Assembly (NCBI RefSeq): GCF_036067295.1 | Contig: NZ_CP107954.1 | Span: forward strand, 2,108,001-2,172,000 | Origin: Kribbella sp. NBC_00382 | Lineage (GTDB): Bacteria > Actinomycetota > Actinomycetes > Propionibacteriales > Kribbellaceae | Direction of reading: 5' to 3' | DNA: 64,000 bases | In this document: piece by piece, positions 1 through 64,000 of the stretch | How the letters are laid out: each line of letters starts with the position of its first letter | Position numbering within the stretch: position 1 is the first letter of the stretch | Position numbers and translations under genes: made by a program | Notes under the pieces: model-generated | Databases searched by the model: none | What the model was told of the DNA's origin: nothing | The model's input: only the letters and a program-made list of their open reading frames with translations

Positions 1-470
1 TACCGGTCAACAGCGGGTTGCCCGAGCACGAGCGTGGCCGCGTCAGCGCCGGACGGGAACGAGGTGACGAGGATCGGCTCACGCCCTGGCGTCCACCAGC
101 TGTCCAGCGCCTCGTCCTCGATGTGCAGTCCGAGCGTCTCGGCGGTGATCCGCAGGATGCCCTGAACGGTGACCGTGCCGTCGAGGAAGGTTTTCACGTA
201 GCGCAGCAGGTGCTCGCGGAACTCCTCCACCGACTCGTCCGGCCGCGGCGCCAGCCCGTACAGCGCACCGAACAACCTGAGGTCCTGGATCACCGATTCG
301 CCGGCGTCGGCGAAGTCGACCCAGTGCGATCGCATCACCGCGACCAGGCTGTTCTCGGCCGCCTGCAACTCACCGCCGTACGCGTCCGCCAGCGCCCGCA
401 GCGCGGACGGATCGCCCAGCGTCCGGAACGTCGGCGGCAGGTTCGCGAGGATGCGGTCGGCCTTAGGCAC
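1..470 (-). CDS. Tail protein I-like baseplate component of the contractile injection system (partial)
   Basis: Only the first 156 codons are visible; the gene runs off the left edge. The GTG start at 468-470 overlaps the end of the baseplate J gene by 8 bases, so the two are translationally coupled. The N-terminus (ADRILANLPPTFRTLGD) resembles phage tail protein I / wedge proteins, which begin with a short helix followed by a 'LP..YR' type motif, and the position directly after the J-like gene is where gpI-type proteins sit in Mu, P2 and injection-system clusters. It would link the baseplate wedge to fibre proteins. The fold assignment is inference from position and weak motif similarity; the coding call itself is secure because the frame is open throughout. 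Confidence 0.6.
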   Translation of the reverse strand, partial: MPKADRILANLPPTFRTLGDPSALRALADAYGGELQAAENSLVAVMRSHWVDFADAGESVIQDLRLFGALYGLAPRPDESVEEFREHLLRYVKTFLDGTVTVQGILRITAETLGLHIEDEALDSWWTPGREPILVTSFPSGADAATLVLGQPAVDR

Positions 471-2043
471 CCGGGGCCTCCTGGCAGGCGACGTCCGCCG
501 CGGTCATGTCGAGCGCGATCCACCACTGCTCGCCGTCGACGGTCGCCGAGACGCTGAAGGTGCCCGCCTCGATCTCCTCGTCGGTGGCCGGTACGCCGGT
601 AGGCCCGAGCAGCAGCGAACGGTCGGGGATCCGCGCACCGGTGGGAGCCTGCGAGCCGGCAGTCTCGACTGCGGCCGTCAGCGCGGCGCGCAGACCATCG
701 GCGGGCGCGGTGGCGACCGCGGTGAGCAGAGCGTCGATCAACGTGCCGTCACCGGTATCGCCGGACAGGTCGGCCCGGGCGACGACGACATCCACGATGG
801 TGGCGTCGAGGATGTCGTCGACACCCTTGACCGCGGTGAGCAGGGCCGCGCCGTCCGCGGCGCCACCGGCGGTGAGGCCGTCGACGACCGCTTGCAACGC
901 GGCCACCACGTCCGCGGCGATCTGGGCCTGCCCGGCCGCCGAGATGTTGGGGGTGATCGTGGCCGTGATCCGCGGGGTGATGAAGACGTACCGCGCGACC
1001 AGCGTCGCCAGTACTCCGGCCGCCCGGGTCTCGTGCACGGCAGCCGTCAGACCGGGCAGCCGTTCGGGCTCGGCATCTACCACCACGGTGACCGTGCCCG
1101 GGTCCGACCGGTTGGCCGGCGGGCCGTTCGGATCGAAGAACTCGACCGGCTCGCCGTCGCCCTCCAGGATCACCCGTTGGAGCGCCATGATCGTCGCCTT
1201 GCCCAACGCGCCCAACGCCGCCCGGGCCCGGTCGCGCAGTTCTTCGTCCGTCTCATCGGCCGCCGCGCGGATGGTCGGATCGAGATTCGTGACGCGTTCG
1301 ATCCCACCCACCCGCTGGGACATCTCGTTGATCACGCCGGCCGCCACCAGCCCCGCGTCACCCGCGAACCCGATGTCGGCCCGGACCGGTACGTCGATCC
1401 GCACCTGGCCGCGCTGCAACGTCCGCTGCTGGGTCGAGACGAAGACGACTCCACCACCGGACAGCCTGGTCCCCACCGGGATGGTGATGTTGCCGTCGAA
1501 ACCGGTGGAGCGGAAGAAGGTGATCAGCCCTTCGGCGAACTCGGCCGACTTGCGATGGACATCCAGAATCGACACCACGTAGTCCAGCGACTTGCCCTCC
1601 GCGGTATCGACGAACGCGGACTCGTAGGCCAGGTTGATCTGCTGGTAGACCGTGGCGATCTCCCGCCCGACCGCCTCGGACAGCGTCCGGGTCACGCTGC
1701 CGACATTGATGTCGCTCAGCGGCGAGCGGCTCTCGATCCGGAAGTAGTCGACGTAGAAGGTGGTGTCGCCCTTCGGCAGGGTGCCGTCCTCGAGCCAGAT
1801 CACCACATTCGTCCCGGCGCCGAAGGTGAAGTCGATGTCGAGCACGAACGTCCGGGGCTTGCCGTCCTCCGCGGTACCGGTGATCCCGCGGACGCCGCCC
1901 GCCGGCTCGGCCAGCGGGTAGGTCAGCACCTTGACGTCGAACTCGATCGGCTCGTTCACGACGCCGCCGACGACCGAGGTGAGGATGTCGTCGACCAGAT
2001 CGCCGTACGGGCGGTGGATCAGCGTTGCGGTGTCACCGTTCAT
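463..2043 (-). CDS. Baseplate J-like wedge protein (gpJ / T4 gp6 / Afp11 family)
   Basis: This 526-aa protein is a wedge subunit expected to form the ring around the hub that triggers sheath contraction. The central region shows the signature of the baseplate J family: GNITIPVGTRLS followed by FVSTQ around residues 187-208, then ETDEELRDRARAALG around residues 265-280. The C-terminal third is a tandem alpha/beta region rich in Ala and Val, as in long J proteins. The ATG at 2041-2043 overlaps the stop of the gp25-like gene by 4 bases. At 526 aa it is longer than P2 gpJ (about 300 aa) and closer to eCIS J proteins. No frameshift was seen. Confidence 0.88.
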   Translation of the reverse strand: MNGDTATLIHRPYGDLVDDILTSVVGGVVNEPIEFDVKVLTYPLAEPAGGVRGITGTAEDGKPRTFVLDIDFTFGAGTNVVIWLEDGTLPKGDTTFYVDYFRIESRSPLSDINVGSVTRTLSEAVGREIATVYQQINLAYESAFVDTAEGKSLDYVVSILDVHRKSAEFAEGLITFFRSTGFDGNITIPVGTRLSGGGVVFVSTQQRTLQRGQVRIDVPVRADIGFAGDAGLVAAGVINEMSQRVGGIERVTNLDPTIRAAADETDEELRDRARAALGALGKATIMALQRVILEGDGEPVEFFDPNGPPANRSDPGTVTVVVDAEPERLPGLTAAVHETRAAGVLATLVARYVFITPRITATITPNISAAGQAQIAADVVAALQAVVDGLTAGGAADGAALLTAVKGVDDILDATIVDVVVARADLSGDTGDGTLIDALLTAVATAPADGLRAALTAAVETAGSQAPTGARIPDRSLLLGPTGVPATDEEIEAGTFSVSATVDGEQWWIALDMTAADVACQEAPGA

Positions 2044-2534
2044 GCCACGCTCCCGCCGAGGTCGACCGGTATCACCAGGTTCAGTGGAGTGGCTTCGCCG
2101 ATGGGCAGCACCACCGCCACGATCTCCAGCCAGGTCTCGCCGCTGAGGTCGACCCGGCCGGCCCGGCGCGCTCCGCGGCCCGTCTTCACCGTCACCGACT
2201 GCACCGCCGCGATCCGCGGTTCACCCTGCAGCGCTTGCAGGGCGAAGAGTTTGGCGCGGTTGCGGATGGCCTCGGTGTCCGGCTCACCGACCAGCTCGTG
2301 CAGCCGGCTGCCGTACTCCGGATGGCCGAGGTGGGCCAGTTCGCCGACCTGGGTGAGGAAGCGCAGCAGCAACGCCTGCTGGAGGTCCTCCTTGCCGGTC
2401 AGCCGCTGCAGGTCGGCCTTCGACGAGACCGGCCGGTTCGCGGTCAGCAGATCGGTGCCGCGCTCGCGTTGCTCGGCGAACTCCAGATCGCCCAGCAACC
2501 GCAGGTCGGCGCCGAACAGAGCGTCGGGTTCCAT
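2040..2534 (-). CDS. gp25/gpW-like baseplate wedge protein
   Basis: A 164-aa wedge protein of the gp25-like (gpW/lysozyme-like) family, which anchors the first sheath ring to the baseplate. The family signature is seen in the internal stretch LLLRFLTQVGELAHLGHPEYGSRL interrupted here for length: the LLxRF..xxGE..xxPxYGSxL pattern is present at about residues 55-80. ATG at 2534 is preferred over the adjacent GTG at 2537 because AGGAGG then lies 5 bases upstream. It ends in a 4-base overlap with the J-like gene. The N-terminal 35 residues (DLRLLGDLEFAEQRERGTDL) contain the conserved D..L.....D region. Gene order PAAR, gp25, J matches known injection systems. Confidence 0.8.
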   Translation of the reverse strand: MEPDALFGADLRLLGDLEFAEQRERGTDLLTANRPVSSKADLQRLTGKEDLQQALLLRFLTQVGELAHLGHPEYGSRLHELVGEPDTEAIRNRAKLFALQALQGEPRIAAVQSVTVKTGRGARRAGRVDLSGETWLEIVAVVLPIGEATPLNLVIPVDLGGSVA

Positions 2535-2553
2535 CACAGCCTCCTAGTGCTGG

Positions 2554-2886
2554 TCACGGCGGCCAGCCGTCCGTGAGGTAGGTGGCCGCGGGTGGGCCGA
2601 GCACGAGCAGTACTCCGGGGGGCGAGGGGATCCGGTCGCCGACCCGGACCAGCGCCTTGCCGCCGACCTTGACGCCGGAACTCGCCAGCGGCCCGATCAC
2701 CAGCGGATAGGGCACACCGGTGAACGAGTTGACCATCAAGCAGATCGAGCCGCTGGTGGCCAACGGCATCCCACCGGCGGTGACGAACGGCGGCAGCACC
2801 ACCATGATCGTCCCGCTGTCGGGCGCGCCGGCGGCACCAGGCGTCACCATCACCGACGCCCCCACCGACACCGGCAATCCCGGCAT
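2554..2886 (-). CDS. PAAR-like tip protein
   Basis: A 110-aa protein placed directly after the gpV-like spike gene, where the membrane-piercing tip is encoded. It has the repeated glycine-rich turns of PAAR-like/DUF4280 proteins: MPGLPVSVGASVM at the N-terminus, a central VTAGGMPLATSGSICLM, then GVKVGGKALVRVGD. The usual metal-binding His residues of classical PAAR repeats are not evident, so it is a PAAR-like variant. The ATG at 2884-2886 follows GGGAGG with 6-base spacing, which makes it a better start than the GTG five codons upstream. It probably sharpens the spike and may carry effectors. The family assignment is by pattern, so moderate confidence. Confidence 0.68.
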   Translation of the reverse strand: MPGLPVSVGASVMVTPGAAGAPDSGTIMVVLPPFVTAGGMPLATSGSICLMVNSFTGVPYPLVIGPLASSGVKVGGKALVRVGDRIPSPPGVLLVLGPPAATYLTDGWPP

Positions 2887-2962
2887 ACCGACCTCCCCCA
2901 CTCACAATCTGCCCCTCCCCTTCCTACGCACCCCCGGTCTCCCCGCCGTCTCGCCCGCGTCT

Positions 2963-3769
2963 TCACGGGCTGAACGAGGTGGTCCCCTGGACCGTGACGC
3001 TGGTGCCTTTGAGGGTTGCGCCGGCCCCGCCTTCGACGGTGGCCTGGAGGCTGCCCTTGAGGGTGGCCCGGGAGCTCGCCTCGACGGACACGTTGCGGCC
3101 GGCCTTGAGGGTGATGTTGCCGTTGGCCTCGAGGGTCAGGTCCTGGGCTGCCTTGAAGGAGACCGAGCCGGCTGAGTCCAGTACGACGTCGCCGTCCTGG
3201 GTGAGAGTGATGGTCGTGCGGCCGGCCGTCACCTTGACCGTGCCGCCGCTCTCGCCGGACTGGTCGAGTTTCAGTTCGGTCTTGCCGGCCGTCGCGGTGA
3301 CCGTTCCGTCGATGATCCGGACGGTGATCTTCGGTGGCATCTCGATCACGAGCTCGCGGGCCGGGTCCTGGTCCTGGTGGTTCCGGATCGCGCCCAGGAC
3401 CGACTTGTCGTCCGCCTCGGCGAGCGGCAGCCGGAAGACGAGCTCGCCGGTCGTCGACAGCGGTGGGCGGTCGACATCGTCGTACAGCCGGGCGATCACG
3501 ATCGGCGCGTTCACGTCACCGTGGTCGTAGGCGAGCAGCACCAGGTCGTTCACGTTCGGGATCGCGACGCTGCCGACATGTCCGGTGCCGACCGGGACGC
3601 GTTTCAGCTCCAGTCCGCTGCCGCGCAGCTTGACGTCGACGCCGTAGTTGTCGTCGTCGTCCTTCCCGGTGTGCGGGTGGACCGCGGTGACCACGCCGAG
3701 CTCGGTGGTCCGGTGCCCGGCCAGCTCGTCGCGGACGATCGCGGCGATGGTGTCGACGATGGTGCTCAC
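2963..3769 (-). CDS. Baseplate spike protein gpV/gp45-like (gp5 OB-fold plus beta-helix)
   Basis: A 268-aa spike subunit. Residues about 22-100 (ELGVVTAVHPHTGKDDDD onward) form the OB-fold of phage baseplate assembly protein V/gp5, including the conserved GDVNAPIVIARLYD segment that precedes the helix. Residues 155-262 are a repetitive beta-prism region in which short strands recur every 7-10 residues, alternating charged turns with V/T/L strands, for example LEANGNITLKAGRNVSVEA. The GTG start overlaps the stop of the hub gene by 4 bases. Most eCIS encode gp27 and gp5 parts as one VgrG-like protein; here they are separate genes, as in P2 and Mu. It is expected to trimerise below the tube. Confidence 0.85.
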   Translation of the reverse strand: MSTIVDTIAAIVRDELAGHRTTELGVVTAVHPHTGKDDDDNYGVDVKLRGSGLELKRVPVGTGHVGSVAIPNVNDLVLLAYDHGDVNAPIVIARLYDDVDRPPLSTTGELVFRLPLAEADDKSVLGAIRNHQDQDPARELVIEMPPKITVRIIDGTVTATAGKTELKLDQSGESGGTVKVTAGRTTITLTQDGDVVLDSAGSVSFKAAQDLTLEANGNITLKAGRNVSVEASSRATLKGSLQATVEGGAGATLKGTSVTVQGTTSFSP

Positions 3770-4791
3770 GGTGCCACCCCCTGCAGGCTGCGGAACTCGA
3801 CGTCGGTGATGAGCCCGCCGGCCTTGGTCAGCTGATGCCGGACGCCGCGGACCTGGTAGGTCCCTTCCAGCTCATCGACGCCGGCCTTGTCCGGGAAGCC
3901 TTCGAGCCGGATCAGGTCCCCGAGGAACAACTGCGGCCGGCCCTGAATCCGGACCCGCCCACGCAACGCCTGCTCGGTCAAGGTCTCGGCCGCCGAGGCC
4001 GCTACGGCCGCGGCGAGCTTGCTGGTCCGGACGGCCGGCCGCTCGATCAGCAGCATCGGCTTCGTCGTACCGGAGGTTCCGTGCCGCGGCCCGAAGTCCT
4101 TGGTCAGCCAGGCCCAGGACTCGTCGCCACCGGAGCCAGGGCTGTCTCCCCATACCTGCACGGTTCCCGCGCGCGGGCTGACCCGCTGGAGCTCAGCCGC
4201 CAGCACGTGCTCCCCGTACTTCAGCTTGTGCACCGTCCGATTCCCGCTGAACCCCTCGAACACCAGCTTGCCGTCAGCGGTGACGTAGGTGTCGAACCCG
4301 GCCAGATACGCCAGGTCCCGCAGGTGCCGCGCGATCGGCCGCCGCCCGTCGACCACGTACGCCGGGAACGGTGGCCCGTCTTCTACCGTGTCGACCTCGA
4401 TCCCCGCTTCGGACGCGAGCGCACGCACGATGTCGCCGGCCGTGGTGTCCTCGAACGTCTTGTCCACAAAGGTCTTCAGCAACTTGCCGCCACCCGAGTG
4501 GCCGGTGATCCGCTTGACCTCCAGTCCCGGCTCGACCGCGACCACGCTCCCGGTCAGCACCCGGAACAGTTGCTGGTCCTCATCGGCGTACCCGAGATCG
4601 ACCGACAGCTCATCACCAGGCTGCGCCCGCAACCCGCCGACCTGCCCCTGCCGCAACGTCACCGAGTCCGCGGGCGTATCGAGATCCAGCCGCACGGTCA
4701 ACTCGATCGCCGTACTGGCCTTCGCCTCGACCGTCGTATCGACGACCTTGTCCCCCACCACGATCCGGTACGCCGGCCGCAACATGCTCAC
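3766..4791 (-). CDS. Baseplate hub protein gpD / gp27-like (late control D family)
   Basis: A 341-aa hub protein that would sit as a trimer at the bottom of the tube and hold the spike. The N-terminal beta-barrel half (residues 1-110) includes LRAQPGDELSVDLGYAD and RVLTGSVVAVEPGLE, typical of the gpD/gp27 fold. The middle has the RHLRDLAYLAGFDTYVTADG stretch, matching the conserved 'LA...G......DG.L.F' region of late control D proteins. The C-terminus (ELEGTYQVRGVRHQLTKAGG) is the usual ending with V.H....GG. GTG start, overlapping the upstream 278-aa gene by 4 bases, and overlapping the gpV-like gene downstream in the same way. This pair replaces the fused VgrG of typical eCIS. Confidence 0.85.
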   Translation of the reverse strand: MSMLRPAYRIVVGDKVVDTTVEAKASTAIELTVRLDLDTPADSVTLRQGQVGGLRAQPGDELSVDLGYADEDQQLFRVLTGSVVAVEPGLEVKRITGHSGGGKLLKTFVDKTFEDTTAGDIVRALASEAGIEVDTVEDGPPFPAYVVDGRRPIARHLRDLAYLAGFDTYVTADGKLVFEGFSGNRTVHKLKYGEHVLAAELQRVSPRAGTVQVWGDSPGSGGDESWAWLTKDFGPRHGTSGTTKPMLLIERPAVRTSKLAAAVAASAAETLTEQALRGRVRIQGRPQLFLGDLIRLEGFPDKAGVDELEGTYQVRGVRHQLTKAGGLITDVEFRSLQGVAP

Positions 4792-5624
4792 GCGCCCCCG
4801 ATCCAGTCCCGCAGTACGCCGGGCAGCTGCTCGTCACGAACTCGCAGCTCCAACTCGGCTTGGTCCGCGAAGACCTCCGGTACGCCGATCCGGGTGGGCG
4901 CCTGCAGCAGATTCGGCACGAACGTCTCCAGCAACCGCTCCCGCAACGCCGAGCTGCCGGGATCGAAAGCGGCCCGGAACATCGCCCGCACCAGCCGCGC
5001 CCGCGACGGCGTCGGCAGCTCGCCGGTGACCGTCGCGTCCTCGTACGCCGCCAGCAGGTACGCGTCCTGCGCCTCGGTCCGCGACCGGCCGTCCTCCGCG
5101 ATCCGCATCAGCAGGTTGAAGCGATCCGCCGACGCGACGACCGCGTCCCGGACCTGCACCCAGACGAACCGGGCGAACAGCGCACCCGCCTCGGACCGAA
5201 CCCGATCCGCCTCTGCCAGCCACTGATCGGCCGTCATCGGCCGCCGCCCGGCCACCAGCCGCAGATCGGCCAGCACCACCTCGGCAACGACCAAAGAGGA
5301 GCAGTGCTCGTCGGATACCTGGCTCGCCAGGTCCGGACTCATCCCGTCGCAGAAGGCGACCAGCTCGGTCCCAGGGGCGGTCGGGACCGGCGCCCAGATC
5401 CCGTAGCTGTCGAAGACGAGCCCGCCACCGCCGTGTTCGACGATGGGCAGCTCGACCACGCCACTCGCCGCCACCGCGCCCTTGAAGGTCTCCAGCACCC
5501 GGACGCCGAGCGTGCCCGTCCTGCTGACTGCGCCCTGCCAGGCCGGGAGTTGCTCGTCCTCGATCCGCAAGTGCACGACCAGGCCGGCCGCGGCGTACTC
5601 CGAGATCACCGGTGTCGTTGTCAT
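4788..5624 (-). CDS. Uncharacterised injection-system cluster protein (278 aa)
   Basis: I do not recognise this family. The ATG at 5622-5624 overlaps the stop of the 1371-aa gene by 4 bases, and its own end overlaps the hub gene by 4, so it is firmly part of the baseplate operon. The first 110 residues are beta-rich (EYAAAGLVVHLRIEDEQLPAW is split by a tight turn, then GVVELPIVEHGGG), and the last 160 residues are strongly helical (QWLAEADRVRSEAGALFARF and later RARLVRAMFRAAF). It ends with ELRVRDEQLPGVLRDWIGGA. There is no signal peptide or membrane segment. An adaptor between the hub and the OmpA-like fusion is possible from position only. Confidence 0.75.
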   Translation of the reverse strand: MTTTPVISEYAAAGLVVHLRIEDEQLPAWQGAVSRTGTLGVRVLETFKGAVAASGVVELPIVEHGGGGLVFDSYGIWAPVPTAPGTELVAFCDGMSPDLASQVSDEHCSSLVVAEVVLADLRLVAGRRPMTADQWLAEADRVRSEAGALFARFVWVQVRDAVVASADRFNLLMRIAEDGRSRTEAQDAYLLAAYEDATVTGELPTPSRARLVRAMFRAAFDPGSSALRERLLETFVPNLLQAPTRIGVPEVFADQAELELRVRDEQLPGVLRDWIGGA

Positions 5625-8600
5625 AAGCGCGCATCCCTGGTGGCCAGCGGGACGGCCGCCGGGGGCCGGACCTCGACGGCGGCACCGGAGGCGACCACCG
5701 CCGGTGAGGTCTTGGTCTTGCCGGACAGCACCGTCTTGGGCGCGCTCACCTGGGTGATCGCGCCGGTCGCGATGTCCAGCGACCACTTCCCGTCGAGTTG
5801 CCAGTTGAGCCGCTCCAGCACGACGTACGACCGGTTGGCAGCCTGGACAGCGGGAGTCGCGACCGGGCTGGCGCCGCTGACCGCGTTCTGGTTGGTCCAC
5901 AGCACCAAGTGGCAGCTGAATCTGATCTTGACCTCCAGGCTGGACAGCTTCGCGGTGGCGAAGGTCGGGTGCGTCGGGCGGACGGCCCCGGCCGGGGCGC
6001 CCGGGCTGTCGACCGCCTCGACGATCCAGCGCTGCCCGGCCGGCTGGTTCGTCCGGGACCGGATCCGGCTCCGGCCGAGGGTCGCGGTGTCGCCACCGGC
6101 GCCTTCACCCGGCGTCCGGCCGGTGTCGAGGATCGCCGGCACGACCAGTGCGGGGGCGGGGTCGCCGGCCACGAACGAAGTGGCCGCCCCGGTCGCCAGG
6201 GCCCGGTTCGAGGCCAGCACGAAGGGGGCCGGGTGCACCTTGTTGGGTGTCACCGCCGGGTCGGTGTACGCGGCGTTGAAGGTGGTACCGGCGGTCAGGT
6301 TGTTGACCCAGCCGCCGAAGAACTGGCCGATGATCCGGCGCCCGTCGGCGCCACCGGTGACGACGTCCACCTGGGCGTTCATGTGCAGCGCGGCGGTGGC
6401 CGGGTTGGCGATGTCGAAGGACCCCGACGAGGTGGCGATCCCGCCGCCGACCACCGGGGCGACGGTGTGGTTCGCGTCGCTGGCGACCGAGCTGTCCAGG
6501 AACAGCGTGGCCTGGCCGAGCACCAGGTTCAGGATCCGGTTCGGCTCGCGGTCGATCTTGTGGTCGAAGATGCCGTTGCCGTTACCGTCCACGAACGGCC
6601 GGACGTGGAAGGTGCCGCAGTTGTCGGCCAGCAGGGTCGCCTGCAGATTGTTGCCGGTGACAACTTTCACGGTCGGCTTCTTGGCCGTGTGCAGGGCGAC
6701 GATCGCGGCCGCGTCGTCACCACCGTTCGCGGCGGGGATCCCGGAAGCGCGCTGGGCGTCCCAGCTGACCGGCGTACCGGCGGGTTTGACGTCGACCGTC
6801 AGGCGGACCGGTGCCGCGAGGGTGACGGCGTTCTCGAACAGCGGCAGTGGGAGGTTGACGGTCGGGTCCTCGTCGAAGCCCTTCGCGCCGACGGTGAAGG
6901 TGTGGTCGGCGGTCGGGCCGTTGGCCAGCCGGGCGATCTTCGGCGGCGTACCGGGGATGGTCGCGACCAGGTTGCTGAACTCGACCACCGTCATCCGGAC
7001 CCGGTCGCCGTCGACCTCCAGCCCGTCCACGCCGAGCTGGAACCCGGCATCGCGGATCGTGGTGCTGACCTTGGCGCCCTCCACCCAGAACTTCACCCCG
7101 GCGGCCGGGATCGGGGCGGGAACCTTGACGCTCGCGCCGAGCGAGGCTTGGCCGGCGGCGGCAACCTCGTCCGCGGCGGCGAAGAGCTTCTCGCGCGGCG
7201 TGGCGTCGAGGACGTCGAAGGCGCTGAGCACCAACGTGCCGGTGAAGCCGGCCGGCTTGGGCGGCCGGACGGTGATCATCGCGCGGCCGTGGTGCAGGTC
7301 GGTGTCCTGGAGGTGGACGAACCGGCCGGGGTTCATCTTGGTCGCGGCGGTCAGCGGCAACGGATCGGCGGCGGTTGAGGTGCGGCTCTGGTGCAGGTCG
7401 AGGAACAGTTCGACGGCCGTCATCGCCTTCTTCGCCGCCAGCCCTTTCTTGCCGTCGACGGTCAGGCTCAGGGTGAGCACGACATCGCCGACCTTGTCGC
7501 TCGCCTTCGCGCCCTCGGCGAAGATCGTCACGCCGGCCAGCAACTGCGCGCTGGTGAAGGTCGCGCCGCTGGCCACCACGCCACCGGCGGTGACCGCGTC
7601 GAAGAACTTGATCCGGTCGGCGAGCGCGATCGTCAAGGCTCCGGAACCGTTGAACGCGGTCGAGCACTTGAGCACGACGGGGCGCCGCGCCGGAACCGTC
7701 GTCGCCTTCTTCACCACGACCGCGTCCAGCCCGGTGACCGTCGGCTGCGGTGCCGGTGGAGGTGGTCCGGGCGGCGGGGCGGGCGGTTGGTCGAGGATGA
7801 TCTGTGGCTGCACGAACGCGACCGCCCGGTCGACCACGACGATGTCGGCGTCGGCCGAGCCGTCCAGCCGGAAGCAGACGGCGTTGCCCTTCACGTCGTC
7901 GAGGGACTGGGTTCCGGCGCTGACCACGAAGGGGCCGTCGACCTCGATGCTGAAGGTGCCGGGGCCTTTTTGTTTCTTGTACTCGAAGCTTCCGTCGGCC
8001 TGGGTCCGGCCGGGGATCGGGGTGCCGGCCGGAGTCGCGCCGGCGGTCTTGTGGGCCTCGTCGTCCATGTACTCGCCGTCGGCCGCGATCAGGATGTACT
8101 TGCCGACGAAGGGCGTGCCGTCCTCGAAGTGGATCCGGCCTTGGACCACAAAGGAACCCTGCTCGGCCGGCTTGCGGCACCAGGGACGCTTCGGGTCGGG
8201 TGGACCGGTCGGGCACGGTTTGTCCCACGGGACGACGAAGCAGTTGACGGCGGTCGCCGTACCGTCGTCGAGGCACCAGCCACCGCCGCCCGCGCCTTCC
8301 GGGACGAGGTCGAGCGTGACCGGTTTCGGTACCTGGCACGGCATCACAGGTTCGTGCACGAACATCAGCTCGGTCCGCCGGTTCGGCCGGTGGGCGTCCT
8401 CCGTGACGAACACCGGGTCCTGCTCGTTGCAGCCGAGCCAGCGCAACGGACCCGAGTCGCAGCCGGTCGCGTTCTTGTTCGGTAGCAGCCGGGCGGTGGG
8501 GAGGTTGAGCGGTTCGTGGCCGAGGTACGCCTCGATCAGGACCGGCCAGGTGGCGTCGCCGACGATGCCGTCGGCGGCCAGACCGTGGTCCTGCTGGAAC

Positions 8601-9736
8601 TTCTTGATCGCCGTGTCGGTGAGGGTGCCGTCCTCGCCGGACGTCTTGCCGACATTGCCGAGGTACAGGCCGAGGTCCTGCAGCATGTGCTGGATCTCGC
8701 GGGTCCCCCAGGTGTCCCGGACGGTGGTGATCGTGCCGCTCGGGCGTTCCTTGCGCAGCTCGTTCCACTCGGCGATCGACTTCTGCGGTTCGCTGCCGAA
8801 GGTCAGCATCGCGTACGTCGCCCGCCCGCGCCGCTCCGACAACGCCTGGTTGTACGCCGGTGAGCCGACCAGGTCGGTATGCCCGGAGATGACCAGTACC
8901 TCGTCGGGATGTTTGTCGGAGTACGCCGCCGCGGCCTGCAACACGTGTCGCAGGCACGGCTCGACGAATGCCTTGTCGAAGCGGAAATGGATCGCGAAGA
9001 CCGTACCGACCTTCGCCCCGCGCCGCAGGATGACCGTCACCGCCGCGACCTGGCCGTCCTGCACCTTCACCGCCGCCGAGCCGGTCAGAACCTCACGCTG
9101 ACCGGTCGGCGTCGCGGTGTCGTCGACCAGCGCGTCGACCGTGTACTCGCCGGCCGGGAAGGGGTCCTCGAACCAGACGTCCGGGCGAATCCGGTTGGTC
9201 AGGGTCCGGTCGAGCTCCTTCGTGGACTCGGTCTCGACCCCGTGCACGGTCAGCTTGACGCGATCCATGTCGAAGGCCGGATCGCCTTCCACCACGACCG
9301 TCACCGACAGCTTGCCGGTCTCCACGTCCGGCGGCGGTGGTGGCGGGATGATCACGTCCTCGGTGTCGATCTTCTCGGCCGGCAGGAACTCGCGCAGCGC
9401 GAACCGGTACTCGAACGCGTTCGGCCGGCCGGCCGCCTCGCGGACGTCCATCCGCTCGATCAGCACCCGGTCGACCAGCGTCGCCGAAGTGATGTCGGAG
9501 ACGAACGCGACCGGTTCGCCGGCGTGGAAACTCTTCCGCAGGTCAGCCAGGTGCGGCAGCGTGTCCGCGGCTGTCAGCACCCCGGTCAGCCGGACCTGGG
9601 CGGCGCGCCGGCCGAGGTCCTGCAGGAAGTCCCCCTCGAGCCCGGGGACCTGGTGGCGGGTGACCACCTGGTCCTCCCCGGTCTCGACCAGCTGGACCTG
9701 TTCCAGCTCGAGGTCTCCCAGCATCGGCCGGACCAT
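5621..9736 (-). CDS. Giant fusion: DNA-circularisation-N-like domain, OmpA-like domain, peptidoglycan-binding domain and long Ig-like tail
   Basis: A 1371-aa protein in the middle of the injection-system operon. Residues 1-125 resemble the 179-aa gene at 10186-10725, from MLGDLELEQVQLVE to the shared AGRP...F.Y...LREF motif. A proline run (IIPPPPPPD, near 130) leads into a beta domain, then an OmpA C-like domain at about 245-320 with FRFDKAFVEP, SGHTDLVGS and NQALSERRGRATY. A peptidoglycan-binding-1 repeat follows at about 340-395 (REIQHMLQDLG, IKKFQQDHGLAADGIVG). A Cys-containing region (about 425-540) and a second proline linker near 650 precede some 700 residues of beta-sandwich-like sequence. 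There is no signal peptide. It may tie the particle to the cell wall or act in a spike or fibre role. Coding is certain; the role is inference. Confidence 0.85.
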   Translation of the reverse strand: MVRPMLGDLELEQVQLVETGEDQVVTRHQVPGLEGDFLQDLGRRAAQVRLTGVLTAADTLPHLADLRKSFHAGEPVAFVSDITSATLVDRVLIERMDVREAAGRPNAFEYRFALREFLPAEKIDTEDVIIPPPPPPDVETGKLSVTVVVEGDPAFDMDRVKLTVHGVETESTKELDRTLTNRIRPDVWFEDPFPAGEYTVDALVDDTATPTGQREVLTGSAAVKVQDGQVAAVTVILRRGAKVGTVFAIHFRFDKAFVEPCLRHVLQAAAAYSDKHPDEVLVISGHTDLVGSPAYNQALSERRGRATYAMLTFGSEPQKSIAEWNELRKERPSGTITTVRDTWGTREIQHMLQDLGLYLGNVGKTSGEDGTLTDTAIKKFQQDHGLAADGIVGDATWPVLIEAYLGHEPLNLPTARLLPNKNATGCDSGPLRWLGCNEQDPVFVTEDAHRPNRRTELMFVHEPVMPCQVPKPVTLDLVPEGAGGGGWCLDDGTATAVNCFVVPWDKPCPTGPPDPKRPWCRKPAEQGSFVVQGRIHFEDGTPFVGKYILIAADGEYMDDEAHKTAGATPAGTPIPGRTQADGSFEYKKQKGPGTFSIEVDGPFVVSAGTQSLDDVKGNAVCFRLDGSADADIVVVDRAVAFVQPQIILDQPPAPPPGPPPPAPQPTVTGLDAVVVKKATTVPARRPVVLKCSTAFNGSGALTIALADRIKFFDAVTAGGVVASGATFTSAQLLAGVTIFAEGAKASDKVGDVVLTLSLTVDGKKGLAAKKAMTAVELFLDLHQSRTSTAADPLPLTAATKMNPGRFVHLQDTDLHHGRAMITVRPPKPAGFTGTLVLSAFDVLDATPREKLFAAADEVAAAGQASLGASVKVPAPIPAAGVKFWVEGAKVSTTIRDAGFQLGVDGLEVDGDRVRMTVVEFSNLVATIPGTPPKIARLANGPTADHTFTVGAKGFDEDPTVNLPLPLFENAVTLAAPVRLTVDVKPAGTPVSWDAQRASGIPAANGGDDAAAIVALHTAKKPTVKVVTGNNLQATLLADNCGTFHVRPFVDGNGNGIFDHKIDREPNRILNLVLGQATLFLDSSVASDANHTVAPVVGGGIATSSGSFDIANPATAALHMNAQVDVVTGGADGRRIIGQFFGGWVNNLTAGTTFNAAYTDPAVTPNKVHPAPFVLASNRALATGAATSFVAGDPAPALVVPAILDTGRTPGEGAGGDTATLGRSRIRSRTNQPAGQRWIVEAVDSPGAPAGAVRPTHPTFATAKLSSLEVKIRFSCHLVLWTNQNAVSGASPVATPAVQAANRSYVVLERLNWQLDGKWSLDIATGAITQVSAPKTVLSGKTKTSPAVVASGAAVEVRPPAAVPLATRDARL

Positions 9737-9740
9737 CGGG

Positions 9741-10157
9741 TCAGCCCTTCAGGCTGTTCAGGTGCGCGACGATGGCAGCGATCAGGGCGAGGATCTCGGC
9801 TTTCACGGCGTCGACGCTCGGCAGCCCGGTGACCACGTCGGTGATGCTCGCGATCGAGTCGATGCTCGCGGTCTCGTTCGGCAGCAGCTTCTTCGCCGCG
9901 TCGAGCAGGGCCGGGATCTTGCTGGTGAACGCCGACACCTCGGCCAGACCCGGGATCGCCCCGACGTCGAGGTTCTCCAGCGCGGCCTTCAGCTTGTTCA
10001 TCAACTCGATCAGCTGGTCGAGCAGGTCGTTCACCTGCGGGACCAGCGACGCGATCGCCTGGATCGCCGGCTTGATCGTCGGCACATTGGTGTCCAGGAA
10101 ACTCTTCAGGTCCGCCAGCACCGTCTTCAGCTGCTCGAACAGGTTCTCGTCGGCCAT
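9741..10157 (-). CDS. Small helical injection-system protein (138 aa)
   Basis: An unrecognised 138-aa protein, predicted almost wholly helical from heptad-like Leu/Ile spacing (LFEQLKTVLADLKSFL, LLDQLIELMNKLKAALENL, AEILALIAAIVAHLNSL). It lies 4 bases upstream of the giant fusion gene and 28 bases downstream of the DNA-circularisation-N-like gene, so it is in the same transcript. The size, helicity and lack of charge clusters would suit a short tape-measure-like or coiled-coil plug protein, but no family could be named. The ATG at 10155-10157 has an upstream purine-rich GGGGGAGAAGAGG stretch as ribosome-binding site. Confidence 0.72.
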   Translation of the reverse strand: MADENLFEQLKTVLADLKSFLDTNVPTIKPAIQAIASLVPQVNDLLDQLIELMNKLKAALENLDVGAIPGLAEVSAFTSKIPALLDAAKKLLPNETASIDSIASITDVVTGLPSVDAVKAEILALIAAIVAHLNSLKG

Positions 10158-10185
10158 CGTCCTCTTCTCCCCCTGGTTGCTCCGG

Positions 10186-10725
10186 TCACGGCAGGTCTGC
10201 CGCGAACTTGGTCAGCCGGTCCAGCAGTTCGTTCAGCGGCTCGACGAACCGCTCCAGACCGGTCGCGAACGGCACGGCGAAGTCGAGCCCGTCCAGTACG
10301 CCGCCCAGCAGGTCGGTCGCGTCGCCGAGGATGTCGTCGCCGAGTGGGTCCGCGGCGGCCGGCTCGACCGGTTCGATGAACTCCCGCAGGGTCAGCACGT
10401 ACCCGAACCGGTCGGGCCGGCCGGCCAGCTGCCGGACCTGCAGGTCGTCGATCAGTACTGCGTCGATCGCGCAGTCGGTGGTGATGTCCGCGACGAACGG
10501 AACCGCCTTCCCGGTCCGCAGGTCCTTCTTCAACGTCTCGACCAGCTCCAGCGCCTTCGGGTCGGTGGCGACGCCGGTCACCGTGACGGTCGTCGGCGCC
10601 CGCCCGAGGTTCTGCAGCAGGCTGCCGTCCTTGCCGATCGGTTTGTGCTCCGCCAGCGCCCGGCGATCGCTGGTCCCGATCTCCTGTACCTGCGGCAGTT
10701 CGGTGCCCGCCAACATCGGCCGCAT
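10186..10725 (-). CDS. DNA-circularisation N-like baseplate/tail protein
   Basis: A 179-aa protein whose first 125 residues match the style of the phage DNA-circularisation protein N-terminal domain (Mu gpN-like): a Gly-Arg after 'LLQNL', then VTVTGV, a PFVADIT segment, and the closing AGRPDRFGYVLTLREF. The last 50 residues (from EPVEPAAADPLG) form a separate amphipathic helix region ending in LNELLDRLTKFAADLP. The start of the 1371-aa protein is a diverged copy of the same domain. In Mu-like phages this protein sits between the tape measure and the hub. In most eCIS the corresponding position carries a LysM protein, which is absent here. The ATG is 3 bases downstream of the preceding stop codon. 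Confidence 0.75.
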   Translation of the reverse strand: MRPMLAGTELPQVQEIGTSDRRALAEHKPIGKDGSLLQNLGRAPTTVTVTGVATDPKALELVETLKKDLRTGKAVPFVADITTDCAIDAVLIDDLQVRQLAGRPDRFGYVLTLREFIEPVEPAAADPLGDDILGDATDLLGGVLDGLDFAVPFATGLERFVEPLNELLDRLTKFAADLP

Positions 10726-10728
10726 CCC

Positions 10729-11955
10729 TCACACCTCGATCCCGTACCGCCGAGCCGCGTCCCCGAGCACCCGCTCCAGCACCCGCTCCACATCCGAGTC
10801 ATCCCAACCACCAGGCCCACCCGCCCGACCCACCTCATCCGACTCCGCCGACCTGTCCGGCTCACCCGGCCATCCCGACCGCCCCGACTCACCCGGCCAT
10901 CCCGACCCAGCCGACCGACCCGACCCGACCGACTGCCCCGACCCGATCGGCTCACTCGGCTCACTCGGCTGACCCGGCTCACTCAGCCCCGCCAGCCCAC
11001 TCGACCCAGGCAGCCCACCAGGCCCATCCGACTCACCCGACCAGCCCGACCTCGGCTGCTCGCTCAAACCGCCCGACCTACCCGACTCGCTCCGCTCACC
11101 TGCCGCGTCCGCCCTGCCCCGTCGGCCCGCCCGGGCCCGTCCCCCCGAACTCCCCAGCTCTGGCCCGCGCCGCTCGACCTCCGGTGCCGTGTCCGCCCAG
11201 CCCGACGGCAACCTGTCCGAGCCCGCCATACGCGACCCGGGCCCCGGCGCCTCGGCACCGCCCGTCGCCGGCCCACCGCGCACGCCTTCACGCGAACCGG
11301 ACTCCGAGCTCCCGGAGAGACGGCCGTCCTCGATGCCAGCAGGACCTGCCTCAGCCGGTTCTTCCACCAGCCGTAGCCGATTCAGCAACTCCGCGGGCGC
11401 CATCTGACCACCCCGCGGCGCGCACCGCAGTACGTCGAGAAGCCGATCCGGCTCAGCAGCGATCCGCCGTCCCACCGCCGCACTCAGCAGCGCCGGGACC
11501 TCACCGGCCTCAACCACCCGTTCCGGCACCCCGGACGGACAGTCCGCCGCCCCAACCGCCCGGAGCCGCGGCCGCCGTACCGGCCAAGGATCCGCCCGGG
11601 GTACCGCCTCCGTCCGCTGTGGCGCCTGGGCCAGCGCACGGAGCCGCCTTTCGTCAACAAAACAAGCCGATTCACCGACCACAGCAACCGAAGGGCCGCC
11701 GTCTACCTCAGGCGTGGCCACCCTCCGCCGCTTCCTGGACGGTTCCACTACCGCACAAGCCGCCTGCTCTGTCTCCTCCACCACTTCAGCCGGCGATCCC
11801 ACCCCGAGCAACCGGATACCACCCAGACTCGGCACTGGTACCGCGGCGGCCCGGCAGGCCCGGACGGCCGGCCCGAGGCGATCCAGCCGGTCCGCCTCCT
11901 CCTGCATCTTGTTGCGCCAGGCAACCAATGCGCCGGCGTGGGCGAGGGCGGACAT
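10729..11955 (-). CDS. Injection-system protein with long Gly/Ser/Pro-rich disordered linker
   Basis: A 408-aa protein with three parts. Residues 1-190 are helical and rich in Arg, Ala and Pro, beginning MSALAHAGALVAWRNKMQEE. Residues about 190-385 are low complexity, with many SGWPGE, GRSG and SEPS units and almost no hydrophobic residues. The last 24 residues return to ordered sequence (DVERVLERVLGDAARRYGIEV), a helical end like those of several phage and injection-system proteins whose C-terminal helix docks on a partner. ATG at 11953-11955 overlaps the upstream stop by 4 bases. The frame keeps clear third-position GC bias through the linker, which supports real translation. Function unknown. 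Confidence 0.75.
   Translation of the reverse strand: MSALAHAGALVAWRNKMQEEADRLDRLGPAVRACRAAAVPVPSLGGIRLLGVGSPAEVVEETEQAACAVVEPSRKRRRVATPEVDGGPSVAVVGESACFVDERRLRALAQAPQRTEAVPRADPWPVRRPRLRAVGAADCPSGVPERVVEAGEVPALLSAAVGRRIAAEPDRLLDVLRCAPRGGQMAPAELLNRLRLVEEPAEAGPAGIEDGRLSGSSESGSREGVRGGPATGGAEAPGPGSRMAGSDRLPSGWADTAPEVERRGPELGSSGGRARAGRRGRADAAGERSESGRSGGLSEQPRSGWSGESDGPGGLPGSSGLAGLSEPGQPSEPSEPIGSGQSVGSGRSAGSGWPGESGRSGWPGEPDRSAESDEVGRAGGPGGWDDSDVERVLERVLGDAARRYGIEV
10800..11385 (-). repeat. Low-complexity coding repeat (Gly/Ser/Pro linker)
   Basis: On the plus strand this appears as runs of CCCGAC, CTCACC and CCGACC hexamers with 6-18-base periodicity, for example ACCCGGCCATCCCGAC occurring twice between 10865 and 10910. 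Read on the minus strand it gives degenerate SGWPGE/PGRSG/SEPS repeats inside the 408-aa protein. It is prone to length change by slippage. Confidence 0.7.
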
Positions 11956-12398
11956 CAGCTGACCTCGGCGCTGCGGCCGGCCATCTCGACGTACATCAGG
12001 ATCTGGCCGACCGTCATCGCGCTGACCTCCTCCGGGGTCCAGCCGAACTCGTCGGCGAGCACGAAGCACGCCTTGGCCAGCGGTGTCTGGACCAGCTCAC
12101 CGAGCCGGTCGCGGGGCGTGTCGATCCCGCTCAGCTCGTTGATCCGGTCGACCAGGAAACGCGCCAGCCCGGCCGGCAACCGGCCGGCCTGGTCCACCGT
12201 CAGAACCGGTTCGACCAGCGCCTGCTGGATCATCAACCCGGCCGCCAGCTCGCGGTCGTCGCGGGAGGCGTGCGCGATCCGTTGCACGTCCCGGACGGTC
12301 AGCGGCCGGATGGTGACCGCACCGGCCGGTCCGCCGGGTGGCAGCTCGACCTCGTGGGTGAGCGCGCTTCCGGCCAGCAGATCGTCCGCGGTGAGCAT
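11955..12398 (-). CDS. Tail assembly chaperone-like protein
   Basis: A 147-aa protein placed directly after the tube gene, where phage tails and injection systems encode a small assembly chaperone. Its sequence starts MLTADDLLAGSALTHEVELP, then TIRPLTVRDVQRIAHAS, the type of short beta hairpin plus helices seen in phage tail assembly proteins, and ends with FGWTPEEVSAMTVGQILMYVEMAG, where the 'W....V..MT..Q...Y' pattern is familiar from T-chaperone-like proteins. The ATG at 12396-12398 is chosen because it lies 10 bases after the tube stop; upstream codons would lie within the tube gene. Family call is by position and pattern. Confidence 0.62.
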   Translation of the reverse strand: MLTADDLLAGSALTHEVELPPGGPAGAVTIRPLTVRDVQRIAHASRDDRELAAGLMIQQALVEPVLTVDQAGRLPAGLARFLVDRINELSGIDTPRDRLGELVQTPLAKACFVLADEFGWTPEEVSAMTVGQILMYVEMAGRSAEVS

Positions 12399-12408
12399 GG
12401 CGCCGGCC

Positions 12409-12963
12409 TCAGGCGAAGGCGACGTTGGTTGGCGGCGCCTCGCCACCACCGGCGTCGCCGCCGGAGCCGTCCCGGTCGACGACCCGGACGGTCAGCGCCT
12501 TGAAGCACAGGTTCTCCATCACGAACTCGTCCTCGGGCAGCGACCAGCTCCAGTTGGAGAATTTCACCCCACCCAGCTCCAGGCTGAGCGAGTTGGCCGG
12601 CCGGGCCGGATCGCTCAGCCGCAGCGTGATGCTGAAGGTCGGTTGCACGTACGGCTCCGGCGTCGCGGTCGGGGTCGCGCCCCGGCCGAGCAGCAGGAAC
12701 AGCAACGCGCCGTTCACGTACGCCCGGCCGACCGTGCCCGAGATCGCGATGTCGCCCGGACTGAGCGAGACCGGGTGCCTACGGCCGACCTCGTAGAACT
12801 CCTTCAGCGCGGTGTCGACGCGGACCTTCACGTCGCTCAGCCGGCCGACGGTCTGGATCGCGAACGTGTCGACGATGGCCTTCGCGTCCGCGCCTTCCGG
12901 CGTGTCCTCGCTGGCCAGCGTGAGGGTGCCGTGCGCACCCGTGAACACCTCTGTGAGTGCCAT
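12409..12963 (-). CDS. Tail tube protein
   Basis: A 184-aa protein immediately downstream of the sheath gene. The body has the alternating beta pattern of tube proteins, with VKVRVDTALKEFYEVGRRHP, SPGDIAISGTVGRAYVNGAL and the C-terminal YVQPTFSITLRL...FVMENLCFKALTVRVVDRDG, which matches the conserved closing strands (E...F.ALTV...D) of T4 gp19-like and FII-like tubes. A Gly/Ala-rich tail follows. Only one tube paralogue is visible, whereas many eCIS carry two or three. ATG at 12961-12963, with AAGGAC as ribosome-binding site, is 14 bases after the sheath stop. It would polymerise into the hexameric inner tube. Confidence 0.78.
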   Translation of the reverse strand: MALTEVFTGAHGTLTLASEDTPEGADAKAIVDTFAIQTVGRLSDVKVRVDTALKEFYEVGRRHPVSLSPGDIAISGTVGRAYVNGALLFLLLGRGATPTATPEPYVQPTFSITLRLSDPARPANSLSLELGGVKFSNWSWSLPEDEFVMENLCFKALTVRVVDRDGSGGDAGGGEAPPTNVAFA

Positions 12964-12977
12964 GACTGTCCTTACCG

Positions 12978-14648
12978 TTAGCCGAGGAAGATGGTGACGA
13001 CGATGAAGTCGATGCTGAAGGTCGGCAGGATGACGAGGTCGACCAGCGCGCGGCCGCGGATCTCGTCGTCCCGGCTGGCGTGCACGTCGAGCTGGTAGCT
13101 GACCAGCATCTCGCTGGTCACCATCGACGCCAGGAAGCCGTTGATCGTCGCTCGCAACGCGCCCCGGACCCGCTCGTTGTTCAGCAGCCCGATGTACGGC
13201 GTGGCCGCGGACCGGACGCCGAGCTTGGCGTAGTCGACGATCCGCCGGGTGGTGATCTGCGTCCACGCGGTGTTCGTCGAGGTGGTGATGCCCTTCACGA
13301 CCCGGAAGCCCTGCCGGTTCTCCAGGGTGAGCACCCGGCTCAGCACGAGTTGCTTGAGTTCCGCGTTGCTGAAGTCGTGCTCCAGCTTGTCGACCGCGAG
13401 CACCTTGTTGGTGAGGCTGATGTGCGCCGGCTGCGACGCCAACAGCCCGGCCACTGCGGCGGCGGCGTACGTGCCCGGCAGTACTACGGGCAGCGGCGGG
13501 CTCTGAGATCGGTCGGCTGTGCCTATGCCGGGTCCGACGAACAGGAGGCGGTCGCTGTTGAGGCTGTGGGCCGACGTGTTCGACAGGAACGTCGGACGGT
13601 CGGTGGCAGGCGCAGTACCGACTACTGCGATCCGCTCCCGCTTGATCTCGTCACCGGAGGCTGCCGCGCAGTGTGCTGCGAGGTCGTCGCCGAAGGTCTG
13701 GTCTTGTCCGGCCGCGACGATGATGTGCGCTTCTACGCCGAGCAGCGCGTCCAAGCCTGTCTGGTAGTCGGCACCCGCGGCACCGTTCGCCCCGCCGACA
13801 AATGGAGTCGCAGTAACCGCGTCGGGCAGCTCATCCGGGTGGTAGGCCGCAGGAGCCGGTGGCGAGGCCGGTGCTGACCCACTGACGAGTGCTGAGTTCG
13901 CCAGGTCGGAGATGAGGTCGTCGCCGGAGACGACGCTGTAGGTCTCCTCCGCCTGGATGCCGAGCTTCACGGTGACCTTGCGGGCGGCCGACTTGGCCAC
14001 TGTGTAAGTGGCAAGCACTACATCGCCGGCAGCAGGAGCAGTACCGAAGGTCAGCTCGCCACTCGCTGTGTTGACGCCTACCTGAGTCGGGTTGGGCGGC
14101 GCGTCGTAGACGATGCCCGGCACTTGGTCAGCACCACCAGCAGAGGGCCGTACGACGATCCGGTTGGTCGCGCTCTGGATCACGGGTGCGTGCGCGAGTG
14201 TCGGCGGCGTACCGGCGACCTCTTCGCTGCGGACCTGGGCGTTGGTGTCTGCGGTCGACACTGCGACTGTGAGCGCGTTGCCCCAGGTGCCGGGCGACTT
14301 GGCGGTCAGCTGCACACAGGGTCCACCAGGCGAGGCCAGGTCGACCACTGCGGGCGCAGCGTTGTTGTCGGCGATCCGTACCGCCCAGACGGTCGTGGCG
14401 CCGTACTTGTAGGCCTGTTCGATCGCCCGGGTCAGCGTGAGCTCGCCGGAGGCACCGTCGACCCAACGGTCGTAGCCGCCGTACTTCGTCAGCGCGTCGG
14501 GGTAGCTACCGAGCACCTGCGGTACGCCGATCGGGCCTTTGCCGGCCGTGCCGACGACTCCCAGGTTTCCGACGGTGACGGCACCGGGGACGATGAGTGC
14601 CTCGGGTCGCACCTCGATCAGTACGCCGGGCAGAACTGCTTCGGTCAT
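12978..14648 (-). CDS. Contractile tail sheath protein
   Basis: A 556-aa sheath subunit. The N-terminus PGVLIEVRPE...VPGAVTVGNLGVVGTAGKGP is the classic start of contractile sheath proteins (PGVY..E......I....T...FVG.A..GP). The C-terminal sheath domain is equally clear: VVKGITTSTNTAWTQITTRRIVDY, then ATPYIGLLNNERVRGALRA and YQLDVHASRDDEIRGRALVDL (each read in pieces), ending in strands IDFIVVTIFL that swap with the next ring. An insertion of about 200 residues in the middle is usual for long sheaths. The ATG overlaps the upstream stop by 4 bases. Contraction of this sheath is the power stroke of the machine. Confidence 0.95.
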   Translation of the reverse strand: MTEAVLPGVLIEVRPEALIVPGAVTVGNLGVVGTAGKGPIGVPQVLGSYPDALTKYGGYDRWVDGASGELTLTRAIEQAYKYGATTVWAVRIADNNAAPAVVDLASPGGPCVQLTAKSPGTWGNALTVAVSTADTNAQVRSEEVAGTPPTLAHAPVIQSATNRIVVRPSAGGADQVPGIVYDAPPNPTQVGVNTASGELTFGTAPAAGDVVLATYTVAKSAARKVTVKLGIQAEETYSVVSGDDLISDLANSALVSGSAPASPPAPAAYHPDELPDAVTATPFVGGANGAAGADYQTGLDALLGVEAHIIVAAGQDQTFGDDLAAHCAAASGDEIKRERIAVVGTAPATDRPTFLSNTSAHSLNSDRLLFVGPGIGTADRSQSPPLPVVLPGTYAAAAVAGLLASQPAHISLTNKVLAVDKLEHDFSNAELKQLVLSRVLTLENRQGFRVVKGITTSTNTAWTQITTRRIVDYAKLGVRSAATPYIGLLNNERVRGALRATINGFLASMVTSEMLVSYQLDVHASRDDEIRGRALVDLVILPTFSIDFIVVTIFLG

Positions 14649-15859
14649 GTCTCCCTCTTCTCCGTGAGCCGTAGGTAGACCACGGCGGTCTGGTCGAGGC
14701 CAGGCCCCGAGTAGGTGATGCTCAGCCGGTCGGATCTGGCCAGCAGCCCGATCGGCGGGTCCAGTACGCGGTTGAACCCGGCGTACTCGTCCGGCACCGC
14801 GTCGACGTTCCAGTCGCCGAGCGTCAGCCCGGTACCGGCCGGCCCGAGGCTGGCGAAGAAGACGCCTGGTGACAGGGTCACTTCGGCCGGCCCGATGGCG
14901 GCCAGGAAGCTCGCCAGGTCGGGCTGGACGACAGGCGGCGCGCCGGAGGCGTCGGTACGGCGTACCGTCACCGCGCCGCCGAGCGGTGGGCCGGCCTGGA
15001 AGACGAGTGCGCTGATCCGGCGGATCGTCGCGGGACCGGTCAGGACGAACTCAGGCGTCTCCTGGTCGTCCCAGCGAACCAGGTCGTCGGTGACGGTCTC
15101 CTGCTCGCGGGCCGGACTCGGCGACTCTTCCGGATCGGTGGTCACCTGAATCCGGGTGATCAGGCTGTCCGCGTCATCGCCCGCGTCATACCGGTACTCG
15201 TAGAGCAGGTCGAAGCTGGTGGTCTTGCGCCAGGCGGTGAGGGAGTCGAACTCCTCGGCAGGCGGGGTGTCGGCGACGTTGAACCGCAGGAAGCCCGCCG
15301 ACCGCAACTCCTCCCGGTCGTCCAGCAGGTCGGAGTGCAGGGTCAGCACCGCGGAGTCGACCAGCGGCGCCGTACCGCCCCACAGCTGGAACCTGACCCG
15401 CGCATCCAGCCGCCCGGCCCGCAAGGTACGTACCCCCAGGGCGGCAGACTCGGCGCCGGTCTGGTTGCCCAGGCCTGCCAGCTTCTCGGTGACTCGCTCC
15501 AGGGTCACATTGGGCTGTGGCAACGCCGGTATCGTCGCCGGCAGCCGCGCGCCCAGTACGGCCAGCATGTCGGCCACCACCTCGGTCAACGTAGGTCCGG
15601 CCACGGCCAGCCTCCGTCGACGTGGGACAGCGGGCACCGCGACCGCCAGCTGCCGCTCGATGAACCGCGCGATGTCGGCCGGCCGCCGCCAGCCCTGCCG
15701 TTGCCCGGTGACCGCGTCGGTGACGAAACCCGCCCAGCCGACGGCCAGACCATCGGCTGGTTCGAGCAGCGCCCGGACCACGAACGAGCGTGCCGACACG
15801 AGGTCGTCGTCGATCGAGCTGACCGGTCCACCGCTTCCCCCACTGCCGTCGGCGTTCAC
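14645..15859 (-). CDS. First gene of the injection-system operon, 404-aa uncharacterised protein (possible tail-terminator/cap role)
   Basis: The family was not recognised. Residues about 10-110 are helical (FVVRALLEPADGLAVGWAGF; TEVVADMLAVLGARLP), and residues 150-400 are beta-rich (RVRFQLWGG, SFDLLYEYRYDAG, VTLSPGVFFASLG, DQTAVVYLRLTEKRE). A gene at this place, just ahead of the sheath, often encodes the tail terminator or a Pvc16-like cap. The start is uncertain: the frame stays open upstream into the regulator gene, but a strong hairpin at 15995-16030 must be non-coding, so the GTG at 15857-15859 (VNADGSGG) is taken. A TTG at SWEAFG would add about 40 residues. It overlaps the sheath gene by 4 bases. 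Confidence 0.72.
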   Translation of the reverse strand: MNADGSGGSGGPVSSIDDDLVSARSFVVRALLEPADGLAVGWAGFVTDAVTGQRQGWRRPADIARFIERQLAVAVPAVPRRRRLAVAGPTLTEVVADMLAVLGARLPATIPALPQPNVTLERVTEKLAGLGNQTGAESAALGVRTLRAGRLDARVRFQLWGGTAPLVDSAVLTLHSDLLDDREELRSAGFLRFNVADTPPAEEFDSLTAWRKTTSFDLLYEYRYDAGDDADSLITRIQVTTDPEESPSPAREQETVTDDLVRWDDQETPEFVLTGPATIRRISALVFQAGPPLGGAVTVRRTDASGAPPVVQPDLASFLAAIGPAEVTLSPGVFFASLGPAGTGLTLGDWNVDAVPDEYAGFNRVLDPPIGLLARSDRLSITYSGPGLDQTAVVYLRLTEKRET

Positions 15860-15994
15860 ACTGTCTGCTGCCGCTTCATCGGTCCGCGATTCCCCCTTCG
15901 CGAGCCCACTCGCGAGCCCTTCCGCCTCCCCACTCCACTCGCCTCCGGTCTCGGCGCCGTCTCCCCGCCGTCTCCCGAACGCCTCCCACGACAA

Positions 15995-16030
15995 ACCGGC
16001 CCGACCCCACGACTGGGGTCGGGCCGGTTG
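15995..16030 (-). terminator. Strong hairpin between SARP gene and injection-system operon
   Basis: A perfect 16-bp stem, AACCGGCCCGACCCCA against TGGGGTCGGGCCGGTT, with a 4-base CGAC loop. With one bulged A the pairing extends four to five bases further on each side. It starts 63 bases after the stop of the regulator gene at 16093. It lacks a long U-run, so it fits a GC-rich actinobacterial terminator or an attenuator controlling read-through into the operon. Confidence 0.75.
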
Positions 16031-16092
16031 TCTCCCAACCGGTGCCGGCTCGGTACCTCGGATGCGGCTGACGGGCCCGTCCGGGGTGGAGC

Positions 16093-16998
16093 TCAGGCAG
16101 GTGAGTTGCGGAGCTGGCGGCTGATGGCGTCCACGCTCGCCCGGAGCGCCGCCAGTTCGGCACGGAAGCTGTCGAGCGCCGCAGGCGGTCCGAGATCGGC
16201 AGGAGGTGGGCTGTGGCCGGAAACGATGACAGGCGAGGGCGGCTTGCCGGTTCCTATCTCGACGGCCAGAGCTTCCGTCCTCGCCTGCGGGCACACCCCC
16301 AGCTCGTCGGCCAGCACCTGCTGGCAGCGGCGGTACTGGCGGAGCGCCCGGGTTCGGTCGTCGGTCAGGTAGTACAGGCGCATCAACCGACGGTGGCTGC
16401 GCTCGTGGGCCGGCTCGATCTCCAGCAGCTTCTGCGCCCATTGGATCGCCGCCTCCGGCCGGCCCCGACGTTCGCAGCCGCTGCTGAGCTTGTCGAGCAG
16501 CGTGATGTGCAGATCTTCCAGCTGAGCCCGCTCGGCCAGGCACCACTCCTCGTAGCAACTGGTCAGCAGCGGGCCGCGGTACAGCGCGCTGGCCTGGTCC
16601 ATCGTGACCAGGTCGGCGTCGGTGAGATCTTCGGTCCGGGTCAGTTGCGCGGTCCGGGCCCGCTCGGTGAACGCGTCGACATCCGTCCAGAGCGGACGGT
16701 CGGGATTCACCCGCAGCAGGTCCCCGTCGGTCAGGACGAGCCGTTGACTGTCCTGCCCATCGGGGTCCGTGACCTGGTGGATCTGCCAGAGCGCCTGCCG
16801 GATCGCCTTGCGGGACGCCTCCGGCCCGGCATCCGGCCAGACGACCTCAGCGGCCAACTCCCTTCGGACATTGCGTTGTGGTGCGAGCAGCACCAGTGCC
16901 AGCAGTTCCTGGGCCTTCCGCAGGATCGACCCGGCCACCTCACGGTCGGCGGACACGATCTGGAACGGCCCGAACAAATGGACACGAAGCTCGAGCAC
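16093..16998 (-). CDS. SARP-type transcriptional regulator (winged helix plus BTAD domain)
   Basis: A 301-aa regulator. GTG at 16996-16998 is preceded by GGAGGT with 7-8-base spacing, which fixes the start and rejects the longer frame. Residues 1-95 form an OmpR-type winged helix (LELRVHLFGPFQI, RKAQELLALVLLAPQRNVRRE, KAIRQALWQIHQV). Residues 100-250 are the bacterial transcriptional activator domain with TPR-like helices, including LYRGPLLTSCYEEWCLAERAQLEDL read in parts and EPAHERSHRRLMRLYYLTDDRTRAL likewise. The tail (250-301) contains a Pro-rich linker and a final helix LDSFRAELAALRASVDAI. It directly precedes the injection operon on the same strand and is the best candidate for its activator. 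Confidence 0.88.
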   Translation of the reverse strand: MLELRVHLFGPFQIVSADREVAGSILRKAQELLALVLLAPQRNVRRELAAEVVWPDAGPEASRKAIRQALWQIHQVTDPDGQDSQRLVLTDGDLLRVNPDRPLWTDVDAFTERARTAQLTRTEDLTDADLVTMDQASALYRGPLLTSCYEEWCLAERAQLEDLHITLLDKLSSGCERRGRPEAAIQWAQKLLEIEPAHERSHRRLMRLYYLTDDRTRALRQYRRCQQVLADELGVCPQARTEALAVEIGTGKPPSPVIVSGHSPPPADLGPPAALDSFRAELAALRASVDAISRQLRNSPA

Positions 16999-17244
16999 AG
17001 CAGAAACCTCCCCCCACACGACCAGCGACCCGGGCGCCTCTGCGACCCCGGTCCCCCCGCCGGCCGAACACACCGCCGGCACGCAACGTCCGGCCCCCCG
17101 AGCGGCGCGTGTGATTGGTGTCCTTCCAGGATGCGCGCCCCGGTCGCTCCCGGCAAGATGCGAGCGGCGGCCCGATTTCCCCTTGATTTACGGGAGGTTC
17201 CGCGTCTTGCCTGCTTGAAGCGAGTGTTCGACTGATGAAAAGGC

Positions 17245-17275
17245 CCGGCGCCGCGATCATCGGCCTCGGCGCCGG
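17245..17275 (-). terminator. GC-rich hairpin downstream of MFS gene
   Basis: Inverted arms CCGGCGCCG (17245-17253) and CGGCGCCGG (17267-17275) with a 13-base loop, beginning 9 bases beyond the MFS stop at 17284. No clear U-run follows. It separates the MFS transcript from the SARP promoter region; the rest of the 16999-17283 gap shows no gene. Confidence 0.45.
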
Positions 17276-17283
17276 CATCGCGG

Positions 17284-18678
17284 TTACGGGAGCGAAGGAC
17301 TAGCAGTCCGGCGGCCGGCGAAGACGCCTGCCAAAGCCAGCAGGGCGGGTAGGCCGAAGGCGGTGAGGTAGGCCGTGGTGGGTGAGTGGGGGTAGATGGC
17401 GGCGAAGAGGGTGCCGCCGATGGCCAGGACGGTGGCGGTGGCGAGGGCGTCGCTGAGTTGGAGGGCGGAGCTGTTCGAGCCTTGTTCTTCGCGGCTCGAG
17501 TACTCGAGGATCAGTACCGAGACGGTCGGGAACACGATGCCCATCCCGAGTCCGGTCAGCCCCCAGCCGAGGATGCCGACGAGCACGGGGACGTGCGGGT
17601 TGAGGGTCAGCGTCGCGGTCACGATGCCGAGCACGATCGAGACCATGCCGGCCTGCAGGAAGACCGCGTGCGAGAACGGCTGCTTCGGCCGGCCGCGGTA
17701 CCACGAGGCCGACGTCCAAGACAGCGCGCTGACCGTCAGTACCAGCCCTGCGAAGGCCGGCGACAGGCCACGCTCGCGGGTCAGCATCAGCGGCAGGAAC
17801 ACCTCGGCGCCGAACCCCGCGGCCGCCACGAGACCGCGCAACACGATGACCGCGGGCAGTCCGGAGGCGATCCGGAACGTTCCCCTAGGCAGCAACTTCG
17901 GCGCGAAGACCGCCACGGCCACTAGCCCGAGCACCACCAGGACCGGCTGAAGCAGTCCGCGCTGCTGACCGCCGTAGCTCAAGACCCCGACGCCCACCGC
18001 GGCCGCAACTGCCCATAGCGCCTGCCGGTCCCACAAGGATCCCTCCCGCACCTCCGACCCGGAGTTGGCGCCCGCCAGCCCTGGCCGCATCACCAGCACC
18101 GCAGGGATCGCCAGCGCCGGTACTGCGAGGAACACGATCCGCCAGCTCGCGTGCTCGACGATCAACCCGGCGATCGCCGGCCCGATCAGCGACGGTACGA
18201 CCCAGCCGGTCGCGAAGGCGGCGAAGATCCGCGGCCGAAGCTCCGACGGGTAGAGGTGCCCGACGACGACGTACAGGGCGACCGTGACCAGGCCGCCGCC
18301 GAACCCCTGGATGATGCGCCCGGCGACCAGCACCTCCATCGTCGGCGCGGCCCCGGCGATGATCAGCCCGACCAGGAACCACCCGGTGCCGTACCAGAGC
18401 GGCCGGATCGGCCCCTTCAGATCACTCCAGGTGCCCGACACGACCATCGCGACCACACTCGACGCGAGCGGTCCGCCGAACGCGAGCGCATACAGCGCCA
18501 GCCCGTCGAGCGCCTGCGCCACCGTCGGCATCGCGGTGGTGACGGCGAGGTTCTCGAACGCGATCAGGGTGATCAGCGCGACCATCCCGATCGTCAGCGC
18601 CCGGTACTGCGGCGCGAGCACGCTGGTGGCCCGGGGTTCGATCGTGGTGTCGGCCGGCTGGTCGGCGGTTGTCGTCAT
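17284..18678 (-). CDS. MFS transporter, drug-efflux type
   Basis: A 464-aa integral membrane protein with 12-14 hydrophobic segments. The cytoplasmic loop 2-3 has a variant of motif A (SGTWSDLKGPIRP) and the fourth segment is followed by GRIIQGFGGGLVTVALYVVVG, where GR..QG.GGG is the family signature of DHA2-like multidrug exporters. The N-terminal 25 residues are polar and cytoplasmic. The gene is alone between hairpin 17245-17275 and two tandem palindromes 19-63 bases upstream of its ATG, so expression is probably induced by a ligand or redox signal. No regulator gene is adjacent. Substrate unknown. Confidence 0.85.
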   Translation of the reverse strand: MTTTADQPADTTIEPRATSVLAPQYRALTIGMVALITLIAFENLAVTTAMPTVAQALDGLALYALAFGGPLASSVVAMVVSGTWSDLKGPIRPLWYGTGWFLVGLIIAGAAPTMEVLVAGRIIQGFGGGLVTVALYVVVGHLYPSELRPRIFAAFATGWVVPSLIGPAIAGLIVEHASWRIVFLAVPALAIPAVLVMRPGLAGANSGSEVREGSLWDRQALWAVAAAVGVGVLSYGGQQRGLLQPVLVVLGLVAVAVFAPKLLPRGTFRIASGLPAVIVLRGLVAAAGFGAEVFLPLMLTRERGLSPAFAGLVLTVSALSWTSASWYRGRPKQPFSHAVFLQAGMVSIVLGIVTATLTLNPHVPVLVGILGWGLTGLGMGIVFPTVSVLILEYSSREEQGSNSSALQLSDALATATVLAIGGTLFAAIYPHSPTTAYLTAFGLPALLALAGVFAGRRTASPSLP

Positions 18679-18696
18679 GCCGAGCAGCCTCCGACA

Positions 18697-18741
18697 TCAA
18701 GTGCACTTGAAGTCAACGCGACGACCTCAAGTGCACTTGAG
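18697..18741. promoter_or_regulatory. Tandem palindromic operator upstream of MFS gene
   Basis: Two copies of the perfect 14-bp palindrome TCAAGTGCACTTGA at 18697-18710 and 18727-18740; the second extends to CTCAAGTGCACTTGAG. They are exactly 30 bp apart, about three helical turns, and fill the gap between the DUF1304 stop and the MFS start. On the minus strand a TTGACT sits just before the proximal copy. The CTCAAG/CTTGAG arms resemble SoxR/MerR-family boxes, but a TetR or MarR protein is also possible. Confidence 0.75.
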
Positions 18742-18744
18742 AAC

Positions 18745-19113
18745 TCAGAGAACGGCGGCGAGGACGAGCGCGATGATCGGCGGTCCCGCCTGCAGCGCGG
18801 CCGAGCGGGCCATCCGGCGGTCGGAGGCGATCAGCACGAGGCCGGCGCCGGCCATGCACGCGCAGGAGAACAGCGCGATCGCGTGCCCCTTGTCGCCACC
18901 GGCGATGAGTCCGCCGAGCGCGCCGAGGGCGAGGAACAGGTTGTAGAAGCCCTGGTTGAAGGCCCACGGCCTGGCAATCGCTGCCTCGGCCTCGTTCCGG
19001 ATCAGGAACCGCTGATAGGTGCTCGGCTTCTTGAAGAGCAGGCTCTCCATGGCGAAGACGGCGAGGTGGAAGACACCGGCGAGGGCGACGAAGATCTGCG
19101 CGATCGTGTTCAC
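18745..19113 (-). CDS. DUF1304 family membrane protein
   Basis: A 122-aa protein with four hydrophobic segments (IAQIFVALAGVFHLAVFAME, FYNLFLALGALGGLIAGG, ALFSCACMAGAGLVLIAS, PPIIALVLAAVL). The sequence FHLAVFAMESLLFKKP and the motif NQGFYNLFLALG are characteristic of DUF1304, a small inner-membrane family of unknown role. ATG at 19111-19113 overlaps the stop of the phosphotriesterase-family gene by 4 bases, so the two form an operon. Nothing links it clearly to the enzymatic neighbour. Confidence 0.85.
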   Translation of the reverse strand: MNTIAQIFVALAGVFHLAVFAMESLLFKKPSTYQRFLIRNEAEAAIARPWAFNQGFYNLFLALGALGGLIAGGDKGHAIALFSCACMAGAGLVLIASDRRMARSAALQAGPPIIALVLAAVL

Positions 19114-20027
19114 TCGCGAACGGTACCGCGAGTCAAGAAGGCGCGAGCCGGATTGTCGACGAACAATCGGGTGGCGATTTCGGCGCCGAAGGTGCGGATC
19201 AGGCGTGGACGCAGGCCGGTGAGCAGATAGGGCATGCCGGGGCCTTCGCCGGTGGCGGCGCGGGCCCGGGCGGTGGTCGTGTCGCCGCCGAGCAGCAGCC
19301 GGTCGGCATACCCGGCGTCGATGAGCGCGGCCAGACAGTCGAAGAGCCGCGGATCGGTCGCGTTGTTCGCCCGCGACGGACCGTCGAAGGCGAGGAACGA
19401 CCCACGCGCGGCCAACTCCAGATGGAACCGATGGTCCGGGAACCTGTTCAGATGCCCGAGGATCACACTCTCCGGCGCGACTCCGGACTCATCGACCAGC
19501 AGATCCAGTACTGCGTCGGCGGCGCTCCCCAACTCGTGATGGATCGCGATCGTCGCGCCGGTCGCGTGCTGCGCCTCGGCCGCGGCGATCATCACCACCC
19601 GCGCATGCTCGTCGAGAACATGGAAGCCACCGGCGACCTTGATCAGCCCGGCCTTCACCCCGCTGTCGCCGATCCCCTCCGTCAACTCCCGGACGAAGAT
19701 CTCGGCAAGCCGCGGCCGTACCTCGTCCACCAGCCCGGCGGGATAGTGCTCGGCCCGGTGTAACCCGGTCGCCGCAACCACGTGAATCCCTGTGTCAGCA
19801 GAGATCTTGGCCAGGTCGGCAGCCCGGCGCCCGAGCCCGTACGGCGTCCACTGCACAATCGCCTGACCGCCTGCGGCTTTGAAGTCGCGTACTTCAGCAG
19901 CTGCCGCGTCGGCGTCATCAAGCTCCTGGCCCGGCAGCAACGCACTCCGGAAGAACAGATGGTCATGCGAGTCGGTGACCCCGAGCTCCTCAGCCGGCAG
20001 GTCCCCCAGCACAGTCCTGACCTTCAT
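19110..20027 (-). CDS. Phosphotriesterase-family metal-dependent hydrolase
   Basis: A 305-aa amidohydrolase-superfamily enzyme. It has the binuclear-metal ligands of the PTE family in order: SHDHLFF (HxH near residue 20), the Lys of GLIKVAGG (expected carbamylated bridge), AIHHELG, GHLNRFPDH and the Asp of GGDTTT. Substrates in the family are phosphotriesters or lactones; which applies here cannot be told. The ATG at 20025-20027 follows GGAAGGACAAGGC; the upstream 30 codons run into the hairpin region and are rejected. It is the first gene of a two-gene unit with DUF1304. Confidence 0.85.
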   Translation of the reverse strand: MKVRTVLGDLPAEELGVTDSHDHLFFRSALLPGQELDDADAAAAEVRDFKAAGGQAIVQWTPYGLGRRAADLAKISADTGIHVVAATGLHRAEHYPAGLVDEVRPRLAEIFVRELTEGIGDSGVKAGLIKVAGGFHVLDEHARVVMIAAAEAQHATGATIAIHHELGSAADAVLDLLVDESGVAPESVILGHLNRFPDHRFHLELAARGSFLAFDGPSRANNATDPRLFDCLAALIDAGYADRLLLGGDTTTARARAATGEGPGMPYLLTGLRPRLIRTFGAEIATRLFVDNPARAFLTRGTVRE

Positions 20028-20050
20028 GCCTTGTCCTTCCCCACAAGCGA

Positions 20051-20089
20051 AGTTGAGCCCGGCCAGGCTATGCCTGACCGGGCTCAACT
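20051..20089 (-). terminator. Terminator hairpin after DEAD-box helicase
   Basis: Eighteen-base arms AGTTGAGCCCGGCCAGGC and GCCTGACCGGGCTCAACT with a TAT loop, pairing at 17 of 18 positions plus one G-U. It lies 65 bases beyond the helicase stop and 24 bases before the phosphotriesterase-family start, isolating the two transcripts. Confidence 0.8.
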
Positions 20090-20153
20090 CACTGCCTGGT
20101 GGGTACAACGGCGGCACTGCCGGTACTAACCGACTGCGGCGCGCCGATTCTTG

Positions 20154-21986
20154 CTAGCGGCCGCGACGGCCGCCGGCGCTGGCGGAGAACGCCGCCGCCC
20201 CGGCGGGACGGCTGCTCGAGCCGGGGGTGCTGGTGCTGTAGCTCTTCGGCGCAGCAGAGCCGCCGCGTCCCTGGGACCGGGTCTTGGTCGCCTGGCTTCC
20301 GCCGGACCGTCCACCACCCTGTCCACCGGAGCCGTTGCCGCGACCGCCACCGCTTGCACCGCGGCCGGCGCCTGCGCCGCTCGCGGAGCCGGAGCGCTCG
20401 GAGCGAGCGCCTCCCGTGCTCTTCCCGGAGCCGGAGCCAGCGCCGCGAGCCGAGCCGGAGCCAGTCGCGCCGCGACCAGCGCCACGGCCGCGACCACGCC
20501 CGCCACCGCCGCCTGCGCGGCGTACCTCGTCGTCCGCAACCACCTTGATGGTCGGGGTGACGAAGGTGCGCTCGCCCGGCGCCAGCTTCTCGAGCAGCGG
20601 GTCGCCGACGCGGAGCTTGGTGACCGTGGCGGCGATACCGGCCTTGCGGGTGAGGTCCCGGACGTCGCGGACCTGGTCATCCGTCATCAGCGTGACGACG
20701 GTGCCCTCGGCGCCGGCGCGCGCAGTACGCCCGGAGCGGTGCAGGTAGGCCTTGTGCTCGATCGGCGGGTCCGCGTGGATGACCAGCGTGATGTCGTCGA
20801 CGTGGATGCCGCGCGCGGCGATGTCGGTCGCGACCAGCGTCTTGGCCGAACCGTCGGAGAAGGCCTCCAGGTTCCGCGTACGAGCACCCTGCGACAGGTT
20901 GCCGTGCAGCTCGACGGCCGGGACACCCTGCGCGATGAGCTTCTTGGTGAGCGACTTCGCGCCGTACTTCGTCCGCGTGAAGACCAGCGTCCGACCCGGT
21001 GCAGCGGTCAGGTCGACAAGTACCGGCAACCGGCTGTCGGACTGAACATGCAGCACATGGTGGGTCATCTTGGTCACCGGCGACTGCGCCGAGTCGACGC
21101 TGTGCGTGACCGGCGACTTCATGAACCGCTTGACCAGGACGTCGACACCGGCGTCCAGGGTGGCCGAGAACAGCAGCCGCTGGGCGTTCGCCGGGGTCGC
21201 CTCCAGGATCCGCCGGACGGCGGGCAGGAAGCCGAGGTCGGCCATGTGGTCGGCCTCGTCCAGCACGGTGATCTCGACCTGGTCGAGCTTGGCGTGACCG
21301 GTCTTGACGTGGTCCTCGAGCCGGCCCGGGCAGGCGATCACGATGTCGACGCCGCGGCGCAGCTGAGTGATCTGCGGGCCCGCGCCGACGCCACCGAAGA
21401 TGGTCATCGTGCGCAGGTCGAGCGCGTCGGTCAACGGCGTGATGGACGCCTGGATCTGGGTCGCGAGCTCGCGCGTCGGCGCCAGGATCAGCGCGCGCGG
21501 CTGGTTCGGCCGGCGCTTGCTGGTGCTCGTGGTGAGCCGGGCCAGCACGGGCAGGACGAACGCGTAGGTCTTGCCGGAACCGGTCCGGCCGCGGCCGAGC
21601 ACGTCCTTGCCGGCCAGCGAGTCCGGCAGCGTCGCCGCCTGGATCGGGAACGGCTTGAGGATGCCGGCGGCCGCCAGCGCCTTGACCAGACCGGCGGGAA
21701 CACCGAGGTCGTCGAAGGTCAGGTTCTCGTCGACGACGGTCGGCGCGACCTCGGCGTACGAAGCCTGCTTGCTGTCGGCAACGCGACCGTTGTCGGCGGA
21801 ACCACGGCGGCCGGTCTCGGAGGCGGTCACCGGGCGGCCGGAGCCGGCCGCGGAGTTGTTGCCATCGGCACCGGTACGGCGCCGGCGACGGGGGCGCGCC
21901 GGGGCCTCACCCTGGGCGCGCGGGGGTCGTGCGGAGGTAGAAGGGGTGGAAATGGGCGTGGTGTTGCTGGGGCGGCGTGCCGCCAT
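20154..21986 (-). CDS. DEAD-box ATP-dependent RNA helicase
   Basis: A 610-aa helicase. Residues 1-85 are a basic, disordered N-tail (RPRRRRRTG). The core begins with the Q motif (LTFDDLGVPAGLVKALAAAG, FPIQ), then Walker A GRGRTGSGKT, PTRELA, GG, DEAD (VLDEADHM), SAT, and motifs IV-VI ending HRSGRTARAG. The last 120 residues are Gly/Ser/Arg-rich with many RGxG units, an RNA-binding tail like those of DeaD/RhlE-type enzymes. ATG at 21984-21986 with GGAG upstream is the right start. The 190-base gap upstream (21987-22177) may hold a long structured leader, as is common for cold- or stress-inducible RNA helicases; I see no gene there. Confidence 0.93.
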   Translation of the reverse strand: MAARRPSNTTPISTPSTSARPPRAQGEAPARPRRRRRTGADGNNSAAGSGRPVTASETGRRGSADNGRVADSKQASYAEVAPTVVDENLTFDDLGVPAGLVKALAAAGILKPFPIQAATLPDSLAGKDVLGRGRTGSGKTYAFVLPVLARLTTSTSKRRPNQPRALILAPTRELATQIQASITPLTDALDLRTMTIFGGVGAGPQITQLRRGVDIVIACPGRLEDHVKTGHAKLDQVEITVLDEADHMADLGFLPAVRRILEATPANAQRLLFSATLDAGVDVLVKRFMKSPVTHSVDSAQSPVTKMTHHVLHVQSDSRLPVLVDLTAAPGRTLVFTRTKYGAKSLTKKLIAQGVPAVELHGNLSQGARTRNLEAFSDGSAKTLVATDIAARGIHVDDITLVIHADPPIEHKAYLHRSGRTARAGAEGTVVTLMTDDQVRDVRDLTRKAGIAATVTKLRVGDPLLEKLAPGERTFVTPTIKVVADDEVRRAGGGGGRGRGRGAGRGATGSGSARGAGSGSGKSTGGARSERSGSASGAGAGRGASGGGRGNGSGGQGGGRSGGSQATKTRSQGRGGSAAPKSYSTSTPGSSSRPAGAAAFSASAGGRRGR

Positions 21987-22177
21987 GAAGTACTCCAAAA
22001 GATCGGGGGGTCGTCCTGCCCGGCGCAGCTTTTGAGCCGCGGCGCGTGGTGGTCGACTGCTAGCGCAGCGTATGCACTGAGATCGGCCCGAGGCAGAACT
22101 GGGCGGGCCGTCACATTCAGTGTACGGCACTGGCCGACCTCTGGCAGAGAGTCACCTCAAGTGGGTATCTTTCCGCC

Positions 22178-22696
22178 GTGACCGCCGCTGAGGAGTACCG
22201 AGTCAATCCGCCGACCGTGGGCGATGAGCGCGACCTGCTGCAGGCCTATCTCGACTTCCACCGCGGCACCCTGCTGTGGAAGGCCTCGGGACTGACCGGC
22301 GAGCAGCTCACCGGGAAGGGCATCGAGCCGTCGACGATGAGCCTGATCGGGCTGGTCCGGCACGCGACCGAGGTCGAGCGGTACTGGGTCCAGATCTGCC
22401 TGGACGGCCGCTCGTTCGACCTGCTGAAGACGTGGAGCCAGGAGTTCCCCGACGGCGACTTCGACCTGGTCGACCCGGCCCACGTCGAGGAGGACCTGGC
22501 CGACTTCCGCGAGACGGCCAAGCTGAACGACGAGATCCTGGCCGGCTACGACCTCGACCACACCTTCACCCGGCCGCGAGTCGGCACCGAGCACACCGTG
22601 CGCTCCCTCTACCTCCACCTGATCCAGGAGACCGCCCGCCACAACGGCCACGCCGACCTCTTCCGCCAACGCCTCGACGGCCTCACCGGCGAGTAG
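22178..22696 (+). CDS. DinB/DUF664 family protein
   Basis: A 172-aa four-helix DinB-superfamily protein, DUF664 branch. The typical parts are ERDLLQAYLDFHRGTLLWKA at the N-terminus, the GLVRHATEVERYWVQ segment carrying the first metal-ligand His, and SLYLHLIQETARHNGHADLFR with the second His pair near the C-terminus. Family members bind a divalent metal; some act as mycothiol- or bacillithiol-dependent enzymes. Starts with GTG. It is divergent from the RNA helicase and convergent with the TetR gene 4 bases away. Confidence 0.85.
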   Translation: MTAAEEYRVNPPTVGDERDLLQAYLDFHRGTLLWKASGLTGEQLTGKGIEPSTMSLIGLVRHATEVERYWVQICLDGRSFDLLKTWSQEFPDGDFDLVDPAHVEEDLADFRETAKLNDEILAGYDLDHTFTRPRVGTEHTVRSLYLHLIQETARHNGHADLFRQRLDGLTGE

Positions 22697-22700
22697 TTCT

Positions 22701-23390
22701 TCAGACGCCCTTGAGTTGGCGGATCACGCCGACCAAGTCGTTCACCACGCCCTTGACGCCAGGGACGCGGGTCAGCCGCAGGAGCCTGTCCACCAGCGGA
22801 ACAGTGCTGGTGATCAGCAACTGCGTGCGCCGCAGTCCTTTGCTGTCGTCGTGGACCCAGAACAGGACGATCCCCATCTGCATCAGCCAGAGCAGCTCAG
22901 GCAGCTCTGCCCGGAGGTCGGCGGGGAGCTTGAGATCCGAGCCTTCCACCACCTGACGGAAGATCTCGATACTCGCCTCCCGGGCCGGCCGGGACTCTTC
23001 GCTGAACGGCGACAGCGGGCTCTTCGGCTCGGCCGCCGTCTTGAAGAACGTACCGGCGAACTCGTGGTACGGCTCGGACACCTCCAGCCAGGTCCGCAGT
23101 ACGCCGGTGAGCCGCTTGGTGAACGACTTGTCGTCGGCCAAGATCGCCTGCACTGCTTCGCGATGCTGCACCTGGAGGTGGTCGTAGTACGCCTGCATCA
23201 GGTGCTCTTTGGAGCTGTAGTAGTAGTACGCGTTGCCGACCGACACACCCGCCTCGGCGGCGATGGCCCGCATGGTCGTCTTGCCGTAGCCCTGCTCGCG
23301 GAACAACCGCAGAGCCGTCGACAGGATCAGCTCACGCGTCTGCTCACCCTTGGCGGTCGCACTGTCCGTCACATCCGTCAGCGTAGTCAC
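22701..23390 (-). CDS. TetR family transcriptional regulator
   Basis: A 229-aa regulator. The HTH lies at residues 17-63: TRELILSTALRLFREQGYGK, TTMRAIAAEAGVSVGNAYYYY, SSKEHLM, with the unusual run of four tyrosines. The ligand domain ends in a hydrophobic region (LLWLMQMGIVLFWVHDD). It lies downstream of the membrane-protein gene on the same strand, and two TTGAACNNGTTCAA palindromes sit upstream of that gene, so it probably represses its own operon. Its 5' end overlaps the DCC-like remnant. Confidence 0.9.
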   Translation of the reverse strand: MTTLTDVTDSATAKGEQTRELILSTALRLFREQGYGKTTMRAIAAEAGVSVGNAYYYYSSKEHLMQAYYDHLQVQHREAVQAILADDKSFTKRLTGVLRTWLEVSEPYHEFAGTFFKTAAEPKSPLSPFSEESRPAREASIEIFRQVVEGSDLKLPADLRAELPELLWLMQMGIVLFWVHDDSKGLRRTQLLITSTVPLVDRLLRLTRVPGVKGVVNDLVGVIRQLKGV

Positions 23391-23613
23391 CTCCGATCAA
23401 CTCCGAGTTCCTGCTCCGCAACCCCGCCGCCACCTGCACCATCGCCCGCGCCACCGGCCGCATCGCCGGACTTGCCAGCCGTACTGCGGTAGCCCGGTGC
23501 TCCCAGGTCGCCCACAGACACACGATCCACGCCCAGTCGCCGACGTAAACCGCTCCGTCGTCGGCAACCACCGTCACCTCGCGCAGTGTGGCCAGGTGGT
23601 CCAGCTCCGTCAG
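23344..23613 (-). pseudogene. C-terminal remnant of a DCC-family (DUF393) thiol-oxidoreductase
   Basis: The frame between the membrane protein and TetR genes reads ELDHLATLREVTVVADDGA then VYVGDWAWIVCLWATWEHRA, which matches the C-terminal half of DCC-family proteins as I know them (ELDH..TL.EV.VV...G.VY.G..AW..CLWA...HR). The N-terminal half, with the conserved DCC/CxxC active site, is missing, and the similarity begins just at the stop codon of the membrane gene (23610). A GTG at 23575-23577 could still start a 77-aa product, but it would lack the active site and would overlap the TetR start by 47 bases. The most likely reading is a deletion remnant. Confidence 0.5.
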
Positions 23614-24059
23614 TAGCCCTGCGGCATCGGGTGCTGGGTGCCGGTCAGCGGAGGCTGGAAGGGGCCCGTGCCGACGAAGGTGTTCGGCGGGACCGGAGGC
23701 GCGGTCATCTCCTCCATCCGGCTACGGCGGCGGATGGCGTTGAAGGTCCACACGTTCAGCAGGTGCAGGACACCGAGAACAACCATCACGATGCCGACCT
23801 TCACGCTGAGCTGCTCGATCACCCCGCGAGCGTCGACCACGGTGCTCCCGGTCCGCAGGAACAGCGTCACGAAGCCCAGGTTGACCAGGTAGAAGCCGAC
23901 CACCAGCAGCCGGTTCACCGCGTCGGCGAAGTCCTCGTTGCCGTGGAACACGTCGACCAGGAAGATCCGTCCGTTCCGGCTCAGCGTCCGCGCCACCCAG
24001 ATCGTCAGCGGCACCGCGATCAGCAGGTAGATCAGATAGGTGACCACCGTCATTCTCAT
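23610..24059 (-). CDS. Small integral membrane protein (149 aa)
   Basis: Three or four hydrophobic segments (VVTYLIYLLIAVPLTIWV, LLVVGFYLVNLGFVTLFL, VGIVMVVLGVLHLLNV), a cytoplasmic-type basic loop RRRSR and a proline-rich tail. A homologous arrangement, this membrane protein followed by a DCC protein, is what I recall from streptomycetes, and supports reading the next frame as a DCC remnant. ATG at 24057-24059 is best spaced from GAGG. It lies just downstream of tandem operator palindromes and probably forms an operon with the TetR gene. Function unknown. Confidence 0.78.
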   Translation of the reverse strand: MRMTVVTYLIYLLIAVPLTIWVARTLSRNGRIFLVDVFHGNEDFADAVNRLLVVGFYLVNLGFVTLFLRTGSTVVDARGVIEQLSVKVGIVMVVLGVLHLLNVWTFNAIRRRSRMEEMTAPPVPPNTFVGTGPFQPPLTGTQHPMPQGY

Positions 24060-24073
24060 CACGTCCTCACATT

Positions 24074-24135
24074 TTGAACACGTTCAATTCTCTGACATGA
24101 CGAGAGTAGGCCCGATTCTTGAACATGTTCAAGAA
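24074..24135. promoter_or_regulatory. Tandem TTGAACNNGTTCAA operators
   Basis: TTGAACACGTTCAA at 24074-24087 and the perfect 20-bp palindrome TTCTTGAACATGTTCAAGAA at 24116-24135, centres 45 bp apart. They occupy the gap between the amidohydrolase stop and the membrane-protein start. The half-site and the two-base centre are typical of TetR-family operators, and a TetR gene is two positions downstream. Confidence 0.75.
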
Positions 24136-24155
24136 GGGCCAGAGTGAGCTGGGTC

Positions 24156-25190
24156 TCAGCGGATGCGGTGCCCGCGGAGGACGACGGCCGCGGGGGTGGC
24201 CAGTACTTCGGGATGCTCGCGCGGGTCAGCTTCGTAGGTGACCAAATCACCCTCGCTGGCAAGCCCGAGGAACTGGCGTGCCGAGGTGCTCGCGGCCTCC
24301 AACGCCTGGGTCACCGAGAGGCCGTGCCGTACGAGCTGTTCCACCTCACCGGCGACCGTGCCGACGACATCTGAGCCTGCCAGTACACGTACGCCGTAGT
24401 GGTGAGCCAAGCGCAGCATCGACGCGGCCTTCTCCGATCGGTCCCGTCTGCGCGCGCTCCGCTCAGGGGTGTCGTTCTCGGCGCCGAACATGGCGGCCGA
24501 AAGGGTTGGAGTCCAAGCACCGCCTCGGGCACCCAGTACCTCGAGATCCTCGGCCGTGAGGTCGTCGCCGTGCTCGACAGAGTCGATGCCGGCCCGGACG
24601 AGGTCGCTGACCAATGGAGTCTGGGTGTGCGCGGCGACCCGGGCACCACGAGCGTGGACGGCGGCGACCAGCTCGGCCACGGCGTCGAGCTCATAATTGG
24701 GCGTCACCGCGCTGCCGCGGATCGGACCGTCGGGGCCGACCGCGGGGAAGTCGCCGACGAGCTTGATCCAGGTGGCGCCGGCGTCGATCTCGGCCTCGAC
24801 CGCAGCGATCAGCCCCTCGGCCGGTACGGGTTCGTACATGCCCGCGAAGTAGCTGTCGGCCGGCGCGATGAACCGGCCGGCCGCGAGTACGACGGGCCGG
24901 CCGTCTTCGGGGCTGGCGGCAAGCTTCAGGGTGACGGATCCGTTGCCGCCGACATCCCGGAGCGCGCCGACGCCAACCTGGGCGAGGTCGTCGAGCATCG
25001 TCCGGGCCTCGGTCTCGCCGAGTAGTACCGGTCCACGCTCACCGACGCCGAAGGTCAGGTGGCAGTGCGAGTCCACCAGCCCTGGCAGCGCGAATCGTCC
25101 AGGCAACGACTCGCGGTCGCCCGTACCCGCTTCGAGATGAACCTGCTCGCCGGCCGGCAGGCCGATTCCGTCGAACACCCAGGTCGCCAT
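24156..25190 (-). CDS. Amidohydrolase (imidazolonepropionase/prolidase-like)
   Basis: A 344-aa metal-dependent hydrolase. Ligands are visible in order: HxH in LPGLVDSHCHLTFG, Lys in TWIKLVGDF, His in ARVAAHTQT, His in SVEHGDDL, and Asp in VLAGSDVVG. The last segment is a short beta strand region ending AVVLRGHRIR. This subgroup hydrolyses cyclic amides or dipeptides. ATG at 25188-25190 follows GGGGG; the upstream 52 codons lack a ribosome-binding site and overlap the divergent gene's promoter. It is divergent from the SnoaL-like gene. Confidence 0.85.
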   Translation of the reverse strand: MATWVFDGIGLPAGEQVHLEAGTGDRESLPGRFALPGLVDSHCHLTFGVGERGPVLLGETEARTMLDDLAQVGVGALRDVGGNGSVTLKLAASPEDGRPVVLAAGRFIAPADSYFAGMYEPVPAEGLIAAVEAEIDAGATWIKLVGDFPAVGPDGPIRGSAVTPNYELDAVAELVAAVHARGARVAAHTQTPLVSDLVRAGIDSVEHGDDLTAEDLEVLGARGGAWTPTLSAAMFGAENDTPERSARRRDRSEKAASMLRLAHHYGVRVLAGSDVVGTVAGEVEQLVRHGLSVTQALEAASTSARQFLGLASEGDLVTYEADPREHPEVLATPAAVVLRGHRIR

Positions 25191-25266
25191 GCCCCCGATC
25201 CTCCCCGCCAACCGGTTCACCGTGTCTGGCGCGTCCCTGCCGTCTGCGCACGGCAGAATGCTCGCC

Positions 25267-25632
25267 ATGGCGCTGAAGGAGAGGCACCTGGATCGCTGGG
25301 TGAAGGCGTACCGGCGAGCCTGGGAGTCGAACGATCCCGAGCACATCGCCGCCCTGTGGACCGAGGACGCCGCCTTCTACCGGCGCCCGGACGAGGACCC
25401 GGTACTCGGCCGGGAGGCGATCGTGAACGCCTGGCTGGAGGTCGCCGACGCGCCGGGCGAGACGCTCTTCGAGTACCAGGTACTGGGGTTCGGCGACGGC
25501 GTCGGCTTCGTGCGCGGCTGGACGACGTACCAGACCGACCCACCGGGCGAGTACAGCAACCTGTGGGTGATCCGCCTGGACAAGGACGGCCGGGCGCACG
25601 AATTCACCGAGTGGTGGATGGAAAAGCCCTGA
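25267..25632 (+). CDS. SnoaL-like/NTF2-fold protein
   Basis: A 121-aa protein of the NTF2-like superfamily: LDRWVKAYRRAWESNDPEHI then AALWTEDAAFYRRPDEDPVLG (the classic W...D...I..L...DA.........P..G), and the closing EFTEWWMEKP. Such proteins act as small isomerases, cyclases or ligand-binding domains. Start codon uncertain between ATG 25258 and 25267; neither has a good ribosome-binding site. It stands alone, 77 bases from the divergent amidohydrolase. Confidence 0.8.
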   Translation: MALKERHLDRWVKAYRRAWESNDPEHIAALWTEDAAFYRRPDEDPVLGREAIVNAWLEVADAPGETLFEYQVLGFGDGVGFVRGWTTYQTDPPGEYSNLWVIRLDKDGRAHEFTEWWMEKP

Positions 25633-25777
25633 AGTCGTACGATCGGGTCAGGCGCTCAGGGTGCCACCGGTCCGCGGGAAGGGCTCAGCCCACCTGATCT
25701 CGAGTTCTGAGTTGGTGTTACCCACCTCCTTTCTCGCCTGACGACGCGGACAGCAGGCACGTAGAGAGGAGGTCGCC

Positions 25778-27187
25778 ATGCCGACCCGTAATCTCCCGAA
25801 CTACCCGCGCCTGGAGCACCTGAAGAACCAGGCCAAGACGCTGCTCAAGCAGGTCCGCGCGGAAGATCCTTCAGCCGTTGCGCTGGCGGCCGAGTTCCAT
25901 CCGGTGAGCACGCTCGCCGACGCGCAGGTGGCGATCGCCCGCAGCTACGGCTTCGCCAGTTGGCCGCGGCTCGTCCACCATCTCGAGCAGGTCGACAAGT
26001 ACACCCGCTCGCCGCACAAGGTGCCAGCCGGCGGACCGCCCAGTGACGAATTCCTCCGGCTGGCCACGCTGCACTACGGTCAGGACGATCCGGCCCAGCA
26101 GGTAGCCGCCCGGGAGCTGCTCAATGAAGTTGCTCTGAGCAACATCTACACGCAGGTGGTCGCCGGCGAGGTGGAGGCTGTCCGCGCATCACTGGCGGCC
26201 GATCCCTCGCTGGCCCGGCGCGAGGGCGGGCCGCTGCAATGGGAACCCCTGGTGTACTTGACCTATTCACGCCTCGACGCACCTGCCCAGCTGGAGATCG
26301 CGAAGTTGTTGCTGGCCAATGGCGCCGACCCGAACGCCGGCTATCTCTGGCAAGGCCTGCCGTCGCCTTTCACGGCGCTGACCGGCGCCTTCGGTCGAGG
26401 CGAAGGCGACCAGCCTCCGCATCAGAACCGGCTGGAACTGGCCCGGCTGCTGCTCGAAGCCGGCGCCGACGCGAACGACAGCCAGACGATGTACAACTGC
26501 GGGCCGGGCTGCCCGCCGCCATGGGACGACGACCACCTGGAGTTGCTGCTCGAGTTCGGCCTGGGCAAGGGCGACGGTGGTCCCTGGCACGCGCGAATGA
26601 CCACGGCCCATCCGACTCCGAGGCAACTGCTGGAGGACGAGCTCGTCTTCGCTGCGTCGCGTGGGCTGCTGCACCGGGTCGAGTTGATGCTTGCCCAAGG
26701 CATCGACCCTGATGCGCGCGGCACCGAACATCCCGGTTTCGTCGGGCATCGGGCCTACGAGCTGGCGGCCACGCAGGGATTCGACGAGGTGGCCGCGCTC
26801 CTGCTCGCGGCCGGCGCGGCGCCGCTCGACGAGGTCCACGAGCTGTACGCCGCCGCGTTCCGCGGTGGACCGGTCGATGCGAGTCCGGAGCTGGCGGCCC
26901 GCGCGGTACGCCGGAATCCGCACCTCCCGCTCAAAGCGGCCGAGCTGGGTCGTACCGAAGCCCTGGAACCGTTGCAGGCCTTGGGTTTCGATCTCTTCAT
27001 GACCGGCCGGATCACGCCGCTGCACCAGGCGGCGTTCGCGGGTCACCTCGACACGGTCAAGAAGCTGATCGCGCTCGGCGCCGATCCCACCCTCGTGGAA
27101 CCGGCGTACAACAGCACACCGCGCGGGTGGGCCGAGCACAACCATCAGCAAGAGGTCGTCGACTACTTCGACAGCCTCAAGGGCTGA
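25778..27187 (+). CDS. Ankyrin repeat protein
   Basis: A 469-aa soluble protein. Residues 1-70 carry the N-terminal motif found ahead of ankyrin repeats in many soil bacteria: LEHLKNQAKTLLKQV, LADAQVAIARSYGFASWPRL. Ankyrin units are then visible at about 165-190 (LEIAKLLLANGADPNAGY), 222-245 (LELARLLLEAGADANDSQ), 300-350 (ELMLAQGIDPDARG, EVAALLLAAGAAP) and 425-450 (LDTVKKLIALGADPTLV). There is no signal peptide. Ribosome-binding site GAGAGGAGG. It ends in an 11-base overlap with the convergent exchanger gene. Partner protein unknown. Confidence 0.9.
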   Translation: MPTRNLPNYPRLEHLKNQAKTLLKQVRAEDPSAVALAAEFHPVSTLADAQVAIARSYGFASWPRLVHHLEQVDKYTRSPHKVPAGGPPSDEFLRLATLHYGQDDPAQQVAARELLNEVALSNIYTQVVAGEVEAVRASLAADPSLARREGGPLQWEPLVYLTYSRLDAPAQLEIAKLLLANGADPNAGYLWQGLPSPFTALTGAFGRGEGDQPPHQNRLELARLLLEAGADANDSQTMYNCGPGCPPPWDDDHLELLLEFGLGKGDGGPWHARMTTAHPTPRQLLEDELVFAASRGLLHRVELMLAQGIDPDARGTEHPGFVGHRAYELAATQGFDEVAALLLAAGAAPLDEVHELYAAAFRGGPVDASPELAARAVRRNPHLPLKAAELGRTEALEPLQALGFDLFMTGRITPLHQAAFAGHLDTVKKLIALGADPTLVEPAYNSTPRGWAEHNHQQEVVDYFDSLKG

Positions 27188-28340
27188 CCGTCAGGAAGAG
27201 GAACGAGCCGAAGATCATCAGGTGGACCGCGCCCTGCAACAGGGTGGCCCGGCCGGTCGCCAGGGTGAGCATGCTGACCACCACGGTCAGCGCGAACAGC
27301 ACCATTTCCTTGCCACCCAGGCCGAGGACGAGCGGCCCGTCCAGCCAGATCGACGCGATGGCGATCGCCGGGATCGTCAGTCCGATACTGGCCAGGGCCG
27401 AGCCGAGCGCGAGGTTGAGGCTGGTCTGAAGGCGGTTCCGCAGTGCGGCCCGTACTGCGGCAACCGTCTCCGGCAGCAGTACCAGCAACGCGATCACGAC
27501 CCCGACGACCGCGAGCGGCGCACCCGCCGACTCGACCGCGGACTCCAGCTTCGGCGAGACCGTCTTCGCCAGGCCGACCACCGCGATCAAACAGCCGAAG
27601 AGCAGCGCGAGGCTCAGCAACGCGACCTTGGTGCTGGGCGCTTGCGCGTGGGCGTCGTCCTCGCCGTCGCCGTCAAGGTCGGCCAGCCCCTCGGCCTCGG
27701 CCTCGCGGGCCGCTTTGGCGGTGGGGTCGACCGCGGGATCGGCGTTGGGCAGGAAGTAGTCGCGGTGCCGGATGGTCTGGACGAAGACGAAGACTCCGTA
27801 CATCACCAGCGAAGCAACCCCCGCGAAGGCAAGCTGCGCGGCGCTGAACGTGGCGCCCGGAGTACTGGTCGTGAAGGTCGGCAGCACCAGGCTGAGCGTG
27901 ACGAGCGCCGTCATCACCGCGAGCGCACTCCCGGACGCGTGCACCCGGAACTCCTGCGTCTTGTGCCGCAACGAGCCGACCACGAGCGCAAGACCCAGAA
28001 TGCCGTTGCAGGTGATCATCACGGCGGCGAACACGGTGTCACGCGCGAGTGAGGCCGCCTTGTCGCCGCCGGACGCCATCAGCGTCACGATCAGTGCGAC
28101 CTCGATCACCGTCACCGCGAGCGCCAGGATCAGCGTGCCGAACGGCTCGCCGACACGGTGCGCCACGACCTCGGCGTGATGGACGGCCGCGATCACCGCC
28201 GCGCCGAGGCCGGCGCAGATGAGGATGAGCAAGATCACCCCGGGCTTGCGGCCCCAGGAAACAGCGAGGACGACGAGCGCGAGCGGGGGGACGGCGAGGC
28301 TCCAGCGCGGCAGCCCGGAAAGGACATGAGAGTTTGTCAT
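27177..28340 (-). CDS. chaA: Calcium/proton antiporter, ChaA/CaCA family
   Basis: A 387-aa membrane protein with about 11 segments in two inverted halves. Each half has the CaCA alpha-repeat: AHRVGEPFGTLILALAVTVIE in the first and LPETVAAVRAALRNRLQTS with NLALGSALASIGLTIP in the second, including the essential Glu residues. The central cytoplasmic loop is strongly acidic and has an EF-hand-like string DLDGDGEDD. ATG at 28338-28340 is taken; the upstream 30 codons overlap the divergent GNAT gene. It likely exports Ca2+ (or Na+/K+) in exchange for protons at alkaline pH. Confidence 0.88.
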   Translation of the reverse strand: MTNSHVLSGLPRWSLAVPPLALVVLAVSWGRKPGVILLILICAGLGAAVIAAVHHAEVVAHRVGEPFGTLILALAVTVIEVALIVTLMASGGDKAASLARDTVFAAVMITCNGILGLALVVGSLRHKTQEFRVHASGSALAVMTALVTLSLVLPTFTTSTPGATFSAAQLAFAGVASLVMYGVFVFVQTIRHRDYFLPNADPAVDPTAKAAREAEAEGLADLDGDGEDDAHAQAPSTKVALLSLALLFGCLIAVVGLAKTVSPKLESAVESAGAPLAVVGVVIALLVLLPETVAAVRAALRNRLQTSLNLALGSALASIGLTIPAIAIASIWLDGPLVLGLGGKEMVLFALTVVVSMLTLATGRATLLQGAVHLMIFGSFLFLTVSP

Positions 28341-28362
28341 CCCCTGTGATTCTATCTGCTGC

Positions 28363-28860
28363 ATGGAGATCCGAGAGGCCGTCGCAGCGGATTGGGACGC
28401 GATCTGGCCGTTCTTCCGCGACATCGTCACCGCGCAGGAGACCTACACCTACGACCCCGAGCTGACCTTCGAACAGGCACAGGCGATCTGGATGTCGCCT
28501 TCCTCATCCGAGCTCGCCCGGACAACGGTCGCGATCGATGCCAAGGGCAAGGTTCTGGGCAGCGCCAACATGTACCCGAACCGGCCCGGCCCGGGCGCGC
28601 ACATCGCCAGCGCCAGCTTCATGGTCGACGCGGCCGCCCGCGGTCAGGGCGTCGGCCGAGCGCTCTGCCAGGACATGATCGACTGGGCCGGCCGGAGCGG
28701 GTTCCGGTCGATCCAGTTCAACGCGGTGGTCGAGTCCAACACCACCGCGGTCAAGCTCTGGCAGTCGCTCGGCTTCGACATCATCGGCACCGTGCCCGAG
28801 GCCTTCCTCAGCCCGTCACACGGCTACGTCGGCCTCCATGTGATGCACCGCCCGCTCTAG
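28363..28860 (+). CDS. GNAT family N-acetyltransferase
   Basis: A 165-aa acetyltransferase resembling the phosphinothricin/L-amino-acid acetyltransferase branch: N-terminal IREAVAADWDAIWPFFRDIV, acetyl-CoA loop FMVDAAARGQGVGRALCQDM (V...RG.G.G..L), and NAVVESNTTAVKLWQSLGFD before the last strands. Divergent from the exchanger gene with 22 bases between starts, so the promoters overlap. Its stop codon lies within the end of the convergent VOC gene. Substrate unknown. Confidence 0.88.
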   Translation: MEIREAVAADWDAIWPFFRDIVTAQETYTYDPELTFEQAQAIWMSPSSSELARTTVAIDAKGKVLGSANMYPNRPGPGAHIASASFMVDAAARGQGVGRALCQDMIDWAGRSGFRSIQFNAVVESNTTAVKLWQSLGFDIIGTVPEAFLSPSHGYVGLHVMHRPL

Positions 28861-29252
28861 AAGGAGGCGAGTTCCTCGGGAGTGAAGGCGCGGAGGATGC
28901 AGAACTCGTTGCCCTCGGGATCGGTCATCACGACCCAGGAGACGGAGTCGTCCTGACCGACCGACGCGCGCTGGGCGCCGAGCTTCTCGACCCGGGCGAT
29001 CTCGGCCTCCTGGTCGTCCGGGCGCAGGTCCATGTGCACACGGTTCTTCAGCGACTTCTTCTCGTCCTCCGGTACCCGGACGAACAAGATGTCGGGCACG
29101 ATGCCGTCCTCGGGACTCCCCTCCGGCGGCTCGAGCACGGACTCCTTCTCCACCTCGTGGGTGATCCGCCAGCCGAGAACCTCCGCCCAGAACCGCGCCT
29201 GCGCGGCTGGATCGATCGCGTCGTAGATCACGCACTGCACCCGAATACTCAT
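28857..29252 (-). CDS. VOC superfamily protein (glyoxalase-like)
   Basis: A 131-aa protein with the paired beta-alpha-beta-beta-beta VOC modules: VIYDAIDPAAQARFWAEVLGW at the N-terminus, HMDLRPDDQEAEIARVEKLG in the middle and WVVMTDPEGNEFCIL as the last strand, the typical D..GN.F ending. It fits the glyoxalase-like DUF family common in actinomycetes, which includes metal enzymes and drug-binding proteins. ATG at 29250-29252 chosen over a longer frame because it begins the first VOC strand. Confidence 0.85.
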   Translation of the reverse strand: MSIRVQCVIYDAIDPAAQARFWAEVLGWRITHEVEKESVLEPPEGSPEDGIVPDILFVRVPEDEKKSLKNRVHMDLRPDDQEAEIARVEKLGAQRASVGQDDSVSWVVMTDPEGNEFCILRAFTPEELASF

Positions 29253-29300
29253 GGCCGCAACCCTCTCATCCGAGGGGATCGATCTGCTTTGATCGGGAGC

Positions 29301-30158
29301 ATGACCGACTCGCGAGCCCGCCGCCTGTGGAAAGTCCTCGAGCCGTACCACGCGATCACGTACTTCGCGCCCGACACCCGCAAGGCCACCGACGCCCTCG
29401 GCCTCCGCGGCGGCTGGATGAGCTACTTCGCCTGCCGAGCAGCTCCGCTAGGCGCCGTCGGCCCTGAGTTGGTGACGGCGGTCTTCTACAACTTCCACCC
29501 ATCGATGGTCGCCCGAGCCATTCCTGACGCGTGGAACTTCGCCACCCCCGCGCAGCTCCTCACCACTCGCCTGCAGGCGGTCGACAGCGCAGTACGCCGC
29601 TTCCCCAACGCCGATACAACCAGTACGCCGGTACGCCGCGCCGCCGAATTGGCCCGCAAGGCCGCCGAGCTGGCCCCAACCGCCGGCCGCCCACTCGCGG
29701 CGGCCAACGCAGCACTCGACTGGCCCGACGAGCCGCATCTGGTGTTGTGGCAGGCCACCACGATCCTGCGGGAGTCTCGCGGAGATGGACACGTCTCCGC
29801 GCTGGTCGGTGCGGGGCTGTCTCCGTGCGAGGCGATCGTCACCCTGTCCGCTGCGGGTGGCCCGTCGAAGGAGGTCTTCCAGCTCAACCGGCGCTGGAGC
29901 GACGACGAGTGGGCGACGGCCGAAGACGATCTCAAGGCACGCGGGCTGCTCACGGCTGACGGCGTACTGACTGATGCCGGGCACGCGCTGCGGCAGTCGG
30001 TCGAGGACACGACCGATCGCCTCGCCGAGCAGGGGTGGACCGCCTTCGGGGACGAGAACGCTGAGGAACTCGACCGGCTCGTCCGGCCGATCAGCGGCGC
30101 GATCATGGCCTCCGGGGCGGTACCGGACGACAACCCGATGGCGATGCGCTGGGACTAA
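29301..30158 (+). CDS. SCO6745 family protein
   Basis: A 285-aa actinobacterial protein of unknown function. It starts RRLWKVLEPYHAITYFAPDT, continues GWMSYFACRAAPLGAVGPELV and FYNFHPSMVARAIPDAWNFA (shown in parts), and its second half has a winged-helix-like segment (EWATAEDDLKARGLLTADG) resembling a MarR-type wing followed by a helix bundle. These features are typical of the SCO6745 family as I know it. Start ATG follows GGGAGC. It is convergent with the small membrane protein and overlaps it by 4 bases. Confidence 0.82.
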   Translation: MTDSRARRLWKVLEPYHAITYFAPDTRKATDALGLRGGWMSYFACRAAPLGAVGPELVTAVFYNFHPSMVARAIPDAWNFATPAQLLTTRLQAVDSAVRRFPNADTTSTPVRRAAELARKAAELAPTAGRPLAAANAALDWPDEPHLVLWQATTILRESRGDGHVSALVGAGLSPCEAIVTLSAAGGPSKEVFQLNRRWSDDEWATAEDDLKARGLLTADGVLTDAGHALRQSVEDTTDRLAEQGWTAFGDENAEELDRLVRPISGAIMASGAVPDDNPMAMRWD

Positions 30159-30352
30159 CGCTTCTTCTGCGGGCCGCGGAAAGTGACGTAGAGCAAGGAA
30201 ATCCCGAAGGCCGCGACCACCGGGCCGATGACTGCCCAGATCTGCTTGCCCGACATCGAACTGCCGCCGATATAGCCGAGGCCCTGCAACGCCCAGACCA
30301 CACCGAGGACCGTCAGCAGCAGCCCGAAGGCCGCCGGAAGCGCTTTCTTCAT
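30155..30352 (-). CDS. Two-segment small membrane protein (65 aa)
   Basis: A 65-residue protein with two clear transmembrane helices (AAFGLLLTVLGVVWALQGLG and IWAVIGPVVAAFGISLLYVTF minus the ends) joined by a short Gly/Ser loop, and a basic C-terminus GPQKKR. The gene starts 1 base after the stop of the TetR gene, so the two are co-transcribed. Function unknown. Confidence 0.8.
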   Translation of the reverse strand: MKKALPAAFGLLLTVLGVVWALQGLGYIGGSSMSGKQIWAVIGPVVAAFGISLLYVTFRGPQKKR

Positions 30353-30353
30353 C

Positions 30354-30932
30354 TCACGACCCTAGCTGGGTGGCGACCAACTGGATGGCCTTGGCCAGGT
30401 CATCGCCGGTGGGTGCCTTCTCGGGGTCGAAGAGCGAGAGGGCGATCACGCCGAGCATCAGCGCCTGGTAGAAGGTGCCGACCTGCTGGACCGTGTCCGG
30501 ATCGGTGTTCTCGTCGGCCGATCCGAACAGCGTCGCCAGGCCTTCACGCGCCTCACCCTGCATCTTCGACAACGCTTCGAGCAGCTCGGGCACGTGCATG
30601 CTCAGCACCTCGAACTGGGTGACCCACAGCGCGCGCGTCTGCGGCGACTCCAGCGTCTTGACCGCTTGACCCCAGGTCGCGGCGAACCGCTCGCGGCCAT
30701 CGACCTCACCCGGAAGCTCGGCGCTCATCGCCTTGCCGACGTCGACGCCCCACTCGTCCAGCGCCTGGCGCATCGCCTCGTTCATCAGCGCTTCCTTGGA
30801 CCCGAAGTGGTAGCCGATCGCGGCCAGGCTCACCCCGGCCGCCGTCGCGATGTCACGAGCGGTGGTCCGGCTGTAGCCCTTCTCCATCAGGCAGGTCTTC
30901 GCGCCCTCGATCAGCGCTTCGCGGTTTCCCAT
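30354..30932 (-). CDS. TetR family transcriptional regulator
   Basis: A 192-aa regulator. HTH at residues 5-50: ALIEGAKTCLMEKGYSRTTA, RDIATAAGVSLAAIGYHFGS, KEALMNEA. The ligand domain is of the TetR_C type, with a long helix ALWVTQFEVLSMHVPELLEA. It is divergent from the FAD monooxygenase gene, and an imperfect dyad at 30964-30985 lies between them. The likely model is repression of the monooxygenase and itself until a substrate-like ligand binds. Confidence 0.9.
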   Translation of the reverse strand: MGNREALIEGAKTCLMEKGYSRTTARDIATAAGVSLAAIGYHFGSKEALMNEAMRQALDEWGVDVGKAMSAELPGEVDGRERFAATWGQAVKTLESPQTRALWVTQFEVLSMHVPELLEALSKMQGEAREGLATLFGSADENTDPDTVQQVGTFYQALMLGVIALSLFDPEKAPTGDDLAKAIQLVATQLGS

Positions 30933-30963
30933 CTCCCGATCCTAGTCGATGTCTGACACAAAC

Positions 30964-30985
30964 GTCTTGCACGACCGTCTAAGAC
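30964..30985. promoter_or_regulatory. Dyad in TetR/monooxygenase intergenic region
   Basis: GTCTTgcACGacCGTctAAGAC, a 22-bp dyad with 8 of 11 base pairs symmetric, lying 31 bases from the TetR start and 43 bases from the monooxygenase start. A plausible TetR operator. Confidence 0.5.
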
Positions 30986-31028
30986 CATCGTACAGTCGCC
31001 TCATCACCCCCATTTCCAGGAGCTGACG

Positions 31029-32255
31029 ATGACGAACAAGACGGTGCTGATCTCGGGTGCGAGCGTCGCCGGACCCGCGCTGGCCTTCTGGCTGGAGCGC
31101 TTCGGCTACATCCCGACCGTGGTGGAACGGGCACCGGAGCCCCGGCCCGGCGGCTACGCGGTGGACTTCCGCGGCGCCTCGCTGAAGGTGCTCGACCGGA
31201 TGGGCCTGCTGGAGCAGGTCCAGGCGAAGGCGACCGAGCTGGGCGAGATGACGTACGTGAACGAGGCGGGCAAGCCGGTCGCGGTGATGAACTCGACGGT
31301 GCTCAGCGGCGAGCTCGAGGTCCTCCGCGGCGACCTGGTCGAGATCCTGTACGACGCGACGCGAGCTCGGGTGGAGTACCTCTTCGACGATTCGATCACC
31401 GCTCTGACGCAGGACGACACCGGTGTCGAGGTCACCTTCGAGCGCGGCGGGTCGCGGCGGTTCGAGCTGGTGATCGGCGCCGACGGGCTGCACTCGAACG
31501 TACGCCGGATCGCATTCGGGCCCGAGTCGCAGTACATCCATGATCTCGGCTACTACAACTCCGTCTTCACCGTCTCGAACCACTTGGGGCTGGACCACAC
31601 AGCCCGGTTCGTGAATGTGCCGGGCAAGACGGCCGGCACCTACAGTGCGCGGGACAACACGGAGGCGAAGGCACTCTTCTACTTCGCGTCGGAGCCGTTG
31701 AAGTACGACCGGCACGACGCGGCGGCACAGCAGGAGATCCTTGCTGATGCGTTCGCGGGGGTTGGGTGGGAGGTACCGCGACTGTTGTCGGGGATTTCGT
31801 CGTCGCCGGATTGGTACTTCGATTCGGTCAGCCAGATCAAGATGCCGAGCTACTCGATCGGGCGGATCGCCTTGGCCGGTGATGCGGGGTACTGCGCCTC
31901 GCCGCTGTCCGGGATGGGAACCAGTCTCGCGATCGTGGGAGCGTATGTGCTGGCGGGTGAGTTGGCGGCGGCTGGCGGGGATCACGTGCGTGGCTTTGCA
32001 GCGTACGAGGATCGCATGCGCGGGTTCGTCGAAGCTTGCCAGAAGCAGGGAAAGGACAGTGGCCAGTGGTTCGTGCCTGGTAGCAAGGCGTTTCTGAAGC
32101 TCCGCAACCTGAACTTCAGGCTGTTGCCGTACTTGCCCTGGCGCAAGCTGATCGACGAGCTGCCGTTGAAGGTGGGCAACTCGATCGACCTGCCGGACTA
32201 CTCGGCTAACGCGTCCGCAGGCCTGCCTCAGCAGCATGGAGCACAGCAGCGGTGA
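31029..32255 (+). CDS. FAD-dependent monooxygenase (aromatic hydroxylase/TetX-like)
   Basis: A 408-aa group A flavoprotein monooxygenase. The N-terminal dinucleotide fold has the variant GASVAGPALAFWLERFG, the DG motif is ELVIGADGLHSNVRRIAFG, and the GD motif is GRIALAGDAGYCASPLSGMG (cut to its core). This branch includes TetX-like and polyketide hydroxylases. The end overlaps the convergent LysR gene by 50 bases, an unusually long overlap. Regulation by the divergent TetR gene is likely. Substrate unknown. Confidence 0.9.
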   Translation: MTNKTVLISGASVAGPALAFWLERFGYIPTVVERAPEPRPGGYAVDFRGASLKVLDRMGLLEQVQAKATELGEMTYVNEAGKPVAVMNSTVLSGELEVLRGDLVEILYDATRARVEYLFDDSITALTQDDTGVEVTFERGGSRRFELVIGADGLHSNVRRIAFGPESQYIHDLGYYNSVFTVSNHLGLDHTARFVNVPGKTAGTYSARDNTEAKALFYFASEPLKYDRHDAAAQQEILADAFAGVGWEVPRLLSGISSSPDWYFDSVSQIKMPSYSIGRIALAGDAGYCASPLSGMGTSLAIVGAYVLAGELAAAGGDHVRGFAAYEDRMRGFVEACQKQGKDSGQWFVPGSKAFLKLRNLNFRLLPYLPWRKLIDELPLKVGNSIDLPDYSANASAGLPQQHGAQQR

Positions 32256-33093
32256 GGGCGTCCAGGACGGCGGAGTCGAGCTTCCAGTGCTGCCAGTACA
32301 GCGGCACGTCGACGTACTTGCCGTGGGCAACTTCTACCAGGCGGCCGTCGGCCAGCTCGTCCTCCACCATCTCCTCCTCGATCATCCCCCAGCCGAGGCC
32401 GAGCCGGATGGCCCGGACGAACGGCCCCGGCGCGGGGATCGAGTGGGTCGGCGGATCGAGCCGGCGCCGGGTGACCTTGCGGAGCAACCGGTGCTGGAGC
32501 ATGTCCTTGGCGTTGAAGACGATCATCGGCGCCGTTTCGAGTGCCTCGGGCAACGGCTTGCCGGCTAGCCAGCGGTCGGCGAACTCAGGGGTCGCGACGG
32601 ACAGGTACCGCATCTTGCCGAGCGGCTGCACCCGGCAACCCTGTACCGGCCGGGGATCGCCGGTGACCGCGGCCAGTACGGTGCCGTTGCGGAGCAGTTC
32701 GGCCGAGTGGTCCTGATCCTCCTGGCGCAGGTCGAACGCTGTCACCAGCTCGGGCGGTACGGCGAAGAGCACGGGGAGGAACCAGTTGTTGAGGGAGTCG
32801 GCGTTGACCGCGATGGGGATTCTCAGGCCTTCCAGCCTTCCCTTGACGGCGGCGATCGCTTCGACTTCCAGCAAGGAGACTTGGCGGGCGAGGCGTAGTA
32901 CCGGCTCACCTGCTTCGGTGGCGCGGGCGGGTTTGGTGCGCTGGACCAGGACGTGGCCGAGGCGGCTCTCCATCGCTTTGATCCGCTGGCTGACCGCCGA
33001 CGGGGTGATCCGCAGTTTGCGCGCCGCCGCGTCGAAGCTGCCCTCGTCGATCACCGCCGCGAAGGTGTCCAGCTGTGCCGAGTCGAGCTGCAT
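32206..33093 (-). CDS. LysR-type regulator, ArgP/LysG family
   Basis: A 295-aa LysR regulator. HTH at residues 4-60 (LDTFAAVIDEGSFDAAARKL, RITPSAVSQRIKAMES, RLGHVLVQRTKP), where 'VLVQRTKP' and 'VRLARQV' are typical of the ArgP/LysG subgroup. The gene is divergent from a LysE/ArgO-type exporter, the standard pairing in which ArgP activates export when Lys or Arg accumulates. Start ATG at 33091-33093; 81 bases separate the two starts and must contain both promoters and the ArgP site. Confidence 0.88.
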   Translation of the reverse strand: MQLDSAQLDTFAAVIDEGSFDAAARKLRITPSAVSQRIKAMESRLGHVLVQRTKPARATEAGEPVLRLARQVSLLEVEAIAAVKGRLEGLRIPIAVNADSLNNWFLPVLFAVPPELVTAFDLRQEDQDHSAELLRNGTVLAAVTGDPRPVQGCRVQPLGKMRYLSVATPEFADRWLAGKPLPEALETAPMIVFNAKDMLQHRLLRKVTRRRLDPPTHSIPAPGPFVRAIRLGLGWGMIEEEMVEDELADGRLVEVAHGKYVDVPLYWQHWKLDSAVLDALTAAVLHAAEAGLRTR

Positions 33094-33174
33094 TGTCAGC
33101 GCCCTTAAGGATTGCTAATGGTGATGCAGAAACTTTAGCTGGTTTGTGGGACGGCCGGCTTCTACGGTCGAGGT

Positions 33175-33771
33175 ATGCCCCTCCTCGCCGGTTTCGCCAC
33201 GACGCTGTCGCTGATCGTTGCGATCGGCGCGCAGAACGCCTTCGTACTCCGTCAGGGTCTGCGCCGCGAACACGTGCTGCCGGTGGTACTGATCTGCTCG
33301 CTGTCCGACGCCCTCCTCATCTCGAGCGGCATCGCCGGCCTCGGCGCCCTCATCACCAGCAGCCAAACCGCTCTGCACATCGCCCGCTACGGAGGCGCCC
33401 TCTTCCTCCTCACCTACGCCGCGATCGCCGCCCGCCGAGCCTTCAACCCGGCCGTTCTCACTCCCGCTGAGCACACCCCGACCGCGCTTCGCAGCGTCGT
33501 ACTCACCTGCCTCGGCTTCACCTACCTCAATCCGCACGTCTACCTGGACACGGTCGTCCTGCTCGGCTCGCTGGCCAACCAACGCGGCGCCGACGGCCGC
33601 TGGATCTACGGCCTCGGCTCGGTCGCCGCCAGCTTCGCCTGGTTCTCCACCCTCGGCTTCTTCGCCCGCAAACTGGGCCCGATCTTCGCCCGCCCGCGCT
33701 CGTGGCAATACCTGGACGGCACGATCGCCCTTCTGATGGCTACGTTGGCCACATGGATGCTGCTGGGATAA
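33175..33771 (+). CDS. LysE/ArgO family basic amino acid exporter
   Basis: A 198-aa membrane protein with six segments. The family signature AIGAQNAFVLRQGLRREHVL follows the first helix, and LTCLGFTYLNPHVYLDTVV marks the loop after helix 4, both diagnostic of LysE/ArgO. It exports L-lysine or L-arginine. Its control by the divergent ArgP-like regulator is the known arrangement in Corynebacterium and E. coli. Its last 19 bases overlap the start of the esterase gene. Confidence 0.92.
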   Translation: MPLLAGFATTLSLIVAIGAQNAFVLRQGLRREHVLPVVLICSLSDALLISSGIAGLGALITSSQTALHIARYGGALFLLTYAAIAARRAFNPAVLTPAEHTPTALRSVVLTCLGFTYLNPHVYLDTVVLLGSLANQRGADGRWIYGLGSVAASFAWFSTLGFFARKLGPIFARPRSWQYLDGTIALLMATLATWMLLG

Positions 33772-34424
33772 GAGGCGAACTCGTCACGCAGACCTTCGAC
33801 TACGACGGCGGCCGCCAAGTCACGGTCTACGTCCCACCGTCCCCACCCGAGGCAATCGTGTTCGCCGGCGACGGCCAACTGATCTCCTCCTGGGGCGGCA
33901 CCCTGGAGGCGGCCGACGTCCCACCCACCATGATCGTCGGCGCCCACCACACAAGCGATCCGGATGAGATGGCGCGCATCAAGGAGTACTCACCCTCCTT
34001 CGACGAGGAACGATTCGCGGCCCACGAACACTTCTTCGTCCAGGACGTCCGCACCTGGGTGCAATCCCACTTCGGCCTGGCCCTGCCCCCCGAACGCACG
34101 GCCGTCTGCGGCGTCTCAGCCAGCGGAGAACTATCCCTAGCCCTAGGCCTCCGCCACCCAGACATCTACGGCCACATCTTCTCCGCCTCCCCCGGCGGCG
34201 GCTACCACCCACCCGCAGTACTCCCGCCCCACCTCCCCCGCACCTACCTAGTGGCTGGCACCCAAGAACCCTGGTTCCTAGAAAACGCCACCCGCTGGCT
34301 AACCGCCCTCCAAGCCGCCAACGCCGACGTCATCCTCACCGAACGCCCCGGCAACCACGGCGACCCTTTCTGGCAAGCCGAATTCCCCCTGATGGTGGCG
34401 TGGGCCTTCTCAGGCCACGAGTAA
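33753..34424 (+). CDS. Esterase D/Fes-like alpha/beta hydrolase
   Basis: A 223-aa cytosolic hydrolase. Nucleophile elbow GVSASGELSLALGLRHPD (GxSxG), Asp expected near TYLVAGTQEPW, and the catalytic His in RPGNHGDPFW. It matches the esterase D/enterochelin-esterase-like fold. ATG 33753 lies inside the LysE gene, 19-base overlap, suggesting coupled translation. Leucine codon CTA is used repeatedly between 34130 and 34320 (CTATCCCTAGCCCTAGG), unlike most genes here. It ends in a 15-base overlap with the convergent MerR fusion gene. Confidence 0.8.
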   Translation: MDAAGIRGELVTQTFDYDGGRQVTVYVPPSPPEAIVFAGDGQLISSWGGTLEAADVPPTMIVGAHHTSDPDEMARIKEYSPSFDEERFAAHEHFFVQDVRTWVQSHFGLALPPERTAVCGVSASGELSLALGLRHPDIYGHIFSASPGGGYHPPAVLPPHLPRTYLVAGTQEPWFLENATRWLTALQAANADVILTERPGNHGDPFWQAEFPLMVAWAFSGHE

Positions 34425-35525
34425 GCGGAGGCCGAGTTCTGCGGCGTCGAGCGCGATGAGTTCGCTGTTGAGCTCGGCCCAGCGACCTGAGGCGAGGTCT
34501 TCGCGGAGGCTGTCGACTGCCCGCTGCTCGGCGTCCGGTCCGACTCTGGTCCATACAGAAACTGCGCGACGTACCTGGTCGTCCAGGTACGCCTCGGGCC
34601 GGCGCCAATAGGCCTCGAAGAAGCCGTCAGCGCAGTCCCACGGAATGAGCACCGGCTCAATCCGGCCGCCGATGGCATCGGCCAGTTGGTCCACCGAAGG
34701 GCGGCCTGCGACGAGACCGGCAACCTCAGGCAAGTAGTCGCGGGTGAGCCAGAACCGGTGACGCCAACCGGGGTCGCTGGCATCGTGAGTGAACACCACC
34801 ACCCGGCGCGCCACGCGTCGCAGCTCGCGCAGGCCGGCGATCGGGTCGTGCCAGTGGTGAACCGTGCTGACGGCCATCGCGGCGTCGAAGGACTGATCCT
34901 CGAACGGCAGCCTCTCCGCGCTGGCGTCCACGCAAGGGGCCGCGCCCGCTGGACGCTGTGCCCGCATGACTGCCGACGGTTCCACTGCGGTCACGTCGCG
35001 GTCGGCGGGTTCGTACGATCCAGCGCCCGCCCCGACGTTCAGTACCGTCTGGGCATCCCCGAGCGCATCCCAGATCCTCGCGGCGATCCGCGGCTCGGTA
35101 CGCCGCGTCGCCGGGTAGGCAGGCCCGATGGCTTCGTACAACTGCGCACCGAACACCTTCAGTTGCGCCTCTGGCGTCGCCTTGATCCCCATCGCCCGCT
35201 CCTTCAGTTCAGTGTCGATGGCCGTCACCATGGCCGCGGCCCGGTCGCGTTGCTCGAGCAGTAGCCCGTACTGCCGTTGGAGGTGCGCGACCGCGTCGAT
35301 GTCCGGGTCGTCCACCAGCGCGGCTATCTCGCGCAATCCGAAGCCCAGCCGGCGGTAGACGAGCACCTCCCGCAGTCGCTCCACGTCGCCTGCCGAATAG
35401 GCCCGGTAGCCGCCCGCGGTCCGCGCGGACGGCTGCACCAGGCCGATCTCGTCATAGTGATGCAGTGTGCGGACGCTCACGCCGGCCAACTCGGCCACGC
35501 GCCCAACGGTCAGGTGTTCCGCCAT
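34410..35525 (-). CDS. MerR-family regulator fused to a SAM-dependent methyltransferase
   Basis: A 371-aa single-frame fusion. Residues 1-110 are a MerR N-terminal domain: LTVGRVAELAGVSVRTLHHY, DEIGLVQPSARTAGGYRAYS, then the dimerisation helix LQRQYGLLLEQRDRAAAMV. Residues 112-125 (MGIKATPEAQLKVFG) look like the lead-in of the TipAS effector domain. Then a class I methyltransferase begins: VLNVGAGAGSYEP (motif I, about 160-172), VTAVEPSAVM (motif II), SFDAAMAVSTVHHWHDP (motif IV) and RVVVFTHD. So a methyltransferase replaces the drug-sensing domain. No frame break is visible. It could be a regulator sensing SAM or a small molecule, or an enzyme that controls its own gene. Confidence 0.85.
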   Translation of the reverse strand: MAEHLTVGRVAELAGVSVRTLHHYDEIGLVQPSARTAGGYRAYSAGDVERLREVLVYRRLGFGLREIAALVDDPDIDAVAHLQRQYGLLLEQRDRAAAMVTAIDTELKERAMGIKATPEAQLKVFGAQLYEAIGPAYPATRRTEPRIAARIWDALGDAQTVLNVGAGAGSYEPADRDVTAVEPSAVMRAQRPAGAAPCVDASAERLPFEDQSFDAAMAVSTVHHWHDPIAGLRELRRVARRVVVFTHDASDPGWRHRFWLTRDYLPEVAGLVAGRPSVDQLADAIGGRIEPVLIPWDCADGFFEAYWRRPEAYLDDQVRRAVSVWTRVGPDAEQRAVDSLREDLASGRWAELNSELIALDAAELGLRLLVA

Positions 35526-35598
35526 GCCACGGACTATGCGGTATGACGTCGCGTGAGGGTCAAGCACTTCGCACCTACGGGCGGAAAGGGGGATTCGG

Positions 35599-36405
35599 GT
35601 GGACGTGACGGTCTTGTGTGATGCGGTGGCGGTGTTTCCGGAGAAGGTGGAGACCGCGCTGCCTGGGTGGTCGGCTGCGCAGCAGGAGTGGACGGTGGGG
35701 GCTGCGCCGGGGAATGTGGCGGCTGATGGTGGGTGGTGGCTGCATTTTCATAGTTACTTGGTGACTTCGGCGGCTGGGGTTGTGCTGGTTGATACGGGGA
35801 TCGGGCCGGCTGGAGGGGAGGCGGCTGAGTGGTTGGGGACGGCTGGGCGGTTGCCTTCGTTGCTCGAGGCGGCTGGGGTGTCGGCTGCGGAGGTCGACAC
35901 TGTGGTGTTGACGCACATCCACCTGGATCACGCGGGGTGGAATATGGCCGCGGCTGTACCGCGGTTCACGAACGCGACGTATGTGGTGCAGCAGGCTGAG
36001 GTGGAGCATGCGCGGGGGTCGGCGACGTATGAGCGGTTGGTTCGGCCGCTTGCTGATGCTGGGCAGTTGCGGACGGTGGACGGAGAGGTGTCGCTCGACA
36101 GTGTGGTGCGGTTGTTGCCTACGCCGGGGCACACGCCTGGGCATCAGTGCGTGGTGACTTCTCGGGCGGTGCTCGGGGGTGATGTGCTGGTGCATCCGGC
36201 GCAGGCGCGGTGGCCGGAGCTGACGTATGTCTACGAGAGGGACCCTGCGATTGCGGTGACGTCGCGGCACGCAGTACTGGCGTTGGCGGCGGCTACCGGA
36301 GTACCGATTGCTGCTGCGCATCCGCATGCGGCGCTGACCAGCTCTGCTTTGCCCTTGCCCGCTTCGGGTTCTGGCAGGGAGGTCTGCTCGCCGTACAAGC
36401 TCTAG
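35599..36405 (+). CDS. MBL-fold metallo-hydrolase
   Basis: A 268-aa metallo-beta-lactamase-fold enzyme. Metal ligands: HxHxDH in VVLTHIHLDHAGWN, a His in LLPTPGHTPGHQC and an Asp in LGGDVLVHP. Close relatives are lactonase- or glyoxalase II-like hydrolases. GTG start after AAAGGGGGATTC. Codon use is odd: TTG, GGG and GTT are frequent, while flanking genes use CTG, GGC and GTC. This may mean a different origin. It ends 5 bases before the end of the convergent SDR gene. Confidence 0.85.
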   Translation: MDVTVLCDAVAVFPEKVETALPGWSAAQQEWTVGAAPGNVAADGGWWLHFHSYLVTSAAGVVLVDTGIGPAGGEAAEWLGTAGRLPSLLEAAGVSAAEVDTVVLTHIHLDHAGWNMAAAVPRFTNATYVVQQAEVEHARGSATYERLVRPLADAGQLRTVDGEVSLDSVVRLLPTPGHTPGHQCVVTSRAVLGGDVLVHPAQARWPELTYVYERDPAIAVTSRHAVLALAAATGVPIAAAHPHAALTSSALPLPASGSGREVCSPYKL

Positions 36406-36409
36406 GCGG

Positions 36410-37327
36410 TCAGCGGTAGCCGGTGGTGTCGGCAGGCTTGCCCTGGGACTCGACCTCGACGATGTAGCGCCAGGCGTCGGGCTGGCTGCCGTCCAGGTCG
36501 GTGAAGCCGTAGATCTTGGCCAGTTCGCCGCTCGACAGTGACTTGCCGTGGTACCGGGAAACGTCGGGGTCCGCGGCCAGTGCTGCCACCGCGCGACCGA
36601 CGTACGAGGGACTCTCCGAGATCGCGAAGTGTGGGATCCGTTCGGTCGCGTCGCGCCAGTTGTCCTCGGTGACGCCGAAGCCGTCGAGCATCGCCTCCGA
36701 ACGCAACCAGCCGGGGGTGAGCAGGATCGAGGTCGTTTTGTGCGGCTTCAGCTCGTGGGCCAGCGCGAACGCCATCCGGCTGACCGCGCCCTTGGCGACG
36801 TCGTAGAAGAACGAGACGCGGTAGTTGGTCGCGTTGTACTCGTCCGTGCCGTCGGTCATCTCGATCACCAGGCCGCCGGGCGACTTGATCAGCAACGGCA
36901 ACGCGAAGTGGCTGGTGATCGCGTGCGTCTCGACCCCGAGCCGCAGCAGCCTGAGCCCGTCGTCGAGCGGCGACTCCCAGACGGACTTGTCCCAGCTCGG
37001 TTCGCCGGTCTGGCCCCAGATGTCGTTCACGAGGACGTGCAACGCGCCCTGTTCGGCCTCGATCCGCTCGACGAGCGCCTTCACCTGCTCGGGATCGGTG
37101 TGATCAACCCGTACTGCGATCCCGCGACCGCCGGCTTTGTCGACGAGCTCAGCGGTCTCCTCGATCGTCTCGGGTCGATCCATCTCCGAACGCTGCGCCC
37201 TGGTGGACCGGCCCGTCACGTAGACGGTCGCGCCGGCCGCACCAAGCTGAACCGCGATGCCGCGCCCGGCGGCCCGCGTCCCCCCAGCCACCAACGTCAC
37301 TTTGCCCGCCAAGGCCTTCCCATCCAT
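36410..37327 (-). CDS. Short-chain dehydrogenase/reductase
   Basis: A 305-aa SDR enzyme. Nucleotide-binding GGTRAAGRGIAVQLGAAGA, structural Asn in HVLVNDIWG, and the catalytic Tyr/Lys in SFFYDVAKGAVSRM. The stretch after strand 5 is replaced by a longer C-terminal extension (about 50 residues) that includes DTTGYR at the end. ATG at 37325-37327 follows GGGAGG. It is divergent from a TetR gene, and both starts flank two palindromes at 37348-37383, so the TetR probably controls this reductase. Confidence 0.87.
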   Translation of the reverse strand: MDGKALAGKVTLVAGGTRAAGRGIAVQLGAAGATVYVTGRSTRAQRSEMDRPETIEETAELVDKAGGRGIAVRVDHTDPEQVKALVERIEAEQGALHVLVNDIWGQTGEPSWDKSVWESPLDDGLRLLRLGVETHAITSHFALPLLIKSPGGLVIEMTDGTDEYNATNYRVSFFYDVAKGAVSRMAFALAHELKPHKTTSILLTPGWLRSEAMLDGFGVTEDNWRDATERIPHFAISESPSYVGRAVAALAADPDVSRYHGKSLSSGELAKIYGFTDLDGSQPDAWRYIVEVESQGKPADTTGYR

Positions 37328-37347
37328 CTGCTGCCTCCCGCTGTAGC

Positions 37348-37383
37348 CATACACTGTATGATTTCGTACCATACGACGTATGG
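37348..37383. promoter_or_regulatory. Twin TetR operators between SDR and TetR genes
   Basis: CATACACTGTATG (37348-37360) and CCATACGACGTATGG (37369-37383), with centres 22 bp apart, two helical turns. The second overlaps the ATG of the TetR gene at 37380-37382, so binding would block both expression directions. Confidence 0.8.
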
Positions 37384-38081
37384 TTAAAGCTGGCAAGCCG
37401 GTTCCGGGCCGATCGGGACGGCCAAGGGCGGGAGAGGAGCGGCTGAGCCGGCTCACGATCCTTGAGGCCGCGCTGCGCATCGTCGACACCGAGGGGCTGG
37501 ACGCGATGACGATGCGCCGCCTCGCCTCGACCCTCGGCGTGAACCCGATGTCGATCTACCACCACCTGCCGAACAAGGCAGCCGTCTTCGCCGGCCTGGC
37601 CGAACTCGTCTTCTCGCAACTGGAGTCCACCCCGCCGGACGACAGCGTCCCGTGGCAAGACGAACTCAAAGCCGCTGCCGCCGCCTACCGCGACGCCCTA
37701 CGCGCCCACCCGAATCTCGCCCTACAGGTCCTCTCGGACACGTCAGCGGTCTCGGACGTCGTCGTAGTCACCGTCGAACCGTTCTACCGAGCCCTGGACC
37801 GAGCCGGCGCCGAACCCCGCCAGATCGTCGAGGCCGTCAACACGATCATCGACTTCATCCACGGCTTCAGCCTCGGCGAAGCCGCCGTCCGCAACGACAC
37901 CTTCGACCTAGCCCCCGACCTACTAACCCGAGTCAGCAACCTCCCACCCGGCAAGGCCCCCACCCTCACCCGCGTGGTGACCGAACTCGGCGCGGACGGA
38001 TTGGCCTACGACTTCAACACCGGCTTCGCCACTGGCATCGCGCTACTCGTCGACGGAATAGCCAGCCGGTACGCCCTCTGA
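37380..38081 (+). CDS. TetR family regulator, TetR_C class
   Basis: A 233-aa regulator with a long basic N-tail (KPVPGRSGRPRAGEERLSR) and HTH at about residues 25-70: TILEAALRIVDTEGLDAMTM, RRLASTLGVNPMSIYHHLPN. The TetR_C C-terminal half includes VEPFYRALDRAGAEPRQI. The ATG lies within the second operator palindrome. The ligand is unknown; the SDR target suggests a ketone or aldehyde metabolite. Confidence 0.9.
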   Translation: MVKAGKPVPGRSGRPRAGEERLSRLTILEAALRIVDTEGLDAMTMRRLASTLGVNPMSIYHHLPNKAAVFAGLAELVFSQLESTPPDDSVPWQDELKAAAAAYRDALRAHPNLALQVLSDTSAVSDVVVVTVEPFYRALDRAGAEPRQIVEAVNTIIDFIHGFSLGEAAVRNDTFDLAPDLLTRVSNLPPGKAPTLTRVVTELGADGLAYDFNTGFATGIALLVDGIASRYAL

Positions 38082-38097
38082 GCTGCACGTTCCCCGA

Positions 38098-38505
38098 TCA
38101 GCCCAGCCGGTAGCGCACCCGCACGTCATGACCCCCACCAGACGTGTCGATCTCGACGCTGCCCCTGATCCCGGCCAGTTCCCCGGATCCGGAGCCCGGC
38201 GCGAACTCGTAGTACAGGGTCGTCTCCCCATCCATAGACCCAAACTGCTGCAGCACCACACTGCCGCTCAGCCCATCAATCCGCCCCTGAAACAACTCAA
38301 GCGCCACATACCCCGCCTTCCCCGCCCCCGGATCCCCCGCCGACAACATCACCCCGGCGCTGGTCCCATCCATCCCCCCAGTCCACACCTTCGTGAAATC
38401 AAACCGCCCAGTTGCCTCCAGCAACGAATCCCCGGGTTGCAGCTCAATGCTGAACGCCGCCACCGTCTCCCGAACCCCAGCCACAGCCGTCGATTTCTCA
38501 GACAT
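38098..38505 (-). CDS. DUF3224 family protein
   Basis: A 135-aa beta-barrel protein. TGRFDFTKVWTGGMDGTSAGVM is split here as FTKVWTGGMDGTS and SAGDPGAGKAGYVALELF, followed by GRIDGLSGSVVLQQFGSM and TTLYYEFAPGSGSGELAGI, which are the conserved segments of DUF3224. It binds no known ligand; some homologues are annotated as allene-oxide-cyclase-barrel-like. ATG at 38503-38505. It is convergent with the TetR gene. Confidence 0.88.
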   Translation of the reverse strand: MSEKSTAVAGVRETVAAFSIELQPGDSLLEATGRFDFTKVWTGGMDGTSAGVMLSAGDPGAGKAGYVALELFQGRIDGLSGSVVLQQFGSMDGETTLYYEFAPGSGSGELAGIRGSVEIDTSGGGHDVRVRYRLG

Positions 38506-38677
38506 GCGATGGACCCTAGCCCCGCCGCCTGACCCATCGCTTGTAAGAACACGACAACCACCAACAGCTCGTCCGTCGCCCACCCCCGCGGGCAACCGAC
38601 GAGCGGCCGGAGCGCCGGTGTGGGGGGCCTTCGGGTGGGCTGATAATCGGGGGGTCCCCCACCGCTCGGAGGTTTTG

Positions 38678-39523
38678 ATGCGTGCGAAGGTTTTGTATGT
38701 CAGTGATCTGACGTATCCGGCTCGTGGTCGGCGGTACGGGGACGAGGACGCTTATCTCACCCGGGAGCTGCGAGAGCACTTCGATCTGGCGTTGTGTCAT
38801 CCGTTGGATGCGGTCGGGCTGATGGACCGGTTCGATGCGGTCATCGTGCGGAACAGCGGGGCGGTGCTGCACTTTCAGGCGGAGTACGACGAGTTTCGGG
38901 CTGAGGCGGTCGCGCGGGGGACGCGGGTGTTCAACCAGCTCAGCGGTAAGGCTGACATGGTCGGCAAGCAGTATCTGGTGGAGTTGAGCGACGCGGGTTA
39001 TCCGGTGATTCCGACGACGGACAGCGACCCGTCGACGTTGCCGGAGTCGGCGGGCTATCTGGTGAAGCCGAAGCTCGGCTCGGACTCGATCGGACTGCGC
39101 AAGGTGTCCCGCGACGAGCTGAGCACCCTTGCGCTCGACGGACTGCTCGCGCAGCCTTTGGTCGACTTCCAGTACGAGGTGTCCTTCTATTTCGTCGATC
39201 GCGAGTTCCAGTACGCGCTCTACACCCCAGATCCCAACCACCGCTGGGAACTCGAGCCGTACCAGCCGACCGACGCCGACCTGACCTTCGCCCAGCGCTT
39301 CGTCGACTGGAACACGATCGACCACGGCATCCAGCGCGTCGACGCCTGCCGCACCACCACGCCGGCGCTGGCGACAGCCGCGGAGAACCCCGCCGGCGAG
39401 CTGCTGCTCGTCGAACTCGAGGACCTCAACCCCTTCCTTTCCCTGGCGTCGACCACGGACGACCACCGCACCGCGTTCGTCAACCGGGTCGCCTCATCCC
39501 TCGGCACCCTGCTCACACTGTGA
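38678..39523 (+). CDS. ATP-grasp domain protein
   Basis: A 281-aa ATP-grasp enzyme. ATG follows GGAGG at 38668. The N-terminal Rossmann part has VLYVSDLTYPARGRRYGDED; the ATP-binding lysines are in GKADMVGKQYLVEL and GYLVKPKLGSDSIGL; the magnesium-binding Glu/Asn pair is in LLLVELEDLNPFLSL. Such small stand-alone enzymes ligate carboxylates to amines or thiols, sometimes in peptide natural product or polyamine pathways. No partner gene is next to it, so the substrate cannot be told. The 170 bases upstream show only a short GGGGGTCCCCC repeat. Confidence 0.8.
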   Translation: MRAKVLYVSDLTYPARGRRYGDEDAYLTRELREHFDLALCHPLDAVGLMDRFDAVIVRNSGAVLHFQAEYDEFRAEAVARGTRVFNQLSGKADMVGKQYLVELSDAGYPVIPTTDSDPSTLPESAGYLVKPKLGSDSIGLRKVSRDELSTLALDGLLAQPLVDFQYEVSFYFVDREFQYALYTPDPNHRWELEPYQPTDADLTFAQRFVDWNTIDHGIQRVDACRTTTPALATAAENPAGELLLVELEDLNPFLSLASTTDDHRTAFVNRVASSLGTLLTL

Positions 39524-39586
39524 AGCCACTGGGAGTTCTATAAGGTTTTTTGCTGATTCAGTCGAAGTACTGCGCCAAGTAGTTGC

Positions 39587-40870
39587 TCATCCCTCCTCGT
39601 GTTGTGAAGCCGGCGGCGGTAGCGCCGCCGGCGTGATTAGTGCAGTCACGAACAACGGGATCGTCAGACCGGCCACCAAGACAGGCAGCGCGAACCTGAC
39701 CGCTCCCAGCGCGAACCCGGCGTAGACCATGACCGCGAAGACCTCGGCGAACAGACCCGACACCGACGTCACCGTCGCGCGCGCCGGACCCGTGATGGCA
39801 TCCTGCAGCCGCGCCTCGGCGACGATGATGACCAGCTGCATCACGCCGTAGCCGATCGCGATCGGCACGAACCCACTGGCCGTCCCGCTCAACGCGCCCC
39901 ACGCCAGCATCCCGGCCGACAACGCCAGCCCGACGCCGAGCAGCCACCCACGCATCCGGTACGCCGGACCCGCGAGCGCGCCCCCGATCGCCTGAGCAGC
40001 AACCGTGCCGGCGATCAGCAACGGCACCAAGGCCGTCGATGCGCCGATTCCCCTTGCCAGCAAGGGGAAGTACTCGTCGAATGCCAGGAAACCGCCGAGC
40101 AGGGCAACGAGCACGACAGCCTTGCGGACAACGCGGCTGGTTGTCACCTCCGACAACCCCGCCCGCAACATCACCACGTACCGTGCAAAGACACTGTCGC
40201 CAGGCGAGCTCCCACCCATGGGGCTCGCACCGGCCAGGTGCGCTCCGGGCAACTCTTCTCCAGCCAGGCTGTCAGTCTCGGCCTCCATCTCCTTTGTTTC
40301 GTCGGCTGTGGCGACAGGGGTCGCCTCAGGTAGGGACAGCGCTACTGCTGCCTGGGCAAGGCAGCTGAGCACGCTGACGGCACCCAGCAACGGGTAGCCG
40401 CCGAGCTTGAACAGCGGTGCTGCCAACGCGGTCGCCGCGAGGTTCAGTACCAACGCGGCCGACTTCGCCCGACCGATCAGGCCGGCGTACCGGTCGGCGG
40501 CTCCCCGCGCGGCGAGTTCGTCGTACACGAGGGCTTCGAACGTGCCAGAGATCAGCGCGGAGCTGATTCCCCACAGGACGAAGCCGAGCGCGAACCCGGC
40601 GTACGAGGGAACGACGATCCAGCCGGCGAAGCCCAGGCCGCGGACAAGCGTGCCGAGCACCAGCAGTTTGCGTCGGGAGAAGACATCCGCCCAGGCCCCA
40701 GAAGGCACCTCGAGCAGGAAAGCGGTCGTCGACCAGATGATGAACAGCGACGAGACCTCCGTCGCCGAGAGCCCGTGATCGGTGAACAGCAACTGGTACA
40801 CCGGATACAGCGGGATGAAGTCCTGCAGCGCCTCGAAGGCGACGATGCGTGCCGACAGACTGCGCGGCAC
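39587..40870 (-). CDS. MFS transporter
   Basis: A 427-aa membrane protein with 12 hydrophobic segments and motif A GAWADVFSRRKLLVLG between helices 2 and 3. The central cytoplasmic loop (about residues 185-235) is acidic with a Gly/Ser/Pro stretch. The first helix begins ARIVAFEALQDFIPLYPVYQ. It fits general drug or metabolite efflux MFS. It stands alone; the 79 bases between it and the next gene show no regulator site that I can support. Confidence 0.83.
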   Translation of the reverse strand: MPRSLSARIVAFEALQDFIPLYPVYQLLFTDHGLSATEVSSLFIIWSTTAFLLEVPSGAWADVFSRRKLLVLGTLVRGLGFAGWIVVPSYAGFALGFVLWGISSALISGTFEALVYDELAARGAADRYAGLIGRAKSAALVLNLAATALAAPLFKLGGYPLLGAVSVLSCLAQAAVALSLPEATPVATADETKEMEAETDSLAGEELPGAHLAGASPMGGSSPGDSVFARYVVMLRAGLSEVTTSRVVRKAVVLVALLGGFLAFDEYFPLLARGIGASTALVPLLIAGTVAAQAIGGALAGPAYRMRGWLLGVGLALSAGMLAWGALSGTASGFVPIAIGYGVMQLVIIVAEARLQDAITGPARATVTSVSGLFAEVFAVMVYAGFALGAVRFALPVLVAGLTIPLFVTALITPAALPPPASQHEEG

Positions 40871-40949
40871 AGCGTTGGGTTGGCGGCGGTCAGGTTGTCA
40901 AAGGTGCGGCGCTGAGTAGTTCATACCAAAGAAGATATCCGCGAACCCG

Positions 40950-41531
40950 CTACCCGAACAGCTGCTTTGTTCCGGGTGTGGATAAGTGCAGCACCTGGTA
41001 CCGCGTCCCCGGCACGGTCCCCGGTTCGCCACTCCACAAAGTGAAGTGCACCAACTCCCACCGCCCCGGATCCACCGCGATCGCCGAACTGTGGACACCC
41101 GGCATCTCCACCATCCGCTCCAACGCCGCCCTCGCCTCCGCGACCGGCTCAGTCGGGTCGACCTCAGCCGGCAACTGCCACACGTTCTTCGTCGCACTCA
41201 CCGCCGGCTGATCCACATCACCCCCGGCCATCACCGCAGCCCCGGTCCACTGCCGCACACTCGGCCGCCCGAACGACTGACAGATCCCACTGAAGAACCC
41301 ACCACCCCACAGGAACCGGCTCATCCCCGCCGCGTCGTTCCACAGATAGAACGGCGCGTACTGATTGACCACCGCCCCGTTCGCCTGGTCCTGCACCAGG
41401 TACGCCTTGATCCCCAGCCCGCCGAAGTCATCCGTCCGATCCCCGAATGTCTCCACCCGGCGCCGGATGATCCCCATGTCGTAGTCCGTCGGAAGATTCA
41501 GCTCGTACTGCATCGCGTACATGCCGTACAT
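40950..41531 (-). CDS. DUF4865 family protein
   Basis: A 193-aa protein. MQYELNLPTDYDMGIIRRRV at the N-terminus, then GLGIKAYLVQDQ, NQYAPFYLWND and FLWGGGFFSGICQSFGRPSV are the conserved parts of DUF4865, thought to be an antibiotic-biosynthesis-monooxygenase-like dimeric fold. The start lies among three clustered ATGs (41531, 41522, 41513); none has a good ribosome-binding site. It is divergent from the next gene, 61 bases apart. Confidence 0.82.
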   Translation of the reverse strand: MYGMYAMQYELNLPTDYDMGIIRRRVETFGDRTDDFGGLGIKAYLVQDQANGAVVNQYAPFYLWNDAAGMSRFLWGGGFFSGICQSFGRPSVRQWTGAAVMAGGDVDQPAVSATKNVWQLPAEVDPTEPVAEARAALERMVEMPGVHSSAIAVDPGRWELVHFTLWSGEPGTVPGTRYQVLHLSTPGTKQLFG

Positions 41532-41592
41532 ACTAGTTGGTACAGAGCGAAATTGAGAAGCGTTCCCAGCCAAGATCCGGCAGGCTTTGGGG

Positions 41593-42474
41593 ATGGGAGA
41601 CGTAGGCGAGCGTGTCTGGCGCAAGGTTCCTGCGGGGGCACGGGAGGCGCTCACGACCGGGCTCAGTCCGTCGGAGTTGCAGACGGCGTTGCTTGAGGTG
41701 AGCCGGGAGCGGGCGGGGGCGGTGACGCCGGCGCGGTTGGTGCAGCGGTGGCGGGAGGACCGGTTCGTGCGGCCGTCAGAGGTTGATCCGCGGGCGCTGG
41801 TGAAGACGCAGGCGATGTTGTGGGAGCGGCTGCCGGAGCGGTTCGCGGGGGTGGAGTTGTCGCCGCTGACGCCGTTGGGGACGTGCTCCGCGGTGGCGAC
41901 CATTCACCAGAACATGGTGGTCAGCACAATGCGCAGTACCGAGGTCGCGAGTGATCCCACCAACGAGTTGGCGATCGAGGCTTCGGTACGCCGACGCGCC
42001 GGGCAGGACCGCGTGGACCTGGCTACCTGTCAGCGGGTGGTTCGCGCGCAGGCGGTCGACGGGCCGGGGATGTTCGCACATTTCCAGCTGTTCGCGCTGG
42101 TGTCTAGCGCGCGGGACACCGGGTCGGCACGGATCGAGGCGGAGCTACTGGTCGACCACTTGCGCTTCTGGCACGACGTACTGGGTGATCAGGCGCAGTT
42201 CACGTTCACTACGTTCGAGCGGACCGCAGTACGGGAGCGGATCGACGACACTGTGCTGCCTGCGCTGAAGGTGGAGTTCGCCGAGGATCCTGAGCGGCAG
42301 AAGGGATCCGGCTACTACGCCGGTACTGCGCTCGGCATCGGCCTGGGTGATGCCGAGCTGGGCGACGGCGGGTTCACGCGATGGACCGCCGAACTGCTCG
42401 GAGACGCCAAGGAGCGTTGCCTGATCTCCTGCGTCTCGACCGAGCGGCTGACCGCAGTACTCAGCGAAGCTTGA
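41593..42474 (+). CDS. Uncharacterised protein with class II aminoacyl-tRNA synthetase-like features
   Basis: A 293-aa protein I cannot name. It has a helical N-terminus (ALTTGLSPSELQTALLEVSR), then PLGTCSAVATIHQN and VVSTMRSTEVASDPTNELAI, reminiscent of the strand and motif of class II synthetase-like ATP phosphoribosyltransferase regulators. Later KGSGYYAGTALGIGLG resembles the 'GGGYYTG' loop of HisRS-type proteins. The C-terminus has RCLISCVSTERLTAVLSEA. If related it would be a non-canonical, probably non-aminoacylating paralogue. Coding is clear; the homology is weak. Confidence 0.7.
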   Translation: MGDVGERVWRKVPAGAREALTTGLSPSELQTALLEVSRERAGAVTPARLVQRWREDRFVRPSEVDPRALVKTQAMLWERLPERFAGVELSPLTPLGTCSAVATIHQNMVVSTMRSTEVASDPTNELAIEASVRRRAGQDRVDLATCQRVVRAQAVDGPGMFAHFQLFALVSSARDTGSARIEAELLVDHLRFWHDVLGDQAQFTFTTFERTAVRERIDDTVLPALKVEFAEDPERQKGSGYYAGTALGIGLGDAELGDGGFTRWTAELLGDAKERCLISCVSTERLTAVLSEA

Positions 42475-42856
42475 GGAGAGCCGCTTCGGTGGGCGAGAAG
42501 CCGCAAGCCTTGACGTAGAAGTCCGTGAGGTGCGGCTCGTAGTCGACATGCAGCCACTCGCAACCCGCTGCCTTCGACTCGTCGGCGGCGATGCGAACCA
42601 GCTCCTTGCCGATGCCCTGACGCCCGTACGACGGGTGGACGGCGGTGTCGAGTACGAACGCGTGCGCGCCGCCGTCCCAGCAGACCTGTACGAACCCGAC
42701 CAGCTGATCGTTGCTAAAGGCGCCGATCCAGGTGAGCGCATGCCGCTCGAGCCGCTCGCTCCACGGCTGCACCTCTACCTGGTACTCGAAGGCGAGCGCA
42801 TGCAGCATGGACAGCTGGGCGTCGTCCACTGGGAAGCGGGTCCGGTACTCGATCAC
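42461..42856 (-). CDS. GNAT family N-acetyltransferase
   Basis: A 131-aa acetyltransferase. Strand 4 and the CoA loop read FVLDTAVHPSYGRQGIGKEL (V.P...GQGIG), and the last helix and strand are EPHLTDFYVKACGFSPTEAA. It overlaps the PLP-enzyme gene by 4 bases (ATGA), so it is the third gene of the regulator/lyase/acetyltransferase operon and may act on the same amino acid or its product. Confidence 0.87.
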   Translation of the reverse strand: MIEYRTRFPVDDAQLSMLHALAFEYQVEVQPWSERLERHALTWIGAFSNDQLVGFVQVCWDGGAHAFVLDTAVHPSYGRQGIGKELVRIAADESKAAGCEWLHVDYEPHLTDFYVKACGFSPTEAALLKLR

Positions 42857-43836
42857 GAGGCAGCCTCCGTACTGATCAACACGACCCTGCTGGACCCGGT
42901 CAGCGGCAGCAGCTCGCGCGCTGCTCGGAGGCCGGCCAGCGTGGCGGCTCCACTGGCACCAGAGGAGATCCCTGCTCTGCCGAGGTCCTGGACAGCGCGG
43001 ATCGCCTCGTGCTCCTCCACTGTGACTGCTGCGTCCAGCCCGGCCCGCAGTACCGGCCAGGCGAGGCTTGAGGGCGTACCGCAGTTCAGGCCTGCCATCA
43101 CCGTCTGACCTGTGGAGATAGTAACCAGGTCATCGGCCTCCAAGCTGCTGGTGACGCAGGCCGCGTTCGCCGGCTCTACCCCGAGCAGGGCAGGAGTCAC
43201 TGAGCCACTGCGGTAGTGGGTGACAGCAGCCTGGGCAATAGAGCCGACACCCATCGGTACTACGACAAGGTCTGGCTCGACATCGATCTCACGGAACAGC
43301 GTCGAGTACCCGTCGACGATGTACTGCGGGATGGCCTCATACCCGGGCCATGCCGAGTCCTGAATGAGCAGCCTCTCCCCTGTCGCCATATCGGCGGCAG
43401 CAGCCACCGCAGCGTCGTACGAGTCGTCGACGATGGTGACAACGGCGCCTTCCGAGCGGATGGCCTCGATCGCGCGCTCGCTGACCACGGCAGGGATGAA
43501 CACGTGTGCCTTGAGCCCGAGCATCGCGGCCATTCGGGCTACTGCTCGACCGTGGTTGCCGTCGGTCGCGGTGACGAGCTCTGTGGTCGCCGGCTGGTCT
43601 TGCAGCGCACGGTGGATCGCCCACCAGGCTCCGAGCGCCTTGAAAGCGGGCAGGCCGAGCCGCTGCGACTCATCCTTGACCAGGACCTCCGCTACGCCAA
43701 GCTCAGCCGCCAGGACCGGTACTGGGGTCAGCGGGGTCGGGCGGTAGCCGTCGAGGCCCTGGTGGAAGGTGAGTACGTCAGCGGGCGCAGCCGTAGTACG
43801 CCATGTCCTTGCGGACGGGTTGCTATGCCAAAGCAC
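42853..43836 (-). CDS. Diaminopropionate ammonia-lyase-like PLP enzyme
   Basis: A 327-aa fold-type II PLP enzyme. The Schiff-base Lys is in GLPAFKALGAWW, the phosphate-binding loop follows in TDGNHGRAVARMAAMLG (TNGNHG-like), and the C-terminal Gly-rich loop is SSGASGAATLAGL. The length, shorter than the usual ~400 aa, and the STDGNHG sequence fit diaminopropionate ammonia-lyase/threonine dehydratase relatives. It begins 6 bases after the ClgR-like gene's stop on the same strand. Confidence 0.85.
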   Translation of the reverse strand: MLWHSNPSARTWRTTAAPADVLTFHQGLDGYRPTPLTPVPVLAAELGVAEVLVKDESQRLGLPAFKALGAWWAIHRALQDQPATTELVTATDGNHGRAVARMAAMLGLKAHVFIPAVVSERAIEAIRSEGAVVTIVDDSYDAAVAAAADMATGERLLIQDSAWPGYEAIPQYIVDGYSTLFREIDVEPDLVVVPMGVGSIAQAAVTHYRSGSVTPALLGVEPANAACVTSSLEADDLVTISTGQTVMAGLNCGTPSSLAWPVLRAGLDAAVTVEEHEAIRAVQDLGRAGISSGASGAATLAGLRAARELLPLTGSSRVVLISTEAAS

Positions 43837-43841
43837 TCTGA

Positions 43842-44201
43842 CTAGGCGACCAGGGCGAAGGCTTGGGCTGAGGTGGAGTAGGCGTTCGGCGAGGAGGTGG
43901 CCACGCGTTGCGGGGCGGACTCGGTGACGCGGATCGAGGAAGTCTGGAGGTGTACGGGCAGCGTGGCGCGGACCGCGGTGGCGAGGTCGAACTGCACCTC
44001 GGCCAGCAGGTCGGCGAGCTCGAGGTTCAAGGCCCGGCAGATCGCCGCGAGGATCTCCGAGGAGGGCTCCTTGCGGCCGCGCTCGATCTCGGAGAGGTAC
44101 GGCACGGAGACCTGGGCCTGCTCGGCTAGCTCGCGCAGGGTGATGCCCCGCTCGCGCCGCAGCCGGCGGAAGACGTTTCCGATCACCTGGCGTAGCAACA
44201 C
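43842..44201 (-). CDS. clgR: ClgR/PopR-type XRE regulator
   Basis: A 119-aa regulator. XRE HTH at residues 8-70 (LRRERGITLRELAEQAQVSV, PYLSEIERGRKEPSSEIL, AAICRALNLELADLLAEV), closely matching the ClgR/PopR group that activates clp protease genes in actinobacteria. The GTG start follows GGAGG. It is divergent from clpP, 127 bases apart, with a 15-bp-periodic GGGCAG repeat between them. The C-terminus ends ALVA; ClgR and PopR proteins are themselves degraded by ClpP, often through hydrophobic C-termini, and this end would fit that (inference). Confidence 0.85.
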   Translation of the reverse strand: MLLRQVIGNVFRRLRRERGITLRELAEQAQVSVPYLSEIERGRKEPSSEILAAICRALNLELADLLAEVQFDLATAVRATLPVHLQTSSIRVTESAPQRVATSSPNAYSTSAQAFALVA

Positions 44202-44250
44202 GTCTGGGTCCTCCCCTGCTCCGGTGTCCTTAGGTCGAGTGTGCCACCCC

Positions 44251-44292
44251 GGGCAGGTCTGCGGTGGGCAGATCTGCCATGGGCAGATTCCT
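44251..44292. promoter_or_regulatory. Three GGGCAG direct repeats in clgR-clpP intergenic region
   Basis: GGGCAGGTCTGC at 44251, GGGCAGATCTGC at 44266 and GGGCAGATTCCT at 44281, spaced exactly 15 bp. The middle copy is contained in the perfect palindrome GGCAGATCTGCC (44267-44278). They lie 37-78 bases upstream of the clpP ATG and are a likely ClgR/PopR-type binding site. Confidence 0.7.
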
Positions 44293-44328
44293 GGGACTCA
44301 GCCGCGCGCGGCGGCGACGCTGGACAGC

Positions 44329-44907
44329 ATGAGCGAGACCACTGCACCGAATGCCCTCGACAACCACATCTATCAGCGCCTGCTCTGGCAGCGCATCGTC
44401 GTGCTCGGCGACGAGATCAAGGACGAGAACGCGAACGCCCTGTGCGCCCAGCTGATCCTGCTGAACGCCGAGGACCCGAAGGCGGACATCTCGCTGTACA
44501 TCAACTCCCCCGGCGGATCCGTGTCGGCCGGGCTGGCGATCTACGACACGATGAACTTCATCAGCAACGATGTCGCGACGTATGCGATGGGGCTGGTTGC
44601 CTCGATGGGTCAGGTGTTGCTGGCGTGTGGGGCGGAAGGTAAGCGGTATTCACTTCCGCACGCCCGGATCATGATGCACCAGCCGACCGGTGGGATGGGT
44701 GGGACGGCGACGGACATCAAGATCCAGGCGGAGCAGTCGGTACTGGCCAAGAAGGACCTGGCTCGGTTGCTGAGTGTGCGGACCGGGCAGCCGGTCGAAC
44801 GGATCGAGGAGGACTCCGACCGCGACCGCTGGTTCACCCCCGAGCAGGCCCTCGACTACGGAATCATCGACAAGGTCCTCCAGCAACCGGCGCCTGCGCT
44901 CACCTAG
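44329..44907 (+). CDS. clpP: ATP-dependent Clp protease proteolytic subunit
   Basis: A 192-aa serine peptidase. The catalytic Ser is in GLVASMGQVLLACG, the His in LPHARIMMHQPTGG, and the Asp in EEDSDRDRWFTPEQA. INSPGGSVSAGLAIYD marks the oxyanion loop. It forms a tetradecameric chamber and works with ClpX/ClpC. ATG at 44329-44331 begins the product without a long propeptide. This copy is not next to clpX, so it is likely one of several clpP paralogues, controlled by the divergent ClgR-type gene, like clpP3/clpP4 in Streptomyces. Confidence 0.93.
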   Translation: MSETTAPNALDNHIYQRLLWQRIVVLGDEIKDENANALCAQLILLNAEDPKADISLYINSPGGSVSAGLAIYDTMNFISNDVATYAMGLVASMGQVLLACGAEGKRYSLPHARIMMHQPTGGMGGTATDIKIQAEQSVLAKKDLARLLSVRTGQPVERIEEDSDRDRWFTPEQALDYGIIDKVLQQPAPALT

Positions 44908-44938
44908 GCCCGGGCGAGGCCACACGGCCTAGGTGAGC
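44898..44938. terminator. Bidirectional hairpin terminator after clpP
   Basis: Perfect 13-bp arms GCTCACCTAGGCC (44898-44910) and GGCCTAGGTGAGC (44926-44938) with a 15-base loop. The left arm contains the clpP stop codon (44905-44907), and the end of the convergent gene is 30 bases on. Confidence 0.75.
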
Positions 44939-44967
44939 ACCGCAGTGTCCGGCACGGATGAGCTGGG

Positions 44968-46122
44968 TCAGCCCAGGGCTTGGGCCAGATCGGCGGTGAG
45001 GTCCTCGGGGGACTCGAGGCCGATGCTTAGGCGGAGGAGGTTGTCGTGAGGCTTGGCTGCCTCGTCTACCAGGCGGTGGGTTAGGCCTGCTGGGTGTTGG
45101 ATGAGGGTGTCTACTCCGCCGAGGGAGACGGCGTGGGTTACTAGGCGGAGGGATGCTGCTACCCGGGCGGCAGCGTCGTAGCCGCCTGCGGTGGTGAAGG
45201 CCAGTACGGCGCCAGGGCCAGCTTGTTGGCGGCCGACCAGGCCTAGCGGGTCGCACTCGGGCAGGCCCGGGTAGTAGACGTTATCCACAGCCGGGTGGGT
45301 GCTCAGCCAGTCAGCGACCTTCTCCGCCGACGCCTGCTGCGCCCGGACCCGTACCGGCAGCGTCTGCAGTCCCCTGTGCAGCTCGTACGCCGCCAGCGGG
45401 TGAAGCAGGCCTCCGGTGAGTGCACGGACCTGCCGGAGCCTGGCGGTCCATTCGGCGTCCGCCGCGACTACTCCACCCATGACGTCCCCATGACCGCCCA
45501 GGTACTTCGTTGCCGAATGCAGCACCAGAGTCGCGCCGTGCTGTGCGGGTTGCTGGAGCACAGGCGTCGCGAAGGTGTTGTCCACAAGCACCGGTACGCC
45601 GTTGGCCTGGTGGACAGCTGCTGCGATGTCCACCAGCTCCACCGTCGGGTTGGCCGGGGTTTCCACCAGGACGAGTCCGGTGTCGGGGCGGATGGCGTCG
45701 GCGATTCCAGTGGGGGTTACCCAGCTCACCGTCGTACCGAGTAGGCCTGTGGACAACAGGTGGTCCGAGCCGCCGTAGAGCGGGCGGACGGCGACTACGT
45801 GCGGGCGGCCTGCGACGACGGTGGCGAGCAGTGCGGCGGACAGGGCGGCCATGCCGGAGCCGTAGGCGACTGCGCCTTCGCAGTACTCGAGTTCTGCGAG
45901 GGCCTGTTCGAAGCGGGCGACATTCGGGTTCCACAGCCGCTGGTAGACGAGGCTGCCGCCGTCGGGGCCGTTGCCGAGCGCCAGGGCGTCGTACGAGGCT
46001 CCGCCGCTCGCCACGCCGGGCAGCGGGTAGGTCGTGGAGAGGTCGATCGGGGGGACGTGCACGCCAAGCGCTGCGAGATCGTCGCGGCCGGCGTGTACGG
46101 AGCGGGTGTCCAGCTGGGTCAT
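44968..46122 (-). CDS. Trans-sulfuration PLP enzyme (cystathionine/methionine gamma-lyase family)
   Basis: A 384-aa PLP enzyme. The Cys/Met-metabolism signature with the PLP lysine is SATKYLGGHGDVMGG; upstream landmarks are YQRLWNPNVARFEQALAELE, PLYGGSDHL and VLVDNTFATPVLQQP. An Lrp-type regulator is divergent, the usual partner of methionine gamma-lyase or related cysteine-degrading enzymes. The reaction (lyase, synthase or gamma-elimination) cannot be told from sequence alone. ATG at 46120-46122 follows GAGGCGACC. Confidence 0.9.
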   Translation of the reverse strand: MTQLDTRSVHAGRDDLAALGVHVPPIDLSTTYPLPGVASGGASYDALALGNGPDGGSLVYQRLWNPNVARFEQALAELEYCEGAVAYGSGMAALSAALLATVVAGRPHVVAVRPLYGGSDHLLSTGLLGTTVSWVTPTGIADAIRPDTGLVLVETPANPTVELVDIAAAVHQANGVPVLVDNTFATPVLQQPAQHGATLVLHSATKYLGGHGDVMGGVVAADAEWTARLRQVRALTGGLLHPLAAYELHRGLQTLPVRVRAQQASAEKVADWLSTHPAVDNVYYPGLPECDPLGLVGRQQAGPGAVLAFTTAGGYDAAARVAASLRLVTHAVSLGGVDTLIQHPAGLTHRLVDEAAKPHDNLLRLSIGLESPEDLTADLAQALG

Positions 46123-46198
46123 GGTCGCCTCCTCGGGGGGATGCGCCCGAGGATGGAATCTTCTGCAGATTCACCGCAAGAGTTCCGAATAAAATTCG

Positions 46199-46234
46199 TC
46201 CACAGAGTTGTCCACACGCTGTGGATTCTGTGGA
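46199..46234. promoter_or_regulatory. Nested dyad with DnaA-box-like core upstream of lrp-type gene
   Basis: Outer arms TCCACAGA (46199-46206) and TCTGTGGA (46227-46234) enclose TCCACA (46211-46216) and TGTGGA (46220-46225). The stretch TTGTCCACA at 46208-46216 is an exact actinobacterial DnaA box. It lies between divergent lyase and Lrp starts and may be an Lrp operator, a DnaA site, or both. Confidence 0.55.
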
Positions 46235-46253
46235 TGGGACTTACAGTGGGGGC

Positions 46254-46751
46254 ATGCCGAAGAATCGTCGGACGCCTGGACCGGCCCCGCGGCCGCTTCC
46301 GGCTGCGCTCGACGAGGTCGACCAGGAGCTGGTCCGGCTGTTGACGGCCAACGGCCGGATGCCGAACAACGCGCTCGCCGAGGCGACCGGGATCGCGCCG
46401 TCGACCTGCCTGAGCCGGGTCCGCTCGTTACGTGAGCGCGGCGTGATCCGCGGTTTCCACGCGGATGTGGACCTGGCGGCGCTCGGGCGCCCGCTCCAGG
46501 CGCTGGTGGCGATCCGGATCGGCGCTCACTCGCGCGACGACATCGACCGCTTCCGCGCCGCCGCGCCGCGGCTTCCCGGCGTACTGGCTCTCTTCCATGT
46601 CAGCGGCGCCAACGACTACCTGCTGCATGTGTCAGCCGAGAACCCGGACGCGCTCCGCGATTTCGTCCTGGACCACCTGACCGCAGATCCTGCGGTCATC
46701 CACGCCGAAACCAGCCTCATCTTCGAACACGTCCGAGGCACCCCCAGCTGA
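46254..46751 (+). CDS. Lrp/AsnC family transcriptional regulator
   Basis: A 165-aa regulator. HTH at about residues 20-70: LDEVDQELVRLLTANGRMPN, NALAEATGIAPSTCLSRVRS, LRERGVIRGFHADVD. The ligand (RAM) domain follows: ALVAIRIGAHSR, VLALFHVSGANDYLLHVS, DFVLDHLTADPAVIH. Divergent from the trans-sulfuration enzyme gene, which it likely controls in response to a sulfur or branched amino acid. The ATG follows GTGGGGG. Confidence 0.92.
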   Translation: MPKNRRTPGPAPRPLPAALDEVDQELVRLLTANGRMPNNALAEATGIAPSTCLSRVRSLRERGVIRGFHADVDLAALGRPLQALVAIRIGAHSRDDIDRFRAAAPRLPGVLALFHVSGANDYLLHVSAENPDALRDFVLDHLTADPAVIHAETSLIFEHVRGTPS

Positions 46752-46767
46752 ACAGCCTGTGGATAAC

Positions 46768-47088
46768 TCAGAGTGCGTCGGAGCGGCCGGCCTCGATGCG
46801 GGACCACTGGGCTATCGGCCGGCCGTTGAGGATCTTGGGCTTGCCGGGCTGCCACTCCTTGGGCCAGCCGGCCGGTGAGTCCTCCCATTGCTCCCGGCGC
46901 CCGTAGACGGTGAGATCCATCAAGGCGTAGCTGTAGTCCATCGCCTCCACGCCGCGGAGAGTCGTCCAGTAGGTCTCGAAGACACGGTCGCCATCGCGGA
47001 CGTAGCAGATGAGGTGCATAGAGGCTCGAATGCTCGCCAGCTCAGCATCGAAGGTCTCCCGGTCGACTGCTGTGGGCAGGTTCGTCAT
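46768..47088 (-). pseudogene. DUF899 (thioredoxin-like) gene with internal in-frame deletion
   Basis: The 106-aa product joins two ends of the DUF899 family. Residues 1-20 (MTNLPTAVDRETFDAELASI) match the N-terminus, and residues 25-106 (LICYVRDGDRVFETYWTTLR, GVEAMDYSYALMDLTVYGRR, EDSPAGWPKEWQPGKPKILN) match the last third. About 130-150 residues that carry the thioredoxin-like core, present in normal 230-250 aa members, are missing without a frame shift. The product is probably non-functional as a redox enzyme, though it could still be expressed. Confidence 0.6.
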
Positions 47089-47128
47089 ACCTGGTACGTC
47101 GGAGCCTCGCCGGCGTACTCGACACGGT

Positions 47129-48133
47129 TCAGCGGGGCTTGAGGCCCCAGGCTGTGGCCAGGAGGTCGTAGGAGTGGCGGCGTTCGGCTGGGTTGTGGAT
47201 GTTGGTGGTGATGATCAGCTCGTCGGCGCCGGCTGAGGTGGCGCGGCGGGTCAGGTCTGCGGCTACCTGGTCGGGGGTGCCTACCGAGACTAGGTTGGCC
47301 CACTCCTCGACGGCTGCTCGTTCGCCTTCGGACCAGGGGTAGGCGGCGGCTTCCTCGGGTGACGGGAGCGGGCTGGGGCGGCCTGAGCGGAGGCGGAGCA
47401 TGGAGAGCTGGTTGGCCAGGCTTAGTTGCTGGGCGCGCTCTTCGGTTTCGGCGACGATCGCGGCTAGGGCCAGGATCGCGTGGGGCTCCGACTGCTCGGG
47501 GCTGGGTTGGAAGAGTTCGCGGTATGAGCCGATGACGCCGGCTGGGTCTAGGTTGCCGAAGTGGCCGGCGTACGCGAAGCCGGTACCGAGGGCAGCGGCT
47601 GCCTGACCGCCGTACGCGCTCGAGCCGAGTACCCACACGGGCGGCAGGGGGACGTCGTCCGGCTGGGCGGAGATCGGGGCGAACGGGTGACCGGCGGGGA
47701 AGCCTTCGGCGTACGCGCGAAGCTCGGTGTACTGGTCGAGGAAGTCGTCGGCGGTGAGGGCCTCGCGGCTGCGGCGGAGGGCCAGTGCGGTGCGCTGGTC
47801 GGTACCGGGGGCGCGGCCGAGGCCGAGGTCGATGCGGCCGGGGTAGAGCCCGCCGAGTACGCGGAAGCTCTCGGCGACCTTCAGGGGTGAGTGGTTCGGC
47901 AGCATGATGCCGCCGGAGCCGACCCGGATGGAGGAGGTCGCGGCGGCGACGGCGGCGATCATCACCTCGGGGCTGGTGCTCACGACGCTGGGGATGTTGT
48001 GGTGCTCGGCCAGCCAGTACCGGTGGTAGCCGGCTGCCTCCGCGCTCTTAGCCAGCTCGAGGGTCTCGTGCAGCGCCTCGGACGGGCGGGTGCCGGTCGG
48101 TACCGGGGAGAGGTCGAGCACGGACAGGGGCAT
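47129..48133 (-). CDS. LLM-class flavin-dependent oxidoreductase
   Basis: A 334-aa luciferase-like monooxygenase. LSVLDLSPVPTGTRPSEALH at the N-terminus, YHRYWLAEHHNIPSV, IRVGSGGIMLPNHSPLKVAE and YPGRIDLGLGRAPGT are the MsnO8/YhbW-like landmarks. ATG at 48131-48133 is preferred to the GTG nine codons earlier as it begins the first conserved strand. Oxidises an unknown substrate with FMNH2, which the neighbouring FMN reductase could supply. Confidence 0.88.
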   Translation of the reverse strand: MPLSVLDLSPVPTGTRPSEALHETLELAKSAEAAGYHRYWLAEHHNIPSVVSTSPEVMIAAVAAATSSIRVGSGGIMLPNHSPLKVAESFRVLGGLYPGRIDLGLGRAPGTDQRTALALRRSREALTADDFLDQYTELRAYAEGFPAGHPFAPISAQPDDVPLPPVWVLGSSAYGGQAAAALGTGFAYAGHFGNLDPAGVIGSYRELFQPSPEQSEPHAILALAAIVAETEERAQQLSLANQLSMLRLRSGRPSPLPSPEEAAAYPWSEGERAAVEEWANLVSVGTPDQVAADLTRRATSAGADELIITTNIHNPAERRHSYDLLATAWGLKPR

Positions 48134-48217
48134 CGGCTCAGCAGTCACGTACAACGCCAACCACCGGCTGTGGCCAACTATTCCGCCGGTACGACGGGTT
48201 GGCGCGGGTCGGGCGTA

Positions 48218-48745
48218 CTAGGCGGGGTACGGCGTGGTGGTGCGGGCTTCGCGGAGGGGGCGGGACCACCAGGCGAGTTGGGTGAGGAGGGTGGCGGCTG
48301 CTGCGGGGGTGGTGGGGTCTAGTGGGGTGCCGTCGGGGGTGAAGGGGTCGGTTGGCTGGTGGAAGCTGAGGGTTTCGCGGATGGTGACGGCGTGGAGTTC
48401 GCCGAAGACCTGGCGGAGTTGCTCGGCTGCGCGGAGTCCGCCGGAGCGGCCGCCGTAGACGAGGAAGGCGACTGGTTTCGCGTACCAGGGGCGGCGTACG
48501 GCGTCGATCGCGGTTTTGAGATCGCCTGGGTAGCCGTGGTTGTACTCCGGGGAGACGATCACGATCGCGTCGGCCTCGCCGATCCTTGCGGGCAGGTCGG
48601 CGGTCGATGTGCGGCTGAGGTCGATGAGGTCGAGTTTGAAGTCGTCTCTGCTGTCGACCTCCCGCGCGAACCAGTCGGCCAGCACGGTGCCGAACTTGCC
48701 CGGCTCGGAGTTCCGGACCAGCAAGGCGAGGCGGAGAGGGTGCAC
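48218..48745 (-). CDS. NADPH-dependent FMN reductase
   Basis: A 175-aa flavodoxin-fold reductase. RLALLVRNSEPGKFG at the start, the FMN phosphate loop region, and the family motif VSPEYNHGYPGDLKTAIDAV. GTG at 48743-48745 is chosen over the GTG two codons earlier, because GGAGG lies 7 bases before it and the earlier codon would leave no spacing. A SoxR/MerR-type palindrome sits about 22 bases upstream. It is 84 bases from the LLM monooxygenase on the same strand, a natural reductase-oxygenase pair. Confidence 0.87.
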   Translation of the reverse strand: MHPLRLALLVRNSEPGKFGTVLADWFAREVDSRDDFKLDLIDLSRTSTADLPARIGEADAIVIVSPEYNHGYPGDLKTAIDAVRRPWYAKPVAFLVYGGRSGGLRAAEQLRQVFGELHAVTIRETLSFHQPTDPFTPDGTPLDPTTPAAAATLLTQLAWWSRPLREARTTTPYPA

Positions 48746-48766
48746 AGTCACTCCTCCGACGGTAGA

Positions 48767-48786
48767 ACCTCAACAACACTTGAGGT
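48767..48786 (-). promoter_or_regulatory. SoxR/MerR-type box in spaced promoter
   Basis: ACCTCAAcaacacTTGAGGT, a 20-bp dyad with 7-bp perfect arms; CCTCAA-N6-TTGAGG equals the outer part of the SoxR box. Read on the minus strand it lies between TTGACC (plus 48784-48789) and a TCTACC-like -10, where MerR-family activators bind. In Streptomyces SoxR controls NADPH-dependent reductases. Confidence 0.7.
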
Positions 48787-49006
48787 CAAATGCCAGCTTG
48801 CTTCCGCGGCCGACCACTCCGCAGTGGTCGGGTCGGCACCGGCCGAGTTGTTGTTCCGTGGGCCGCTCAGGTGGGGTTGGCTGGGTGCTGGGGCTCGTTG
48901 GCTGGGGCGGGGCGGCGGTGTCCGGGGGCCGGGGCGGCGGTCCGTCGGCGGGGCTCGCCCGGGCTAGGGCCTGTGGGCTGGGGATGGCTGGGCTGGGCTC
49001 GTCGAG

Positions 49007-50347
49007 CTAGGGCTGGTTGGGCTCGGGCTCGTCGGGCTGGGGTGTTGGGGTCGCGGCGTCCGGAGCGGGGGGCTGGGGTGCGGCATCCGCAGCGGGTGCG
49101 TCCGGGGTGGGGGTGTCCGAGGCGGGCGCGTCCGGGGTGGGTGCCTCCGGGGCGGGGGGAGCCGCGTCTGGGGTGGGGGCGGGGGGTGCGGCTGGTGGGG
49201 TGTTTAGGGGGAGGGAGGTGTTGGCGGCTCGCATTAGTTCTACTGATTCGGGGGATTGGGGCTCGGTGGGCGCCGGTTCGGGGTGTTCGGCGGTGGGGAG
49301 GTCGACGCCTACTGATTGCCAGGCGGTTGCTACTGCGGTGGCTTCTGGGGAGGTGGGGCCGTACATGTTGCTGGCCGTTCTGTGAGTTGCTTCTGCGAAG
49401 GCGGTGAACGTGGTGGTGGGGGTGAGGTTGCCTGAGGTGAGGGTGGTGTACCAGATCTGGCCGGGCTTGTCGTAGGCGTTGCCGCCCAGGGCGGTGGCCA
49501 GTAGGTAGAACGCGTGGTTGGGGATGCCGGAGTTGAGGTGGACGCCGCCGTTGTCCTCGGTGGTCTCGACAAAACCCGACATGTGGGCCGGTTGCGGATC
49601 GCGGCCGAGGCGGGGGTCGTCGTACGCCGTACCGGGGGCCTTCATCGAGCGGAGGGCGACTCCTGAGACGCCAGGGCGGAAGAGCTCGGCACCGATCAGC
49701 CAATCGGCATCCGCAGCCGATTGCCCCAGGTGGTGCTGTTTGGCGAGCGAGCCGAAGACATCGGACAGGCTCTCGTTGAGCGCGCCCGACTGACCTTCGT
49801 AGACCAGCCCCGCCGTGTACTGCGTAACGCCATGCGTCAGCTCATGCCCGGTGACGTCAATCGAGCGGGTGAAGTCGCCGAAGATCTCCCCGTCGCCATC
49901 GCCGAAGACCATCTGCGTGCCGTCCCAGAAGGCGTTCGCGTACCCATGGTCGTAGTGCACCGTCGAGTTCAGCGGCAGTCCGGCGCCGTCGACCGAGTCC
50001 CGCCCGAAGCATTCCTTGAACATCGTCCAGGTCGCCCCGGTGCCGTCATACGCCTGGTTGACGGTCTCGTCGGCCACCGGCGCCTCGCCCTCGCGCCGAA
50101 CCACCGGGCCCGGCAGCGAGGTGCCGTTCTCCGCATCGTGGACGACCCGTCGCGCGTTCGCGCCATCACCGTCAGGCTGGACAGTGCCTTCCAGCTGGAC
50201 CGAGCCCTGCCCGAGTGCGGCCGGGCGGCTCCGGAGTACGGCGTCGTGCTGCAGCGACAGGCGGTAGCGAGCGCGCAGGTTGGGGTCGTCCGCGGTGCGC
50301 TCGAGGTGTTCGAGCAGGTACGGCGGGACGATGTGATGGACCGTCAT
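49007..50347 (-). CDS. M4 family (protealysin-like) metallopeptidase
   Basis: A 446-aa zinc peptidase. No signal peptide: it starts VHHIVPPYLLEHLERTADDP, the N-terminal propeptide of protealysin-like enzymes. Zinc site HELTHGVTQ at about 167-175 with the third ligand in NESLSDVFGS, and the catalytic His region NGGVHLNSGIPNHAFY. The C-terminal 85 residues are a Pro/Ala/Thr/Asp-rich tail of TPDAP and PAPEAP units. Protealysins act inside the cell or are exported by non-classical routes. In the 220-base gap downstream (48787-49006) the plus strand is G/T-rich and carries no gene. Confidence 0.88.
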   Translation of the reverse strand: MTVHHIVPPYLLEHLERTADDPNLRARYRLSLQHDAVLRSRPAALGQGSVQLEGTVQPDGDGANARRVVHDAENGTSLPGPVVRREGEAPVADETVNQAYDGTGATWTMFKECFGRDSVDGAGLPLNSTVHYDHGYANAFWDGTQMVFGDGDGEIFGDFTRSIDVTGHELTHGVTQYTAGLVYEGQSGALNESLSDVFGSLAKQHHLGQSAADADWLIGAELFRPGVSGVALRSMKAPGTAYDDPRLGRDPQPAHMSGFVETTEDNGGVHLNSGIPNHAFYLLATALGGNAYDKPGQIWYTTLTSGNLTPTTTFTAFAEATHRTASNMYGPTSPEATAVATAWQSVGVDLPTAEHPEPAPTEPQSPESVELMRAANTSLPLNTPPAAPPAPTPDAAPPAPEAPTPDAPASDTPTPDAPAADAAPQPPAPDAATPTPQPDEPEPNQP

Positions 50348-50479
50348 GCTGCTGATCGTGCCCTCTCCACCGGGTAGCGCAAAGGGCGAAATGCGATAAA
50401 CTCAAGGATTTGTGGCTGCGACCAGAGAATTGCCGAAATCGGCACCGGGAACCAACGAGCTGCATTTTATCACGAGGGG

Positions 50480-52732
50480 TTGGAATTGCTGAATCCGGTC
50501 GAGGCTGAACAGGTTCACCTGACGGCTTTCTACACGACCCTCGACCGTGAGCGGGAGCGTACGGAGGGTCGCCGGCAGGAGGAGCAGATCGCCGGTACGC
50601 GGAACGCGCAGGCCCTCCACCAGCGCGACGGCCGGGTCCGTGACCTGAACGCCAGGCTGTCGCGGTTGAACGCGGCCGAGGAAGGTCTCGCGTTCGGCCG
50701 GCTCGACGACGAGGACGGCGGCGTCCTGCACATCGGCCGGATCGGGTTGCACGACGACGACTACGAACCGCTGCTGGTCGACTGGCGCGCCCCCGCCGCA
50801 CGCCCGTTCTACATCGCCACCGCGGTGGTCAACGAGGGCATCGTCCGGCGCCGGCACATCCAGACCCGGCTGCGCCAGGTGGTCGATGTCCAGGACGAGC
50901 AGCTCGACCTGGACCGGACCGCGGACGGCGCGTCCCAGCCTGGCACCGGCGTGGTCGGCGAGGCGGTCCTCCTGAGCGCGCTGGAGGCGCGGCGTACCGG
51001 CACGATGGAGTCGATCGTCCGGACGATCCAGGCCGACCAGGACCGGATCATCCGCTCCGACCTGGCCGGGGTGCTGGTCGTGCAGGGCGGGCCGGGGACC
51101 GGCAAGACCGCAATCGCGCTGCACCGGGCCGCTTTCCTTTTGTATACACACCGCAATCAACTGGAAAAGCGCGGCATTCTGGTAGTCGGCCCCAATTCCA
51201 CCTTCCTGAAGTTCATCGGCCAGGTGCTGCCGTCGCTCGGCGAGGACGGCGTCCGGCTCGTCACCGTCGCCGAGCTGTACCCCGGCCTGACCGCGACCCG
51301 CCCCGAACCCGCCGAGGTGGCCGAGGTGAAGGGCCGCGCCGTGATGGCCGAGGTGATCGAGACCGCGGTCGCCGACCGCCAATGGGTGCCGGCCAAGCCC
51401 GTCGAGCTGACGGTCGACCGGACCGTACTGCGGCTGGAACCGGCCGTCGTCGAGGAACTCCGCAGCGCCGCCCGCGCCCGGCAGTTGACGCACAACCAGG
51501 CGCAGCCGTTCTTCAAGACGACGGTCATCGAGCACCTGGTCAGCCAGTACGCCGACATCATTGGCGAGGACCCGCTCGGCGGAGAGAACCTGCTCGACGA
51601 CTACGACCTGGAGGAGTTGCGCAACGAGGTCGTCGCGGACCCCGGAGTACAGGCATTGCTCCAACAGCTCTGGCCGGTGCTCAGCCCGCAACAACTCCTG
51701 ATCGACCTGTACGCCGATGAGCAGCGCCTCAAGTCCGCCGCGCCCCAACTGTCCGACCTCGACCGCGAGCACTTGCTCAGGTACGGCGCTGACTGGAGCC
51801 CGGCCGATGTGCCGCTGCTCGACGAAGCTGCCGAACTCCTCGGCGACGACGGCCGTGACCTCAAACGCGAACGGGCCGAGCGAGCACGTGCGATCGCTTA
51901 TGCACAAGGCTCTCTGGATGTGCTGTCCGGCTCGGGGTCGACCGACTTCGACGAGGACGACGAGGCGGAAGTCCTGTCGGCGAAGGACATCCTCGATGCC
52001 GAGATGCTGGCCGAGCGGTATGAGGCCGATGACGATCGCACGCTGGCCGAGCGCGCCTCGGTCGACCGGCGCTGGACGTACGGGCATGTGATCGTGGACG
52101 AGGCGCAGGAGTTGTCGCCGATGGCGTGGCGGGCGATCGCGCGGCGCTGCCCGTTGCGGTCGATGACGCTGGTCGGCGATGTCGCCCAGACGGGTGCTGC
52201 CGGGGGCGGGACGAGTTGGCGGCAGGCGCTGGCGCCGTCGTTCGGGGATCGCTGGCGGCTGGCGGAGCTGACGATGAACTACCGGACGCCGGCTGAGGTC
52301 ATGGAGCTCGCCGCGGATGTACTACGTGAGGTCGACCCCACTGCGAAGGCACCGCAGTCGGTGCGGGCGACTGGTGTCAGGCCGTGGCATCTCGACGTAC
52401 CGGCGGCTGAGCAGGCGGCGTATGTGAGCAAGGTGGCTGCCGAGGAGGTGCAGTACGGGCAGGTCGGTGTCATCACCTCGCGGCACCGGCTCGAGCTGGT
52501 GCAGGAGGCAGTGGGCGACGTAGCCGGCATCACCGTGCTCACTGTGGCCGGTGCGAAGGGTCTCGAGTTCGACTCGGTACTGGTCGTCGACCCCGACGGC
52601 ATCCTGATCGAGTCGCCCCGAGGCCTCCGCGACCTGTACGTCGCCTTGACCCGCTGTACTCAACGCCTGGGCGTCATCGGCGCACTGCCCGAAGTACTGC
52701 AGGACTCAGACGCGTGGGGCGAACGGGCCTAG
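50480..52732 (+). CDS. HelD-family RNA polymerase recycling ATPase
   Basis: A 750-aa UvrD-like ATPase. An N-terminal coiled-coil (about residues 8-70, LTAFYTTLDRERERTEGRRQ) that in HelD inserts into RNA polymerase, then LLVDWRAPAARPFYIATAVV, Walker A VVQGGPGTGKTAIALHRAAF (about 196-212), motif II VIVDEAQELSPMAWRA and motif VI DLYVALTRCTQRLGV. Actinobacterial HelD clears stalled RNA polymerase and in its HelR form gives rifampicin tolerance. The start appears to be a TTG, since no ATG or GTG in frame fits before it. I looked for a rifamycin-associated promoter element and did not see one. Confidence 0.9.
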   Translation: MELLNPVEAEQVHLTAFYTTLDRERERTEGRRQEEQIAGTRNAQALHQRDGRVRDLNARLSRLNAAEEGLAFGRLDDEDGGVLHIGRIGLHDDDYEPLLVDWRAPAARPFYIATAVVNEGIVRRRHIQTRLRQVVDVQDEQLDLDRTADGASQPGTGVVGEAVLLSALEARRTGTMESIVRTIQADQDRIIRSDLAGVLVVQGGPGTGKTAIALHRAAFLLYTHRNQLEKRGILVVGPNSTFLKFIGQVLPSLGEDGVRLVTVAELYPGLTATRPEPAEVAEVKGRAVMAEVIETAVADRQWVPAKPVELTVDRTVLRLEPAVVEELRSAARARQLTHNQAQPFFKTTVIEHLVSQYADIIGEDPLGGENLLDDYDLEELRNEVVADPGVQALLQQLWPVLSPQQLLIDLYADEQRLKSAAPQLSDLDREHLLRYGADWSPADVPLLDEAAELLGDDGRDLKRERAERARAIAYAQGSLDVLSGSGSTDFDEDDEAEVLSAKDILDAEMLAERYEADDDRTLAERASVDRRWTYGHVIVDEAQELSPMAWRAIARRCPLRSMTLVGDVAQTGAAGGGTSWRQALAPSFGDRWRLAELTMNYRTPAEVMELAADVLREVDPTAKAPQSVRATGVRPWHLDVPAAEQAAYVSKVAAEEVQYGQVGVITSRHRLELVQEAVGDVAGITVLTVAGAKGLEFDSVLVVDPDGILIESPRGLRDLYVALTRCTQRLGVIGALPEVLQDSDAWGERA

Positions 52733-53277
52733 TGGTTGGCGCAGCACTTGATTTGGTGCTCCACCTCGAAGGGGATGAGTACTCCGCCGACAGCCGGCTG
52801 GACCAGGAGGACTACCTGGCCTTTGCGGCGGATGGGGCGGATGAAGTCGCGGGTGTCGACCAGAGTCGTGTCCTCGACGGGTAGGCCGCCGATGGCTTCC
52901 ACCTGGTCGATACCGCACATCGCTACGAGCTCTGCTGCGGTCAGGGTGCCGTGGGCGTTCTCCTGGCCGGGGAACCTGACCAGGCGTCCCGCAGTACCGA
53001 GTGCTGTTTCCACTGCGGCCACGTAGGCGCCGCGGACTAGTTGGCTCGGGCCTGCGACCTCCGGCTCGGCTGCACCCGCGTGGATGACGGCTGAGCCTAC
53101 GTCCTGGGTCAGGGCCGCTTGATCAAAGCCAGACGTGCTGATGGAGACAGCCAAGTGGCCGCCTGGCACCACGTGGGTGCAGGCGACCACTGAGCCTGTC
53201 GCGGACTCCAGCAGGCGGTGGAGGACGTGTTCGGCCTCCACGGTGTCTGCGGAGTCCGCATCGACGGCGATGATCAC
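52729..53277 (-). CDS. Uncharacterised protein (182 aa) coupled to the PHP-domain gene
   Basis: I do not recognise this family. It starts with GTG at 53275-53277, overlapping the stop of the PHP-domain gene by 4 bases. The sequence alternates beta strands and helices (VIIAVDADSADTVEAEHVLH, VVACTHVVPGGHLAVSIS) and ends with IPFEVEHQIKCCANH, whose Cys-Cys-His cluster might bind a metal. No signal peptide. Its end overlaps the helicase stop by 4 bases on the opposite strand. A role together with the exported phosphoesterase is possible from linkage only. Confidence 0.72.
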   Translation of the reverse strand: MIIAVDADSADTVEAEHVLHRLLESATGSVVACTHVVPGGHLAVSISTSGFDQAALTQDVGSAVIHAGAAEPEVAGPSQLVRGAYVAAVETALGTAGRLVRFPGQENAHGTLTAAELVAMCGIDQVEAIGGLPVEDTTLVDTRDFIRPIRRKGQVVLLVQPAVGGVLIPFEVEHQIKCCANH

Positions 53278-55049
53278 TTTGTCGGAAGCACCCAGATCGG
53301 GTTCGTGTAGAACCACAGGTCCGCCCACGGGTCAGCGTCGCCGACCACGTCGAGCTGCGGACCCTTCGGGTCGATCGCGGCGCCGAGGAAGCCGGCCTGG
53401 CTGCGGTTGCCGTCCGTACCGCGGACGCGCACGTAGAACGGGTTCTCCGGGTCCGCCTTGCCGAGCGGCAGGACGAGCTCGAAGGTGCCGCGCTTGCCCG
53501 AGGTGTCCCACTGCTTGACGACCTTGGTGTCCGGCGCCGTGAAGGTGTCCTTGTCGCTGACCGCGCCCTTCACCGCACCCACGATCGCGTCGACGCGGTT
53601 GAGCGACGGCACGAAGTTGGCCCAGTTCGGCACGTTCTGCGCGGTGATCCGGATGACGAGTTCGACCGCGCGGCCCGGGCGGACGTGCAGCGCGCCACCG
53701 AGCGGCTCGCCGTGCGTCTTGCCGGTCTCGCGGACCTCCATGTCGATCGCCTTGACCAGCGCGCCGTGGTCGACCCAGACCCGGCCGTTGCGCAGGCCCT
53801 CCATCACCGCGCGGTAGTCGCGGTTGTCGGCGCCGACGTGCGTACGGCTGTAGTAGCCCGGGAAGAAGTCGGCAGCGGTGCGGTTGACCGTGCCACTGTA
53901 GACCGGGTCCATGTAGCGGCCGTCGCGGTCGAACTGCGCCTGGTCCGAGCCGTCGGGGCGACGGGAGGTCTCGTTCCAGTTCACGTGCGAGTCGGAGTTG
54001 GCGCTGATCCACCACGGCTTGCCCTCGGCGAGCAGGCTGTCCCAGAGGCCGCCGACCGTGGCGGTCATCCAGTCGAAGCCACCCCAGGTCCGGTATGACT
54101 CCGGCGGGAAGCCCGGGAAGGAGTTCGCGCTCGGGGCGTTGCCGTAGAGGCCACGGGCGCCACCTACGCCGACCCCGACGGGCAGACCGCCGGCCTGGTG
54201 ACCGGGCGCGCCTTCGAAACCGACGGCGATCCGCGGGTCGGCGTCGCGCCAGTTGCGGATCTCGTGCGGGCTGTCGATGCCGTTGCGGGCGGGGTGGTTC
54301 GCCAGGAACAACGCGTCGGCGACCCGGCGCTGGTCGACCTGCTGGCCGAGCCAGTGGATGCCGTCGAGGGCGAGCTGCTCGTTGGCCGGTGTGTTGGCGC
54401 CCGCGTTCTTCACGCTGCCGTCGTAGCTGTTCTCGAACTGCTTCAGTACCTCGACCTCACGGCTACCCGGAGCGACGAAGACGGTGCCGTGCTCGGCGGC
54501 CGGGATGTTCCACTCCAGCCCCTGGAAGATCAGCGTGTTCTTCAGCTCGGCCCGGGCCGCCTTGATCTGCGGGTTGACCAGGTCGACGCCGATCCGGGCG
54601 TGGGTCGCTCCACCGTGGTCGGTGATGACCAGCCAGTCAAGGCCGTTCGCGGCCGCGTGGTGCGCCTGGTCGATCACCCGGTACATGCCATCCGAGCTCA
54701 GCTGGGTGTGGATGTGGTGGTCGCCGGCCAGCCAGACGTTCGGCCGGCCACCGGAGGTGAACACGTGCGAGGTCGGCGAGGTCGCGGCGGCGAACTCGGC
54801 ACCCGAGACGGCCAGCGCGGCGGCGCCCCCGAGGATCCCGGCCGAGCGGAGCAACCCACGACGCGACAACTCGGTCGGCGACAGGTCGGTGTCCGGAATC
54901 GACTCGTCCAGCGCCGCGCTGGTGGCGGCGTCCAGCTCGGTGTTCGGGTGGTGATGGTCGTGATCATGACCATGCCCATGACCGTGCCCGTGCTCATGGC
55001 TGTGATCGTGACCATGACCGTGGCCGGTGTGGTCGTGGGAGTGTCCCAT
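53274..55049 (-). CDS. Tat-exported PHP-domain phosphoesterase with histidine-rich head
   Basis: A 591-aa protein. The first 34 residues contain 17 His (for example HDHSHEHGHGHGHGHDHD). A twin-arginine signal follows at residues 62-85: SRRGLLRSAGILGGAAALAV with AxA-like cleavage. The PHP-like domain begins WLAGDHHIHTQLSSDG and includes LDWLVITDHGG, both with metal-ligand His. The C-terminal part is a beta-sandwich (WANFVPSLNRVDAIVG; YTNPIWVLPTK). ATG at 55047-55049 after AGAGGA. The His stretch lies on the part removed or left in the cytoplasm at cleavage, so it may act in metal loading before folded export. Confidence 0.88.
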   Translation of the reverse strand: MGHSHDHTGHGHGHDHSHEHGHGHGHGHDHDHHHPNTELDAATSAALDESIPDTDLSPTELSRRGLLRSAGILGGAAALAVSGAEFAAATSPTSHVFTSGGRPNVWLAGDHHIHTQLSSDGMYRVIDQAHHAAANGLDWLVITDHGGATHARIGVDLVNPQIKAARAELKNTLIFQGLEWNIPAAEHGTVFVAPGSREVEVLKQFENSYDGSVKNAGANTPANEQLALDGIHWLGQQVDQRRVADALFLANHPARNGIDSPHEIRNWRDADPRIAVGFEGAPGHQAGGLPVGVGVGGARGLYGNAPSANSFPGFPPESYRTWGGFDWMTATVGGLWDSLLAEGKPWWISANSDSHVNWNETSRRPDGSDQAQFDRDGRYMDPVYSGTVNRTAADFFPGYYSRTHVGADNRDYRAVMEGLRNGRVWVDHGALVKAIDMEVRETGKTHGEPLGGALHVRPGRAVELVIRITAQNVPNWANFVPSLNRVDAIVGAVKGAVSDKDTFTAPDTKVVKQWDTSGKRGTFELVLPLGKADPENPFYVRVRGTDGNRSQAGFLGAAIDPKGPQLDVVGDADPWADLWFYTNPIWVLPTK

Positions 55050-55218
55050 TCGTGCGTCCTCTCGGATGACGGAATCCGGCCGGATCATCGCCGTCCTTCA
55101 TGACATCCAGATGTTGTCCACATGAACCCCTGCCGCCGGTACTTGCCCCGAAACCCCTTGCTTTGCGACGATGTCGCATTTGCGGCTGTGCCCGTGCCGG
55201 CTGTTACGGTGAGGCCCA

Positions 55219-55947
55219 GTGAAACGCTCGGTGTGGGTGCTCTTGTTGTCTGCTGCCTTGGTGGTCGCCGGCGGCGGACTGATCGTGCTCACCGCAACCG
55301 GCGCCTTCGATCACTCGGAGTCGCGCGAGCCGGTCACGCCGACGCCCACCACCGCTCAGACCGCCCCACCGAGGTCCGTACCGACTGTTGCCAGGAGCAC
55401 CGAACGTAAGACGGTCCCGACCACCAGGTACGTCTTTCCTATCGGTGGTTGTCGGGGGGATGCTTCGCAGAGTCATCATGATTATCCGGCGTCGGACATC
55501 TTTGCGGATAAGGGGTGCCGGTTCGTTTCGCCTGTGGATGGGCGGGTTGATGAGGTGACTCGGGTGGATACCTGGAACAAGAAGACCAACGTCGGGCGTG
55601 ATCGTGGTGGGTTGTCGATCTCTGTCGTTGGGGTCGACGGGGTTCGGTACTACGGGTCGCATCTGTCGGCCATTGGAGCCGGCATCAAACCCGGGCTGGT
55701 CGTGAAGGCCGGGCAGACCCTGGCGCTGACCGGGAAGACCGGGAGTGCTCAGGTGACGCCGCCGCATCTGCATTTCGGGATCAGCTGGCCAACGCCGGCC
55801 GGGCACTGGTGGATTCGGCGAGGGGCTGTGGCGCCGCAGACGTTCCTCAATGCGTGGCATGAGGGGCGGCAACTGTCGCCGGTGGCGTTGGTAGGGAAGA
55901 CGCGGCGGGCGTACGGGGTGGACCGCGGGTGCCGGTCCTACTGCTGA
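55219..55947 (+). CDS. M23/LytM peptidase, membrane-anchored
   Basis: A 242-aa peptidoglycan endopeptidase. One N-terminal membrane helix (SVWVLLLSAALVVAGGGLIV), a Thr/Pro-rich linker (PTPTTAQTAPPRSVPT), then the LytM domain with zinc ligands in SHHDYPASDIF and PPHLHFGISWPTPAGHWW. It has an extra C-terminal Cys pair (GCRSYC). Codon use shifts at about 55440 toward TTG, GGG and GTT. It is likely a cell-wall remodelling enzyme or its regulator, on the outside of the membrane. Confidence 0.88.
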   Translation: MKRSVWVLLLSAALVVAGGGLIVLTATGAFDHSESREPVTPTPTTAQTAPPRSVPTVARSTERKTVPTTRYVFPIGGCRGDASQSHHDYPASDIFADKGCRFVSPVDGRVDEVTRVDTWNKKTNVGRDRGGLSISVVGVDGVRYYGSHLSAIGAGIKPGLVVKAGQTLALTGKTGSAQVTPPHLHFGISWPTPAGHWWIRRGAVAPQTFLNAWHEGRQLSPVALVGKTRRAYGVDRGCRSYC

Positions 55948-57074
55948 CGTAGGGGTCGGAAGAAGGCTCGGATGTCGTCGACCAGGAGGTCGGGGGCTTC
56001 CAGGGCGGCGAAGTGGCCGCCTCTCGAGTACTCGGTCCAGTGCGTGATGTTGTGCTCGCGTTCGAGGATGTGGCGCATCGCGGGGTCGGTGGGGAAGACG
56101 GCGACTCCGGTTGGAACCTCGCTGCGGGCAAGACGCCTGGCTGCCCGGCTCTCGTAGTACAGGTTGGCGGAGGTTGCGCTGGTGTTGGTGAACCAGTAGA
56201 TGGAGACGTTGGCCAGCAGGTGGTCGAGGGTGACGGCGTCCTCGGGGAGCGCGCGCGACGGGTCGGTCCAGTCGTGGAACTTCTCGAGGATCCAGGCGAG
56301 CTGCCCGACGGGTGAGTCGCTGAGGGCGTACGAGACGGTCTGCGGTTTGGTCGACTGCAGTTCGGCGTACCCGGTGCCGGTCGCGCGGATGTGCTCGGCC
56401 GTCGCGAGCTTGGCCTGATCCGTCGCGTCGAGCTCGTCGAAGTCCCCCGCCTCGGCCGCTGGGAACGCGAGCCCGCCATTGATGTGTACGCCGATGACGC
56501 GCTCCGGCGCCAAACGCCCGACGAGGGGTGACACGACCGATCCGGTATCGCCGCCCTGCGCGCCGTACCGGTCGTAGCCGAGGCCGGCCATCAACGAGAT
56601 CCACGCGCGAGCGATCCGTACGTGATCCCAGCCGGTCCCTTCGAGCGGCACCGAGAACCCATGCCCCGGCACCGACGGCGCGACCACATGGAACGCATCC
56701 GCAGCGTCACCGCCATGCGCACCCGGCGAGGTCAGCGGCCCAAGCACCTCAAGGAACTCAGCCACCGACCCCGGCCACCCATGCGTCAACAGCAGCGGGA
56801 TCGCTCCGGGCTCGGACGACCGCGCATGCAGGAAGTGCACGGTCTGCCCGTCAATCCGAGTCCTGTACTGCGGTACTGCGTTGAGCCGCGCCTCCCAAGC
56901 CCGCCAGTCGAACTCGATCCACCGCTCGACCACCCCACGCAAGTACTCCACCGGTACTCCGCGAGCCCAGTCGCTCGACAGCGACCGCGGCCAGCGGGTA
57001 GCGCGCAGCCGGCGACGGAGGTCGTCGATCGCGTCCTGCGGGATCTCGATCCGAAAGGACTCGGCCTGGTCCAT
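55938..57074 (-). CDS. Epoxide hydrolase (EHN-domain alpha/beta hydrolase)
   Basis: A 378-aa enzyme. Residues 1-110 are the epoxide hydrolase N-terminal domain (FRIEIPQDAIDDLRRRLRAT, RWPRSLSSDWARGVP). The HGWPGS oxyanion motif is at about 98, the nucleophile Asp in YGAQGGDTGSVV, and the catalytic His in RGGHFAALEAPDLLVDD. Its end overlaps the convergent M23 gene by 10 bases. Likely microsomal-type hydrolysis of epoxides or esters; substrate not known. Confidence 0.92.
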   Translation of the reverse strand: MDQAESFRIEIPQDAIDDLRRRLRATRWPRSLSSDWARGVPVEYLRGVVERWIEFDWRAWEARLNAVPQYRTRIDGQTVHFLHARSSEPGAIPLLLTHGWPGSVAEFLEVLGPLTSPGAHGGDAADAFHVVAPSVPGHGFSVPLEGTGWDHVRIARAWISLMAGLGYDRYGAQGGDTGSVVSPLVGRLAPERVIGVHINGGLAFPAAEAGDFDELDATDQAKLATAEHIRATGTGYAELQSTKPQTVSYALSDSPVGQLAWILEKFHDWTDPSRALPEDAVTLDHLLANVSIYWFTNTSATSANLYYESRAARRLARSEVPTGVAVFPTDPAMRHILEREHNITHWTEYSRGGHFAALEAPDLLVDDIRAFFRPLRQQ

Positions 57075-57101
57075 GCCGAGCAGCCTACGGACGGCGGCAG
57101 G

Positions 57102-57467
57102 TCAGAGGTTGGCGTAGTACTCGGGCTTCATCTGGATGATTTGGACGTAGTTGCCGTCCGGGTCGATCAGGGTGGCGAAGTAGCCGGGGCCGCGGTCCTC
57201 GGGTTCGACCAGCCAGTTGACGTCGAGGGTGCGGAGGTGGGCGGCGGTTTGTTCGATGTCCTCGACGGCGAAGTTGATGATGAACCGGCCGGGTTCGGGG
57301 GCCTTGGCGTCGACGTCGTCGCGGTGTTCGACGATCAGGCCGAAGCCACCGAGGTCGAGGGTGCCGTAGTGGTTCGTCTCGGCCTGGAAGCCGTCGCGGT
57401 ACCACGCCTTGAGACGGTCGGGGTTCGTACTGCCGAGCAACATGCTGTTCAGCACTGGGCGGTCCAT
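57102..57467 (-). CDS. VOC superfamily protein
   Basis: A 121-aa VOC protein: VLNSMLLGSTNPDRLKAWYR at the N-terminus, FIINFAVEDIEQTAAHLRTL in the middle and GPGYFATLIDPDGNYVQIIQ at the end. The first-strand His ligand is absent (LLG), so metal binding is uncertain. ATG at 57465-57467 follows GGAGACAGCC; longer frames lack a site. It is 27 bases upstream of the epoxide hydrolase on the same strand and may be co-transcribed with it. Confidence 0.87.
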   Translation of the reverse strand: MDRPVLNSMLLGSTNPDRLKAWYRDGFQAETNHYGTLDLGGFGLIVEHRDDVDAKAPEPGRFIINFAVEDIEQTAAHLRTLDVNWLVEPEDRGPGYFATLIDPDGNYVQIIQMKPEYYANL

Positions 57468-57571
57468 GGCTGTCTCCTGTTCCGAGCCGGCGATCGGCTC
57501 ACGACCGGTACGTCGGAAACGCGGGCCTGAACTCGACATACCGGCAGAACTGAATGCGGAGACAGAAAACA

Positions 57572-57597
57572 TCCGCACCGGTGAGGTTCGGTGCGGA
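57572..57597 (-). terminator. Intrinsic terminator after 76-aa gene
   Basis: Stem TCCGCACCG/CGGTGCGGA with an 8-base loop; on the minus strand it is followed by TGTTTTCTG, a short U-rich run. It ends the small gene at 57646-57876 and precedes the VOC promoter. Confidence 0.7.
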
Positions 57598-57645
57598 CGA
57601 TGAAGTGTTTTCGTTTTTACTTTTCCAGGCGCATTGTTCGAGGGG

Positions 57646-57876
57646 CTAACGGGGGGCTACATCCCACATGCGCTCGCCGGGCAGGGGGTCGGGGAGCCGG
57701 TCGACGACGGGCATCGGGTCGTTGGTGACCCGGAGTCCGGCGAACCGACGGCTCATGGCGTGTGCGTACCGCTCGGCCAACGCCGGCTCGGCGTTGTAGT
57801 CGGCGATCACGTGCTCACCGAACCAGACGCGTACACGTCGGCGCTCAGACGTCTGGGTGGCGGTGGCGGTTGTCAC
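57646..57876 (-). CDS. Small conserved hypothetical protein (76 aa)
   Basis: A short protein: RRRVRVWFGEHVIADYNAEP followed by AMSRRFAGLRVTNDPMPVVD, then LPDPLPGERMWDVAP. I recall close homologues in other actinomycetes but no function. GTG at 57874-57876 follows GGAGG with 4-base spacing, which decides the start over longer frames. It ends 49 bases before a good terminator, so it is a single-gene transcript. Confidence 0.7.
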   Translation of the reverse strand: MTTATATQTSERRRVRVWFGEHVIADYNAEPALAERYAHAMSRRFAGLRVTNDPMPVVDRLPDPLPGERMWDVAPR

Positions 57877-58141
57877 TTGTCCTCCATGCAGTTCCAGGGT
57901 GGTCGGCCTTAGTCGCGGAGCGAGCGCGGTGCCGGTGCGCCGTGTGTTCACCGTCACGTCAGATCCAACGGATGAGCAGAACGGAAGGTCACGCACGAAA
58001 TCTGGGCAATTGTCCAGAACGTCTTCACCCGCTGTTCACCCGCTTCGAAGCCTTGTTCGATTGTCTTGGGAGACGCAATTCATAGCGTTTCCTCAGGTAC
58101 GACACGCCGAGGCGACCTGACGGCCTCCGTACGCTGGTGAG

Positions 58142-58693
58142 GTGACCATCGAAGACGCTGGGACCAAGGCCCTGGCAGTTCCCGACCGGGTCGTTTCACC
58201 GACCGGGATCGCCACCGTCCAGACCGAACACCTGATCGGCGACATCAGCGACGCGCTCCGCCTGCTGGACGCCGTCGAACGAGTCCGCGGCCACGCCCAC
58301 CCGCTGATCCTCGGCCTGCAGGACGCCATCGGGATCAAGATGCCGGCCGCGCTCGTGCTCAGCGCGATCTCCAATGGCCGCGACTCCGCCGAGTCCGTCG
58401 CCGCCCAGGTCGGCACCACGACAGGCGAGGCCGAGCTGGCCATCGCCGAGCTCGCCGCCCTCGGACTGGTCCGTACTTCGCCGGTCCTGATGGTGACCGG
58501 GATGGGCCAGGCCCGGCTGTCCCAGCTCGACGGCCTGACCGTCCGCGTCCTCGACGTGGTCACCGGCATCCTCGGCCCGGCCGACGCTGCCCAGTTGATC
58601 CGCCTCCTGCACACCGTCGCCGACGGCCTCGAGTCAGCCGCGATCACCGCCACCGTCTCCGACCAGCTCCCACCGACGATCCTCCACAACTAG
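58142..58693 (+). CDS. Winged-helix (MarR-like) regulator-type protein (183 aa)
   Basis: A 183-aa protein with a central winged-helix-like unit (SAESVAAQVGTTTGEAELAI, AELAALGLVRTSPVLMVTGM, GQARLSQLDGL), preceded and followed by helices. It resembles MarR-type regulators without a strong match. Starts with GTG. It overlaps the DUF3152 gene by 4 bases at its end (convergent). The 265 bases upstream, 57877-58141, contain no gene that I can support. Confidence 0.65.
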   Translation: MTIEDAGTKALAVPDRVVSPTGIATVQTEHLIGDISDALRLLDAVERVRGHAHPLILGLQDAIGIKMPAALVLSAISNGRDSAESVAAQVGTTTGEAELAIAELAALGLVRTSPVLMVTGMGQARLSQLDGLTVRVLDVVTGILGPADAAQLIRLLHTVADGLESAAITATVSDQLPPTILHN

Positions 58694-59565
58694 TTGCTGG
58701 GCGTCGGGTCGTCGTACTTGCCCAGCTGGCCCTCGTAGCGGCGGCCGTTCCGATACGGCCAGGCGTACGCCGTACAGCCGTGCAGGCCTAGCGTCTGCTG
58801 CTGCATCACGGGAGCCGGCTGGCCTGCGCCTGGGCACAGCTCATGCGCATTGCCGAGGCGATGGCCGGTCTCGTGGTTGATCATGTACTGCCGGTACGCC
58901 GTGAGGCTCGCCCCGTAGTTCGGTACTCCCCTGGCCCAGCGCGCCACGTTGAGCACGACCCGCTCGCCGATCCGGCAACTCGTGTACTGGTCGAAGCCGC
59001 CGCCGCAGTACGTGTCCCGAGTCGCGGGCGTGACGAGCATCAGCTTGAAGTCAGCCGCCTGCCCGGGACCGACCTGGCGGAACCGGTACTTCCCTGCGGA
59101 GGCCCAACCTTCCGGAGCGCCGTAGGTCTCGCGGACGAAGCTCGCGAACGCCGCCGGGTCGACACCCTTGATGCCACCCTCGATAGCGATCTGGAAAGTG
59201 TAGACCTTGCCCGACCGGCCGATCGTCGCCGGGTCGCCCGGCAAAGTCGTGAACTCGACCGTGCCGCGTACTGGATAGGTGATCCCCGGATCCCCTTGCC
59301 CAGGCGCCGCATTGGACTCCGGAGACCCCGGTACTACGGGAGTCCCCGACTCGGCCGGCTGGCCGGACTCGTTGGGCTGGCCGGGCTTGGCGGGCTTGCC
59401 TGAGGCGGCGAACTTCGGGGCGGACTTCGCGGAGTGGGTCGACGTCTGGGCTACTGGTCGCGCTGGGTGATCCTGGCGGGAGAACGGGCTGGCCGGCAGT
59501 TGGAGCAGCGCCACGACCGCGACCGCCCCAACGATCCCCAGGGCGGCGATCCTCGTCTTGCGCAT
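58690..59565 (-). CDS. DUF3152 family secreted zincin-like protein
   Basis: A 291-aa protein. The N-terminus is a signal anchor (AALGIVGAVAVVALLQLPAS) followed by a Pro/Gly/Ser linker to about residue 95 (KPGQPNESGQPAESG). The DUF3152 domain has a zincin-type motif INHETGHRLGNAHELC (HExGHxxGxxH), and conserved Cys pairs (CGGGF..C; HGC). It probably acts at the cell surface as a peptidase. ATG at 59563-59565 follows GAGGAGC. The 16-bp palindrome at 59688-59703 lies between it and the divergent deiminase gene. Confidence 0.88.
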   Translation of the reverse strand: MRKTRIAALGIVGAVAVVALLQLPASPFSRQDHPARPVAQTSTHSAKSAPKFAASGKPAKPGQPNESGQPAESGTPVVPGSPESNAAPGQGDPGITYPVRGTVEFTTLPGDPATIGRSGKVYTFQIAIEGGIKGVDPAAFASFVRETYGAPEGWASAGKYRFRQVGPGQAADFKLMLVTPATRDTYCGGGFDQYTSCRIGERVVLNVARWARGVPNYGASLTAYRQYMINHETGHRLGNAHELCPGAGQPAPVMQQQTLGLHGCTAYAWPYRNGRRYEGQLGKYDDPTPSN

Positions 59566-59687
59566 CAACAGCTCCTCACCCCGCGCTCTGGTTGAGCGCG
59601 TCCTCACCCAGTACTTGCCTGATCGGCCGAAACCCCTTCTCGGCCGTCGGCCGCAGCCCGTTGCTCACTCGCCCTCCTCCCCTGGGT

Positions 59688-59744
59688 GGAGATCCGGATC
59701 TCCGCCTGCCTGATTCCGCACGACCGTGTTAGTTTCGTGGAAAC
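59688..59744. promoter_or_regulatory. Palindromes between DUF3152 and arginine deiminase genes
   Basis: A perfect 16-bp palindrome GGAGATCCGGATCTCC (59688-59703) and a shorter dyad GTTTCGTGGAAAC (59732-59744), in the gap between divergent starts at 59565 and 59774. Both are plausible operator sites for a shared regulator; none is encoded next to them. Confidence 0.5.
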
Positions 59745-59773
59745 AATACGGACGTGCGAATACAGGGAGTGAG

Positions 59774-61597
59774 ATGAAGCGCTGGACCACGAGCCTCGTC
59801 GTCATGACGCTGGCGCTCAGTTCAAGCCCCGTGATGCTCGCCTGGGGCACCACCTCGGCGTCGTCGGGAGCCGGGCTGACTGCGGATGTGAACCGGGATG
59901 GACGACTGACTGCGGCCGATGAAGCCGGAGAGGATCGGTGGACCGGCGGCCGCGGTGCGATCTTCCTGCCGAATCTCGATGATGACGAGCGCCGCTGCAC
60001 CGTCGATCCAGCCGAGCTGGACAAGGCCGGCGCCGAGGTCGATCAGAAGCTTGCCGCTTGCAACGATGCCGCCGACGACCGGATCAACGGCCGGGGCGAC
60101 GCGGCCGACCTGGCGCCGCTCAGGGTCGATGCCCAGGGCAACGTAAGCAACCAGGCCGGCGGGCGGCTCAGCGTAGTACCGGCTGATAAGGCGCGGGTGT
60201 TCGTTGATGGGAAGGCGGTCGAGACGCTGACGGCTGAGCAGTTGCGGCACGGAGTACGGGTTGGGTTGGAAGGGCGGGATGTGGTTCGGGATCCGGCCAA
60301 GTGGGACGGTCAGGTGTCCGTCACGTTGACCGTGGCCGATCGCGGGCGGACGAGTAGCGATGTGGTGAGGCTGAGGGTTGCGCCTTTGATGTTGCAGAAC
60401 GATTTGCAGCGGGCGGAGACGGTACTGGCCGCCAAGCCGAACCAGGGGCCGGGCTGGCCGGGTGGGCAGGCGCCTTATCCGGAAGGTGTTCCGAGCGAGT
60501 GGGAGCCGTTCGCGAACACCCTTGGCAAGGCGACGCGTTCGACCGGGGCGAAGCTGAGGTTCGTCCAGGGGACCGCGGACGGCTGGAAGGATCTCTGGTT
60601 GCAGGACACCTTCGAACCGGCTACGGCCAGCATGCCGGCGATCGGTGGCAGCCAGACGATGCGGATCCTGATCCGCTCGGGCAACGTGTGGGAGCTCCCC
60701 GGCGCGGACGGCAAGCCGATCGCAACGCCGCGGCCGGCCGGGCGGTTGATCTACCGCGATCTGCGCGGTCCGGATGTCGGGGTCGTGCAGGAGTTGAGCC
60801 CGGTCGCGTCGAGCGGGCTCAACGACCTGCTCAACATGGGCGGCAACATCGAGTCGCTTCCGCCGTACGCCGGGTATCCGCAGGGCCGGATCGTTTATGG
60901 ATCGGGCTCAAGGCATCCCGATCCGGCGTTCATCACAATGGTGACGAGCCAGGGGTATCAACCGCCGGTCGTGATCGACACGTCCTGGCTGATGGTCGGG
61001 CACGCGGACGAGACGACGCACGTCGTACGGGCCGACAACGCTCGAGGGTGGACGCTTGCCGTTGCCGATCCGCGGTTGGCGGTCGAGTTGCTGCGGGAGG
61101 CGCAGCACAAGGGGGCGGGCGGGGCGCGGCTCTTCGCGGACACTCATTCGGCATCGAAGCCGACAGCCGATCAGGTCCTTGCTGATGGCAACTGGCTGGC
61201 GGACAACGAGGCTGCTGCGGGGCACATCGATGACCAGCTGGAGATTTTGCTCAAGGCAACTGGTTTGCGGTCGAGCGAGCTGGTCCGATTGCCGGTGCTG
61301 TTCGAGAAGCAGAAGGACTTCGGGTTGTTGCGGGCGGTCACTCCTGGGTTGGTCAACGGCTTGTCGCTGACCGCGCGGGACTTCGCAGTACCGGATCCGC
61401 ACGGTCCCAACGTCAACGGTCGCGACCTCTTCCGGCAGGCGACGGAACGGGCGCTTGGGCGCAACGGCGTACAGGTGCACTGGGTCGAAGACTTCTTCTG
61501 GGCCCACCTGGCCGGCGGCGAAGTCCACTGCGCCACCAACGCCCTCCGCGACACCCACTCCACCAACACCTGGTGGAAGTCAGCGGACGACCTTTAG
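59774..61597 (+). CDS. Secreted protein-arginine deiminase (PAD)
   Basis: A 607-aa exported enzyme. The signal peptide is residues 1-27 (LVVMTLALSSSPVMLAWG). Residues 34-80 look like EF-hand/dockerin calcium loops (DVNRDGRLTAADEAGED; NLDDDERRC). The catalytic part has the PAD triad: Asp in WLQDTFEP (about 275), His and Asp in MVGHADETTH (about 407), and Cys in GGEVHCATNALRD (about 585). ATG at 59774-59776 follows AGGGAGTGAG. PADs turn peptidyl-arginine into citrulline with Ca2+. Bacterial PADs of this multi-domain type are rare. Its end overlaps the GNAT gene by 18 bases. Confidence 0.88.
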   Translation: MKRWTTSLVVMTLALSSSPVMLAWGTTSASSGAGLTADVNRDGRLTAADEAGEDRWTGGRGAIFLPNLDDDERRCTVDPAELDKAGAEVDQKLAACNDAADDRINGRGDAADLAPLRVDAQGNVSNQAGGRLSVVPADKARVFVDGKAVETLTAEQLRHGVRVGLEGRDVVRDPAKWDGQVSVTLTVADRGRTSSDVVRLRVAPLMLQNDLQRAETVLAAKPNQGPGWPGGQAPYPEGVPSEWEPFANTLGKATRSTGAKLRFVQGTADGWKDLWLQDTFEPATASMPAIGGSQTMRILIRSGNVWELPGADGKPIATPRPAGRLIYRDLRGPDVGVVQELSPVASSGLNDLLNMGGNIESLPPYAGYPQGRIVYGSGSRHPDPAFITMVTSQGYQPPVVIDTSWLMVGHADETTHVVRADNARGWTLAVADPRLAVELLREAQHKGAGGARLFADTHSASKPTADQVLADGNWLADNEAAAGHIDDQLEILLKATGLRSSELVRLPVLFEKQKDFGLLRAVTPGLVNGLSLTARDFAVPDPHGPNVNGRDLFRQATERALGRNGVQVHWVEDFFWAHLAGGEVHCATNALRDTHSTNTWWKSADDL

Positions 61598-62062
61598 CCG
61601 CTGCGCCGGGTAGGTGCTGTCGGCGAATCCAAGGGCTCGGTAGAGGCTGTCGCCCTGCTCGGTGGCGTGCAACTCGATCTGCCCGACCTCGGTTTCGTCG
61701 CGGTACCAGTCCAGCAGCCTGATCACGCAGGCCTTCGCCAGGCCGCGACGCCGGAAGTCCGGTTCGGTACTGACGTTGTAGAGGTAGCCCCGGGTGATGC
61801 TCAGGTCCTTCGGGCTCGGTGGGTGGATATTGCATTGGCCCACCGCGCCCGCTACCACCCCGGCCTCGGGGTCGTCGACGACGAAGGCTGCGAAGGTCTC
61901 CGGCGAAGCAAGCCCGGCCGCGAAGAAGCCGAGCGCTGCCTTCCGCCAGGGTGCGTCCTCGCCGCCGATATCGACGCCCATCGCCGCAATCATCAGGCCG
62001 CGCAGGCGCACCAGGGCTTCGGCATCATCGGGTTTGGCTCGGCGTACCTCGATCGTCGTCAC
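61580..62062 (-). CDS. GNAT family N-acetyltransferase
   Basis: A 160-aa acetyltransferase: VRRAKPDDAEALVRLRGLMI, then GYLYNVSTEPDFRRRGLAKA with the CoA loop RRRGLA and IELHATEQGDSLYRALGFAD, the conserved 'L.A...G..LY..LGF'. It is 7 bases downstream of the NAD(P)-binding gene on the same strand, perhaps co-transcribed. Substrate unknown. Confidence 0.88.
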   Translation of the reverse strand: MTTIEVRRAKPDDAEALVRLRGLMIAAMGVDIGGEDAPWRKAALGFFAAGLASPETFAAFVVDDPEAGVVAGAVGQCNIHPPSPKDLSITRGYLYNVSTEPDFRRRGLAKACVIRLLDWYRDETEVGQIELHATEQGDSLYRALGFADSTYPAQRLKVVR

Positions 62063-62069
62063 CCTTGGA

Positions 62070-62831
62070 TTATCGGACCCGGTCGGTGAGGAACGCTTCC
62101 CAGGTGTGGGTGCCGGTGGCGTTGGCGGGGGCGAGGTTGACGCCGGTCCGGAAGGCGCGCGGGGCCTTACCGGGGAAATGGATGGGGAGGAGGGGGCGGC
62201 GGCGGTTGGTGGCCTTGAGGTAGGAGGTGACGATCTCTTTCAGGGTGTAGATCTTGGGGCCGGCGATGTCGGGGACGAGGCCGGACGGTTCGCCTTGGGC
62301 TAGTTCGACCAGGCGAGCGGCGACGTCGCGGGCGTCGATCGGCTGGACCCGGAAGCCAGTGGGAACCGGTACTACGGGGAGCTTGGCGAGCGTCTTGGCC
62401 AGGGTCAGTACGAGGTCGTTGAACTGCGTCGCACGAACCGTGGTCCACGGCAGCCCGGACTCCGCGATCACCTGCTCGGCGCCGCGCTTGAACCCGAAGT
62501 ACGCGAAGGACTCCTGGTCGGCACCGACGACCGAGATGTAGACGAGGTGCGGCTTGCCACCGGTCGCAGCCACCGCCTTGACGAGCGTGCGCGCCTTCTC
62601 GTCGTCACCCTTGGCGTCGCCGGCCAGGTGGACGATCGTGTCGACCCCGGCGACTGCCGCGTCGATGCCTTCGCCGGTGGTGAGATTCCCAACGACGTAC
62701 TCGATCCCGTCGGCCGCCTCGTGGCTGCTCCGACTGAGCACCCGCACCTTGAATCCTGCGTCCCTCAGCAGCGGGGTGGTCAGCCGCCCGAGCGTTCCGG
62801 TGCCGCCGGTGACGAGGACGGTTGCGCTCAT
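62070..62831 (-). CDS. NAD(P)H-binding (NmrA-like atypical SDR) protein
   Basis: A 253-aa Rossmann protein: VLVTGGTGTLGRLTTPLLRD with GGTGTLG, then VDTIVHLAGDAKG, and FKRGAEQVIAESGLPWTTVR typical of the NmrA/YtfG type. This group reduces quinones or acts as a redox sensor. ATG at 62829-62831. It lies upstream of the GNAT gene on the minus strand, and a TetR gene is upstream again, 115 bases away, in the same direction. Confidence 0.87.
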   Translation of the reverse strand: MSATVLVTGGTGTLGRLTTPLLRDAGFKVRVLSRSSHEAADGIEYVVGNLTTGEGIDAAVAGVDTIVHLAGDAKGDDEKARTLVKAVAATGGKPHLVYISVVGADQESFAYFGFKRGAEQVIAESGLPWTTVRATQFNDLVLTLAKTLAKLPVVPVPTGFRVQPIDARDVAARLVELAQGEPSGLVPDIAGPKIYTLKEIVTSYLKATNRRRPLLPIHFPGKAPRAFRTGVNLAPANATGTHTWEAFLTDRVR

Positions 62832-62946
62832 GATGCTGTCTCCTGTCGGTCAGTACGGCCGCGGTTCTCGCGGCTCTACTTGTCCGACTCGCGCCAGGCG
62901 ACGAATGTGACAGCAGGCTGGATTCAGGCGCCCTGGCGCTTGCGCC

Positions 62947-63564
62947 TCATCCTTTCGAGAGGATGCCGGCGCTGGCTGCCGCGGCGGCGTCGCGGGCGTA
63001 GCGCTCGGCGTCGGCCATCGTCAGGTGCTGCCGCAGCAACGCGAGTTGGTGGAAGAGGGGTGCGGTCGAGGTCAGCAGGACGCGGTGGGGGTCGGTGTCG
63101 GCGGGGATGTCGCCGCGGTCGATGGCTCGGGTGACGACGATTCCGCTGCGCTCGTACCGGTCCTTCCAGAAGTCGTGCAGCGCGGTGGCGGCCTCGGCTG
63201 TTCGGAAGGAGGCTGCGATGACGGCGACCGTGAGGGATGGCAGGACCGCTAGCGAGGTGTGGATCTCGCGGTTGAGCTCGACCAGGTCGCCTTCGAGCGA
63301 GCCGGTGTCGGTGGGGACCCAGGCGTCGTCGGCGCCACTCGCGAGCAGGTCGATCAGTAAGCCGTCGACGGTGCGCCAACGGCGGTACACAGTGGTCCGG
63401 TGTACGCCGGAGCGCGCGGCGACGCCGTCGATGGTGAGTCCGTCGTAGCCGTGCTCGGCCAGCTCTGCCTCCACTGCTGCGAGTACGTCCGCCCGAACCC
63501 GCGCGGTCCGGCCACCCGGCCTAGCCCTCTCGGCGGCCTGGGTTGCGTTGTCGGGAGCGGGCAT
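62947..63564 (-). CDS. TetR family regulator
   Basis: A 205-aa regulator. HTH at about residues 25-70: VLAAVEAELAEHGYDGLTID, GVAARSGVHRTTVYRRWRTV. The C-terminal TetR_C domain has VLLTSTAPLFHQLALLRQHL. It is divergent from the ABC-F gene and upstream of the NAD(P)-binding gene, so it could regulate either one. No strong palindrome was found in the 126-base gap between TetR and the ABC-F gene. Confidence 0.88.
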   Translation of the reverse strand: MPAPDNATQAAERARPGGRTARVRADVLAAVEAELAEHGYDGLTIDGVAARSGVHRTTVYRRWRTVDGLLIDLLASGADDAWVPTDTGSLEGDLVELNREIHTSLAVLPSLTVAVIAASFRTAEAATALHDFWKDRYERSGIVVTRAIDRGDIPADTDPHRVLLTSTAPLFHQLALLRQHLTMADAERYARDAAAAASAGILSKG

Positions 63565-63609
63565 GGCATGATCTTAACGCAACATTCGTGGCATTAGCAG
63601 GAGGTAGTC

Positions 63610-63621
63610 GTGGATCTCTGA
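63610..63621 (+). CDS. Three-codon upstream leader frame before ABC-F gene
   Basis: AGGAGG at 63599-63604, a 5-base gap, then GTG GAT CTC TGA: a complete 3-residue frame (MDL) with a perfect ribosome-binding site, 69 bases before the ABC-F start. Antibiotic-responsive ABC-F genes often have such short leader peptides that act by ribosome-mediated attenuation. Confidence 0.45.
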   Translation: MDL

Positions 63622-63690
63622 CCCGCCGTCGAACCGGCCCCGCCCGTCTCGGGTGCGCGCCGTCCGTTCCAGCGAGTCAGGAGGACACGT

Positions 63691-64000
63691 ATGTCTACCC
63701 AGCTGTCGTTGCAGGAGATCTCCAAGTCGTACGACCACCGCCCGGTGCTCGAGCGGGTGAGCTGCGCCTTCCCGCCCGGCGAGGTGAGCGGGCTGATCGG
63801 CGAGAACGGCTCGGGCAAGTCGACCCTGCTCCGGATCCTGGCCGGGATCGAGCCGCCTGACCTCGACGGCAAGGTGATCCTTGCCGGGAGCATCGGTTTC
63901 CTCGGTCAGGACAACCCGTTGCCGCTTCACCTTGACGTGTCCGCCGTACTCGACCACGCGCTGGCCGAGTTGCGGGCGATCGAGCGGCGGTTGCTGGAGC
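63691..64000 (+). CDS. ABC-F ATPase (partial)
   Basis: The first 103 residues are visible; the gene runs off the right edge. ATG follows GGAGG. The N-terminal ABC domain shows LQEISKSYDHRPVLERVSCA, Walker A GLIGENGSGKSTLLRILAG and the Q-loop GFLGQDNPLPLHL. No membrane segment is present; ABC-F proteins have two such domains joined by an arm that reaches the ribosome P site. Some members protect the ribosome against macrolide, lincosamide or streptogramin drugs. The leader frame upstream suggests inducible control. Confidence 0.88.
   Translation, partial: MSTQLSLQEISKSYDHRPVLERVSCAFPPGEVSGLIGENGSGKSTLLRILAGIEPPDLDGKVILAGSIGFLGQDNPLPLHLDVSAVLDHALAELRAIERRLLE

What the first reader, a model, noticed from the sequence alone, without database searches (positions are those of the whole stretch)
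5621..9736. Injection-system protein fused to OmpA-like and peptidoglycan-binding domains
One 1371-aa frame joins a tail-baseplate domain with OmpA-like, peptidoglycan-binding and several beta-sandwich parts. This would place a tail particle in contact with peptidoglycan, an unexpected property in a cell-envelope context lacking an outer membrane. It could anchor the machine to the wall, recognise target cells, or be a long spike.
Basis: partly seen in the sequence, partly recalled or inferred. Interest (0 to 1): 0.75.

Follow-up and report, generated by a model that had tools for sequence, protein, structure and literature searches.

The report
Injection-machine baseplate protein with wall-binding domains
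A soil bacterium's phage-tail-like injection machine has a baseplate protein that carries two cell-wall-binding domains and a huge extra tail; the same fusion is conserved in six other species, so it is real, but what it grips has not been tested.

Summary
The gene lies on the MINUS strand (window 9736 to 5621, 1371 aa). It sits inside a contractile injection system (CIS) cluster of a bacterium inferred to be a Kribbella. The N-terminus (aa 1-120) is a tube-initiator domain (Mu gp43/DNA_circ_N type) and has a 179-aa stand-alone paralogue two genes upstream. It is followed by a beta-rich domain, a Pal/OmpA-type domain and a PG_binding_1 domain. The latter sits at about aa 340-402, probably inserted inside the OmpA fold. 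Then come a Cys-rich stretch, two repeated Ig-like sandwiches and about 440 aa with no recognised relative.

Six other actinobacterial species carry the same full-length fusion (57-79% identical) in the same gene order. The wall-binding block is the most conserved part, and the OmpA peptidoglycan-contact pair (D288/R303) is invariant.

Phage Mu gp43 and AlgoCIS Alg7 already pair this tube-initiator domain with a LysM module. So the theme is known; the OmpA plus PG_binding_1 swap and the giant tail are a new variant. No cluster protein tested has a transmembrane segment, which argues against a T6SS-like self-anchor.

Most likely it is a baseplate skirt that grips the wall of a cell from outside. 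A purely structural role, or binding to the producer's own wall, is not excluded. Structure prediction was too poor to help.

The parts
5621..9736 (-). 1371-aa CIS baseplate protein with tube-initiator, OmpA-type, PG_binding_1 and long beta-rich C-terminal region
9377..9736 (-). aa 1-120: tube-like / tube-initiator domain (DNA_circ_N, GpU, Dit-like)
   Evidence: Pfam on isolated domain; phrog_184 baseplate hub in 14 of 16 family members, best 9e-9; 42% identical to 179-aa neighbour
9017..9319 (-). aa 140-240: beta-rich (Ig-like?) domain after a PPPPPP linker
   Evidence: sequence; only weak DUF4493/FnIII-type hits; strands in a low-confidence model
8792..9001 (-). aa 246-315: OmpA/Pal-type domain, main part, with invariant D288 and R303
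8531..8719 (-). aa 340-402: PG_binding_1 domain
8351..8464 (-). aa 425-462: probable C-terminal strand of the OmpA fold (RPNRRTELMFV), split off by the PG_binding_1 insertion
   Evidence: collinear weak second match in 5u1h and 4b5c; small gain when spliced; suggestive only
8162..8296 (-). aa 481-525: conserved Cys-rich segment (C488, C508, C520 invariant)
7367..7756 (-). aa 661-790: Ig-like beta sandwich, fold similar to the middle domain of protein-arginine deiminases
   Evidence: local pLDDT mostly 67-88 with two weaker blocks; VIA-align Z 10-11 over about 120 residues; Ig_7 weak
6947..7369 (-). aa 790-930: probable second copy of the same sandwich
   Evidence: hhalign E 2.4e-4, probability 44%
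5624..6946 (-). aa 931-1371: least conserved part, no recognised relatives; a DGNGNGxFDxxIDRE loop at about aa 1050 resembles a calcium-binding loop
9741..10157 (-). 138-aa helical protein in the tape-measure position, ends 4 bases before the 1371-aa gene
10186..10725 (-). 179-aa stand-alone paralogue of aa 1-120 (first tube-initiator layer, Alg5-like by inference)
10729..11952 (-). about 407-aa low-complexity ORF with a short conserved C-terminal motif
11955..12449 (-). 164-aa tail assembly protein
12409..12960 (-). tail tube protein
12978..14648 (-). contractile sheath
4788..5618 (-). 276-aa protein of unknown family between the tube initiator and the hub
3766..4791 (-). gpD/VgrG-type hub
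2963..3769 (-). spike (OB-fold, Phage_base_V)
2554..2901 (-). PAAR tip protein
   Evidence: weak
2040..2537 (-). gp25-type sheath initiator
463..2043 (-). baseplate J wedge protein

Best explanation
It is a structural baseplate protein of a soluble contractile injection particle. Its N-terminal domain forms, with its sisters, the second tube-initiator ring above the hub, where Mu gp43 and Alg7 sit. In those proteins a LysM part reaches out to the wedges. Here the reach-out part is a beta-rich domain, an OmpA-type domain carrying an inserted PG_binding_1 domain, and a long beta-rich tail. About six copies (inferred from gp43) would give the baseplate a skirt of peptidoglycan-gripping arms. After the particle leaves a lysed producer and the fibres make first contact, the OmpA/PG_binding_1 heads bind stem peptides and glycan of an exposed Gram-positive-type wall, seat the baseplate on the wall and may help to trigger firing. 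Shown: the fusion, its conservation, its place in the cluster, the domain families and the kept OmpA contact residues. Inferred: ring position and copy number, peptidoglycan binding, action from outside, and any role in triggering.
For: N-terminal domain matches DNA_circ_N, GpU and phrog_184 baseplate hub and has a 42% identical stand-alone paralogue two genes upstream, as expected for two tube-initiator layers. The gene lies directly upstream of a 276-aa gene and then hub, spike, PAAR, gp25 and J. PG_binding_1 E 1.8e-13, Pal E 5.9e-11, OprF OmpA domain E 8.5e-10. D288 and R303, spaced 15 apart as are Asp271 and Arg286 of A. baumannii OmpA that bind diaminopimelate (PMC6969976), are invariant in 7 of 7. 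The wall-binding block has 58-71% invariant columns against 29-38% in the last 700 aa, which fits a kept function. All seven species carry the fusion with the same gene order. None of the 17 cluster proteins tested has a transmembrane segment, so the particle is probably soluble. A tail-fibre-like gene is present (inferred from sequence); a 2026 survey links fibres in Actinobacteriota to extracellular use (PMC12923769). One ortholog host is a Cellulomonas; the type species of that genus has ornithine instead of diaminopimelate (PMC3035266), yet the contact pair is kept, a weak hint that the target need not be the producer's own wall.
Against: No binding, localisation or particle data exist. 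In Alg7 the LysM domain is described as contacting the wedges (PMC8894135), so a wall-binding-type fold in this position may be purely structural. Both AlphaFold jobs gave mean pLDDT of 35-37, so ring placement and domain exposure are untested. No lysis gene was recognised in the cluster. The tail-fibre assignment is weak (no Pfam hit).
Confidence: 0.45

Rival explanations
1. Structural rival: the OmpA-type and PG_binding_1 folds have been recruited as scaffold that links the tube-initiator ring to the wedges, as LysM does in Mu gp43 and Alg7, and do not bind peptidoglycan in the assembled particle.
For: LysM in Alg7 extends out and contacts the wedges (PMC8894135); Mu gp43's helix-rich LysM part contacts the wedges (PMC11915804). 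The protein occupies the same slot. A scaffold role would also explain high conservation.
Against: The OmpA ligand pair D288/R303 and most of the GHTDxxGxxxYNQxLSERR motif are kept in 7 of 7, which a pure scaffold need not keep. Two unrelated wall-binding families together, one nested next to the other, is hard to explain by scaffolding alone.
Confidence: 0.25
2. Self-wall rival: the protein tethers particles to the producer's own peptidoglycan, either in ghost cells after lysis or during programmed death, as proposed for the peptidoglycan-binding protein BN159_7588 of the Streptomyces davawensis CIS.
For: S. davawensis CIS cluster encodes a peptidoglycan-binding protein that binds its own mycelium (PMC11126660). 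Streptomyces CIS act inside the producer (PMC12237407). Kribbellaceae walls contain LL-diaminopimelate (PMC6113628), a possible ligand.
Against: No transmembrane segment in any cluster protein tested and no obvious signal peptide, so no route to the wall of an intact cell. A fibre-like gene is present. The contact pair is kept in a Cellulomonas host, whose genus type species has an ornithine wall.
Confidence: 0.2
3. Cargo rival: the long C-terminal region is an effector that rides on the tube-initiator domain and is carried into the target, with the wall-binding block guiding it.
For: It is the second largest protein of the cluster found here, its C-terminal 440 aa vary most between species, and actinobacterial CIS have large effectors next to the baseplate (PMC11126660).
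Against: No catalytic family, motif or toxin domain was found. The fold match of aa 661-775 is to the non-catalytic middle domain of arginine deiminases only. Effector C-termini usually change wholesale between species; here all seven stay alignable.
Confidence: 0.07

Closest known systems
Phage Mu gp43 (DNA circularisation protein, tail tube initiator)
   Same: DNA_circ_N-type tube-like N-terminal domain, gene placed just before hub and spike genes, peptidoglycan-binding-type module in the C-terminal part
   Different: Mu has a helix-rich domain with LysM; here there are beta-rich, OmpA-type and PG_binding_1 domains and about 900 more residues
AlgoCIS Alg5/Alg7 tube-initiator pair (eCIS Afp5/Afp7)
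   Same: two tube-initiator paralogues, one of them with a wall-binding-type C-terminal extension
   Different: Alg7 carries one LysM that contacts the wedges; no LysM was recognised here, and the extension is about 1250 aa
OmpA/Pal peptidoglycan-binding domain (PF00691; OprF, Pal, ArfA/Rv0899)
   Same: GHTDxxGxxxYNQxLSERR motif with the diaminopimelate-contact Asp and Arg
   Different: placed in a phage-tail-like baseplate protein without signal peptide; probably interrupted by a PG_binding_1 domain
Streptomyces davawensis CIS protein BN159_7588
   Same: peptidoglycan-binding protein encoded in an actinobacterial CIS cluster and proposed to attach particles to the envelope
   Different: a separate gene at the cluster end, partnered with a receptor-binding protein, not fused to a tube initiator
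T6SS TssL/TagL-type OmpA anchors
   Same: OmpA-type wall anchor linked to a contractile machine
   Different: those are membrane proteins of the envelope complex; no membrane segment exists here

Membership tests
DNA_circ_N / gp43-type tube initiator | tube-like N-terminal domain | tested here: met
   DNA_circ_N 23.0 bits over cut-off 21 on the isolated domain; phrog_184 in 14 of 16 members of the family alignment
DNA_circ_N / gp43-type tube initiator | gene located just upstream of the hub and spike genes | tested here: met
   276-aa gene, then hub 3766-4791 and spike 2963-3769 follow directly
DNA_circ_N / gp43-type tube initiator | hexameric ring at the tube end | not testable with these tools
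   structure prediction failed (mean pLDDT 37); complex not modelled
Alg7/Afp7-type LysM tube initiator | C-terminal LysM domain | tested here: not met
   no LysM match in Pfam, PHROGs or NCBIfam; OmpA and PG_binding_1 instead
OmpA/Pal domain (PF00691) | beta-alpha-beta-alpha core with GHTD...RR motif | tested here: met
   30.6 bits over cut-off in the genome search; Pal E 5.9e-11; OprF 5u1h E 8.5e-10; 7 of 7 orthologues match
OmpA/Pal domain (PF00691) | conserved Asp/Arg pair that holds diaminopimelate | tested here: met
   D288 and R303 invariant, spacing 15 as Asp271/Arg286 (PMC6969976)
OmpA/Pal domain (PF00691) | complete fold including the last strand | tested here: inconclusive
   weak collinear match of aa 418-452; splicing out the insert adds only about 2-5 bits; C part alone finds nothing
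OmpA/Pal domain (PF00691) | binds peptidoglycan | not testable with these tools
   needs a sacculus pull-down
PG_binding_1 (PF01471) | profile match over cut-off | tested here: met
   50.9 bits, cut-off 23; 7 of 7 orthologues
Contractile injection system | sheath, tube, gp25, J wedge, hub, spike in one cluster | tested here: met
eCIS (Afp-type) | AAA+ ATPase and long tape measure in the cluster | tested here: inconclusive
   no AAA+ protein or long tape measure recognised in the part searched; only a 138-aa helical protein
T6SS OmpA-type anchor (TssL/TagL) | transmembrane segment | tested here: not met
   max 19-residue hydropathy 1.41 in this protein; no transmembrane-like segment in the 17 cluster proteins tested

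The most novel reading that the evidence does not exclude
A lineage of actinobacterial contractile injectors has turned its tube-initiator ring into a peptidoglycan-gripping skirt with a split OmpA/PG_binding_1 head. It recognises the naked Gram-positive wall as its docking surface and couples wall engagement to firing: a docking principle not described for CIS in the papers I could search.
Probability: 0.25. Interest if true: 0.75.

Novelty: new variant of a known kind. Interest (0 to 1): 0.5.

Why it matters
How CIS of single-membrane bacteria dock on a thick wall before firing is open; Streptomyces systems are explained by a membrane adaptor (CisA) or a separate wall-binding protein. Here a candidate wall-docking module is fused to a core baseplate ring protein and strongly conserved, with a defined residue pair that makes the idea directly testable in harmless soil bacteria or with recombinant fragments.

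Tried and rejected
AlphaFold of aa 1-640 and 661-1371 with 7-row alignments gave mean pLDDT of 37 and 35. Only aa 661-775 was usable, so no fold search was run on the first half. Phage and plasmid tblastn with the whole protein gave no match; with the OmpA/PG block only generic endolysin, Pal and OmpA hits. The best plasmid hit, a Clostridiaceae plasmid, lies among hypothetical genes with no CIS. Viral contig scans with the whole protein and both halves gave no relative except one PG_binding domain. The Saprospirales and Psychroflexus hits of the genome scan are generic OmpA matches. Wider samples of class and phylum found no further fused protein, nor did a Nocardioides-like genus sample, which lacked a positive control. 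Two class-wide searches failed on the server. The PDB profile search with the N-terminal family gave only chance NusA matches. An arginine deiminase catalytic reading of the C-terminus was considered because and rejected: no deiminase family match. A frame-shift or chimera artefact was rejected by seven full-length orthologues. The 'long spike' reading was rejected because the spike genes are separate.

Full report
WHAT IS THERE. The reported interval holds one ATG frame of 1371 aa, but on the minus strand (9736 down to 5621); the plus strand there has many stops. The frame has the codon signature of a real gene (third-position GC 0.93). The window is G000:C1:2108001-2172000 of one 8.49-Mb contig. 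One same-genus genome with the gene has a contig of 50214 bases, identical in length to the Kribbella catacumbae DSM 19601 scaffold, and the Actinopolymorpha alba contig matches in the same way. I infer genus Kribbella; the record itself is unnamed.

DOMAINS. Aa 1-120 match DNA_circ_N (23.0 bits over cut-off 21 as an isolated segment), with weaker Dit-like, DUF6046 and P2 GpU matches. Aa 2-119 are 42% identical to a 179-aa protein at 10186-10725. Aa 246-315 are an OmpA/Pal-type domain: just under the Pfam cut-off in the whole protein (25.7 against 27.2), over it in the genome search (30.6), Pal E 5.9e-11, OprF 5u1h E 8.5e-10, and found in 7 of 7 orthologues. Aa 346-398 are PG_binding_1, E 1.8e-13.

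The rest of the OmpA fold seems to come after that insert (aa 425-462, RPNRRTELMFV). The profile finds it as a weak collinear second piece in 5u1h and 4b5c. Cutting the insert out lengthens the match to 7-118 of the profile on E. coli OmpA and adds about 2-5 bits over the N-terminal part alone, while the C part alone finds nothing. I call the split OmpA suggestive, not shown. A local test against five OmpA proteins in hand did not gain from splicing.

Aa 661-775 are a confidently modelled beta sandwich whose fold resembles the non-catalytic middle domain of arginine deiminases (Z 10-11, about 120 residues); a shared fold shows no function. Aa 790-930 look like a second copy (hhalign E 2.4e-4, probability 44%). 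Aa 931-1371 have no recognised relatives.

CONTEXT. The gene sits in a co-directional run with gaps of a few bases: SARP-type regulator (16093-17082), unknown 637/451 aa, sheath, tube, 164-aa assembly protein, low-complexity ORF, 179-aa initiator, 138-aa helical protein, this gene, 276-aa unknown, hub, spike, PAAR, gp25, J. Beyond the window follow a 1460-aa protein, a fibre-like 313-aa protein and a 1300-aa protein. No transmembrane-like segment exists in the 17 cluster proteins tested.

CONSERVATION. Full-length orthologues lie in K. catacumbae, A. alba, Nocardioides soli, two Occultella and Cellulomonas massiliensis, 57-79% identical, all with the same neighbours in the same order. The gene is rare and patchy: 2 of 38 Kribbella genomes counting our own and no other hit in samples of the class and the phylum. 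Invariant columns across the seven are 53% in aa 1-120, 58-71% in the OmpA/PG_binding_1 block, and 29-38% in the last 700 aa. D288 and R303 are invariant and spaced like Asp271 and Arg286 of A. baumannii OmpA, which bind diaminopimelate (PMC6969976). More distant CIS clusters in G036, G048 and G058 have the initiator domain as a stand-alone 201-213 aa protein and no OmpA or PG_binding part in the proteins scanned, so the fusion looks derived after duplication of the initiator.

MECHANISM. Mu gp43, the DNA_circ_N prototype, is the hexameric tail tube initiator; its tube-like domain starts the tube and its helix-rich part with a LysM module reaches down to the wedges (PMC11915804). AlgoCIS has two initiator layers, Alg5 and Alg7, and Alg7 has a C-terminal LysM extending out to the wedges (PMC8894135). 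The 179-aa protein and this protein fit those two layers. Here the LysM slot is taken by a beta-rich domain, an OmpA/PG_binding_1 head and a long beta-rich tail. I think the head grips peptidoglycan of a cell approached from outside, because the ligand residues are kept, the block is the most constrained part, and the cluster has no membrane route to the producer's own wall. Steps not shown: copy number, exposure of the head, binding, target, and coupling to firing.

RIVALS. The best rival is that the folds are structural, as LysM appears to be in Alg7. Next is attachment to the producer's own wall, for which S. davawensis BN159_7588 is a precedent (PMC11126660). A cargo reading is unlikely. 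The Cellulomonas argument (ornithine wall in the type species, PMC3035266, with the contact pair kept) is a weak hint against strict self-recognition, because the strain itself was not checked and OmpA-type domains may tolerate other diamino acids.

NOVELTY. Tube initiators with a peptidoglycan-binding-type module are known. An OmpA-type plus PG_binding_1 head and a 1250-aa extension on a tube initiator did not turn up in the papers searched, a limited open-access library. I rate it a new variant of a known kind.

Noticed in passing
9741-10157 (minus): A 138-aa helical protein occupies the tape-measure position; it is conserved in all seven species (68-86% identical) and far shorter than usual tape measures. 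No long tape measure or AAA+ ATPase was recognised in the cluster, so length control of this CIS is unclear.
   Followed up: partly
10729-11952 (minus): ORF of about 407 aa with Gly/Ser/Arg/Pro-rich, hardly alignable middle but a conserved C-terminal end (ERVLERVLGDAARRYGIEV and close variants in five of the seven loci).
   Followed up: partly
L035:16088-20000 into window 1-470 (minus): 1460-aa protein of the same cluster with many tandem modules (weak Flagellin_IN hits), conserved in five orthologous clusters.
   Followed up: no
L035:11234-15136 (minus): 1300-aa protein at the cluster end with a DUF5679-type Cys motif and a C-terminal helix-hairpin-helix; long orthologues in K. catacumbae and A. 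alba clusters; could be a surface or effector protein.
   Followed up: no
window 7367-7756 (minus), aa 661-790: Beta sandwich whose best structural matches are all the middle domain of protein-arginine deiminases (Z 10-11), without any deiminase catalytic match elsewhere in the protein.
   Followed up: partly
window 5624-9736 (minus): Seven invariant cysteines (C261, 426, 436, 488, 508, 520, 621) in a protein without signal peptide; a hint of disulfides or a metal site acting outside the cell.
   Followed up: no
L046:624-5456: A different CIS cluster in an Actinopolymorphaceae genome (G048) carries a 1610-aa RHS-repeat protein between its large tape-measure-like gene and the hub.
   Followed up: no
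window 16093-17082 (minus): SARP-family regulator next to the CIS operon, also next to the orthologous clusters, a likely controller of its expression.
   Followed up: no

Follow-up and report, generated by a model that had tools for sequence, protein, structure and literature searches.

Peptidylarginine deiminases (PADs) belong to a guanidine-modifying superfamily that also contains enzymes for small substrates, and to our knowledge hardly anything has been established about what PADs do in bacteria, a single natural-product case being the exception. Porphyromonas gingivalis PPAD is a secreted bacterial peptide deiminase that is calcium-independent, and the citrulassin PAD of Streptomyces is reportedly the protein WP_064069847.1 of Harris et al. 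in 2020. In the available text of two reports, a remote Streptomyces PAD converts Arg9 to citrulline in the lasso peptide citrulassin (PMC9266682, PMC12971885). According to the accessible part of Cummings et al. 2021 (PMC8826395), PPAD forms a separate family, phyletically distinct from the PADIs, and the origin of citrullination in animals is placed in bacterial PADs. The same part of that source (PMC8826395) describes an actinobacterial/fungal PADI type, said to be marked by a triple-histidine linker and by loss of the calcium-switch aspartate; this residue is reported as kept only in animal and late cyanobacterial enzymes, with glycine in actinobacteria and fungi, and the actinobacterial panel consisted of six sequences. 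No paper on any Kribbella PAD was found in a literature search that took in few subscription papers.

The window (the whole stretch of 64,000 nucleotides from Kribbella sp. NBC_00382 analysed here, whose positions are used below) contains a gene that sequence and structure models assign to the vertebrate-type peptidylarginine deiminases (PADI), with a predicted activity. Its main parts are as follows:

59774..61597, forward strand: PAD coding sequence P0001, 607 aa (open frame, Pfam, phmmer, structure model)
59864..60391, forward strand: PAD_M middle domain, residues 31-206 (own fold model, Foldseek, VIA)
60350..61579, forward strand: PAD_C catalytic domain (PF03068), residues 193-602 (Pfam)

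The frame runs from the ATG at 59774 to the stop codon at 61595-61597. The upstream GTG at 59726 is a less likely start, since a ribosome site, GGGAG at 59765-59769, lies ahead of the ATG and the relatives likewise start with MKRW/MRRW. Chance is excluded as the source of this frame, and the dN/dS values of 0.18-0.25 obtained in six comparisons with intact relatives indicate purifying selection.

PF03068 covered residues 193-602 over almost its whole length (profile positions 2-395 of 395, E 3.4e-71), and the best solved relative was human PAD4 (phmmer, E 2.1e-36), which was also found with a profile of 35 homologues (E 5.4e-69, profile positions 34-614). The vertebrate-like type proposed by a previous reading of this DNA, made from the sequence only, is supported by these matches. 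Moreover, a grouping with agmatine deiminases was not observed: at E up to 10, Pfam gave only PAD, PAD_M, a dockerin and Big_9 for this protein, and no agmatine- or arginine-deiminase family. The AlphaFold2 model of the full-length protein (mean pLDDT 86.9, pTM 0.86; structure alignment without L052, L053, L054 and L056, the last one having a long insertion) had PAD4 8r8u as its top Foldseek match (E 3.7e-44), and VIA-align placed residues 31-605 on PAD4 113-663 (Z 48.0, 2.2 A, 503 aligned residues with 29% identity). Since the model fits PAD4 113-663, PAD_N, a feature of the animal/late-cyanobacterial clade Ai, is missing; the chain begins after the signal at about PAD4 113 and its architecture is PAD_M plus PAD_C.

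The middle domain was weak by sequence. Pfam detected PAD_M with an E of 0.028 in the whole protein and 0.0016 in the segment alone, below the 24.8-bit cut-off, and at E up to 1 in 12 of 31 homologues; the N-terminus alone retrieved no PAD by phmmer, and as a profile it did so weakly (E 0.4). Residues 31-206 were therefore folded separately (pLDDT 85.9). This model (m70df6d2eaa47) matched PAD3 in Foldseek (E 5.0e-8) and its best VIA alignment was to PAD2 116-298 (Z 16.4, 151 aligned); the 50 matches listed per structure search were all PAD structures or PAD6-containing complexes or lattices. The PAD_M assignment thus rests on the modelled fold, the sequence score being below the Pfam cut-off.

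The residues expected to carry catalysis and to bind calcium are located as follows:

60605..60607, forward strand: D278, catalytic, on PAD4 D350 (alignment to PAD4)
61001..61003, forward strand: H410, catalytic, on PAD4 H471 (alignment to PAD4)
61007..61009, forward strand: D412, catalytic, on PAD4 D473 (alignment to PAD4)
61529..61531, forward strand: C586, nucleophile, on PAD4 C645 (alignment to PAD4)
59885..59920, forward strand: EF-hand-like DxNxDG loop D38-D49, on the Ca6 loop of PAD2 (PAD2 row DADRDG; residue offset 85; conservation)
59972..60109, forward strand: Ca3-Ca5 loop N67-D112, with N67, D69, D71, D98, D101, D109 and D112 on PAD4 N153, D155, D157, D165, D168, D176 and D179
60773..60775, forward strand: D334, putative calcium-switch aspartate, kept, on PAD4 D388 / PAD2 D389 (alignment to PAD4)

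Equivalences were taken from the alignment to PAD4 and ligand roles from the available text of PMC5445078 and PMC3559651, the latter for Ca3-Ca5 of PAD4. The four catalytic residues are all present and in the expected order, as had been claimed, and by analogy with the human PADs they would have the same roles. The catalytic D, H, D and C and W347 were found in 69/69 exported homologues and R374 in 68/69. The W347, V469 and R374 positions (PAD4 numbering) are kept in the window PAD, R320 being an unsure equivalent of R374 because the 369-374 stretch was aligned across a large gap.

Regarding calcium, the Ca1 ligands Q349, E353 and E411 of PAD4 are kept as Q277, E281 and E360, and the Ca2 ligands E351, D369 and N373 are lost, being T279, R301 and P319 in the window PAD. 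In PAD4, the triple mutant of these three Ca2 residues lost most of its activity, as given in the available text of PMC5445078. The D98-D112 spacing is identical to that of PAD4 D165-D179, E166 of the Ca3-Ca5 ligand set is also kept, and PAD4 E170 is replaced by R103. In the first loop (D38-V-N-R-D-G-...-D49), D38, N40 and D42 fall on PAD2 123, 125 and 127 (Ca6) with an offset of 85, and N40 agrees with the D125-to-N change in the Ca6 loop that the accessible part of Cummings et al. reports (PMC8826395). The sequence-only reading was right in placing calcium loops before the catalytic domain, but these do not form an EF-hand unit: they are the predicted calcium loops of PAD_M, as the domain folded alone indicates (Z 16.4 to PAD2). 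The switch aspartate was aligned without gaps, RGPD(V/I)G(V/I)V standing on MGPDFGYV, and the window PAD is probably calcium-activated.

The N-terminal part carries three further features:

59774..59863, forward strand: residues 1-30, predicted N-terminal export signal (hydrophobic at 5-15 after a basic start, without a lipobox cysteine)
59996..59998, forward strand: Cys75, first of an invariant pair (69/69 exported homologues)
60059..60061, forward strand: Cys96, second of the invariant pair (69/69 exported homologues)

Export, also proposed earlier, is very probable: as judged by eye and by hydrophobicity, the short basic start is followed at residues 5-15 by the most hydrophobic 11-residue stretch of the protein, and residues 1-30 have a pLDDT under 50. 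As a predicted exported peptide deiminase of a bacterium, the window PAD resembles PPAD of P. gingivalis. The C75/C96 pair is absent from PAD4 and from the signal-less paralogue L003, and exactly three cysteines per protein were counted in 62/69 exported homologues. The three-cysteine content and the invariant pair suit export; a C75-C96 disulfide is probable, and in these sequences the pair is a mark of the exported PAD form.

Compared with human PAD4/PAD2, the window PAD shares the middle and catalytic domains, the four catalytic residues, the Ca1 and Ca3-Ca5 ligands and the switch aspartate, whereas it lacks PAD_N and the Ca2 ligands and has a predicted export signal and a calcium-loop insertion with the cysteine pair. 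With the actinobacterial/fungal type it has in common, as far as the accessible text of Cummings et al. 2021 describes that type (PMC8826395), a divergent PAD_M plus PAD_C, no PAD_N, the Ca2 loss, the D125-to-N change in the Ca6 loop and an extra conserved region in Ca3-5. By contrast with that description (PMC8826395), its linker is LQN instead of a triple histidine and its switch aspartate is kept instead of being a glycine.

These two differences extend beyond the window. A tree of 71 sequences (actinobacteria and human PAD4 only, quick SH-aLRT), whose deep order is not trustworthy given the branches of 3 or more leading to L003 and PAD4, resolved four clades of exported actinobacterial PADs, with an SH-aLRT of 100 for II, III and IV and 99 for I. 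Clade counts are given without L040 and L041 (shortened), L013 (internal deletion) and broken fragments, and with L003 apart. Clade I contains 32 Streptomyces sequences with an HHH or QHH linker; clade II, five Kribbella sequences including a second PAD of the window genome; clade III, to which the window PAD belongs, 23 sequences from Kribbella, Actinophytocola, Embleya and some Streptomyces; and clade IV, nine sequences. The triple histidine of the PAD_M-PAD_C linker, absent from the window PAD, was not found among the clade III linkers listed (18/23 members). The Asp equivalent to D388 is present in 23/32 members of clade I, 5/5 of II, 20/23 of III and 7/9 of IV, 55/69 in total, the remaining sequences having Gly (12) or Asn (2); the actinobacterial type can thus not be defined by loss of the switch. 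Presumably, two of the six sequences in the published actinobacterial panel bear proteobacterial genus names.

Two side observations were made on the relatives. In the clade IV PADs (L034, L029, L045, L046, L053, L056, L088, L093 and L094) the catalytic residues are intact, and the Ca1 ligand E411 is replaced in 9/9 and E353 in 6/9; perhaps these enzymes are calcium-independent at the active site. In L012 (Kribbella sp. ALI-6-A) the post-signal segment is repeated (HAGLRADLRPDGRAG), giving a longer N-terminus.

The supposed scarcity of such PADs in bacteria did not hold. At E 0.001, PF03068 matched in 18/38 Kribbella, 21/245 genomes of the order, 12/394 genomes of the class (own genome included) and 50/295 Streptomyces (30 best places plus seven weaker ones were taken as loci from these 50), and the window genome, G000, has three PADs. 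The window PAD is therefore an ordinary member of a known, under-studied family and is not rare. The second PAD of this genome (L058:8076-10004, forward strand; G000 C1:1976075-1978003) is an exported 642-aa protein that falls in clade II and lacks the DxNxDG loop. The third (L059:8590-11175, forward strand; G000 C1:6928589-6931174; 862 aa) is highly divergent, keeps the catalytic residues and has no signal peptide; a search of 295 further genomes of the class at E 1e-30 gave no relative. A 995-aa frame (L059:5599-8586, forward strand), without a match in Pfam, PHROGs or PADLOC, ends three bases ahead of it, and by eye the adjoining genes resemble those for proteasome subunits, Pup and Dop. 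A phage or viral origin of the PAD was discarded, no match being found in phages or viral contigs, as were a defence or phage family (none in padloc, one weak match in phrogs) and plasmid carriage, for which four records were retrieved at E 1e-5 (Streptomyces three, Embleya one) and one further match, at chance level, at E up to 10.

The position of the gene is marked by its neighbour:

58690..59607, reverse strand: divergent neighbour, secreted DUF3152 protein (open frame, Pfam), marker of the site

This protein, of unknown function in Pfam, contains HETGHRLGNAH, which by eye fits the HExxHxxGxxH motif of metzincin proteases. A close copy occurs in 36/38 Kribbella with or without a PAD, so by co-occurrence it was ruled out as a partner. 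The clade III PAD is intact in 13/38 Kribbella and broken or absent in 25/38, and is thus dispensable; it is broken in six (G003, G006, G018, G020, G021 and G028), and in L013 the frame is kept and the D350 region is lost. In 16 genomes without a PF03068 match (G002, G011, G022 and G036 were left out of this survey), the same site held a remnant in one (G021) and none in 15, and after the loss the DUF3152-GNAT gap often measures about 70-120 bases (e.g., G005, G012, G034 and G035). Given these losses, the PAD is a passenger gene that has often dropped out of its single chromosomal site. Elsewhere in the window, a PHP-domain protein (53274-55088, reverse strand) has a long N-terminal His/Gly/Asp stretch (HDHTGHGHGHDH...), possibly a metal-loading leader, followed by a twin-arginine-like signal, LSRRGLLRS.

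Conserved inverted repeats occupy the 166 bp gap between the DUF3152 and PAD genes, and related sites were found at a distant gene:

59685..59706, no strand assigned: second conserved inverted repeat, GGTGGA-N9/10-TCC(A/G)CC (only match in the window, in the TCCGCC form)
59715..59732, forward strand: predicted operator copy 1, 59 bp upstream of the PAD ATG (top score among 127,966 window positions)
59743..59760, reverse strand: predicted operator copy 2, inverted (third best of 127,966 window positions)
L128:5035-5643 (G000 C1:1619034-1619642): conserved Kribbella BetI-type TetR gene with the operator at its own promoter

A model, R1, built from 12 PAD leaders (L021 was left out of the alignment and the model), was searched over 38 Kribbella genomes. 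It returned 15 places linked to a PAD, with E from 1.4e-19 to 2.5e-9, training leaders or genomes with the same genes included, and further weak matches, many of them at one place that the coordinates put some 0.45-0.6 Mb off. In eight such distant places the site sits immediately upstream of a TetR gene (MPKIVDH...), which was called in seven of them and is visible by its start alone in the eighth; this gene is BetI-type (TetR_C_6, E 5.2e-23) and divergent from that of a 2TM-domain membrane protein. As an independent check, an operator matrix was derived exclusively from the sites at the eight TetR promoters; the ranks listed above were obtained with it over both strands of the window. Among 12 relatives, the best matrix match fell no more than 70 bp upstream of the PAD in 11 (weakly, 8.9, in L009) and the second best did so in L010. 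At the 16 loci without a PF03068 match no score exceeded 8.5, apart from those of G019 (16.0) and G031 (12.9), whose matches fall outside the DUF3152-GNAT gap. The operator copy at the window PAD differs from the pattern TTDVYACNNNYGTGTTA at two positions. With one mismatch allowed, the matches listed for this pattern in the window genome are the TetR site and two further places, the PAD site not being among them. As the pattern counts over 38 genomes were similar to those of a reversed-pattern control, the pattern alone is no proof, and the evidence is the recurrence at the same two promoters.

An RNA hairpin was also considered for the PAD promoter, the repeats remaining paired although both partners are changed in four pairs. 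It was rejected, because the repeats consist of one near-palindromic site present twice in inverted orientation, a site also found at the TetR promoter; this explains the covariation resembling RNA pairing and makes a DNA operator the better reading. No match to a sigma-70-type promoter, a terminator or an Rfam family was obtained. The second inverted repeat stands upstream of 8/13 intact Kribbella clade III genes (L021 counted as a miss) and in 2 of the 20 loci whose PAD is missing or broken; both of these retain remains of a PAD. Expression of the PAD is probably tied to the TetR repressor. What is new here is clade III without the "actinobacterial" His3 motif, the widespread switch aspartate and a predicted operator shared with a TetR promoter.

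The explanation that we favor, with a probability of roughly 0.78, is an exported, calcium-shaped and TetR-repressed PAD whose likeliest substrates are extracellular peptides or proteins that contain arginine. The chain would exit through its N-terminal signal and fold outside, where calcium is plentiful; calcium on the middle-domain loops (Ca3, Ca4, Ca5 and Ca6-type) and on Ca1 would shape the active site, and since the Ca2 site is gone, activation should need fewer ions. D278 and D412 would hold the arginine while C586 attacks the guanidinium with the assistance of H410, ammonia would leave and peptidyl-citrulline would be released, the C75-C96 disulfide presumably clamping the long calcium-loop insertion of the actinobacterial enzymes. 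Transcription would be held down by the genus-wide TetR/BetI-type repressor, which would also occupy its own promoter, so that the enzyme should appear once the repressor meets its ligand.

Among the alternatives, it is possible, at clearly lower odds, that the enzyme acts on envelope or secreted proteins of its own producer, or frees ammonia from peptides, and is not directed against outsiders. The neighborhood gives no hint of an outside target and a secreted metzincin-like protein is encoded next door, but that neighbor occurs regardless of the PAD, and the patchy presence of the PAD fits an accessory trait better than housekeeping. A dedicated role in tailoring a ribosomal peptide natural product, as for the Streptomyces citrulassin PAD, is unlikely. 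Both enzymes are actinobacterial members of one family (WP_064069847.1 was compared by description), and the known PAD is encoded away from its peptide cluster in the available text of PMC9266682 and PMC12971885. However, the lasso B-protein family PF13471, searched in this genome and in a set of 50 genomes and covering lasso peptides as the sole RiPP class, had no match in the window genome and gave no support to the link: it occurred in 4/18 Kribbella with a PAD match vs. 2/20 without. It is a weak marker, being present in only 3/12 other PAD genomes; its absence here favors action on outside peptides or proteins. In addition, the main Streptomyces clade has an HHH/QHH linker that is missing from the clade of the window PAD, the HHH clade being where the citrulassin PAD would fall.

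Two further readings seem very improbable. Free arginine, agmatine or other small guanidines might be the substrate, as for other enzymes of the superfamily, but Pfam at E up to 10 gave PAD and no small-substrate family, and the protein has the full two-domain PAD body with the W347, V469 and R374 positions kept. A catalytically dead or decaying relic would be in line with the six broken copies at the same site among 38 Kribbella and with the loss of the D350 region in L013; the window copy, by contrast, is intact, with all catalytic residues and the low dN/dS to its six intact relatives.

Going beyond the exported, TetR-repressed enzyme favored above, a more specific and rather doubtful proposal is inducible extracellular citrullination. 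An accessory PAD at one fixed chromosomal site would have come under the operator of the genus-wide BetI-type repressor, whose conserved sites otherwise lie at the promoter of its own gene. It would be released by an outside chemical cue, and the calcium-activated enzyme would strip positive charge from the arginine-rich antimicrobial peptides of competitors; calcium would report the compartment rather than act as a signal, and the switch aspartate, regarded as restricted to animal and cyanobacterial enzymes, would be ancestral as well as widespread. The counts of this aspartate correct a published character used for dividing the PAD family, and with a predicted repressor and operator at hand, the inducer, and hence the context in which this PAD is used, can be found.
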